A stretch of DNA of 36,677 nt. Origin: an uncultured Bacteroidales bacterium. Lineage in GTDB: Bacteria; Bacteroidota; Bacteroidia; Bacteroidales; FEN-979. Each line of letters starts with the position of its first letter. Position 1 is the stretch's first letter. Positions 1 through 36,677 of the stretch are shown here, in pieces. The position numbers and the translations under genes are program-made. The stretch is taken from the NCBI GenBank assembly GCA_903875045.1, contig CAIQUS010000187.1:1-36677 (forward strand), in the 5' to 3' direction. A model generated the notes under the pieces. That model saw only the letters and a program-made list of their open reading frames with translations, ran no database searches and was not told the DNA's origin.

Positions 1-1
1 C

Positions 2-121
2 AAGGTGTTTAATGCTGCTGAAAACTTTGCCATCCTGAGATCCATTATTGACACTGCCATTAAAAATGGGCAAAAGGTGTTGCCTGCTTTGAATGTCATT
101 GCCGATTATAAATGCGACTGA
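2..121 (+). CDS. C-terminal fragment of an unidentified protein (possibly a transposase)
   Basis: An open frame enters from the left edge and stops with TGA at 119-121, giving 39 residues that end in ALNVIADYKCD. The only readable content is an amphipathic helix (FAILRSIIDTAIKNG). From memory, this kind of tail occurs at the C-terminus of some Bacteroidota DDE transposases, but I cannot confirm that from so short a piece. The gene converges on mqnE, and a seven-base repeat array lies between the two stop codons. The fragment could equally be the end of an ordinary cytoplasmic protein. Confidence 0.4.
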   Translation, partial: KVFNAAENFAILRSIIDTAIKNGQKVLPALNVIADYKCD

Positions 122-130
122 TTAGTAACC

Positions 131-174
131 TAATTTCTAATTTCTAATTTAAATTTTCAATTTTCAATTTTCAA
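131..174. repeat. 7-base tandem repeats (TAATTTC, then TTTTCAA) at the mqnE stop codon
   Basis: Two copies of TAATTTC (131-144) and a partial third are followed by three perfect copies of TTTTCAA (154-174). On the minus strand the second array reads TTGAAAA repeated. The mqnE stop codon (TGA, complement of 164-166) and its last codons (V-E-N) are formed by this array, so the repeat sets the end of the gene. The same TTGAAAA unit recurs after the stop codon of the 1869-residue gene near 27843. Confidence 0.8.
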
Positions 175-1318
175 CCAAATCCAGTTCATTATAAAACGAG
201 TCTCTTTCAACCGGTGTCCGGTTCGCTTCTTTGATCATGGTGATCATCTGCGATACAGTCATCACAGGATTCTGGTCTTCAGCTCCTGCCAGAGAATAAA
301 TCCGGGTAGAATCGTTGATCGTACCATCAAGGTCATCAACACCAAATGAAAGTGACACTTGTGCCAGTTTTCGGCCAACTGCAGGCCAATACGCTTTCAG
401 ATGCGGAAAATTGTCGAGATATACCCGTGCAACGGCATACATTTTCATATCCTCGGTAACAGAGACTTCAGATATTTCAGACATTTCATTGTTACTATTT
501 CGGAATTTCAACGGGATAAATGCATTAAAACCATGTGTCCGGTCCTGTAGTTGCCGCAATCTTTCAAGGTGGTCAATACGATGTATGTAACCCTCTTTAT
601 GCCCGTACAACATGGTGGCATTTGACGGAATGCCCAGCTGATGAGCTGTTTCGTGTACTTCCAGCCATGCATCCGAGGTAGATTTCATGCCACAAATTTC
701 TTTCCGGATGGTTTCGTCAAATATTTCAGCCCCTCCTCCCGGAATAGAATCAAGACCACATGATTTAAGGTATACGAGACCCTCTTTTTTACTCATACCC
801 GATTTTTGAATCATGTAATCAAGTTCAACAGCTGAATAGGCTTTAACATGAAGATCGGGGCGTGCAGCCTTTATTTTTTTCAGCAATCCGCCGTAATAAT
901 AGATATCCCGGTCGGGATGAACCGCACCGGTAATATGCAGTTCCGAAACATTTTTTTCCTGTGCATTGACCTTATCCAATATCTCATCCATGGTCAATTC
1001 CCACCGTGTCTTACTAAAATGATGTGAATAAGAGCAGAATTTACATCTGTTTACACAAATATTGGTCGGCTCAATATGAAAGTTCCTGATATAATAAGCC
1101 TTGTTGCCGCTTTTCCGGCATCGCACCATGTCGGCCAAAAACCCGAGAAAACCCAAATCACCCTGCTCAAAAAGCATGATGCCTTGCCCCGGAGAAATAC
1201 GTCCTCCATCTGCAACAATTCCGGCGATCTCTTTTAATGCATCCGGTATGTCAATAAAATCAATTATATTCTTACTTTTTTGTTCCTGCATCCTCATTGA
1301 TCCTTTGTAATCCTCCAT
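164..1318 (-). CDS. mqnE: Aminodeoxyfutalosine synthase MqnE (radical SAM)
   Basis: This is a radical SAM enzyme of the futalosine pathway. MqnE joins the MqnA product, 3-[(1-carboxyvinyl)oxy]benzoate, to the SAM-derived adenosyl group to give aminodeoxyfutalosine, in the cytoplasm. The cluster-binding cysteines are C88, C92 and C95 (CxxxCxxC). Nearby segments LHITGAVHP, VKAYSAVELDYM, SIPGGGAEIFDE, NATMLYGH and LSFGVDDLDGT are typical of MqnE rather than of its relative MqnC. The 384-residue length is normal. The first ATG lies 6 bases after the upstream protease stop. In-frame ATGs at codons 8 and 10 are also possible starts, and an AAGGA sits 9 bases before codon 10, so the true N-terminus may be slightly shorter. 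The close spacing suggests read-through from the two secreted-protein genes upstream, an odd partnership. mqnB and mqnD are on the other strand about 6 kb away. The stop codon lies inside a seven-base repeat. Confidence 0.92.
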   Translation of the reverse strand: MEDYKGSMRMQEQKSKNIIDFIDIPDALKEIAGIVADGGRISPGQGIMLFEQGDLGFLGFLADMVRCRKSGNKAYYIRNFHIEPTNICVNRCKFCSYSHHFSKTRWELTMDEILDKVNAQEKNVSELHITGAVHPDRDIYYYGGLLKKIKAARPDLHVKAYSAVELDYMIQKSGMSKKEGLVYLKSCGLDSIPGGGAEIFDETIRKEICGMKSTSDAWLEVHETAHQLGIPSNATMLYGHKEGYIHRIDHLERLRQLQDRTHGFNAFIPLKFRNSNNEMSEISEVSVTEDMKMYAVARVYLDNFPHLKAYWPAVGRKLAQVSLSFGVDDLDGTINDSTRIYSLAGAEDQNPVMTVSQMITMIKEANRTPVERDSFYNELDLVEN

Positions 1319-1324
1319 ATTTAC

Positions 1325-2989
1325 TCATTGTTTTATCACCTTCCGCACCACTTTTCTGTTGCCGTCAGATATACTCACCGTATACATTCCTGCTGCTAAT
1401 TCCGACAGGTCAATCAGAACCTGCTGGTCTTGACTGGCATTCCAGTCATATTTACGGCAAAGTTTACCCCAAATATCATAGATTGTCAAATGCAGCGAGG
1501 TTCCGGCAACTGATGATGAGATGATATTCAGCTGATCCTTCACCGGATTGGGAAATATTTTCACCCATTCATTTTCCACAGGTTCCCCAACAGGTAATCC
1601 ATTGCCATTCAGCGTCATTACGCCGGTATTGTCAGGGTCAAGCCAGCATTTAAGTATGTTGACAGAGTCGGTTCCATTTTTATCCCAGCTGTAAGAAAAC
1701 ATTCCATAGTAATCGGGCAGATTCAAAGCAGCAGAATCGCAACCGGAGTCGCCACCGGTTAGTGTACCAACAAGTCTTCCATAGTTGTCAAATAGGGGTG
1801 ATCCGGAGGAACCACCTTCGGTTGTACCATGCCCGGAAGGAGTACCTGTCCAGGTGACACGCCAATGCGCAAGTGCCGGGTTTCCTGACCAGTGTGCCGG
1901 TTGAAGCGGGGTCGTATAGGTCGATATTTTTTTGATGTCTCCCTGTGGATGGTGGATTGTTGTACCGGAAGGACTAGGCTGCGCGGTTTCACGGCTCCAC
2001 CCGTTAAACGACACATTGTAGGAATCGGGAATGGCTGATTTCAATAAAACCAGGAAAAAATCGGAACCGGTACTTGCCTCATTACCACCATGGGCAACCA
2101 GTGTTGCTCCGGTAATCGACTTGAGTGGTGGCTCGGTTGTTGGATCGGGACAACCTGCACCTTCGTAGTTAAAATAGAAAATCCACTGACTCAAATCCGT
2201 AACGGAGGACTTGTTGCCACAATGGTCGGCTGTGAGAATATAGGGTTTCCTGTCATTTCGCACATTTTTTATCAATGACCCGGTACACCAAAGACTTGAA
2301 CCTCCCCGTTTTACAGTGATACGTGTCACACTGCGTTTTTCCATCTGCCAGTTGCTGCCTTCAGGGCAGTTTACATTCACTTCACAGGGGCCGGAACCTC
2401 CAAAATCAATTTTTCTGCTTGAATAATCAGTAACTCCCCGATAGGCGTATGCCACTTCGGCAATGTGTATTTCAGGAACTGAGATTCCTTCCGGGGCATT
2501 GTATTCAAGTGTAAGATGGTCACCATAGATTAAAGCCGTTGCAAAGGTTGAAAGGTTGTTATTGTTCATTGAGGTAAATGCCCCGATAACCTGGGTACGC
2601 TGAGGATTGTACACAAAGAGTTTTCCCCCTTCAGGCAAGTTGAATCTGTCAAAATATAAAGTCATTGCCAAAGCCCCGGGTGATTGAACATTTAAACGCC
2701 AGACATTGCTGCCATCGCTGGTTTTAATCCAATGTCCCGAATGATCGATTCCTGCTTCAACCGGAATGTTCACGGCAAACCTGTATGGCCTCGGGTTCAG
2801 TGCATCTTCCTGTAATAATCCATCAGTGGCAGGAGGAGTAACCACCATGCCGGCTGTTGTGTCAGGGGGTAGGGCCAAAGTAAAACTCTTCGGCACGCCT
2901 CCTGAGCTCACCTGGGCATCTAAAGCTTTGGGCAAGGTTATAAAAACCAGAAGGACAAGTAAGAGAATAATGTTGAATCGTAATTTCAT
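1325..2989 (-). CDS. Secreted trypsin-fold serine protease with T9SS sorting domain
   Basis: This 554-residue protein is built like the lysyl-endopeptidase-type proteases of Bacteroidota. A signal peptide (about residues 1-25, hydrophobic core followed by DAQ) is followed by an N-terminal beta-rich region (about 60-200). The S1 catalytic domain (about 205-460) contains H256 in TADHC, D310 in GSDFFLV and S395 in GGSSGSP, a complete triad. Several cysteines (202, 208, 235, 257, 280, 417, 448) could form disulfides. Residues about 478-554 (IFPNPVKDQLNI to VRKVIKQ) form a type A T9SS sorting domain, so export through the outer membrane is expected. I cannot assign lysine specificity from sequence alone. 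The gene starts 10 bases after the C10-like gene and ends 6 bases before mqnE, so it is probably the middle gene of an operon. Confidence 0.88.
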   Translation of the reverse strand: MKLRFNIILLLVLLVFITLPKALDAQVSSGGVPKSFTLALPPDTTAGMVVTPPATDGLLQEDALNPRPYRFAVNIPVEAGIDHSGHWIKTSDGSNVWRLNVQSPGALAMTLYFDRFNLPEGGKLFVYNPQRTQVIGAFTSMNNNNLSTFATALIYGDHLTLEYNAPEGISVPEIHIAEVAYAYRGVTDYSSRKIDFGGSGPCEVNVNCPEGSNWQMEKRSVTRITVKRGGSSLWCTGSLIKNVRNDRKPYILTADHCGNKSSVTDLSQWIFYFNYEGAGCPDPTTEPPLKSITGATLVAHGGNEASTGSDFFLVLLKSAIPDSYNVSFNGWSRETAQPSPSGTTIHHPQGDIKKISTYTTPLQPAHWSGNPALAHWRVTWTGTPSGHGTTEGGSSGSPLFDNYGRLVGTLTGGDSGCDSAALNLPDYYGMFSYSWDKNGTDSVNILKCWLDPDNTGVMTLNGNGLPVGEPVENEWVKIFPNPVKDQLNIISSSVAGTSLHLTIYDIWGKLCRKYDWNASQDQQVLIDLSELAAGMYTVSISDGNRKVVRKVIKQ

Positions 2990-2999
2990 GCGAATACAG

Positions 3000-5483
3000 T
3001 TATTGATGGTTTATGGAAATTTTACGTGTAACCTCCTGATTTCCCTGAATTACCCGGAGAAGGTAAACACCATTCGGGATTTTTCGGATATCGAGCATGA
3101 TCCTTCCTGACACCGGTGCAACCTTCCATGAAGAGATTTTTTCGCCAGGAATGCTGATCAGATCAACCCGGAATGGCAAAGATCCGTTTGCAGGGCTTTG
3201 AAGGGTTAACAGGTCATTTGCAGGATTTGGGTAAATGACAAGCCGCTCCAGTGAATTTGTTTCCTCCACACCGACCGTAGAGGTAATGAAAATATCATCG
3301 ATCATAAAAATAAAACTGGTGTCGGTCACACACTGGATTCCAACATACACATCCTGGTTTGAATAAGCTGACAGGTCGTAAGTGCGCTTTGTCCAGGTTG
3401 CCGGAGCGCTGTCAGGAACGGAATTCAAAGGGATAAAGCTGGATGGTTTCAGGTCGGTAACCGATACTGCCACATTGTATTTTTCATATCCGTATTGCAC
3501 ATTGAATGATTGTACCCAGAATTCAATGAGGGGGTAGATTCCAAGGCTCAATTTTGGTGATATCAACCATTTATCATTCGGGTTCATCGGAGGAGTTGTG
3601 GAAAAACTGCAACCAAGTTTCTGCCCCGAATGAGCCTGCATGTTAAGCAATGGCGGAGTCGTTTTTGCCGGATTGAAGCAAATGTAGGCCATCGGTTGAT
3701 AATTGTGGGGAAAAGAGAGTGCCTGAAAGCCATAAGTATTTCCACTTCTTACATCGATGACCGTCCATGGATTGAAAGCGAGAGAAAAGTCGGTAACAGA
3801 TTCGAAATCAAGTGAAACAGCGGAAGGGTAACCTGTTACTTCCATGTAGGCTGTTTTGGTAACAGAATCGTTTGTCTGCCCGTTGCCTACCCTCAGACTT
3901 ACCGGATAAATACCAGGCGCTGAATACCTGATCCCGGCCGGATTTTGTACAGTGGAAGTGGATGGAGTACCTCCTGGAAATTTCCAGCTCCAGGTCAGAG
4001 GGACTCCCGAGGACTGGTCGGTAAAGCTGACAGATTCGCCAACCTTCAAAGAGGTTTTATCAGAAGTAAAATCTGCGGCTAATGTTGAGGAAGCCTGTGG
4101 TTTAACTTCAAGGTCATCGATCATCATCATGTAATGGTCATTTGAAACGCAATTAATGGCCACAAATATTTTTTGATTGTTAAAATTTACAAGGTTAAAG
4201 GTCTTTTTAGTCCAGGTCAGGGTTGTTTGCAAAGGCTGTTCCCCTGAGATGGTTGTAAAACTTCCCGGGTTGTTATCAGTTGTTGAAACAGCCACACGAT
4301 AGGTATCCAGGCCCCAGAAATCACTGTACGATTTCACCCAGAATGAGAAACTGCCATTCATTCCAAGCTGAATTTGCGGAGAGATGATCCAGTCGTTGTT
4401 TGAGGGAGGGTTCGATGAAAAACATGCACCAAAACGTTGTCCGGAATGCGGTTGCATGGCCTGGTCAGAAGCCAGGGAAGGGGTAACCTTTGCCGGATTA
4501 AACCCGATAAAGGCCATGGGTTGCGTTTGATGAAGGAATGAATGACCTGTAATACCATACGTATCATGCTGATCTACATCGTTAACCGTCCAATCATTGA
4601 AGGTAAGTGAAAAATCCGGTACATTTTCAAAATCCATGATGAAACCACCCGGCGCCGGAGCGGAAGGTGCCAGGTTGAACAGGGCACGCTGATCGAAAGA
4701 ACATTTGATCGTACCCGGGTTGAGGCCGTTCAGGTAAAAATAGCCGTCAAAGGCTCCACCCATGCCCCAGTTGAAATGGAATTGATCATCGGACTGATAG
4801 CCATCACATATAAAATAGTGGCGAACCGATCCGGAACTGTCAGTTCCTGAATAAATAAGGGGATGCGAGGCATCCAGTTCTGCTTTCAGCATAGCTATCC
4901 ACTCGGCAGTGCTGAAATCGGATTTCGATTTCCAACCCGCTGTATGCGGGTAACTAAAATATTTCACGAGTGCCGAATCAATTTCATTGACATCCGAAGT
5001 CGATTCAACTGAGCCATAGTTCATGTTCTGTGCCACTCCACACTGGTACATCAAGGTAGCTATCCCATCATTCCCGTTGATAAGCGAATCGGGCATGGTG
5101 TTCCAACTGTAGTTTGTCGATCCGAAATTTGCATACTGAAGTCCATATTTAGTGTGCGGGTATCCATGCTCACCCGTTCCATGGTCTGGAAATTGATAAT
5201 ATTTCATTATCTGGGCCATGGCAACTGCACCATCCCCGGAAGGAACATGGAGACAGGTTGCATGAGAAGCAGTATCAGAAGGACATGAAGCGTTGTAAAA
5301 GCATCCCTGTTCCCAACTGGTTTTTATTAATGCTGCAATTCCCGGTGAGGAAGTCACATAATTGGCAGATGAATTGCCGGAACTGCACCTTTGGTTTTGT
5401 GCGATGAACGGATTCTGTCCCACTGAATGACCAGTGACAATCAGACCAAGGACAACCATAAGATACTGAATGACGGAGTTCAT
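3000..5483 (-). CDS. C10 (streptopain)-like T9SS protein, probable pseudo-peptidase, with two adhesin-type domains and PKD
   Basis: The 827-residue protein has these parts in order: a weak signal peptide (1-22); a C10 peptidase-like domain (about 45-270); a jelly-roll domain of the cleaved-adhesin or choice-of-anchor J type (about 277-460); a PKD domain (about 468-550, ending VSLRVGNG); a second jelly-roll domain (about 555-735); and a T9SS type A tail (about 745-827, LVIYPNPANDLLTL). In C10 enzymes the nucleophile is the Cys of a GCxxxAMAQ-type motif. Here the segment reads PSGDGAVAMAQIMKYY with Asp84 (codon GAT) at that place. The histidine site (RHYFICDGY, H222) and the NWGMGG segment (N238, W239) are kept. 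No propeptide separates the signal peptide from the domain. I infer a binding or structural role rather than proteolysis. It is the first gene of the run with the serine protease and mqnE. Confidence 0.8.
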   Translation of the reverse strand: MNSVIQYLMVVLGLIVTGHSVGQNPFIAQNQRCSSGNSSANYVTSSPGIAALIKTSWEQGCFYNASCPSDTASHATCLHVPSGDGAVAMAQIMKYYQFPDHGTGEHGYPHTKYGLQYANFGSTNYSWNTMPDSLINGNDGIATLMYQCGVAQNMNYGSVESTSDVNEIDSALVKYFSYPHTAGWKSKSDFSTAEWIAMLKAELDASHPLIYSGTDSSGSVRHYFICDGYQSDDQFHFNWGMGGAFDGYFYLNGLNPGTIKCSFDQRALFNLAPSAPAPGGFIMDFENVPDFSLTFNDWTVNDVDQHDTYGITGHSFLHQTQPMAFIGFNPAKVTPSLASDQAMQPHSGQRFGACFSSNPPSNNDWIISPQIQLGMNGSFSFWVKSYSDFWGLDTYRVAVSTTDNNPGSFTTISGEQPLQTTLTWTKKTFNLVNFNNQKIFVAINCVSNDHYMMMIDDLEVKPQASSTLAADFTSDKTSLKVGESVSFTDQSSGVPLTWSWKFPGGTPSTSTVQNPAGIRYSAPGIYPVSLRVGNGQTNDSVTKTAYMEVTGYPSAVSLDFESVTDFSLAFNPWTVIDVRSGNTYGFQALSFPHNYQPMAYICFNPAKTTPPLLNMQAHSGQKLGCSFSTTPPMNPNDKWLISPKLSLGIYPLIEFWVQSFNVQYGYEKYNVAVSVTDLKPSSFIPLNSVPDSAPATWTKRTYDLSAYSNQDVYVGIQCVTDTSFIFMIDDIFITSTVGVEETNSLERLVIYPNPANDLLTLQSPANGSLPFRVDLISIPGEKISSWKVAPVSGRIMLDIRKIPNGVYLLRVIQGNQEVTRKISINHQ

Positions 5484-5505
5484 TTACCAATAAATTAATG
5501 TGATA

Positions 5506-5513
5506 CAAAAATA
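5506..5513 (-). promoter_or_regulatory. Bacteroidota -7 promoter element for the C10-like gene
   Basis: The minus strand reads TATTTTTG, matching TAnnTTTG, 23 bases before the ATG at 5483. No clear -33 TTTG is seen at the expected distance. The predicted leader is only about 15 bases. Confidence 0.5.
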
Positions 5514-5533
5514 CGCATTTTTCGTAAATGAAA

Positions 5534-5558
5534 CAGGCATGAATGGGATCCATGCCTG
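5534..5558 (-). terminator. Candidate hairpin terminator after the MFS gene
   Basis: CAGGCATG and CATGCCTG form a perfect 8-base-pair stem around a 9-base loop. On the minus strand it is followed by a T-rich run (TTTCATTT). It lies between the MFS stop codon (5599) and the promoter of the C10-like gene, where a terminator for the MFS transcript would be expected. The T-tract is interrupted, so efficiency is uncertain. Confidence 0.45.
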
Positions 5559-5598
5559 CCCCCGCAGAACGGGCTATAACACTATGTTGGCTTACCTT

Positions 5599-7017
5599 TT
5601 AGGTCCGCTTATTCGGCAATTCAAGTCCATACTTTTTTAGCTTATCCTCACGGAGCAGTAAAAATCCAAGAAAGATGGCTGCAATGCCAAGTCCGGCAAA
5701 AACCAGCATGGGTGCTGTATAATCGTAAATAGCAGTTACATCTCCCGCTTTGATACGGTCGGTAACTCCCGGGTTAGCATATTCAAGTACCACACCAATC
5801 AGCCACGGGAAAAACATAAGTCCGATGTTCTGGATCCAGAACACCAGTGCGTAGGCAGATCCGAGGTACCGTTCTTCAACAATTTTCGGTACAGAAGGCC
5901 ACATGGAGGCAGGTACCAATGAGAAGGCAACTCCCAGTAAAATAATCGTCATCACAGCAATACCAAGAGTTAGCGGAACAAGGGCAAATGTAAGGTGGGC
6001 GATGGTAAGCAATACTGCCCCAAAAATCATCAGGGTAGCACCTTTGCCTTTTTTATCAAGGAAATAACCAATGATGGGTGTCAGAAGGATCGTTCCAACC
6101 GGCAACATACCAGAGATGTATCCTCCAACAGAGGCCGAAACCCCCAGTTTATTCTGCATCATGTTCACAGCATATTTCAAAAAAGGGAAAACGCCCGAAT
6201 AGAACAATACACAAAGAAGAGAGATGAGCAAAAACCCGCGGTTGGTGATAATTTTTTTCAGATCACTCAGGTGAAACTCCTCGGTAGGATCGGCGCCGGG
6301 ACCGGAGTTCCCCGTTTGCTTGTCGAGTTTCGCATCCATGAACGTATAAACGAGGAAAGTCAGAAATCCGATGGATATCAGTGCAACGCCCAAATAAATC
6401 GGATTCAGCACATTCCCCTGATGAACCCCATTCACAGTCCGCTCACCTGCCAGCATGGCAGAGAAAAAGAAGGCAACAGATGCCCCCATACGGGCAGTAG
6501 CCAACTGCATACCCATGGCAAGTGCCAATTCTTTACCCTTAAACCATTTCACAACTGTTCGGGAAGTGGTAATACCTGCCATTTCCACACCGATACCAAA
6601 AATGCCATAACCAATGGCTGCCACTTTCGCACTGGCTGGCATTGTAACCCAGAAAGAGGAGAAAAATTCATGTCCGAATCCACCGGCATTAAAATAAGCT
6701 GTAAGTCCGTATAATTTGATCAAACCTCCACCGAGCATCACACCGGTAGCCAGCAAACCGGTAAAACGAATACCCATTTTATCAAGGATAATTCCCGATA
6801 CGATCAGGAAACCCATTACATTCAGCATATATTCAGAACCGGAGAAAAAACCATAATTGCTGGGGTTCCAGCCATAAGTTGTTTCCATGAGCGATTGCAA
6901 CGGAGCAATCATATCTACAAAATAATAGGCCGAAAGCATGGTGAGCGAAACAAGCACCAAGGCAGTCCACCGTGCTGCCGTTGATTCGCTGAGAATTTTT
7001 TGTACTTTTTGAGTCAT
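5599..7017 (-). CDS. Major facilitator superfamily transporter
   Basis: A 472-residue inner-membrane protein with about 12 hydrophobic segments split by a central hydrophilic loop (about 235-255, DKQTGNSGPGADPTEE). Recognisable pieces are SGIILDKMGIRFTG (loop 2-3 motif region), KWFKGKELALAMGMQLATARMG in the fourth and fifth helix region, and GYFLDKKGKG after helix 8. The WFKGKELxxAxGxxLxxAR and AYALVFWIQNIGL segments remind me of the MFSD1-like and OFA-like MFS branches. The substrate cannot be read from sequence. I chose the ATG at 7017 over a GTG 39 bases upstream (7056), because that GTG overlaps the predicted -7 promoter element. The gene is divergent from mqnB with about 120 bases between them. 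A quinone-pathway link is possible but unsupported. Confidence 0.85.
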   Translation of the reverse strand: MTQKVQKILSESTAARWTALVLVSLTMLSAYYFVDMIAPLQSLMETTYGWNPSNYGFFSGSEYMLNVMGFLIVSGIILDKMGIRFTGLLATGVMLGGGLIKLYGLTAYFNAGGFGHEFFSSFWVTMPASAKVAAIGYGIFGIGVEMAGITTSRTVVKWFKGKELALAMGMQLATARMGASVAFFFSAMLAGERTVNGVHQGNVLNPIYLGVALISIGFLTFLVYTFMDAKLDKQTGNSGPGADPTEEFHLSDLKKIITNRGFLLISLLCVLFYSGVFPFLKYAVNMMQNKLGVSASVGGYISGMLPVGTILLTPIIGYFLDKKGKGATLMIFGAVLLTIAHLTFALVPLTLGIAVMTIILLGVAFSLVPASMWPSVPKIVEERYLGSAYALVFWIQNIGLMFFPWLIGVVLEYANPGVTDRIKAGDVTAIYDYTAPMLVFAGLGIAAIFLGFLLLREDKLKKYGLELPNKRT

Positions 7018-7055
7018 AAAAAAGGGATTAATAGTTGAGATTATTAAATGAGGCA

Positions 7056-7063
7056 CAAAGCTA
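7056..7063 (-). promoter_or_regulatory. -7 promoter element for the MFS gene
   Basis: The minus strand reads TAGCTTTG (TAnnTTTG), 38 bases before the chosen ATG at 7017. It overlaps the alternative GTG start, which argues that translation begins at the ATG. No good -33 element was seen. Confidence 0.5.
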
Positions 7064-7114
7064 TAAAATAATCAGTTATAGCTGAGGCCATCCGGTGGAT
7101 AAATTAGAAATGGT

Positions 7115-7122
7115 TATTTTTG
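7115..7122 (+). promoter_or_regulatory. -7 promoter element for mqnB
   Basis: TATTTTTG lies 15 bases before the mqnB ATG (7138), which predicts a very short leader. It forms a divergent pair with the MFS promoter. Confidence 0.5.
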
Positions 7123-7137
7123 CGGAAACAATTTTCA

Positions 7138-7833
7138 ATGAATATTCTATTAGTTTCCGCTACTTTTTTTGAAATCAGGCCTTTGCTTGATAAATTCCGC
7201 CTCGTTGGCAGGTCAGATGATCAATTATCAACCTATCGATTTAAAAACACGGTGATTGATGTATTGATTCCCGGAGTTGGCATGGTGCAAACAGCCTATT
7301 TTCTCGGAAGGCATCTCGCTCAAAAAACATACAACCTGGCCATTAATGCAGGGATTGCCGGCACTTTTAATCATTCGCTCCCGATCGGATCGGTGGTAAA
7401 TGTGATTGAAGATTGTGTACCCGAACTTGGTGCAGAAGATGGCGACAATTTTCTTTCGGTTTTCGACTTAGGTCTGACGGAACCTGATTCACCCCCGTAT
7501 AAAGGCGGAAGGCTGATCAATGATTCACTGATACCAGAGGTTTTCAGCAACCTTGAAGTTCTGATGAAACTTCCTAAAGTAACAGGAATCACATCCAATT
7601 CTGTCCGCGGTAGTATTGAAAGCATTTCCCGGATCAAGCGGATAGCTGAAGCTGACCTTGAGAGCATGGAAGGTGCCGCTTTTTTCTTTGCCTGTCTGAG
7701 CGCAAAAGTTCCCTGTCTTCAAATCAGGGCTGTTTCGAACCGGGTTGAAGAACGCGATAAATCGCAATGGAACCTCGATCTTGCCTTGAAAAATCTCAAC
7801 AATGTGTTATGGAAGGTCGCAACATCGGCCTAA
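7138..7833 (+). CDS. mqnB: Futalosine hydrolase MqnB
   Basis: The 231-residue protein belongs to the nucleoside phosphorylase/hydrolase family. MqnB removes the base from futalosine to give dehypoxanthine futalosine, the second or third step of the menaquinone route depending on whether aminodeoxyfutalosine is deaminated first. The evidence is the N-terminal MNILLVSATFFEIRPLL strand-loop, IPGVGMVQTAYFLG, the LAINAGIAGTF glycine-rich segment, the purine-site LESMEGAAFF with its Met-Glu pair, and QIRAVSN near the C-terminus, all as expected for MqnB. I start at the ATG at 7138; a TTG six codons upstream overlaps the predicted promoter. mqnD follows 155 bases downstream with its own likely promoter. 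Confidence 0.9.
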   Translation: MNILLVSATFFEIRPLLDKFRLVGRSDDQLSTYRFKNTVIDVLIPGVGMVQTAYFLGRHLAQKTYNLAINAGIAGTFNHSLPIGSVVNVIEDCVPELGAEDGDNFLSVFDLGLTEPDSPPYKGGRLINDSLIPEVFSNLEVLMKLPKVTGITSNSVRGSIESISRIKRIAEADLESMEGAAFFFACLSAKVPCLQIRAVSNRVEERDKSQWNLDLALKNLNNVLWKVATSA

Positions 7834-7932
7834 GATATCAATTGAGAGACCTCCGCATTTTCATTGATATTTATTAACCCATATCCTTACAAATCTCATG
7901 TTAATTAATTAACAGAATCGTGATTTTGTGAT

Positions 7933-7940
7933 TAATTTTG
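7933..7940 (+). promoter_or_regulatory. -7 promoter element for mqnD
   Basis: TAATTTTG fits TAnnTTTG and lies 48 bases before the mqnD ATG, in the 155-base gap after mqnB. The surrounding sequence is AT-rich (TTAATTAATTAA just upstream). No clear -33 element was seen. Confidence 0.45.
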
Positions 7941-7988
7941 TTTTTTACCCGGAATCACACATGCGTAAAAACTAAATTATCAGACTCG

Positions 7989-8792
7989 ATGATGACCCTC
8001 GCGTTCTCGCCCTGCCCCAACGACACATTCATTTTTGATGCGATCATACACAAACGGATTGACCTTGAAGGATTAAAATTCGATTACCATTTATTCGACG
8101 TTGAAACGCTCAATACCATGGCAATCTCTGGTGGTATTGACATGATTAAAGTGAGTTTTTTTACATATCTTTTGCTTCAAAATAATTTTGTGTTGCTTGA
8201 TTCCGGCAGTGCCATGGGATTTGGCAGCGGACCTGTACTGATCAGCAAAAACAATTATACCCTCGAAGATATGCCACGGCTTACTGTGGCCATTCCGGGG
8301 CAATATACCACCGCACACATGCTTTTCCGGATTGCTTCCCCGGAAGCGAAGAAAAAAGAGTTTATGCTGTTCTCGGAAATTGAAGATGCGGTCCTCACCG
8401 GAAAAGTTGATGCCGGTGTTATCATCCATGAGAACCGTTTCACTTATGAAAACAAAGGGCTGAAAAAGATACTTGATCTCGGTAAATATTGGGAGGAACT
8501 CACAGGATCACAAATCCCGCTTGGCGGGATACTCGCCAAAAAAGGGTTGGGATATAACATCATTAACAAGCTGAACAGAATCATGTTCCGTAGTGTGGAT
8601 TATGCTTTTAAGCATCCTGACGTGGCAATGCCCTTTGTAAGGGCCCATGCGCAGGCGATGGATGAGGAGGTAATTCGTAAGCATATTCAGTTGTACGTCA
8701 ATGACACTACCCTCAGCCTTGGAACCGGAGGGAAAGTGGCGCTTACTAAACTGCTGCAGGTTGCAAGGGAAAGAGGGCTTATTGAAAGGTGA
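7989..8792 (+). CDS. mqnD: 1,4-dihydroxy-6-naphthoate synthase MqnD
   Basis: The 267-residue protein converts cyclic dehypoxanthine futalosine to 1,4-dihydroxy-6-naphthoate, late in the futalosine menaquinone pathway. It has the periplasmic-binding-protein-like fold of this family. Diagnostic segments are FSPCPNDTFIFDA at the N-terminus, DIMKVSF-type sequence (DMIKVSFFTYLLL), GFGSGPVLISK, VAIPGQYTTAHMLFR, VDAGVIIHENRFTY and IPLGGILAKK. The catalytic histidine known in the family corresponds to the His in GVIIHENR. Two adjacent ATGs (7989 and 7992) are possible starts; the longer TTG-initiated frame would run over the promoter. The TGA stop (8790-8792) is inside the first unit of a GTGACGG repeat array. 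Confidence 0.92.
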   Translation: MMTLAFSPCPNDTFIFDAIIHKRIDLEGLKFDYHLFDVETLNTMAISGGIDMIKVSFFTYLLLQNNFVLLDSGSAMGFGSGPVLISKNNYTLEDMPRLTVAIPGQYTTAHMLFRIASPEAKKKEFMLFSEIEDAVLTGKVDAGVIIHENRFTYENKGLKKILDLGKYWEELTGSQIPLGGILAKKGLGYNIINKLNRIMFRSVDYAFKHPDVAMPFVRAHAQAMDEEVIRKHIQLYVNDTTLSLGTGGKVALTKLLQVARERGLIER

Positions 8793-8813
8793 CGGGTGAC
8801 GGGTGACGGGTGG
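8789..8813. repeat. 7-base tandem repeat GTGACGG at the mqnD stop codon
   Basis: Three perfect GTGACGG units and a partial fourth run from 8789. The mqnD TGA stop is part of the first unit. Confidence 0.85.
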
Positions 8814-8815
8814 AA

Positions 8816-8847
8816 ATTTACGATTTACGATTGACGATTTACGATTG
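8816..8847. repeat. 7-base tandem repeat ATTTACG in the mqnD-decarboxylase gap
   Basis: Four 7-base units (ATTTACG, ATTTACG, ATTGACG, ATTTACG) and a partial fifth directly follow the GTGACGG array. Same period, different sequence. The block fills most of the gap before the decarboxylase gene, where I see no -7 promoter motif. Confidence 0.8.
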
Positions 8848-8879
8848 CCGGATTGCATTTCACAACAATATAATCCCTT

Positions 8880-10223
8880 ATGATACAATCAAATCTGAGT
8901 GATGATTCTATTGGAATGGCGCTTCGTTTGGCACTTTCAGAAAGGATGATCCGTGAGGAGGACACTTCGGTGATTTTTTACGATCTGTCGTTTTTAGCGG
9001 CACGGATCGGATACCTGGTTTCCTGTTTTCCACAAAACACTTTGCACGGCCTTGCCATCAAAGCCAATCCACTAACAAGAATAATGGAGTTTGTCAGGGA
9101 GATTGCTCCCAATATCGGGGTGGAAGCAGCCTCTATTGGTGAGGTGACCATGGCTTTAAGAACAGGTTACCAGGCAAATCAGGTTGTTTTTGATTCGCCT
9201 GTAAAAACGGTGACCGACCTCAACTTTGCGCTTCGAAAAGGGGTCCATTTAAACATAGACAACCTGTCGGAGCTGAAACGTGTTGAAAAGCTGCTGACAA
9301 CCATGGAATACCCCGATTTTCAAATAAATATAACCTCAGATCATTCATTGGCAACTGATTTGCCAGGGTCAATCGGCATAAGGATCAACCCGCAAATCGG
9401 GATGGGTTCAATCCTTGAATCGAGTGTGGCAGGTGAATATTCGAAATTTGGCGTGCCAATCAAATATTATCGTGAAGAACTTGAGAAAGCATTTCTGACA
9501 TACCCATGGCTTACCGGTGTACATCTGCATGTAGGGTCGCAAGGGTGCCCGATGCAAATGCTCACGGATGGCATTGGAGTGCTCTATGATTTTGCAGAGG
9601 AATTGAATATCAAAAGGACTAAATGCGGCTTTCCCTTGATTTCAGTTTTTGATATTGGCGGAGGATTGCCTGTATCCTATAAGTCGGCGACCCCGGCACC
9701 TTCCATGGAGGAATATATCGAAAGAATTTCTGTACGTGCTCCTAAACTTTTCAATGAAGATTTTTTTAAACTGATTACTGAATTCGGCCGTTGGACATAC
9801 ACCAATTCAGGATTTACGGTTAGCAGGGTGGAATATGTCAAGCGTGATCCAACCATCAATACCGCCATGCTCCATACCGGGGCGGACCTGTTTGTACGGG
9901 AGTGTTTAAATCCTCATGACTGGCCACATGAATACACTGTATTTGATCAGCACGGAAATTTAAAGCATGGACATGATCATAATCCTTATAACCTTGCAGG
10001 GCCTTTATGTTTTGCAGGTGATATCATCGCAAAAAACGTAAAGCTTCCTGAAGTTGAAGAGGGCGATTTTATTGTCGTTCACGACACAGGAGGATATACC
10101 TTCAGCATGTGGTCACGCTATAATAGCAGGCAAACCCCAAGGATAATCGGATACCGGGAAGGAGGTTTCACCATTCTAAAAGAGCGGGAAACATTGGAAG
10201 AGTTGCAGCGGTTTTGGGAGTGA
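8880..10223 (+). CDS. PLP-dependent fold-III decarboxylase, diaminopimelate-decarboxylase-like, substrate uncertain
   Basis: The 447-residue protein has the alanine-racemase-type barrel plus C-terminal beta domain of LysA and ornithine decarboxylase relatives. K61 in AIKANP is the expected PLP lysine. LHVGSQ (H217), the FDIGGGLP glycine loop (260-262), EFGR (301-304), C377 and Y406 in DTGGYTFSM match the family. The substrate motif GPxCExxD of diaminopimelate decarboxylases is here GPLCFAGD, with Phe instead of Glu, and the EPGR motif is EFGR. A His-rich insertion-like stretch (KHGHDHNPY, about 362-370) precedes it. Lysine synthesis is therefore possible but not secure; another diamine or carboxynorspermidine-type substrate is as likely. 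It follows mqnD on the same strand after a repeat-filled gap of 87 bases and converges with the next gene. Confidence 0.75.
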   Translation: MIQSNLSDDSIGMALRLALSERMIREEDTSVIFYDLSFLAARIGYLVSCFPQNTLHGLAIKANPLTRIMEFVREIAPNIGVEAASIGEVTMALRTGYQANQVVFDSPVKTVTDLNFALRKGVHLNIDNLSELKRVEKLLTTMEYPDFQINITSDHSLATDLPGSIGIRINPQIGMGSILESSVAGEYSKFGVPIKYYREELEKAFLTYPWLTGVHLHVGSQGCPMQMLTDGIGVLYDFAEELNIKRTKCGFPLISVFDIGGGLPVSYKSATPAPSMEEYIERISVRAPKLFNEDFFKLITEFGRWTYTNSGFTVSRVEYVKRDPTINTAMLHTGADLFVRECLNPHDWPHEYTVFDQHGNLKHGHDHNPYNLAGPLCFAGDIIAKNVKLPEVEEGDFIVVHDTGGYTFSMWSRYNSRQTPRIIGYREGGFTILKERETLEELQRFWE

Positions 10224-10224
10224 A

Positions 10225-10755
10225 TCAGCTGCGTTCGCCGGCAAACTGATCGTCCTTATTTTTAAAGAGCACGTTAAAGGTTGTCAGACTGCCGTAAATC
10301 CTGGTGATATATTGCTGCATATCCACTTTTTCCAGGTCTGTAAGTTCGCTGGCGTTGAGTTTTTGCTCCAAAACACGGAGACGGTCACGAACCATTACGA
10401 TCTTGTGAAAAAAAGTCTCCATCGGAACTTCCTTCTCCTTCAGCCCCACTTCACCGGGATACATGACAAGTTTTCCACCAGCCCATTTTGATCCAAGTGG
10501 AACAGTCTCATGAATATCGCTAAACCGTTGAAGTACTCGGATCAGGCCTTTTTCAATTTTTTCATAAGTGACCATTTCGGATGAAGTTTCAACTGCCTCA
10601 ATGGTTTCCAATCCTTCATAATCACGAAGGATCACCCTGGTCCCATGCTCGATAAATGTGATCTCCCAGGCATCAGAACGAACCTGGATCACAACACCTT
10701 TTCCGAATTGAGGGTGTTTCACCCTTGAACCGATCCCCAATAATTCTTCTGACAT
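10225..10755 (-). CDS. Conserved hypothetical protein with N-terminal CarD/Tudor-like domain
   Basis: The 176-residue protein starts with GIGSRVKHPQFGKGVVIQV, the small SH3/Tudor-like barrel also seen in CarD and at the C-terminus of UvrD/PcrA helicases. It continues RSDAWEITFIEHGTRVILRDYEGLE to about residue 52. The rest (60-176) is helical and charged, without a motif I recognise. No signal peptide is visible, so it is cytoplasmic. A nucleic-acid or RNA-polymerase contact would be a guess from the N-terminal fold only. The ATG is 7 bases after the stop of the upstream gene, so the two are probably cotranscribed. Confidence 0.7.
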   Translation of the reverse strand: MSEELLGIGSRVKHPQFGKGVVIQVRSDAWEITFIEHGTRVILRDYEGLETIEAVETSSEMVTYEKIEKGLIRVLQRFSDIHETVPLGSKWAGGKLVMYPGEVGLKEKEVPMETFFHKIVMVRDRLRVLEQKLNASELTDLEKVDMQQYITRIYGSLTTFNVLFKNKDDQFAGERS

Positions 10756-10762
10756 AACGGAA

Positions 10763-11407
10763 TTATTTATTTCTTATACACCTTACCGCAAAACCAGCAT
10801 TTTTATCATTGGTACTTATGGTCACATCTTTGGTGCCATGTGCAAAAAGGATGTTACTGCCAACAGTATCTTTAACCTTTCCTGCTATCCAGCAGCCACC
10901 CCATAAATTAATGCCAATGCATGAACCATCCGGATGCCTCACACCTGTAAGTAGCTTAGAACTGCCAGATATGGCAGCTGGTTTTCCCGTTTCTGCAAAT
11001 TTTCCAATGGTATCCATGGTCTGAATTTTCATACCGGCCTCGTTGCTGCCCCCCAATGACTGAATCAGTACATTCCATTCCTTGTCAGAAGCCAGGTGCC
11101 AACCTTTTGGGCAGGCTGTTTGTGCGGATTTCCATGTATAAAGTCTGCCAAAAGTCGGTAAATTAACTGAATCATTGTTATAAGCCCAACTGCCGGCCGG
11201 AACATTGAACCGCAGGTTGTCGGTCATCCAAACCTGATTTCCTACTTTAACCCAATTATAGACCTGACTATCGCGGCTATCAGTATAGGTTGATGATGCC
11301 GGTGTGGCTGGTTTTGCCTGGGCCATGAGCAGAACCGGTATAAAGTACAAACTGACAACCATCAACATGGTAACCCAAGCGAATTTAGCAAAATGTAAAT
11401 TTTTCAT
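10763..11407 (-). CDS. Secreted protein with Fibrobacter succinogenes major paralogous domain
   Basis: A 214-residue exported protein with a signal peptide (about 1-30, ending VLLMAQA). The rest is a single domain of the Fib_succ_major type: GNQVWMTDNLRF, WAYNNDSVNLPTFGRLYTW, CPKGWHLASDKEWNVLI, and the C-terminal NAGFAVRCIRN. These domains are common in cell-surface proteins of Fibrobacteres and Bacteroidota; their function is not known. There is no T9SS tail and no lipobox cysteine, so its final location (periplasm or surface) is open. It is the first gene of a two-gene minus-strand unit. Confidence 0.82.
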   Translation of the reverse strand: MKNLHFAKFAWVTMLMVVSLYFIPVLLMAQAKPATPASSTYTDSRDSQVYNWVKVGNQVWMTDNLRFNVPAGSWAYNNDSVNLPTFGRLYTWKSAQTACPKGWHLASDKEWNVLIQSLGGSNEAGMKIQTMDTIGKFAETGKPAAISGSSKLLTGVRHPDGSCIGINLWGGCWIAGKVKDTVGSNILFAHGTKDVTISTNDKNAGFAVRCIRNK

Positions 11408-11546
11408 AATATAAGTATTATTTAACAGATTAATAAATCATTACAACTAACTAAAATCCCAAATCAACTAAGGAGTTTTCAAATCTCTTCCATACTTAAA
11501 GCATCACGGAGACAAGGCCGAATTCAGTAATTGTTGAAACAGAACG

Positions 11547-11554
11547 CAAAAGTA
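11547..11554 (-). promoter_or_regulatory. -7 promoter element for the Fib_succ-domain gene
   Basis: The minus strand reads TACTTTTG (TAnnTTTG) 139 bases before the ATG at 11407. The rest of the 224-base divergent gap is AT-rich with no other structure seen. Confidence 0.4.
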
Positions 11555-11598
11555 ATCAGAAAAAGATGAAAGCTGTACTAATTGCGCTTTAGTTTGTC

Positions 11599-11606
11599 TA
11601 TTTTTG
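11599..11606 (+). promoter_or_regulatory. -7 promoter element for hldD
   Basis: TATTTTTG lies 25 bases before the hldD ATG. No clear -33 TTTG at the usual spacing. Confidence 0.5.
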
Positions 11607-11631
11607 TGAAATTGAAACAAATTCGGGATAT

Positions 11632-12630
11632 ATGATCGTAATTACAGGAGCCGCTGGTTTTATCGGAAGTTGCATGGTCGGTAAACTTAATAACAAAGGA
11701 TTTCAAAATATTATCCTTGTAGATGATTTTTCAAAGACCGGGAAACATTCCAATTTTATCCATAAAAGTTACAGGGAAAAAGTTGAACGTCAGGTGTTTT
11801 TTACATGGCTGGCCCAACATTCAAAAGAGGTTGAATTTATTTTTCATCTCGGTGCCCGCACCGATACCACAGAATTCAACGCGGCTATATTGGACGAACT
11901 CAACCTCAGCTACTCAAAAAAAATATGGAGTGCGTGCTCCGAATACCGAATTCCTCTGATATATGCCTCATCAGCTGCAACGTACGGAGATGGAACCCTG
12001 GGATACAGTGATCTTGATCCCGGGCTAAGCTATCATCTGAAGCCACTGAATCCATACGGGATTTCGAAAAATGAATTCGACAAATGGGTTTTTCAGCAGC
12101 CACAATCCCCTCCACGCTGGTTTGGTCTGAAGTTTTTTAACGTTTTCGGGCCTAATGAATACCACAAAGGGAGGATGGCCTCTGTAGTGTTTCATGCGTT
12201 TAATCAGGTGAGCAAGTGGGCAGGTGGGCAGGTGGACAAGTGGGCAGGCGGCCAGGTAAAGTTGTTTCGTTCACACAACCCTGATTATGTTGATGGAGGA
12301 CAATTGCGCGACTTTATTTATGTTAAAGATGTGACGGATGTGATGTATTTTCTCATGCACCATCCAACGGATGCAGGTATTTATAATCTCGGCACCGGGA
12401 AAGCCCGTACCTTCCTCGATTTGGTAAATGCTGTATTTTCTGCGCTAAATCTTCCCCCCTCCATTGAATTTATTGACACACCGGTGGATATTCGTGACAA
12501 ATATCAGTATTTCACAGAAGCTAAGATGGGAAAGCTACGATCCATAGGCTTTTCAAAGCCATTTTACACCCTGGAAGCTGCAGTGGAGGAATATGTACAA
12601 GGGTATCTTGTAAATGGCAGAACGTTTTAG
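11632..12630 (+). CDS. hldD: ADP-L-glycero-D-manno-heptose 6-epimerase HldD, with repeat-derived insertion
   Basis: The 332-residue protein is an extended short-chain dehydrogenase that epimerises ADP-D-glycero-manno-heptose for the LPS inner core, in the cytoplasm. It has the Rossmann motif GAAGFIG (G6, G9, G12), HLGARTDTTE, YASSAATYGDG, the catalytic Y142-x3-K146 pair (NPYGISKNEFD), FNVFGPNEYHKGRMASV and QLRDFIYVKDV, all characteristic of HldD. Residues 194-209 (SKWAGGQV then DKWAGGQV) are a duplicated octapeptide encoded by two 24-base units. They sit between the conserved RMASVVFHAFNQ helix and KLFRSHNPDY, where relatives have a short loop. The reading frame is intact and the rest is conserved, so the enzyme is probably functional with a longer surface loop. 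Confidence 0.92.
   Translation: MIVITGAAGFIGSCMVGKLNNKGFQNIILVDDFSKTGKHSNFIHKSYREKVERQVFFTWLAQHSKEVEFIFHLGARTDTTEFNAAILDELNLSYSKKIWSACSEYRIPLIYASSAATYGDGTLGYSDLDPGLSYHLKPLNPYGISKNEFDKWVFQQPQSPPRWFGLKFFNVFGPNEYHKGRMASVVFHAFNQVSKWAGGQVDKWAGGQVKLFRSHNPDYVDGGQLRDFIYVKDVTDVMYFLMHHPTDAGIYNLGTGKARTFLDLVNAVFSALNLPPSIEFIDTPVDIRDKYQYFTEAKMGKLRSIGFSKPFYTLEAAVEEYVQGYLVNGRTF
12211..12258 (+). repeat. Two-copy 24-base in-frame repeat inside hldD
   Basis: Two units, 12211-12234 and 12235-12258, each read A/GxCAAGTGGGCAGG..., encoding SKWAGGQV and DKWAGGQV. Inside each unit runs a shorter G-rich period (GTGGGCAG). The look is that of the intergenic short repeats elsewhere in the window, but with its own unit sequence. 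Confidence 0.8.
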
Positions 12631-12645
12631 CAGATTTAGTGATGA

Positions 12646-12680
12646 TTTGTGAAAAAACTAACACTAACTTGTTATTTTTG
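12646..12680 (+). promoter_or_regulatory. Upstream promoter (P1) of the 3041-residue gene
   Basis: TTTG at 12646-12649 and TATTTTTG at 12673-12680 are separated by 23 bases, slightly longer than the usual spacing. It would give a leader of roughly 180 bases. Confidence 0.5.
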
Positions 12681-12723
12681 TATTCATTGCGTTTGCTGTT
12701 AAAAAACGTTAAAATTTCTATTA

Positions 12724-12756
12724 TTTGATTTTTAATTGAAATTTGGGATATCTTTG
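12724..12756 (+). promoter_or_regulatory. Downstream promoter (P2) of the 3041-residue gene
   Basis: TTTG at 12724-12727 and TATCTTTG at 12749-12756 are 21 bases apart, the best -33/-7 pair in the window. It predicts a leader of about 105 bases. The remaining 240-base gap after hldD shows no other structure. Confidence 0.6.
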
Positions 12757-12870
12757 ACATTCTTTTAAGTTTGTTCGGTAGAGACAAACTAATCCATTGC
12801 TCAGGATTTTCTCGTTTGCTATCCTTATCCAGACAATTAAACGATTAATTAACCAAAACCCAATCAAATT

Positions 12871-15800
12871 ATGAGAAAAATTTTCCTTTCTTTGGTAGTT
12901 CTGATTGCAGCCAGTTACTTTTCAATTGGCCAGACAATTTTAACCCAAAATTTCGAAGCCGCCTGGACGATACCATCATCGTTAAGCCCTGCCTGGTCAG
13001 GAACAGTTACCCCGGCCGATAATCAATGGCAACGGGATGATTACACAACAGGGTGGGCCGGCTCATCAGGAGCCTATACACCTGCGGGTGCCAGTGCCAC
13101 ATTGCACTCAGCCCGGTTTCACAGCTATGATGCAGGCAGCGGAACAACCGGAGACTTTATTTCACCTGTCTTCGACTTGTCGGCTTTCACTCCCGGAGTT
13201 GTAAAAACAGAATTTTACTATATCAACACCAGCGGAACCGATGTTCTAAACATATATTCCTCTAATGATGGAGGATCTACATGGTCGGCCGCCCTCATGG
13301 GTGCAGCAGGTGTTCAGGCAGCCTGGACAAAATATACTGTTACCTTGCCAGGAAATTCAGCTACGACCAAAATAAAATTCACAGCAACCAGCGACTGGGG
13401 AACAACCGATATCGGAGTGGATGAAGTCAGGATTTATAATCCAATACCAGCAAATGCCCCACCGATTGCATTTACCGCCACAGCTGTCACCCAGGCAACG
13501 ATGACCATCGGGTGGACTGACAATTCGACCAATGAAATATCTTTCAGGGTATACCGCTCTTCAGACAACATCACCTTTACACAGGTTGGAACAGATATCG
13601 CATCAACTTCAACCGGAACAACAGGAACCTTATATTCACAGCCGCAAACCGGTTTGAACGCCGGAGTAACCTATTATTACCGTATTGCAGCCGTATTAGA
13701 CCTTGAATCAACTTATCTGACAGGCAGCCAGACTACCCTCCCCCCTGTTCCGATGAGTGGTACCAAAACAGTTGGACCAACAGGAGATTTCTTTACCTTA
13801 ACCGCAGCTTTCCAATCATTAAACGGAAATGGAGTGAATGGTCCTGTTAACCTCGTGCTGCAATCAACCTATCTGAGCAGTGCTGAACCTGCATTCCCAA
13901 TACCGGTGATGACCATTCCGGGAGCAAGTTCAACGAATAAAATTGTTGTATATCCTTCTGCCACCGGACTTTCGATCACCAGCGCCAGTGCAACCGGGAC
14001 GATCAATATGACCGGTGTGACATACGTGACCTTCGATGGTCGTGTAAATGCGACGGGAACAACCAAAAATCTGGTTATTGAAAACACCAATGTGGCTGGT
14101 TATGCCATTCAATTTATCAACGATTCCAGATTCAACACTTTACAATATTGCCAGATCCAGGGCGTAGAAACTTCAACCACCCTTGGCGTCGTATTGTTTT
14201 CAACCACCACCGGCACTTTGGGGAACAGCAACAACCTGATTGATAATTGCGATCTGAAAGACGGAGTTACGACCCCTGCCAACCTCATCTATTCTGCCGG
14301 AACACCCGGTGTTCCCAATCTCAGCAATACAGTTTCAAACTGTAATCTTTTCAATTGGTTTCTTGCCACAACCACCATACAGACTGCGGCCATCAATATT
14401 CTCGCCGGGAATTCAGACTGGACTATTACCGCAAACAGTTTTTACCAAACAGCGGTTCGCACATACACCAGTTCGGGTACGGTATCAATCATCAACGTCC
14501 TGAATGCTTCAAATGGTTATAATTTCACCATAACCAATAACTTTTTCGGCGGGACAGCCCCATCCTGCGGAGGCACTCCGATGACCTTAACTACAACAAC
14601 AGGAACATTGGGATATCGTCTGGTCGCACTTTCCTGCGCAAATGGTGTTCCGTCAACTTTCCAGGGTAACACGATTTCAAATATTTCATTGACCACAGCC
14701 CTGACAGGTTTTTATGCCCTTGTTTACCACGTGAACGGCCACATCAATATTATCAATAATACGATTGGTTCTCAAACAGCTACCAACAACATTTCGGTAA
14801 CGAATTCCGGAACAGGTGCTGCCACATTCTGCGCCCTCCTTGCCGGAGGAGGTTCCCCCTTTTCAAACATCAATATATCAGGGAATAACTTTGGCGGAAT
14901 TTCTGTTTCTGCCTCCAGTACCGGCTCAGCAGGTGGAAGAATTCTGTATGCACAGGCTGTTCAGGGAAGTACCCTTTTGATCAACAATAACCTGATCGGA
15001 GGTACTACAGCCAACAGCATTATGCAGAATTCAAACAATATTCTGACCGGAATCATGATCCTTAATCCTACAATCGGGAATATCATTACAAATAACACCA
15101 TCAGAAATTTATCCCATAATAATATTGGGGTAACCGGCTCGATCACCGGTATCAATGTCCAATCAAACGGGGCACATACCATTACCGGAAACACCATCTA
15201 CAATTTAACAACAAACTCAACCAATATCGCTATCAATAATTCGGCATCCATTGTTGGTTTGACAATGACCGCTTTGACTACACCGGGTACTGTTGTTTCA
15301 CAGAATACCATTTACAACCTGGTTAACACCAACACCACAGTTGCAGGCGGGGTTAACGGGATGTATTTTGCTACCCCCACATTTGGACAGGCGACCATTT
15401 CTAGGAATTTTGTCCATAGTTTTTCGACTGCTTCAGCTACTTCAGTGCAGACGGGGATATTTGTTCCTAATACCGGAAATGCCATGGTATATAATAACAT
15501 GGTACGACTTGGATTTGATGCAGCCGGAGCTGCCCAGACCAATTCGGTGCAAATCAACGGGATTTATAAAGCATCTACAGGAAATGTCGGAGTGTATTTT
15601 AACTCTGTTTACATTGGTGGTACCGGTGTTGTGAGTGGCGCTGTTAATAGTTATGCATATCGCAGGATTGCATCAGCCCCGGCTGATACGGTGGTGAACA
15701 ACATTTTCATTAATAACCGGTCAAATGCCAGCGGAACAGGGAAACATTATGGCATTTTCACCAATGCTGCCGACCTCCTTTGTAATTTCAACCTTTACCA

Positions 15801-18800
15801 GACAACGGGTACAGGCGGAGTGTTCGGGATTGTCAATGTTACAGATTTTGCAACCATCGCCGCCTGGAGAGGTGGTACAAACCTGGATAATGCCAGCGGA
15901 TATGGTGACCCGAATTTTGTTTTACCGACCGGTACAAGTACAACAGTTGATTTGCATGTTGTTCAGAGCAACACAGCCATTGAGGCAGCAGGAACTCCGA
16001 TCGCAGTAGTAACCAGTGATTATGACGGAGCTGCCAGAGCAGGACTGACACCTGTTGATATTGGTGCCGATGCAGGAAGTTTCATCAGCAGCGGCGATAT
16101 CTTCCCTCCAAATATTCTTTATACACCGCTTACAAGTGGAACGACAGCTAACCGGGTTCTGACGAATTTTGCAGCAATTACAGATAATGTGGCTGTGTCG
16201 GGTGGTGCAAGTCTTCCCAGGCTATATTACAAAAAGTCGGGTGACAATAATGCCTTTGTGGGCAATACCAGTACCGACAATGGCTGGAAATATGTTGTTG
16301 CCAGCAATGCATCCAGCCCTTACTCATTTACAGTGAATTATGGTATTATCAACGGTGGCAGTGTCGTAAACGGAGATATCATTCAGTATTTTGTTGCTGC
16401 CCAGGATGCGGCGAATAATCTTAGCTCAAACTTCGGCGGTGCCGGAGCAAGCGGCAATCCTCCTGTTCAAAATGTGAATGCAGCCCCGGCTACACCACTG
16501 TCCTATACAATTGCCGGAACTTTAACAAGCCCGATTACTGTTGGAACGGGAGGAACATATCCTTCCCTGACAGGTGTAGGTGGAGCATTTGCAGCCATCA
16601 ATGCAGGAACAGCAGCGGGTAACCTGGTCATACAGGTACTCAGCGACCTTACGGAAGACGGGACAAATGCCTTGAATCCGTTGAGTGAAGATCCGTTTGG
16701 TTCAAACTTCACCATTACTATTCAGCCTAATAACACAACCGAAAAAGTCATTTCAGGAGCTGTTGCGACTGGCATGATCCGGTTGAATGGAACTGACAGA
16801 GTTACCATCGATGGCAGAAGCGGCGGAAGCGGGAAATATTTACGTTTCAGAAATACCAACACAGCAAATCCGACATTGACTTTGCTCAATGATGCCACAA
16901 ATAACACCATCAGGAACTGTTATTTTGAAGGTGCCAATACAGGAACAACCTCAGGAGTGGTGTTGCTAAGCAATACAACGGGATCAACAGGAAATGACAA
17001 TAATACATTTACACAGAATAGCATTCGTGACCGCAGTGATGCGGCCGGTGTTCCTGCAAACCTGGTTTATTCCTTAGGAACTGCCCTCAAAGAGAATTCA
17101 GACATCACGTTTTCCAGCAATGAGTTCTTCAATTTCAGCAATGCCGGTTTATTTGTTTCTGCTACCGGAAACGGGAATAACTGGACTATCAGCGGTAACA
17201 GTTTTTATAATAATCTCGCTACTGCTCCTGCAACAACGCAGTATTCGATTTATTTCATCCCGGGAACTGCTTCAAGCAACAGTACCATAACCGGAAATTA
17301 TATTGGAGGACAAGCTGCCAACTGTGTTGGAGCTGCATGGGTCAATACCGGAGCGGTCGCCTTCTATGGAATTTATCTCACGACGGGTATCGTTACGCCA
17401 ACTTCAGTGCAGAACAATACCATTCAGAATATCACCATGTCGAGCATCAGTGGCAGTTCTTTTGGCGGTATCTATATTACGGGTGGAGACTATAACGTTG
17501 GCACAATTACCGGGAATACCATCGGGCATCCCACTACAGCTGGTTCAATCACCCTTGCCGGAACAACAGCCAGCAGGGCTATCTATAACAGTGGAACCGG
17601 TTATATCAATCTTTTCAATAATCTTTGTGCCAATATTAACCGGACAAGTACAACTGCTACTGTTGGCTTCAGAACAATTGAAATCACCGCAGGGACCCTG
17701 AACATCACCAATAACACTGTACGGGATATTTTATCAGCAGCTCCTTCTAACTGGACTGACTATGATGCAGCCTGTGTGGGTATTGAAATGAGGTCAACCC
17801 TTGCAGGACAGCTTATTGAAAACAATAGCATCTATAACCTGACTGCCTCAGATATTGCTTCTACTGTTATAGTTACGGCTCATGGAATCAGGATAGCTTC
17901 GGGGACAGGAAGTGTTCTCAGAAACAATATATACAATATCGTTAACCTGAATCCGGGCAGTGCCGCAAACCTTTTTGGGATCAACATTGCCGGTGGAATC
18001 TGGAAGATTGCGAATAATCTTATCTCTGTTGGTACGGGCAGTGGAAACCAGGTAAATATCAGCGGAATATATGATAACAACACCAGCATCAATGAAATAT
18101 ATTTTAACAGTATTAATATTTCAGGAACTGCTACATCAGGAGCTAATAACACTTTTGCCATAAACAAGAACAGTTCTTCGTTCCTCACTGCCAAGGATAA
18201 CATCTTTTTCAACCAGAGAACAGGTGGAACAGGATTGCATTGTGCAGTTAAACTCACAACCAATGCTTCCTTTATCTCAAATTATAATGATCTGTTCTCT
18301 ACCGGAGCTCAGTTAGGCATGATAGGCGCATCCAATTATGCTAACCTTGCAGCCTGGAGAACCGGATCAGGTCAGGATGCCAACTCGGTTTCCGTCAATC
18401 CTCAGTTTGTTTCAACAACTGATTTACATACTGTAAAACCAGAACTGAACAACACAGGTATCGCAATCCCGGGAATAACCACTGATTATGCCATGGTCAC
18501 ACGTAGTAATCCTCCGGATATCGGAGCTTATGAATTCACTGGAATACCTGATGTTACCACGGTAGCTGCAACAGTTGTCGGTAATTCCACTGCCACGCTC
18601 AATGGAATTGTGACAGCAAACAATGAAATGGTTGTGACCGGCTTCGAATATGGCCTGACCACAGCCTACGGAACGACAATTGCCGGTGTACCAGCTACTA
18701 TAGGTGGAATGACTCCGACTAATTTCTCAGGTAATGTTTCAGGTCTGACTCCATGTACCGTGTATCACTTCAGGGCAAAAGGTGTGGTGGGCTCAACCCC

Positions 18801-21800
18801 TGCATACGGTTTGGACATGACCTTTACGACAACATGTCCACTCCCGACTGTGGTAACCACTGCGGCAACACTTGTCACCGCAGCCACTGCAACATTGAAT
18901 GGAACTGTTAATGCAAATAATACAACCACAACTGTGTCCTTTGACTATGGTTTGACCACAGCTTATGGAACCAATGTGGCCGGTGTCCCTGTTACAATCA
19001 CAGGAAGTATCGTTACTGCATCGCTGGCCAATATCACAGGCCTTGCACCAAACACCCTGTATCACTTCAGAATCAATGGAGTCAATGGTGGTGGCACAAT
19101 CAATGGGAATGACCTGACTTTCACAACAGCTGCGGCCCCTCCCACTGTTACGACTACAGCAGCCTCGCCTATTGGTACAACTTCAGCTACATTGAACGGA
19201 ATTGTAAATGCAAACAACTCATCTACAACGGTTTCATTTGAATGGGGTCTCACAACGGGATACGGGAATACTGTTGCAGGTGTTCCATCACCGGTTACAG
19301 GCAGTACAAATACGAATGTCAGCGCTGCAATTATTGGTTTGGTTACCAACACCACCTACCATTTCAGGGTAACAGGAACTAATTCAGCCGGAACATCCAA
19401 TGGTGGCGACCTTACCTTCCTCACTGGTTGTCCTCAACCTGCAGCTGCCGGAACGATTACCGGCCCGGTCAATGTTTGTTTGAACGGAACAGGTTATATT
19501 TACACTGTTCCTGCTATCGCAAATGCGACCTCCTACGTATGGACATTACCAACCGGAGCAACTATCACAGCCGGAAGCAATACCAATTCGATTACTGTCA
19601 GTTATTCTGGTACTGCGACCTCAGGGAATGTGACCGTTTATGGATCAAGTATTTGCGGAAATGGCACAGTTTCGCCAAACCTTGCAGTAACTGTTAACCC
19701 ACTTCCTGTACCTACCATCACAGGTCCGGCAACAGCTTGTGCTGCATCAACAGGAAATGTTTATACAACTCAAACCGGAATGACTGGTTACACCTGGACT
19801 GTTTCTGCCGGCGGCGTGATTGATGCAGGTGCAGGCACCAATTCGGTCACAGTAACCTGGAACACACTGGGTGCCCAGACTGTCAGCGTTAATTACATCA
19901 ATGGAAACGGTTGTACAGCTGCACTTGCAACTTCCTATCCTGTTACCGTTAACGCACGTCCTGTCCCAACCGTTACCGGACCAGCAACACTCTGTGCCGG
20001 ATCAACCGGAAATGTGTACACAACCCAGACCGGGATGACCGGTTATGTATGGACACTTTCAGCTGGTGGCGTTATCACCGCAGGGGCTGGAACCAATGCA
20101 ATAACTGTTACCTGGAATACCGCAGGAGCCCAGACAGTGTGTGTAAATTACACCGGTGCAAATGGATGCAATGCAGCAGCCCCGGCTTGCAGCAATGTAA
20201 CAGTCAACGCATTACCAGTTCCGTCCATCACCGGTTCGGGTACGGTATGTCTGAATTCTTCCGGTCATATTTACACAACCCAGGCGGGCATGACAGGCTA
20301 TACCTGGACAATTTCAGCCGGTGGAACAATCCTCTCTGGTTCCGGAACCAACAGTATTACAACAAGTTGGTCGACTACAGGACCTAAAACGATCACTGTT
20401 AACTACACCAATGCCAATGGTTGTACTGCTTTAACACCTGGTTCACTGCCAGTTACTGTTGATCCTTTACCTACCCCCACTATTACAGGACCGAGTAGTG
20501 TTTGCCAGGGCGCAACAGGTGTTGTTTATACAACCCAGGCCGGAATGACCAACTACAACTGGACAGTATCTGCAGGCGGAACCATTACCGCAGGAGGTAC
20601 ATCTACCAGCAATACGGTAACCGTAACCTGGACAACTGCCGGGGCAAAAACAGTTGCCGTGAACTACACAAATGCATTCGGATGTTCAGCTCCGATCTCA
20701 ACTTCTTACCCTGTCAGCGTCAATGCGACACCTGTTCCGACTATCGGTAGTACCAATAATCCTTGTGTTGGATCAACCAACAACATTTATTACACTGAAA
20801 GTGGAATGACAGGATATGTATGGACAGTTTCTGCCGGAGGCACCATCGTTTCAGGCCAGGGCACCAGTACCCTGAATGTGACATGGAATCTTCTGGGTAC
20901 GCAGACTGTCAGTGTGAACTATACGAATACTTCAGGTTGCCAGTCACCAACACCTGCAGTTTACACTCTGTTTGTTAACTCACCGCCAAATGCTGCAGGG
21001 GCCATTACCGGAACTGCAACTGTTTGTGCCGGAACCAGCGGGGTGGCCTATTCAACCACACCGATCGTTGGTGTTACCTCCTATTCATGGACGGTACCAT
21101 CGGGAGCAACCGTTGCCACAGGTACAGGAACAACCAATATCACCGTTGATTTCGGAAGTTCAGCCGTAACAGGCAATGTTACTGTAGCAGGTGTAAACCA
21201 GTGCGGAAACGGTCCATCTTCGTCATTTGCAGTAACTGTGAATCCGATGCCTGCAGCTGCCGGAACAATTACCGGGCCTGCATCAGTTTGTGCCGGAGCC
21301 ACAGGTGTTGCTTACAGTGTTGGTACAATTGCCAATGCAACATCGTACGTTTGGACTGTTCCAGTCGGTGTAGTTATCACCTCCGGTGCCACAACAAAAA
21401 ACATTGTGGTAACTTTTGGTCCAGGTTCGGGCGTGGGCATTATTACTGTGAAGGGTACCAATGCCTGCGGAAGCGGTACGGTATCTCCCAATTTCCTTGT
21501 AACCGTCAACGAAATCCCTGCTGCCCCTGTTGTAACTGTTGCAGGCAATGTGCTTACCAGCAGTGCACCCACAGGCAACCAGTGGTATTATGAAGGTACT
21601 GCCATTCCCGGGGCAACTGGTCAATCCTATACGGTTATCACCAATACAGGAAATTACTGGTGTGTTGTGACCATCAACGGATGCTCATCCCCGATTTCCA
21701 ACAAGGTTTGGGTGGTTATTACCGGAGTACAGGAGTTGCAAAGCAGCAATTTCAGTATTTACCCTGTGCCCAACGATGGACAGTTTACGGTTTCAATTAC

Positions 21801-21996
21801 GAGTCCGGTAGCGGAATCGTTTACCATCACTGTGTACAACCAACTGGGTGCAAAGATCTATGAGCTTGGCGATGTCCGGGTAAATGGCACATTTGAAAAG
21901 CAGATTGATCTCCGCCCGATTGCAAGTGGCGTGTATTCAGTAGTATTCCTCAACAGTGAACATAAGGTTGTGAGGAAGGTAATTGTGAATAAATAA
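12871..21996 (+). CDS. Giant T9SS surface protein: jelly-roll, FN3, two beta-helices, 8 PKD-like modules
   Basis: A 3041-residue secreted protein. In order: signal peptide (1-20, ending SIGQT); jelly-roll domain (about 22-192, ending DIGVDEVRIYN); FN3 (about 198-292); parallel beta-helix region 1 rich in NNxI turns (about 300-1070); Ig-like domain (about 1074-1205); beta-helix region 2 (about 1214-1888); three FN3-like repeats sharing EYGLTTAYGT-type and TxYHFR motifs (1895, 1991 and 2090 on); eight PKD-like modules (2187-2883); an Ig-like module (GNVLTSSAPTGNQWYYEG); and a T9SS type A tail (about 2954-3041, IYPVPNDGQFTV to KVIVNK). The PKD modules alternate in two subtypes, in the order A-B5-A-A. 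Most B modules are 255 bases long. I expect surface attachment and adhesion or polymer binding; the beta-helices could bind or cleave polysaccharide, but no catalytic motif is evident. It heads a set of three related genes and ends in a strong terminator. Confidence 0.88.
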   Translation: MRKIFLSLVVLIAASYFSIGQTILTQNFEAAWTIPSSLSPAWSGTVTPADNQWQRDDYTTGWAGSSGAYTPAGASATLHSARFHSYDAGSGTTGDFISPVFDLSAFTPGVVKTEFYYINTSGTDVLNIYSSNDGGSTWSAALMGAAGVQAAWTKYTVTLPGNSATTKIKFTATSDWGTTDIGVDEVRIYNPIPANAPPIAFTATAVTQATMTIGWTDNSTNEISFRVYRSSDNITFTQVGTDIASTSTGTTGTLYSQPQTGLNAGVTYYYRIAAVLDLESTYLTGSQTTLPPVPMSGTKTVGPTGDFFTLTAAFQSLNGNGVNGPVNLVLQSTYLSSAEPAFPIPVMTIPGASSTNKIVVYPSATGLSITSASATGTINMTGVTYVTFDGRVNATGTTKNLVIENTNVAGYAIQFINDSRFNTLQYCQIQGVETSTTLGVVLFSTTTGTLGNSNNLIDNCDLKDGVTTPANLIYSAGTPGVPNLSNTVSNCNLFNWFLATTTIQTAAINILAGNSDWTITANSFYQTAVRTYTSSGTVSIINVLNASNGYNFTITNNFFGGTAPSCGGTPMTLTTTTGTLGYRLVALSCANGVPSTFQGNTISNISLTTALTGFYALVYHVNGHINIINNTIGSQTATNNISVTNSGTGAATFCALLAGGGSPFSNINISGNNFGGISVSASSTGSAGGRILYAQAVQGSTLLINNNLIGGTTANSIMQNSNNILTGIMILNPTIGNIITNNTIRNLSHNNIGVTGSITGINVQSNGAHTITGNTIYNLTTNSTNIAINNSASIVGLTMTALTTPGTVVSQNTIYNLVNTNTTVAGGVNGMYFATPTFGQATISRNFVHSFSTASATSVQTGIFVPNTGNAMVYNNMVRLGFDAAGAAQTNSVQINGIYKASTGNVGVYFNSVYIGGTGVVSGAVNSYAYRRIASAPADTVVNNIFINNRSNASGTGKHYGIFTNAADLLCNFNLYQTTGTGGVFGIVNVTDFATIAAWRGGTNLDNASGYGDPNFVLPTGTSTTVDLHVVQSNTAIEAAGTPIAVVTSDYDGAARAGLTPVDIGADAGSFISSGDIFPPNILYTPLTSGTTANRVLTNFAAITDNVAVSGGASLPRLYYKKSGDNNAFVGNTSTDNGWKYVVASNASSPYSFTVNYGIINGGSVVNGDIIQYFVAAQDAANNLSSNFGGAGASGNPPVQNVNAAPATPLSYTIAGTLTSPITVGTGGTYPSLTGVGGAFAAINAGTAAGNLVIQVLSDLTEDGTNALNPLSEDPFGSNFTITIQPNNTTEKVISGAVATGMIRLNGTDRVTIDGRSGGSGKYLRFRNTNTANPTLTLLNDATNNTIRNCYFEGANTGTTSGVVLLSNTTGSTGNDNNTFTQNSIRDRSDAAGVPANLVYSLGTALKENSDITFSSNEFFNFSNAGLFVSATGNGNNWTISGNSFYNNLATAPATTQYSIYFIPGTASSNSTITGNYIGGQAANCVGAAWVNTGAVAFYGIYLTTGIVTPTSVQNNTIQNITMSSISGSSFGGIYITGGDYNVGTITGNTIGHPTTAGSITLAGTTASRAIYNSGTGYINLFNNLCANINRTSTTATVGFRTIEITAGTLNITNNTVRDILSAAPSNWTDYDAACVGIEMRSTLAGQLIENNSIYNLTASDIASTVIVTAHGIRIASGTGSVLRNNIYNIVNLNPGSAANLFGINIAGGIWKIANNLISVGTGSGNQVNISGIYDNNTSINEIYFNSINISGTATSGANNTFAINKNSSSFLTAKDNIFFNQRTGGTGLHCAVKLTTNASFISNYNDLFSTGAQLGMIGASNYANLAAWRTGSGQDANSVSVNPQFVSTTDLHTVKPELNNTGIAIPGITTDYAMVTRSNPPDIGAYEFTGIPDVTTVAATVVGNSTATLNGIVTANNEMVVTGFEYGLTTAYGTTIAGVPATIGGMTPTNFSGNVSGLTPCTVYHFRAKGVVGSTPAYGLDMTFTTTCPLPTVVTTAATLVTAATATLNGTVNANNTTTTVSFDYGLTTAYGTNVAGVPVTITGSIVTASLANITGLAPNTLYHFRINGVNGGGTINGNDLTFTTAAAPPTVTTTAASPIGTTSATLNGIVNANNSSTTVSFEWGLTTGYGNTVAGVPSPVTGSTNTNVSAAIIGLVTNTTYHFRVTGTNSAGTSNGGDLTFLTGCPQPAAAGTITGPVNVCLNGTGYIYTVPAIANATSYVWTLPTGATITAGSNTNSITVSYSGTATSGNVTVYGSSICGNGTVSPNLAVTVNPLPVPTITGPATACAASTGNVYTTQTGMTGYTWTVSAGGVIDAGAGTNSVTVTWNTLGAQTVSVNYINGNGCTAALATSYPVTVNARPVPTVTGPATLCAGSTGNVYTTQTGMTGYVWTLSAGGVITAGAGTNAITVTWNTAGAQTVCVNYTGANGCNAAAPACSNVTVNALPVPSITGSGTVCLNSSGHIYTTQAGMTGYTWTISAGGTILSGSGTNSITTSWSTTGPKTITVNYTNANGCTALTPGSLPVTVDPLPTPTITGPSSVCQGATGVVYTTQAGMTNYNWTVSAGGTITAGGTSTSNTVTVTWTTAGAKTVAVNYTNAFGCSAPISTSYPVSVNATPVPTIGSTNNPCVGSTNNIYYTESGMTGYVWTVSAGGTIVSGQGTSTLNVTWNLLGTQTVSVNYTNTSGCQSPTPAVYTLFVNSPPNAAGAITGTATVCAGTSGVAYSTTPIVGVTSYSWTVPSGATVATGTGTTNITVDFGSSAVTGNVTVAGVNQCGNGPSSSFAVTVNPMPAAAGTITGPASVCAGATGVAYSVGTIANATSYVWTVPVGVVITSGATTKNIVVTFGPGSGVGIITVKGTNACGSGTVSPNFLVTVNEIPAAPVVTVAGNVLTSSAPTGNQWYYEGTAIPGATGQSYTVITNTGNYWCVVTINGCSSPISNKVWVVITGVQELQSSNFSIYPVPNDGQFTVSITSPVAESFTITVYNQLGAKIYELGDVRVNGTFEKQIDLRPIASGVYSVVFLNSEHKVVRKVIVNK
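19429..21519 (+). repeat. PKD-like module array A-B5-A-A in the 3041-residue gene
   Basis: Modules begin near 19429 (A), 19708, 19963, 20218, 20473 and 20734 (B), 20989 and 21253 (A). B modules carry GNVYTTQxGMTGYxW; A modules carry GVAYSVPxIxNATSYxW. Spacing of the B starts is 255, 255, 255, 261 and 255 bases. The last B (20734) starts with the variant IGSTNNPC. Confidence 0.85.
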
Positions 21997-22001
21997 AACT
22001 G

Positions 22002-22032
22002 TGACGCGTGACACGTGACGCGTCACGCGTCA
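22002..22032. repeat. GTGACGCG-type inverted repeat after the 3041-residue gene
   Basis: TGACGCGTGAC and its exact complement GTCACGCGTCA flank a 9-base loop, giving an 11-base-pair stem. GTGACGCGTCAC within it is also a perfect 12-base palindrome. It lies 5 bases after the stop codon and about 10 bases before the T-tracted terminator. The GTGACG core resembles the GTGACGG array at the mqnD stop. Confidence 0.75.
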
Positions 22033-22042
22033 TGCTTGAAAG

Positions 22043-22076
22043 AAAGCCCTGCCGGAAACGGTGGGGCTTTTTTTTT
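22043..22076 (+). terminator. Rho-independent terminator of the 3041-residue gene
   Basis: AAAGCCC pairs with GGGCTTT, continuing through two wobble pairs to CCG/CGG, closed by a GAAA tetraloop: a 12-base-pair stem. A run of nine T follows from 22068. The same 28-base hairpin recurs at 27883. Confidence 0.92.
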
Positions 22077-22134
22077 ACAGCATTATCTTTTCATTAATTC
22101 TCAACAAATCTTAGGCACTGTGGCTGATACTTTA

Positions 22135-22142
22135 TATTTTTG
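22135..22142 (+). promoter_or_regulatory. -7 promoter element for the 1869-residue gene
   Basis: TATTTTTG lies 91 bases before the ATG, downstream of the terminator hairpin. No good -33 element. The rest of the 237-base gap is AT-rich. Confidence 0.5.
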
Positions 22143-22233
22143 TATTTCTAATATTTTGATAAAGTATTAAAAGCTTTTTTTCTCTTTTTTCAATCTGAAC
22201 AAATCAAACCGTTATAATCAAAAAAACAATCAA

Positions 22234-25200
22234 ATGAGAAAATTTACATTATTAGCCATTTTTATCACGGCTGTTTTATCGCTGACAATTCAAGGCATCA
22301 CAAATGGCCAGGTATTGCTGGATGAGAATTTTTCGTATCCCGCCGGTGATCTTATCACTGCCCACGGATGGGTTGCTCATTCGGTCGGGGGAACCAACCC
22401 CATTACTGTGAATGCCACCGGACTTACTTTTCCCGGTTACATTGATTCAGGTATTGGCCTTGCCGCGCTGGTAGATAACACCGGAGAAGATGACAACACT
22501 CCATTTGCCAACCAGTCCGCAGGTATTGTTTATGTGGGTTTAATGGTCAACGTAACTACCACAGCTGCCGGATATTTCTTTCATTTGGGTGGTACCCCTA
22601 TCGGCACCACCTTCAGGGGCAAGGTATTCATGGATGCTACCAACCATTTCGGGGTGAGTGTTGGCAGTAATACCGGTACCTTCGCTGCAGCAACGTATAA
22701 TCCAGGGCAGACCTATCTCCTCGTTCTAAAATATGAAATCGTTGCAGGGACCAATAACGATATCGTTAGTTTATTCATTTTCGACGGAGCTATTCCTTCT
22801 ACCGAACCTGCAGTTCCCAGCATCGGTCCGCTTACTGATGCGACGATGACCGACATAAACCCCGGAGCCGTTGCCTTGCGCCAGTTTTCCGCAACCCAAA
22901 ACTTTCTGGCTGACGGAATTCGCGTTGGTTTATCATGGTCTGATGTGTTGGGTTCAGCCATTGTACCGCCTACCATCCAGGCACAGAACATCACCTTTAG
23001 TGGCATCACAACAACCGGCATGACAGCCAACTGGACCAATGGTAATGGCGCCAAGCGTATCGTCATCATGAACACATCGAATAGTTTCACCAATCCGGCC
23101 GATGGTACTGATCCAAGTGCAAACACTATATACAGCGGGTCCGGCGAACAAGTGGTTTACAACAACACCGGAAGCACAGTGGGGGTTACTGGTCTTACCG
23201 GAAGCACCACTTACTGGTTCAGAGTTTATGAGTACAACGGAGCAGGGGCCACCACAAAATACCTGACCACAACGGCAACACTGAACCCCAACAGCCAGGT
23301 TACTGCTACTGCTGCCGTAGCTCCTTCCATTACCCTGCCAACATCAGTATCCATCACCAATACCTCTGCCGTACTCGGTGGTACCATTACCGCAGATGGT
23401 GGTTCACCCATCACCGAACGTGGTACTGTCTGGAAAACCACTGCCGGCGTCACAATTACAGACAACCCACTTGCAGAGGGAGGCTTTACGGTTGCCACTT
23501 TTTCGCATTTACGTTCTGCCCTGCCACCGAAAACACAAATCTATTTTAAAGCATATTCTGCAAATTCAGTTGGGACAAGCCTTACAACGGAATCTTCTTT
23601 TTTCACCCTGGCTGATGAACCCACTTCTCACGTTACAGGGTTTGCAGCTGTATCCGGCGGAACAACCAGTATCAATTTATCCTGGTCAACCATTGCTGCA
23701 GGAGCCGACGGTTATCTGATCCTTCAGAAAACCGGAGCAGCTGCCCCCACAGGAATTCCGGTTGATGCAAACGGTTACACTGTTGGAAGTGTTTTGGGCG
23801 ATGGAACAGTCGCTGCATTGGTAACCCCCGGTTCCACATTGTTAAAAACAATCACCGGGCTGTCACCTGCCACGCAATATTCTTTTACAATAATACCTTT
23901 TGCCTGGGATGGAGCCAACAACCCAACATATAATTATTTTACATCTCCAACCATTCCAAGTGCCAGTGCAACTACCACGGGAACCGGCCCGGTTACTTAC
24001 ACATGGCAGGGAGCAGATAACGGGTTATGGACCACTGCTACAAACTGGAACCCATCACGTACCACCCCGGCAACAAGCGACATCCTGCAATTTAATGATG
24101 GTACCTCTAAAACTGTAACAGCCGTTCCTACACAAACAATCGGCAAACTGGTGATGGCCAACAATACCACGATCAACCTTCAAAGCAGTGCTGTAACAAC
24201 GCTCACACTCAGCGGAGTGGCCGGTGCAGACCTTGACATCCCGACCGGATGCGCTTTGAATCTGAATGCAGCAAATGCCATAACGATTTCAGTCGCAACC
24301 ACTGCCACAGCAAGCATCAGCGGGAACATGACATTTTCGTCAACAATTGCAACAGGACACCGTATGATTGCCGTTGATGCGGGTGCAATCACTTTCAATA
24401 GCGGCGCCATTTTTACAGCAGGCACTTTTTTCTCGGGAAATGCTTTTGGCGGCTCAGCCTCAGTCCCGGTTGCTACAGCAAATTCTGTCATTTTTGCCAG
24501 CGGATCAACCTACCTGGTTCAGGCCGGAAGCAATCCGTTTTCTTTAACAGCCCCTGCCAGCGTGGTTGTTTTTCAGGCAGGAAGTCTTTATAAAGTCACA
24601 GGCAACAGTACTCCGGCATTTTCAGGCAGAACTTATGCCAACTTCGAAATGGATGCCACGGGTGTTACGCTGACTACCTCCGGAGGAAGTCCGGTTTCAC
24701 TTGACAACATTACTGTTACCAACGGAACCTTGAATATCAATATGACCGGGCCAACCAGCGGAATTCATCAGATTCACGGAAATATCGCAGTAGCAACCGG
24801 AGGGGTTCTGAATTTTTCCCCGGCTTCGGCAGGCACGGTTACTTTTAACGGCACTGCTAACCAATCCATTTCAGGGGTTGGTCCCATTACAACCGGTGCC
24901 AATTCAATCATTGAAATATCGAATGCCAACGGAGTCAATCTCAATACTCCGGTTACCATTAATGGTCAGTTAAAACTCACCAATGGATTATTCGCCCTGG
25001 GATCCAGCAACCTCCTTTTAGGAACTGCTGCAACCATCACAGGCACTCCTTCCTCATCCGCCATGATCGTTGCTACCGGTACGGGGCAATTGCAAAAGGG
25101 TTTTGCCACCGGATTCACAGGTAGTTTTCTCTATCCGGTCGGGGATAACACGGTAACCCCTGAATATTCACCGGTTACACTTAATTTTACCAGTGGAACA

Positions 25201-27843
25201 TTTGCGGCAGGAAATTATGCAGGAGTAAATCTTGTTAATTCTAAATATCCGTCTGACCCGAATACAGTAAGTTACCTGAACCGCTATTGGAATGTAAGCT
25301 CCTCTGCCATTACTGCTTTTAACTGTTCAGCCATGTTTCAGTTTGTTCCGGCAGATGTGGTTGGAAACGAGGCACAGATGTTTTCCATGCAGGTTGTTCC
25401 GACCCCCTTTACCAGCTTTGGTCTTGTAAACAATGCCCTGCACCAGGTCACGACACCGGGACTTACCTCATTCGGAACCTATACCGGATCGCAGCCAGCC
25501 CCCTCTGTGATTACGTTACCCGCCAATTCGATCACTGCCACTACGGCAACCCTCAATGGTGAAATAATTGCAAACTGGAATACCTCAGCTGTGAGTTTTG
25601 AATACGGACTTACCACAAGTTATGGCACAGTGGTTCCCGGAACTCCGGCATCGGTTACAGGCGGTGGCACAAACACTGTTCTTGCGAACATCACCGGGCT
25701 AACACTGAATACAGTATATCATTTCAGGGTTATCGGCACCAATTCATCCGGAATTTCTTATGGTGCTGACCTGAGTTTCTCAACCGGTTGTCCGATACCT
25801 GCCGGGGCAGGCACCATCACAGGCCCGGCCAATGTTTGCCTTGGAGGAACAGGATATGTGTATACAGTTCCTGCAATCAATTATGCTACCACCTATAATT
25901 GGACCATTCCAGCCGGTGCAGTGATCACATCCGGTGCAAATACAAATACCATCACAGTAAATTTCGCGACAGGTGCTGTTTCAGGGAATATTTCGGTTTC
26001 CGGATCCAGTATATGCGGCAACGGTGCAGGGTCCCCGAACATGGCTGTTACGGTAAATCCTTTGCCAGTACCAACCATCACCGGTCCGGCCAATGCCTGC
26101 ATCAATTCGACAGGAAATGTATATACCACCCAACCAGGGATGACCGGGTATACATGGACAGTTTCGGCAGGTGGAACGATTGTGGGAGGATCAACCACCA
26201 ACGCCATCACAGTTACCTGGACAACGGCCGGTGCAAAAACTGTTACGGTCAGTTATACGAACAGTGTTGGCTGTACCGCCGCCTTGCCTGCATCATATCC
26301 TGTTACGGTCATCGCATTTCCAACCCCAACCATTACAGGCCCCAGTGTGGTTTGTGCGAATGCGGCGAATATCGTGTACACAACTGAGGCTGGTATGACC
26401 AATTACACATGGGCCGTTTCTATCGGAGGAACCATTATTGCCGGTGCCGGAACCAATGCCATCACGGTTTCCTGGCCATACGCAGGGAGCAGAACGGTAA
26501 GTGTCACCTATACAAATCCCACCGGATGTTCGGCACTCGCCCCAACTATTTACAATGTAACGGTAAATCCTGCTGCAGTGCCATTTATTGGAAGCAATAA
26601 CAACCCATGTATCAACTCTACAAATAACCAATACATTACTAACAGCGGCATGTTGAATTATGTATGGGGAATTTCAGCGGGAGGTGCCATCGTTTCTGGT
26701 CAGGGAACAAGTACCATCAATGTAACCTGGACTGGCATCGGTGCTCAATGGGTTAGCATCACTTTCACCAACACCTATGGATGTACCCCGGCAACACCTT
26801 ATGTATACAACCTGTTTGTAAACCCGTTGCCTAATGCAGCAGGTGCCATCACAGGTACTGCTGCTGTTTGTGCAGGAACCAACGGTGTAGCTTATTCTTG
26901 TGCGGAAATACCCAATGCAACCTCCTATTCGTGGACACTACCGGCAGGCGCAAGTATCGCCAGCGGCGCAGGAACCAAAGACATTTCAGTCAATTTTGGC
27001 GTATCTGCGGTTTCAGGAAATATTATCGTTGCAGGTAATAACAGTTGCGGGAATGGTACACCTTCTCCGGCTTTTGCCGTTGTGATCAATCCAATACCTG
27101 CTGCCGCAGGAGCTGTTACCGGCCCTTCATCTGTTTGTGCAGGGGCAACGGGTGTTGCATACAGCGTTCCAACCATCGCCAACGCCACCACTTATATTTG
27201 GACTGTTCCAGCTGGCGCCGTTATTACTTCCGGTGCCGGAACCAAAAACATTCTGGTAACTTTTGGCCCGGCAACCGGCACAGGGGTGATTACCGTGAAA
27301 GGATCAAACACCTGTGGAAGTGGTGCAGTTTCCGCCAATTTCAATGTTACGATGAGTTCAATTCCTGCTGCACCTGTCGTTACTGTATCCGGCAATGTGC
27401 TAACCAGCAGTGCCCCTACCGGCAACCAATGGTATTTTGAAGGCACTGCCATTCCGGGTGCCACAGGGAAAAACTATACGGTTATCAACAATACCGGCAA
27501 TTATTGGTGTGTGGTTACACTCAATGGATGTTCATCCCCCATTTCCAACAAGGTTTGGATGGTCATTACCGGTGTACAGGAGTTGCAAGGCAGTAACTTT
27601 AATATTTATCCGGTGCCAAACGATGGCAGGTTCACCATTTCTATTGTCAGCCCGGTGGAGGACACCTTTACTGTCATTGTATACAACCAATTGGGTGCGA
27701 AGATATATGAACTCGGCGATGTGGCTGTCAGTGGCACCTTTGAAAAACAGATCGATCTGCGCCCGATTGCAAACGGTATCTATTCAGTGATGTTCCTTAA
27801 CAAAGAACATAAGGTTGTTAAAAAGGTCCTGGTTAATAGATAA
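22234..27843 (+). CDS. Large T9SS surface protein: FN3 domains, beta-solenoid, 6 PKD-like modules
   Basis: A 1869-residue secreted protein paralogous to the upstream giant in its C-terminal half. In order: signal peptide (1-26, ending GITNGQ); a jelly-roll region (about 27-245); FN3-like domains (about 249-355, 366-458 and 462-585); a TWQGADNGLWTTATNW segment (about 590) of the kind that opens autotransporter-like beta-solenoids; a solenoid to about 1085; one FN3-like repeat (1089-1185) with the EYGLTTSYGT motif of the upstream protein; six PKD-like modules (1186-1711) in the order A-B3-A-A; an Ig-like module; and a T9SS type A tail (about 1779-1869). Over the last 89 residues I count about 19 differences from the 3041-residue protein. 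Role inferred: cell-surface adhesion or matrix binding. The stop codon is followed at once by a TTGAAAA repeat array and then the same terminator hairpin as upstream. Confidence 0.88.
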   Translation: MRKFTLLAIFITAVLSLTIQGITNGQVLLDENFSYPAGDLITAHGWVAHSVGGTNPITVNATGLTFPGYIDSGIGLAALVDNTGEDDNTPFANQSAGIVYVGLMVNVTTTAAGYFFHLGGTPIGTTFRGKVFMDATNHFGVSVGSNTGTFAAATYNPGQTYLLVLKYEIVAGTNNDIVSLFIFDGAIPSTEPAVPSIGPLTDATMTDINPGAVALRQFSATQNFLADGIRVGLSWSDVLGSAIVPPTIQAQNITFSGITTTGMTANWTNGNGAKRIVIMNTSNSFTNPADGTDPSANTIYSGSGEQVVYNNTGSTVGVTGLTGSTTYWFRVYEYNGAGATTKYLTTTATLNPNSQVTATAAVAPSITLPTSVSITNTSAVLGGTITADGGSPITERGTVWKTTAGVTITDNPLAEGGFTVATFSHLRSALPPKTQIYFKAYSANSVGTSLTTESSFFTLADEPTSHVTGFAAVSGGTTSINLSWSTIAAGADGYLILQKTGAAAPTGIPVDANGYTVGSVLGDGTVAALVTPGSTLLKTITGLSPATQYSFTIIPFAWDGANNPTYNYFTSPTIPSASATTTGTGPVTYTWQGADNGLWTTATNWNPSRTTPATSDILQFNDGTSKTVTAVPTQTIGKLVMANNTTINLQSSAVTTLTLSGVAGADLDIPTGCALNLNAANAITISVATTATASISGNMTFSSTIATGHRMIAVDAGAITFNSGAIFTAGTFFSGNAFGGSASVPVATANSVIFASGSTYLVQAGSNPFSLTAPASVVVFQAGSLYKVTGNSTPAFSGRTYANFEMDATGVTLTTSGGSPVSLDNITVTNGTLNINMTGPTSGIHQIHGNIAVATGGVLNFSPASAGTVTFNGTANQSISGVGPITTGANSIIEISNANGVNLNTPVTINGQLKLTNGLFALGSSNLLLGTAATITGTPSSSAMIVATGTGQLQKGFATGFTGSFLYPVGDNTVTPEYSPVTLNFTSGTFAAGNYAGVNLVNSKYPSDPNTVSYLNRYWNVSSSAITAFNCSAMFQFVPADVVGNEAQMFSMQVVPTPFTSFGLVNNALHQVTTPGLTSFGTYTGSQPAPSVITLPANSITATTATLNGEIIANWNTSAVSFEYGLTTSYGTVVPGTPASVTGGGTNTVLANITGLTLNTVYHFRVIGTNSSGISYGADLSFSTGCPIPAGAGTITGPANVCLGGTGYVYTVPAINYATTYNWTIPAGAVITSGANTNTITVNFATGAVSGNISVSGSSICGNGAGSPNMAVTVNPLPVPTITGPANACINSTGNVYTTQPGMTGYTWTVSAGGTIVGGSTTNAITVTWTTAGAKTVTVSYTNSVGCTAALPASYPVTVIAFPTPTITGPSVVCANAANIVYTTEAGMTNYTWAVSIGGTIIAGAGTNAITVSWPYAGSRTVSVTYTNPTGCSALAPTIYNVTVNPAAVPFIGSNNNPCINSTNNQYITNSGMLNYVWGISAGGAIVSGQGTSTINVTWTGIGAQWVSITFTNTYGCTPATPYVYNLFVNPLPNAAGAITGTAAVCAGTNGVAYSCAEIPNATSYSWTLPAGASIASGAGTKDISVNFGVSAVSGNIIVAGNNSCGNGTPSPAFAVVINPIPAAAGAVTGPSSVCAGATGVAYSVPTIANATTYIWTVPAGAVITSGAGTKNILVTFGPATGTGVITVKGSNTCGSGAVSANFNVTMSSIPAAPVVTVSGNVLTSSAPTGNQWYFEGTAIPGATGKNYTVINNTGNYWCVVTLNGCSSPISNKVWMVITGVQELQGSNFNIYPVPNDGRFTISIVSPVEDTFTVIVYNQLGAKIYELGDVAVSGTFEKQIDLRPIANGIYSVMFLNKEHKVVKKVLVNR
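25789..27366 (+). repeat. PKD-like module array A-B3-A-A in the 1869-residue gene
   Basis: Modules start near 25789 (A), 26068, 26323 and 26578 (B, each 255 bases), 26833 and 27100 (A). The third B begins with the variant IGSNNNPC, matching the last B of the upstream gene in both position and motif. Confidence 0.85.
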
Positions 27844-27882
27844 TTGAAAATTGAAAACCGAAAATTGAAAGTTGAAAGTTGA
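27843..27882. repeat. 7-base TTGAAAA/TTGAAAG repeats after the 1869-residue gene
   Basis: Directly after the TAA stop (27841-27843) run units such as TTGAAAA, TTGAAAG and TTGAAAG with one or two imperfect copies. They reach to the first base of the terminator stem. The unit matches that at the mqnE stop (154-174). Confidence 0.75.
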
Positions 27883-27912
27883 AAAGCCCTGCCGGAAACG
27901 GTGGGGCTTTTT
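27883..27912 (+). terminator. Rho-independent terminator of the 1869-residue gene
   Basis: The same AAAGCCC...GGGCTTT hairpin with GAAA tetraloop as at 22043, base for base over the 28-base stem-loop. Its T-tract is shorter (five T). Confidence 0.88.
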
Positions 27913-27960
27913 AATTGACCCGCAGAAAGAAAAATTTTCGGGTATGTCAATAAAAGAATT

Positions 27961-27989
27961 TTTGATCGTATTTTTGTGTTGTATTTTTG
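27961..27989 (+). promoter_or_regulatory. Promoter with two -7 elements before the cohesin/PKD gene
   Basis: TATTTTTG occurs at 27969-27976 and again at 27982-27989. TTTG at 27961-27964 lies 17 bases before the second copy. Use of the second copy would start the transcript only a few bases before the ATG at 28002. Confidence 0.5.
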
Positions 27990-28001
27990 AATAACTGAAT
28001 A

Positions 28002-30305
28002 ATGCGACAAAAAGCACTCCTATTTTATGCGATAGCCGGTTTACTGACACTGTTTTCCCCGCAGTTTCTTTTTGCGCGTAACGCCCCTGTTACAACGGCA
28101 GGTTCGTCAACCATTTGCCCCGGTTCTCCTGTCACTGTTCCAATCACCGTTACTGGTTTCACTTCAATCAAAGCCATTACGCTCCGGCTTGATTATGATC
28201 CGACTCTTTTGACTTTCGTCAACTATACAAATTTGAACCCATCCATTTCTGGTACCTCTGTCAATTATATCAATGTAAGCCCTACGCTGACTAAGATTAT
28301 GATTGTTTGGGCAGATATTGCTGCATTGTCCCTTTCAGATGGATCAAAATTGCTGGATTTGAATTTCACCTTGATTGCAGGTTCGCCTTCTGTCATATTT
28401 AACAATACCGACAACAGCGGAGGTGATTGTGAATACGCAGACGAGAATGGTGCTTCCATGAACGATATCCCTACAGCTACCTATTATTTCAATGCTGCAA
28501 TTACAAATCTCACCCCGCCGCCGGCAGGAGCTATTACCGGCGCCAACACTTTGTGTGTGGGCACAACCAATGTCCCCTATAGTGTTCCGGTCATCGCGAA
28601 TGCCACTGCATATATCTGGACCGTTCCTGTCGGCGGATCGATCATTTCAGGCAGCAATACAAATTCAATTACGGTGAATTACTCAAATTCGGCAGTTTCC
28701 GGAAACATAACAGTCAAAGGGACGAATAGTTGTGGCCAGGGTGTTCCATCCATTCTTGCTGTTACAATCAATCCTTTGCCCGTTCCTGCCATTTCAGGAC
28801 CGGTATCTGTTTGCTCAGGTTCACCCGGAAATGTATATACCACAGAACAGGGAATGACCGGTTATGTCTGGATCGTTTCGGGTGGCGGATCAATTACATC
28901 CGGTGGCGGTACCACAAACAATACAGCAACCATTACATGGAATGTCACAACTCTCCAAAGTGTAAGTGTTAATTACACCAATCCTGCAGGATGTTCTGCC
29001 CAAAACCCAACCGTCTTACCGGTTGCCGTCAATCCTTTGCCATCACCCACCATCACCGGCCAGGCAGTTGTTTGTGAATCGGCAACAGGGGTCTCCTATA
29101 CGACAGAACCAGGTATGATAAATTATCTTTGGACAACCTCGTCAGGCGGAACAATCACCTCAGGATCCGGAACAAACAATATTCTGGTATCATGGATGAG
29201 TGCTGGTATTCAATCCGTGAATGTAAATTACACCAGTGGGAATGGTTGTACGGCTAATGCCCCCGTGTCAAAAAATGTCACAGTGAATCCCTTCCCGGGT
29301 GCGGCAGGCACTATTACCGGAAATGCATCCGTGTGTGCAGGAGACAATGGGATTTCCTATGCTACACCCGCTATATCCAATGCATCGACGTATACCTGGA
29401 CGCTCCCCGCAGGGGCAAACATCGTGAACGGGGCTGGCACTAATAACATTACGGTAAATTTCAGCACCTCTGCGGTTGCTGGTAACATCACCGTAGTGGG
29501 AAATAATTCCTGCGGCAATGGCACCTCATCCCCGGCATTCCCTGTTACAATTTCACAAATGCCCGTGGCTGCAGGAACCATTACCGGCACCGATGTTGTT
29601 TGTGCCGGCACCAATGGGGTAATTTACAGTGTACCCGCCATTACAAATGCGACAACCTACGATTGGACTATTCCTTCCGGTGCTGTGATCACCTCTGGCG
29701 CCGGAACCAGCCAGATTGTTGTAAGCTTCAGCAGCACACCCGGAACCGGAACTTTCACGGTAAAGGGAACCAGCGTATGCGGAAGTGGTGCTGTTTCTCC
29801 CGACTTCAGTGTAACCATGGTCGCCTCCCAGGCAGCTCCTGTTGTAACCACAGCGGGGCCATTGCTTACAAGCAGCACCTTAACAGGTAATCAATGGTAT
29901 TATGAAGGCACAGGTGCCATTTCAGGGGCAACAGGACAAACTTATCTGGCCACAATAACCGGATGGTATTGGACAGTAGTTCAAGGTACCGGATGTCCAT
30001 GGCTTGAATCAAACCACGTTTATGTCCTGTTTACCGGTCAGGATGAAATGAAAAGCCAAAACATACTTTTATACCCGGTCCCCGGTGACGGATTATTTAC
30101 CGTTTCGATAACTTCACCGGAACCTGAAAAGTTTACAATTCTGGTTTACAATCAACTCGGTATAAAAATTTTTGAACGTAACGATCTCCTCGTAACCGGA
30201 ACCATCGAGCAAACAATCGACATCCGCCCTGTTACGGCAGGCATCTATTCTGTGGTATTTATGTGCAGTGATGGGACTGTCGTAAAGAAGGTGCTTGTAA
30301 GATGA
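28002..30305 (+). CDS. T9SS surface protein: cohesin-like domain plus 5 PKD-like modules
   Basis: A 767-residue secreted protein. A signal peptide (1-25, ending LFARNA) is followed by a cohesin-type beta-sandwich (about 27-170: PVTVPITVTGFTSIKAITLR, LDYDPTLLTFVN, DGSKLLDLNFTLI). Five PKD-like modules (about 174-607) come next in the order A-B2-A-A, then a shortened Ig-like module (GNQWYYEGTGAISGATGQ) and a T9SS type A tail (about 685-767, LYPVPGDGLFTV to VKKVLVR). A cohesin-like domain in a T9SS protein suggests protein-protein or carbohydrate-complex binding at the surface; there is no dockerin in the window. Its TGA overlaps the ATG of the next gene (ATGA at 30302-30305), so the two products are probably made together, and no terminator separates them. 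Confidence 0.86.
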   Translation: MRQKALLFYAIAGLLTLFSPQFLFARNAPVTTAGSSTICPGSPVTVPITVTGFTSIKAITLRLDYDPTLLTFVNYTNLNPSISGTSVNYINVSPTLTKIMIVWADIAALSLSDGSKLLDLNFTLIAGSPSVIFNNTDNSGGDCEYADENGASMNDIPTATYYFNAAITNLTPPPAGAITGANTLCVGTTNVPYSVPVIANATAYIWTVPVGGSIISGSNTNSITVNYSNSAVSGNITVKGTNSCGQGVPSILAVTINPLPVPAISGPVSVCSGSPGNVYTTEQGMTGYVWIVSGGGSITSGGGTTNNTATITWNVTTLQSVSVNYTNPAGCSAQNPTVLPVAVNPLPSPTITGQAVVCESATGVSYTTEPGMINYLWTTSSGGTITSGSGTNNILVSWMSAGIQSVNVNYTSGNGCTANAPVSKNVTVNPFPGAAGTITGNASVCAGDNGISYATPAISNASTYTWTLPAGANIVNGAGTNNITVNFSTSAVAGNITVVGNNSCGNGTSSPAFPVTISQMPVAAGTITGTDVVCAGTNGVIYSVPAITNATTYDWTIPSGAVITSGAGTSQIVVSFSSTPGTGTFTVKGTSVCGSGAVSPDFSVTMVASQAAPVVTTAGPLLTSSTLTGNQWYYEGTGAISGATGQTYLATITGWYWTVVQGTGCPWLESNHVYVLFTGQDEMKSQNILLYPVPGDGLFTVSITSPEPEKFTILVYNQLGIKIFERNDLLVTGTIEQTIDIRPVTAGIYSVVFMCSDGTVVKKVLVR
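28521..29837 (+). repeat. PKD-like module array A-B2-A-A in the cohesin/PKD gene
   Basis: Modules start near 28521 (A), 28782 (B, 261 bases), 29043 (B, 255 bases), 29298 (A) and 29565 (A). The IGSxNNPC variant of the two larger genes is absent. Confidence 0.82.
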
Positions 30306-33199
30306 GATGTCTGTTTGGGATTTTCTTTGTTTTTTTTCTGAGTTCATCCGGATATTCTCAGTATTACAGTACCGGACAAGATCCCGCAATGGTTAAGTGG
30401 CGGCAAATCCGGACTGACCGCTACAAAATCATTTATCCTGCCCCTTTCGAGAAAAAAGCGCAATACCTTGCAAATGTAATGGATGTTATTTGCAGGAACG
30501 AGACAACGAGTTTATCGTCAAAAGTTCCCTCCATCCCTATCATTCTGCACACACAATCTGTCATCTCCAATGGTCTGACGGTTTGGGCACCAAAACGCAT
30601 TGAACTATACACCTGTCCCCCGCAACAAACATATTCAGAAGAATGGCTGGAACAACTTGCCATACATGAATATCGTCATGCGGTACAGATCAGCAAGATC
30701 AACCAGGGGTTTTCAAAGGCATTGTATTATATTTTCGGAGAGCAGATCACCGGAGGTATCCTGGGATTGTATGTTCCTGCATGGTTTCTTGAAGGGGATG
30801 CCACCGTTACCGAAACTGCCATGTCCAAGGCAGGTCGCGGACGATCGGGACTTTTTGAAAGCACCCTCCGGGCGCAGATCATTGAAAAGGGTCGCCAATC
30901 GTACGATAAGGCTACTTTGGGCTCCTATAAAACTTTCACCCCCGATGCCTATTCCCTCGGGTATTACCTGGTGGGCCAACCGCGAGTAAAATATGGTATT
31001 GATGTATGGAATTCCGCTCTTGACCGTGTTGCCAAATATCCCTTTATGGTGGTTCCTTTCAACAGTGGCATCCACAAGATAACGGGAAAGTGGAAAACCC
31101 AACTTTATGAAGAAACACTGATCTTTCTTGACAGCGCCTGGAGGCGGCAACTACTTGCCACCAATCATCCTCCCATGCATGCCATCACCAGGCGGAATCC
31201 AAAAAATCATACAGATTACAACCATCCGCTCATGCTGAACGATTCCACAATCCTGGCCGATAAATCAAGCATCGACGATGTAAGCAGATTTGTGCTGATC
31301 GACCGGAAAACCGGAAGTGAAAGTATCCTTTTGACACCCGGTTCACACATTGGTGGAACCACTTCCATCGGTGGTGATTATCTTGTATGGTCGGAAATGG
31401 AAACCGATGTGCGATGGTCAAACCGCCATTATGCCGAAATCAGAATGTATAATTTTAAAACCGGGAAACAGCAGGATTTGACACACAGCACCCGGTATTT
31501 TTCCCCGATCATCTCCTCAGATGGTAAGAAAATTGCGACAGTGTATGTTTCAGAAGAAAATCAATGTTATATTGACATACTACAGGTACCATCAGGTCAG
31601 CTGATCAAACGATATGCAATTCCTGATGATGGTCAGGCTATTACGCCTAACTGGTCGCCCGATGGGACAAAAATCATTTTCACCTTGCTCACCGAAAAAG
31701 GAGAAACGGTGGCCACGCTCAACACAGCCACCGGTCAGATTCACCACCTGCTTCGTTTTACCTACAATGAGTTCACCGGACCGGCTTTTTTCTATAAACA
31801 ATTTATCCTCTTCAGCGTTGATCATTCAGGGGCGGAAAACATGTACGCAATGGATACACTCTCCAGATCAATTTTCAAAATCACCTCTGGCCGTTTCGCC
31901 ACATTTGATCCGGATTTTACATCCGACAAAAAACACATGATCTGCTCTGATTTTACCTCCGATGGGCTTATGGTTGTTGAAACGCTGATCGATACGACCT
32001 CATGGATACCCCTGAACAAGGTAAACAACCATGGTTACAAATTATTTGATGCCCTTGCAGCACAGGAAACAGCAAACATCCAGGATAGTGTGCTTCAACG
32101 GAATATATATAAGATGAACACTTCCGGCGATATTGACCTGGCAAAAGACACCATCCATGGCAGCATATATCCAACCAGGAAATATTCAAAAATCCTCAAC
32201 CTTTTCAACCCACACAGCTGGGCCCCGGCATCGTTCAACGTAAACAACCTGACACTCAAACCCGGGGTGATGCTGCTGTCTCAAAATGCCCTGAGTACCA
32301 TGACAGCAGGAGCCGGATGGGAGTATGATTTCAATGAACAAACCGGAAAATTCTACACCAGTTTAAGTTACCAGGGATGGTACCCGGTGATCACCCTGCG
32401 TTTCGATATCGGAAACCGAGCCGCCTTTGCACGTTACCACGGAAGTACAGAAACCTACCGGTTTACCTGGCAGGAAACCAATTTCAAGGCCTATGTCAGT
32501 ATTCCATGGAATTTCTCGCATGGCAGATATTCCCGCCACCTTCAGCCCGCAATCGGAACTACGCTCATCGGGATCATGCACAATGCATCCACACCCGGAA
32601 ATTTTACCAGCGGTTATATCCAGACAATGGATTACCGGATTACTGCCTCTCAATACCGACATTCCAGTCAAAAGGATGTCTATCCTCCTTTGGGGCAGTC
32701 TGTTGATGTAACTTACCGGCACACCCCGTTTGGCGGCAACAATATGGGATCTGTTTTTGGTGCAGATGCAAATCTCTATTTTCCCGGTATTTTCAAACAC
32801 CATGGAATATGGGTTTATGGCGGATATCAGCAACGCGATGACAAAGATCTGTTCGCTTATTCATTCTCTAATCTTATTGCTTATCCCAGGGGATATACCA
32901 GCGCCTATGATGCCGAACTGGTCAGTTTGAGTGCCAATTACAAACTCCCGCTTTGGTATCCTGATTTCAGCTTCGGCTCCATTATTTATCTTAAACGACT
33001 GAAATTGAACCTATTTTACGATTGGGCTACAGGAATGAATTCGGATTACACTAACAATTATCAATCAGCAGGGGGAGAACTTACAGCCGATTTCCATGTT
33101 CTCAGATTTCCTGCCCCGATAGAAATGGGCGTTCGCAGCATCTACTATCCAATAACAAACGGATGGGGATTTGAATTTCTTTATTCGGTTTCCTTTTGA
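30302..33199 (+). CDS. HExxH metalloprotease-like protein with beta-propeller and outer-membrane barrel
   Basis: A 965-residue exported protein with a signal peptide (1-19, ending SSSGYSQ). Residues about 30-260 resemble the peptidase-MA/gluzincin type: IHEYRHAVQ provides H122, E123 and H126 (HExxH), and WFLEGDATVTET offers E164 or E171 as third zinc ligand. Residues about 285-570 form a TolB/WD40-like propeller with repeated SPDG, TPNWSPDGTKIIF and DPDFTSDKK blades. Residues about 655-965 are amphipathic strands ending in Phe (EFLYSVSF), as expected for an outer-membrane beta-barrel; there is no T9SS tail. I infer a barrel-anchored surface or periplasmic protease or peptidase-like receptor. 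The start overlaps the preceding stop by four bases, implying translational coupling with the cohesin/PKD protein. I am surer of the domains than of activity. Confidence 0.8.
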   Translation: MRCLFGIFFVFFLSSSGYSQYYSTGQDPAMVKWRQIRTDRYKIIYPAPFEKKAQYLANVMDVICRNETTSLSSKVPSIPIILHTQSVISNGLTVWAPKRIELYTCPPQQTYSEEWLEQLAIHEYRHAVQISKINQGFSKALYYIFGEQITGGILGLYVPAWFLEGDATVTETAMSKAGRGRSGLFESTLRAQIIEKGRQSYDKATLGSYKTFTPDAYSLGYYLVGQPRVKYGIDVWNSALDRVAKYPFMVVPFNSGIHKITGKWKTQLYEETLIFLDSAWRRQLLATNHPPMHAITRRNPKNHTDYNHPLMLNDSTILADKSSIDDVSRFVLIDRKTGSESILLTPGSHIGGTTSIGGDYLVWSEMETDVRWSNRHYAEIRMYNFKTGKQQDLTHSTRYFSPIISSDGKKIATVYVSEENQCYIDILQVPSGQLIKRYAIPDDGQAITPNWSPDGTKIIFTLLTEKGETVATLNTATGQIHHLLRFTYNEFTGPAFFYKQFILFSVDHSGAENMYAMDTLSRSIFKITSGRFATFDPDFTSDKKHMICSDFTSDGLMVVETLIDTTSWIPLNKVNNHGYKLFDALAAQETANIQDSVLQRNIYKMNTSGDIDLAKDTIHGSIYPTRKYSKILNLFNPHSWAPASFNVNNLTLKPGVMLLSQNALSTMTAGAGWEYDFNEQTGKFYTSLSYQGWYPVITLRFDIGNRAAFARYHGSTETYRFTWQETNFKAYVSIPWNFSHGRYSRHLQPAIGTTLIGIMHNASTPGNFTSGYIQTMDYRITASQYRHSSQKDVYPPLGQSVDVTYRHTPFGGNNMGSVFGADANLYFPGIFKHHGIWVYGGYQQRDDKDLFAYSFSNLIAYPRGYTSAYDAELVSLSANYKLPLWYPDFSFGSIIYLKRLKLNLFYDWATGMNSDYTNNYQSAGGELTADFHVLRFPAPIEMGVRSIYYPITNGWGFEFLYSVSF

Positions 33200-33206
33200 A
33201 AAATTT

Positions 33207-33214
33207 TAACTTTG
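33207..33214 (+). promoter_or_regulatory. -7 promoter element for the TMTC-like gene
   Basis: TAACTTTG (TAnnTTTG) begins 8 bases after the preceding stop and 48 bases before the ATG at 33255. TTCG at 33184 is a weak -33 candidate at 19-base spacing. Confidence 0.45.
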
Positions 33215-33254
33215 GCAGCTCAATGTTATTCATTTAAACACGAAATGATTTATC

Positions 33255-35024
33255 ATGGCAAGTGACTTGAAAAAGAAACAGGTGAACAAAAAGCCCGTTA
33301 AAAAGGCGGTTTCTCTTAGTGAAAAGTCCCCAACCGCGTTATCCGGGAATATAAACCTGTACCTGTTTTATGGTTCAATGGTTTTGTTGTTCATTATCAG
33401 TTTGATCACCTTCTCTCCGATGGTTAGCAACGATTTCATAACAACCTGGGATGACAGCATTTATGTTATCCAGAACCAACTCCTTCATGATCTCTCCTGG
33501 CAGGGCATCGTCAATATTTTTGCTTATGGCGATGATTTTCAAAAAACCGTCAATAACTATCATCCGCTTACCATTGTATCACTCGCAGTAAATTACAAGG
33601 TGTCAGGATTGTCTCCCGCCTCTTTTCATGCGACCAACATGGTCCTGCACGGGTTCAATGCCATTCTCGCATTTCTTTTCGTTTATTTCCTGAGCAACCG
33701 AAAAATGTGGCCCGCTGTGATTACCGGGCTCTTTTTTGCAGTCCACCCGATGCATATCGAATCGGTGGCCTGGGTTTCAGAGCGAAAAGATGTTTTATAT
33801 ACTTTTTTCTTTCTGGCAGGATTAATTGCCTATCTGAAATATCTTGAAGATAATAAAGTGTGGAAACTGGCTTTGGTATTCATGCTTTTTGTTTTTTCGT
33901 GTTTGTCCAAAGCAATGGCTGTTCCGTTTCCTTTGATCCTGTTGCTGGTCGACTATTTTCTGCGCAGGAAATTCTCATGGAAACTCATCATTGAAAAAAT
34001 TCCTTTTTTTATTATCGCCATGGTCATCGGGATCATGTCTGTCCATCTGCAATCTATCAGTGCCATCAACAAATTTGAAACCTTCACTTTGTTCCAGCGC
34101 ATCATGCATGCTTCGTTTGGTTTCTTCTCATACATTATAAAATTCTTTAACCCCTCCGATCTGTCTGCATTCTATCCATATCCGGCTATAACCACAACCG
34201 GACTCCTGCCCTTGCCGTTCAGGATCGCACCATATTTTTTTCTCCTGGTTGCCGGTGTTCTTGCCTGGACTGCTACAAGAAAAGGAGAGACCCCGCGTGT
34301 AATTGTTTTCGGGATACTCTTCTATTTCTTCACCATTGCCCTTGTCCTTCAATTTCTTTCGGTAGGGAAAGCAATCATGGCCGATCGATACACCTACATT
34401 CCCTATATCGGGCTCTCCTTTATCCTGGGAATGGTTATCGACTATTATATTCACAGGAAATCATCCTTAAAATACATCGGTTATGGTCTTGCGGCAGTTT
34501 CACTGTTTATGTGTATTGTATTTTCAGTTATGACGTATTCACATATCAAAGTATGGAAAAACGACATCACGTTATGGTCAAACGCACTTGCTCAGTACCC
34601 TGACGGACGCTTGAATTTTATCTATGAAAAGCGGGCAGGCCAGTATTTGCTCAAAGACCAGTATGAAGCTGCCATGGCTGATTACATGATTATAACCGCC
34701 AGCGATCCCCGTAATGAGAATGCCCTCGAGTCAATTGGCAGGATCTATGGAAAATACTACAATGACATGGGAAAAGCTGTTGAAAACCTGGAAAAGGCTT
34801 ATGCAGTGAACCCCAAAAACCCTTCGGTACTGAAAAGCCTCGGGGTGGCTATGGGTATAAAAGGTGACTTTCAGAAATCGCTTGAGTACCTGCTGCAGGC
34901 TTATCAAGTTGACAAAGCCGATACAACCCTGCTACGAAATATTTCCGCAAGTTATTTTAATGTGGGAAATTCCGTTAAAGGCAATGAATTTGATCAGCTT
35001 GCCCGGTCGATGAAATCGAAATAG
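33255..35024 (+). CDS. TMTC-like membrane glycosyltransferase with C-terminal TPRs
   Basis: A 589-residue inner-membrane protein. A lysine-rich N-terminus (1-28) leads to a first membrane helix (about 33-52), then a loop with WDD (D66, D67), matching the acidic pair of GT-C glycosyltransferases. LTIVSLAVNYKVSGL, HPMHIESVAWVSERKDVLY and LSKAMAVPFPLILLLVDYF are typical of the TMTC/O-mannosyltransferase-like family. About ten membrane helices run to about 430. Residues about 455-589 contain three tetratricopeptide repeats (Y-A-A-D-I pattern, AVENLEKAYAVNPKNP, SLEYLLQAYQVDKAD). It likely moves a sugar from a lipid carrier to a protein or glycan on the periplasmic side; the acceptor is unknown. 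O-glycosylation of the exported T9SS proteins is a reasonable but untested idea. It sits between the barrel-protein gene and the ClC gene. Confidence 0.82.
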   Translation: MASDLKKKQVNKKPVKKAVSLSEKSPTALSGNINLYLFYGSMVLLFIISLITFSPMVSNDFITTWDDSIYVIQNQLLHDLSWQGIVNIFAYGDDFQKTVNNYHPLTIVSLAVNYKVSGLSPASFHATNMVLHGFNAILAFLFVYFLSNRKMWPAVITGLFFAVHPMHIESVAWVSERKDVLYTFFFLAGLIAYLKYLEDNKVWKLALVFMLFVFSCLSKAMAVPFPLILLLVDYFLRRKFSWKLIIEKIPFFIIAMVIGIMSVHLQSISAINKFETFTLFQRIMHASFGFFSYIIKFFNPSDLSAFYPYPAITTTGLLPLPFRIAPYFFLLVAGVLAWTATRKGETPRVIVFGILFYFFTIALVLQFLSVGKAIMADRYTYIPYIGLSFILGMVIDYYIHRKSSLKYIGYGLAAVSLFMCIVFSVMTYSHIKVWKNDITLWSNALAQYPDGRLNFIYEKRAGQYLLKDQYEAAMADYMIITASDPRNENALESIGRIYGKYYNDMGKAVENLEKAYAVNPKNPSVLKSLGVAMGIKGDFQKSLEYLLQAYQVDKADTTLLRNISASYFNVGNSVKGNEFDQLARSMKSK

Positions 35025-35026
35025 GT

Positions 35027-35034
35027 TACATTTG
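35027..35034 (+). promoter_or_regulatory. -7-like motif in the 17-base gap before the ClC gene
   Basis: TACATTTG fits TAnnTTTG, but its position would start transcription at about the ATG (35042), giving a leaderless mRNA. It may be a chance match in a cotranscribed pair. Confidence 0.3.
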
Positions 35035-35041
35035 CATTCAC

Positions 35042-36677
35042 ATGCTTCCAAAATCCATCACAGGTAAACTACTGGTTTGGCGGTTACGCCACATCAAACA
35101 ACGGCCATTCGTGCTGATTCTCAGTATTTTGGTAGGAATTGGCAGCGGGCTGGCCGCAGTTACCCTGAAAAATACGCTCTATTATACCAATTACATACTC
35201 ACAAACGGATTTAGTTACCATGCCATTTACTACCTCTATCTTGCATTTCCGTTAATCGGGATCATTCTCACCGTTCTTTTTATCCGGTATCTTGTCAAAG
35301 ATAATATCAGCCATGGCGTCAGCAAAGTTTTATACGCCATTTCGAAAAACAATAGCCAGATCAAACCTCACAACACCTTTTCATCTCTGATTGCCTGTAC
35401 CCTGACATTGGGTTTTGGCGGTTCAGTGGGACCTGAAGCGCCTATTGTACTTACAGGTTCAGCCATCGGATCAAACCTTGCCCGCTTGTTCAGGCTCGAT
35501 TATAAAACCACCACCATGCTCATTGGTTGCGGTGCTGCAGGAGCCATTGCCGGTATTTTTGAAGCACCTATTGCAGGAGCGGTTTTTGTACTGGAAATTC
35601 TGATGCTTGACCTCACAATGACCACACTGATCCCACTGCTGATCACTACAGTTACGGCATCGCTTGTCTCTTTCCTTCTGATGGGAAATGAAGTTTTATT
35701 TTCATTTACCTTAAGCAGCCCCTTCATTCTCCGTCACATCCCCTTCTACATCCTCCTTGGCGGTTTTACAGGTTTGGTCTCGGTTTTCTTTATCCGCGGA
35801 AGTATCGGAATTGAATCATTTTTAAAGAAATTTTCACCACCATTCAGGATTGGGATTGCCGGACTTTCGCTCGCCATCCTTATTTTCGCCTACCCTTCGC
35901 TGTTCGGGGAAGGCTATACAATTTTAAAACAAGTCATTAACGGCCATGCGGAGGTCATCGGAAATTCGACGCTATTCGGTCTGTTGAAACAAAACAACTG
36001 GTCATTTCTGGTTATCATTTTCGGACTGATCATCATGAAAGTTTTTGCCATGGCATTGACACAGGGCAGCGGTGGAATAGGTGGCACCTTTGCACCTGCA
36101 ATTTTTGTCGGGGCAATTTCCGGGTATTTTTTTGCCAGCCTGCTCAATACAGTGTTCGGGCTTAACATTTCACAAAGCAACTTTGCCCTGGTAGGCATGG
36201 CTGGTGTAATGGCAGGTGTGATGCATGCCCCACTCACGGCTATTTTCCTCATTGCAGAAATTACCGGAGGATATCTGTTGCTGACACCACTCATTATGGT
36301 GTCGGCAATTGCCTATCTCACCTCCCATCTGTTTGAAAGTCACTCAATTTACACAAGGCAGCTTGCTGCACGTAAAGAACTCATCACCCATGACAAGGAC
36401 AAAGCGGTACTCTCATTTATGTCGCCCCGCCATTTGATTGAGACAAACTTTGCACAGGTTGATCCGGAAGCCACGCTGGGTCAACTCGTAAAGGTTGTCG
36501 CAAAGGCGTCACGCAATATTTTTCCGGTAGTTGATAAGGAAGGCACCTTTTATGGCCTTGTGATGCTCGACAACATCCGCCAGATCATGTTCGATCAGTC
36601 CATTTATGAAGTTACCTATGTAAAAGATCTTCTGTTTATGCCTGACTACTCCATTAACCCGGACGATTCGATGGACA
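35042..36677 (+). CDS. ClC-family chloride channel/antiporter with CBS domain, cut by the window end
   Basis: The frame is open from the ATG at 35042 to the right edge (545 codons) and lacks its C-terminus. It has about ten membrane helices with ClC signatures. GSVGPEAP (G127-P134) is the second selectivity motif, with E132 as the gating glutamate. GSGGIGGTFAP (near 342-352) is the third motif, and LIAEITGG follows. The first motif, GSGIP in E. coli ClcA, is replaced by SHGVS (90-94), so the chloride-contacting Ser is His here and the Pro is Ser. From about residue 458 (LSFMSPRHLIE) a first CBS domain begins (IFPVVDKEGTFYGLVMLDNI) and the frame exits in the linker to a second. It lies 17 bases after the TMTC-like gene. 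Transport mode (channel or H+/Cl- exchange) cannot be told. Confidence 0.9.
   Translation, partial: MLPKSITGKLLVWRLRHIKQRPFVLILSILVGIGSGLAAVTLKNTLYYTNYILTNGFSYHAIYYLYLAFPLIGIILTVLFIRYLVKDNISHGVSKVLYAISKNNSQIKPHNTFSSLIACTLTLGFGGSVGPEAPIVLTGSAIGSNLARLFRLDYKTTTMLIGCGAAGAIAGIFEAPIAGAVFVLEILMLDLTMTTLIPLLITTVTASLVSFLLMGNEVLFSFTLSSPFILRHIPFYILLGGFTGLVSVFFIRGSIGIESFLKKFSPPFRIGIAGLSLAILIFAYPSLFGEGYTILKQVINGHAEVIGNSTLFGLLKQNNWSFLVIIFGLIIMKVFAMALTQGSGGIGGTFAPAIFVGAISGYFFASLLNTVFGLNISQSNFALVGMAGVMAGVMHAPLTAIFLIAEITGGYLLLTPLIMVSAIAYLTSHLFESHSIYTRQLAARKELITHDKDKAVLSFMSPRHLIETNFAQVDPEATLGQLVKVVAKASRNIFPVVDKEGTFYGLVMLDNIRQIMFDQSIYEVTYVKDLLFMPDYSINPDDSMD

Follow-up and report, generated by a model that had tools for sequence, protein, structure and literature searches.

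Organization of the locus

The window, meaning the whole stretch of 36,677 nucleotides that was analyzed, comes from an uncultured Bacteroidales bacterium and carries three adjacent genes for proteins with a T9SS sorting tail. Each protein joins a head to a stalk of two module classes, A and B, and to an Ig-like domain. "Ig-like" is our own label for the segment between the last A module and the tail, which contains a GNQW motif and matches no family. The opening A module is called A1 and the closing A modules A2 and A3. The features are as follows.

12871..21996, + strand: protein 1, 3041 aa; long head, stalk A-B5-A-A, Ig-like domain, T9SS tail
19456..19716, + strand: protein 1, A1
19717..21003, + strand: protein 1, B run of five modules
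20743-21003, + strand: protein 1, last B, opening IGSTNNPC
21004..21513, + strand: protein 1, A2 and A3
21514..21759, + strand: protein 1, Ig-like domain
21757..21987, + strand: protein 1, Por_Secre_tail (T9SS sorting domain)
22044..22069, + strand: hairpin terminator core, 26 bases, 3' of protein 1
22234..27843, + strand: protein 2, 1869 aa; fn3-containing head, stalk A-B3-A-A, Ig-like domain, T9SS tail
25816..26076, + strand: protein 2, A1
26077..26847, + strand: protein 2, B run of three modules
26587-26847, + strand: protein 2, last B, opening IGSNNNPC
26848..27360, + strand: protein 2, A2 and A3
27361..27606, + strand: protein 2, Ig-like domain, 89% identity to its protein 1 counterpart
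27604..27834, + strand: protein 2, Por_Secre_tail
27884..27909, + strand: second copy of the terminator core, 26 bases, 3' of protein 2
28002..30305, + strand: protein 3, 767 aa; cohesin-like head, stalk A-B2-A-A, Ig-like domain, T9SS tail
28104..28391, + strand: protein 3, cohesin-like domain, PF00963 above cut-off
28533..28790, + strand: protein 3, A1
28791..29312, + strand: protein 3, B run of two modules
29313..29825, + strand: protein 3, A2 and A3
29826..30068, + strand: protein 3, Ig-like domain
30069..30299, + strand: protein 3, Por_Secre_tail

In a Pfam profile search, matches to PKD_6 (PF19408) covered the whole module array in all three proteins, with eight, six and five stretches in proteins 1, 2 and 3 and scores of 371.9, 309.1 and 271.5 bits (curated cut-off 25). 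Por_Secre_tail, the C-terminal sorting domain that marks T9SS type A cargo, scored 38.1, 33.0 and 30.3 bits (cut-off 27). Proteins 2 and 3 were also above the cut-off of TIGR04183, and protein 1 was not among its matches. The sorting tails suggest that all three proteins are anchored at the cell surface. The heads differed in how well they could be assigned: that of protein 1 gave MAM-like, beta-helix and fn3-like matches, all below curated cut-offs, that of protein 2 contained fn3 above cut-off, and that of protein 3 a cohesin domain.

Module classes in the window

The order A-B(n)-A-A, with n = 5, 3 and 2 in proteins 1, 2 and 3, was read as the original prediction had claimed, and all 19 of 19 modules were present. 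The two predicted subtypes were also confirmed. When the 19 modules were aligned and placed in a tree, A and B separated with support of 100/100. Mean identity was 55% for A-A pairs, 53% for B-B pairs and 36% for A-B pairs, and the lowest A-A value (48.1%) exceeded the highest A-B value (47.5%). The CGxG motif proposed for A was found in 9/9 A modules. The B motif GM[TIL]xYxW was likewise found in 10/10 B modules, but by construction, as it served to label them; the tree is independent of the motif.

In this tree of 19 modules, only 3 of the 16 inner branches were well supported. B modules opening with IGSxNNPC had been reported at the end of the B run in proteins 1 and 2, with none in protein 3. 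Just that arrangement was found, and the two modules paired in the tree (support 100/99). The A2 modules clustered at 84/85 and the A3 modules at 80/63; the A1 modules were not monophyletic, and a single A1 group was not rejected (AU p 0.39). The description of the B modules as almost all 255 bases long had to be corrected. Measured start to start, five of ten were exactly 255 bases and five were 261, and three of the longer five were last B modules, where the joint to the following A has two extra residues. With the module counts fixed, the observed order is one of 56, 20 and 10 possible arrangements in proteins 1, 2 and 3, odds that are not independent because the three genes are paralogues.

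B modules within any one protein of the window were at most 67.5% identical in DNA, and the highest B-B residue identity was 75%. Tandem Repeats Finder detected no module-scale tandem repeat in the window. Collapsed assembly repeats are unlikely to have altered n here, because the B pairs within a protein are so dissimilar. Rapid switching of length within the window was considered and dropped, given these identities and the result for tandem repeats.

Module order in other genomes

Exact A-Bn-AA arrays, counted solely where the last modules read A-Bn-AA, numbered 53 in 22 genomes, with n from 1 to 8. The Ig-like motif came after 52 of them, and the remaining array was cut. Counts of mixed arrays covered those with at least four modules, and omitted A-B-A and A-B-B proteins as well as arrays cut by contig ends and unclassifiable single modules: among 91 complete arrays from 36 genomes, the majority retrieved through the stalk itself as query, 86 had a single B block (25.5 expected on shuffling) and 50 the A-Bn-AA order (4.1 expected), and in a PF19408 scan of two genomes the orders A-Bn-AA and A-Bn-A made up 7 and 3 of 15 arrays, the window's three included among the seven. 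Among arrays with an uncut tail, the Ig-like motif followed mixed arrays in 96 of 105 cases, A-only arrays in 1 of 15 and B-only arrays in 0 of 10. The A-Bn-AA order is not local to the window. It is treated in none of the literature matches listed, which comprised titles and the starts of abstracts, with preprints and most subscription journals outside the search.

The "fixed frame" of the original prediction was too strong, as the number of closing A modules and the order vary among orthologues and relatives. For example, a single closing A was found in the protein 2 orthologues of G002, G003, G016 and G018 and in the protein 3 orthologue of G014. More distantly related heads of the protein 3 type came with the module orders AB, AAA or ABBABBBAA. 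Heads resembling the protein 3 cohesin are mostly not on this stalk: among the best 30 matches to that head, 3 (its own included) had an exact A-Bn-AA array and 10 had no module, some of these being cut by contig ends. An absolute A-Bn-AA rule was dropped in view of the single-closing-A orthologues, the other module orders and the counts of mixed arrays. A phylum-wide stalk rule was also dropped: the stalk query matched 6 genomes, its own included, at E <= 1e-30 in a phylum sample of 296 genomes with four candidates scored per genome, and the other five matches were partial.

Modules tended to keep their position. The nearest neighbor outside the module's own protein held the same position for A1, A2 and A3 in 52/53 cases each and for the last B in 48/49. 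With directly homologous heads excluded, agreement fell to 46/53 for A1, 50/53 for A2, 20/53 for A3, 33/49 for the first B and 22/49 for the last B. Mean identity between A1 modules (46.0%) was no higher than that between A1 and A2 (47.1%).

One explanation is that the shared order reflects history alone, with tandem gene copies having kept an ancestral order and B number drifting without function. Proteins 1 and 2 do have common 3' ends below mostly unrelated heads. Beyond their closely similar Ig-like domains, they are followed by exact copies of the 26-base terminator core, and a search of the assembly tolerating up to 3 mismatches found no further copy. In addition, the position-by-position similarity of modules tracks relatedness. 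We nevertheless consider history alone unlikely for several reasons. First, the A-Bn-AA order was also read in G056 and G058, the two genomes of other families examined, and under different heads. Secondly, modules from proteins with non-homologous heads are about 45-56% identical. Third, there is the prevalence of a single B block in mixed arrays.

Variation in B number and in heads

The original prediction of an expandable centre was borne out for protein 3, whose same-genus orthologues had n = 2, 3, 4 and 5 (one genome per species, so that this is variation between species). It did not extend to protein 2, which had n = 3 in 9/9 same-genus proteins, its own included, and n = 1 in 3/3 proteins of another genus. 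On these sequences, the length of protein 2 is not under constant change within its genus. As had been predicted, the B block changes in number and the ends stay recognizable. A paralogue elsewhere in the same genome (G000:C129) contains a duplicated B-B unit with 93-94% DNA identity. This protein was one of the 53 exact arrays, having initially been read as A-B6-AA. A later cut-off does not recognize its opening A, which is therefore uncertain.

Heads found on A/B stalks include cohesin, ice-binding (Ice_binding in the G000:C129 paralogue), Laminin_G_3 and GEVED domains, and heads related to that of protein 2 also exist without any module. Dockerin_1 gave six matches in the window's own genome and three in G006, and none in G012 and G014, though both have a protein 3 orthologue. 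Docking of type I dockerins on the protein 3 cohesin was therefore dropped as a general mechanism. The protein 2 head has a relative in one dockerin-ended protein of the same cell.

A proposed stalk of variable length

The explanation that we favor, and regard as fairly probable, is that copies of a single inherited stalk carry different heads, and that the B run of this stalk is resized by unequal recombination and sets the stand-off of the head. The inherited stalk would consist of an opening A, a B run, one or two closing A modules, the Ig-like domain and the sorting tail. T9SS would export the proteins to the surface, where they would differ in their heads and have copies of the stalk in common. 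The ends of the array would be formed by the A modules together with the last B, each recognizable by a signature in its sequence, and the B run would gain or lose units through unequal recombination between adjoining B modules. The number of B modules would then determine the distance of the head from the surface. Several results weigh against this explanation, namely the constant n of protein 2 in its genus, the lower positional agreement of modules once homologous heads are excluded, the A1-A1 identity that is no higher than A1-A2, and the cohesin and protein 2 type heads that occur off this stalk.

A spacer role for the B run is likely. Two points favor it: the PF19408 family was defined to capture the stalks of fibrillar adhesins (PMC8286594), and an AlphaFold model resembles the rod segments of GhpA. 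The model had a mean pLDDT of 86 and a pTM of 0.46, too low for a reliable placement of the modules along the rod. The nearest solved structure was that of GhpA segments from the Aureispira grappling hook: with GhpA fragment 6 (508 residues), Foldseek gave E = 2.8e-17 and TM scores of 0.57 by query and 0.66 by target. A GhpA sequence profile match had E = 9.1e-34 over 12 stretches with high composition bias, a value that may flatter, as the HMMER composition-bias corrections exceed most of its stretch scores. The model and this resemblance point to a rod shape. The B modules could instead be binding modules, so that the B run would form a multivalent adhesive patch instead of a spacer. The PKD_6 family does include B-only arrays, with 5 to 20 modules, and stalk and adhesive domains are not always sharply distinct (PMC8286594). 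However, the B modules of mixed arrays lie where a stalk is expected, between head and tail, and PMC8286594 classes PF19408 as a stalk family; we find an adhesive patch quite improbable.

Judged by its recurrence in related species with different heads, the A-Bn-AA stalk of variable length looks like a reusable display arm. An extended form of this explanation is offered tentatively, and we are rather doubtful of it as a whole. The series A1-B(n)-A2-A3-Ig-tail would be a portable, lineage-specific arm whose 3' part recombines between neighboring genes with different heads and whose B run is resized by unit duplication. Head-stalk combinations would be assembled and exchanged for others at a syntenic site flanked by an epimerase gene and a propeller gene, and the copy with the cohesin head could act as a socket for proteins of the same cell that end in a dockerin.

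Stalk families are commonly counted as a single repeated domain. Here PKD_6 falls into subtypes with a tendency to occupy particular positions, and growth is chiefly central. If this pattern holds, B number would give a testable sequence-based prediction of reach, and the family would hold many natural combinations of head and length on one stalk for type IX surface-display experiments.

Comparison with known systems

The stalks of the window share features with three known systems. First, GhpA of Aureispira sp. CCB-QB1 (PDB entries) also has tandem rod modules of the same fold. Its PDB sequence has 5898 residues, and the aligned parts are 18-25% identical to the window modules. The likeness concerns the rod modules and does not imply that the window proteins have a hook or assemble into one.

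Secondly, fibrillar-adhesin-like proteins (PMC8286594) have tandem PKD_6 stalk domains between head and anchor, as do the proteins of the window. They are defined by at least one listed stalk domain, which the window proteins have in PF19408, together with at least one of 27 listed adhesive domains. Por_Secre_tail is counted there as an anchor, and Ice_binding is named among the adhesive domains. Proteins 1 and 2 have heads to which no adhesive domain could be assigned. The part of PMC8286594 available to us describes neither PKD_6 subtypes nor a subtype order, whereas the window stalks have both.

Third, periscope proteins (PMC8201768) hold a head off the surface on a variable number of folded modules, as the window stalk is proposed to do. 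Their repeat number differs among strains of one species, and the variation in B number seen here is between species. The periscope survey took repeats of >50 residues with at least 80% identity, a level above the average (53%) and the maximum (75%) of the B-B residue identities in the window. In addition, the variable run of the window stalk has distinct end modules, unlike periscope proteins as described in the available part of that survey. Overall, the window stalk looks like a variant of known bacterial stalks and not a new kind of system.

Module order in the three proteins

Contig C187, which carries the window at its start, belongs to an assembly of 5.96 Mb in 253 contigs. Its consecutive genes for proteins 1, 2 and 3 encode 3041, 1869 and 767 residues, and each protein ends in a T9SS sorting tail by profile match. 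The 19 repeated modules correspond to Pfam PF19408 (PKD_6), which matched 8, 6 and 5 stretches, respectively. When the modules were cut by their conserved start, the orders A-B5-A-A, A-B3-A-A and A-B2-A-A were recovered, as originally predicted. A and B were clean classes, with 55% identity within A, 53% within B and 36% between them, and the tree of window modules proposed as a check separated them with support of 100/100. Finer groups were weak in this small tree: the first closing A (A2) received 84/85, the second (A3) 80/63, and the opening A (A1) did not form one group. The original prediction was correct in nearly every detail. The sole exception was its claim that B modules are almost all 255 bases long, which had to be softened; measured from start to start, five of the ten are 255 bases and five are 261 bases.

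Generality of the order

B formed a single block in 86 of 91 complete mixed arrays from 36 genomes (25.5 expected from shuffling), and 50 of the 91 were A-Bn-AA (4.1 expected); related arrays among the 91 are not independent, and most arrays came from stalk searches, a sampling that favours the A-Bn-AA pattern. A fairer sample was the window's own genome (G000) together with G020 of a related genus, both scanned with PF19408 (150 of 282 and 150 of 162 candidates scored). Their 15 mixed arrays of at least four modules comprised seven A-Bn-AA (three of which are the window's own), three A-Bn-A, two A-Bn and three others. Head searches supplied 11 further arrays, excluding those already fetched for the stalk: seven A-Bn-A, one A-Bn-AA and three others. 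This last sample leans against A-Bn-AA, because most head orthologues that have the full stalk had already been retrieved. A better rule than a fixed A-Bn-AA is that one A usually opens and one or two A usually close the array. Arrays of A alone and of B alone also exist. The Ig-like motif was found behind 96 of the 105 mixed arrays, one of the 15 with A alone and none of the 10 with B alone. Outside the family, two genomes of the same order were examined (G056 and G058), and both carry A-B3-AA. The stalk was matched in 6 of 296 genomes of a phylum sample at E ≤ 1e-30, with full-length matches in the own genome only.

Large proteins of G020 contain uninterrupted runs of 20, 16 and 14 B modules. 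The very long B arrays, all from G020, are at:
L260:3988-11586
L241:3440-13216
L066:3-13916

Proteins at two contig ends of the own genome, L027:7910-10555 (end of C243) and L198:1-2796 (C6), share their last 120 residues and are both A-B-B; perhaps they are one gene present twice in the assembly, or a very recent copy.

Orthologues and the number of B modules

Twelve proteins, the window's own included, are at least 64% identical over the second half of the protein 2 head. In the same genus n = 3 in nine of nine, own included, of which one is cut by a contig end (G001) and one has its head in two frames (G002). In genus g3 n = 1 in three of three (G020, G030 and G033). Eight same-genus orthologues have a complete end, and AA closes four while a single A2-type A closes the other four. 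Two more relatives (G011 and G015) are cut before the stalk. No module was found in seven relatives of the second half of the head at 43-48% (L188 to L194, one in the own genome), nor in a closer own-genome relative on contig C128 (57%). On this contig (L196:1252-15290), three consecutive proteins end in a common tail with a dockerin motif, the third of which (1853 aa) carries a relative of the protein 2 head with 51% over 1094 aa. The own genome has 24 cohesin and 6 dockerin matches.

Among same-genus proteins, the four with at least 63% identity in the protein 3 head have n = 2 (own), 3 (G006), 4 (G014) and 5 (G012); the G014 protein has one closing A, of A3 type. At lower head similarity the order is lost, for example AB (G017 and G021), AAA (G036) and ABBABBBAA (G035). 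The best 30 matches to this head include an exact A-Bn-AA in 3 and no module in 10, several of these 10 being cut; among these 30, most cohesin heads like that of protein 3 are without the A-Bn-AA stalk. Relatives of the protein 1 head showed A-B3-AA (G030 and G032), an ending A-B9-AA (G022) and BBBBBABA (G035); the G008 order could not be read clearly, and others were cut. Thus, unrelated module orders in orthologues, which the original prediction had named as evidence against itself, were seen in distant relatives and not in near ones.

A trace of re-sizing was seen in a paralogue on contig C129, where B module 3 matches B module 1 at 93% of bases and module 4 matches module 2 at 94%, against 63-64% for neighbours; a B-B pair of about 489 bases has thus been duplicated. 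The same kind of stalk carries an ice-binding-like head in this protein (L028:1171-5289; PF11999, E 6e-72). Recent B duplications are uncommon, since 7 of 424 neighbouring B-B pairs among the retrieved arrays reach at least 85% identity. In the window the top B pair reaches only 67.5%, so the B differences there are old.

Position-specific subtypes

The nearest module was determined in 53 arrays ending A-Bn-AA from 22 genomes, own included, with the own protein left out. It came from the same place for A1, A2 and A3 in 52 of 53 arrays each; the corresponding counts were 48/49 for the last B and 44/49 for the first B. Middle B modules were mixed with the first B (37 middle and 14 first, of 51). 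Because nearest modules share the same place, each of A1, A2, A3 and the last B behaves like a lineage of its own. Much of this signal comes from orthologues. When all proteins with heads matching directly at E < 1e-3 were left out, the same-place counts were 46/53 for A1, 50/53 for A2, 20/53 for A3, 33/49 for the first B and 22/49 for the last B. Across heads not directly matching, mean identity was 55.7% for A2-A2 (vs 47.1 and 49.5), 50.7% for A3-A3 (vs 45.0 and 49.5) and 47.7% for the last B (vs 45.4 and 44.7); A1-A1, at 46.0% (vs 47.1 and 45.0), was not higher throughout. These comparisons indicate that module identity by position is passed on with the gene and weakens with distance. The GSxNxPC opening occurred in at least 11 of 49 last B modules, a lower bound as some module starts were trimmed, and in 0 of 104 other B modules.

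Structure of the stalk

The protein 3 stalk, modelled with 13 relatives, gave a mean pLDDT of 86 and a pTM of 0.46. The closest solved structures were segments of grappling hook protein A of Aureispira (fragment 6: TM 0.57 by query, 0.66 by target). The stalk sequence profile also finds this protein (E = 9.1e-34, with large bias corrections), and no solved relative came up at E ≤ 0.01 when protein 3 was searched as a single sequence. These results support a predicted rod of beta-sandwich modules; angles between modules cannot be taken from the model because the pTM is low. Given how large such domains are, each B would lengthen the stalk by roughly 4 nm.

Shared 3' ends of proteins 1 and 2

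The protein 2 head is 65-74% identical to its head orthologues. Its Ig-like domain and tail are closest to those of protein 1 (89% and 77%), and ten head orthologues gave 48-76% and 37-67%, respectively. Proteins 1 and 2 have unrelated heads, apart from an fn3-like stretch adjoining the stalk, where they share 49% over 139 residues. In its last B and A2, protein 2 is closer to orthologues, the last B reaching up to 78% vs 66% for protein 1. Tails may also follow classes of their own, because a G012 protein with a different head (L039_644) has 75% identity in its tail. A 26-base hairpin terminator follows each gene:
22044-22069, after protein 1
27884-27909, after protein 2

For both copies, the folding energy is about -25 to -26 kcal/mol, with z scores of -5.75 and -6.55. 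No third copy was found in the assembly at up to 3 mismatches, and a reversed control gave no match. The simplest reading is that the 3' ends arose by tandem copying or conversion. This sharing is not recent, since third codon positions match in only 57.5% across the Ig-like domain and tail. Short intergenic tandem repeats of GGTGACG and ATTTACG units lie at 8788-8846 and about 22000-22035, and a GTGACGCGTGAC-like stretch lies downstream of protein 1.

Locus, heads and genome setting

In six genomes a single contig spans the site from its epimerase gene to its PD40 propeller gene. The syntenic epimerase-to-propeller sites are:
window:11632-33199
L041
L181
L184
L187
L095

Between these flanks, G000 and G006 each have three genes and G018 and G017 two each; G016 has a single fused frame there and G002 has three frames. 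Surface-type proteins of the site carry heads that differ between species, some with the stalk and others with a single A or no module. Heads found on the stalk above cut-off included cohesin (protein 3), ice-binding (C129), Laminin_G_3 (G003 and G026) and GEVED (G014 and G058). The beta-helix and MAM matches of the protein 1 head were below their cut-offs, and 5 of 20 heads beyond the window had no Pfam match at E ≤ 0.001. The start of the propeller gene (965 aa) overlaps the stop region of protein 3 (ATGA, 30302-30305), so these two genes are probably co-transcribed on one transcript; this junction is unlike the 3' sides of proteins 1 and 2, each with its hairpin terminator. The minus strand at 1325-5483 encodes two more T9SS-tailed proteins, one trypsin-like and the other a C10 peptidase that has PKD and cleaved-adhesin matches. 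The own genome has at least 150 T9SS sorting tails (150 of 357 candidates scored, all 150 matched).

Comparison with known systems

The main reading, of different heads on copies of one inherited stalk, and the bolder reading of that stalk as a portable display arm were given slightly lower odds, because most cohesin heads are without the stalk and the rule was looser in a sample not chosen by stalk. PF19408 is one of six new stalk families built in a survey of fibrillar adhesins (PMC8286594), and Periscope proteins (PMC8201768; PMC9704523) are the nearest functional model for the window stalks. The window stalks fall outside the repeat identity by which Periscope proteins are recognized in PMC8201768. 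Against this background, three features seem to be new: the subtype order with a variable middle, the spread of that ordered stalk across one family beneath many heads, and the signs of stalk re-sizing and sharing.
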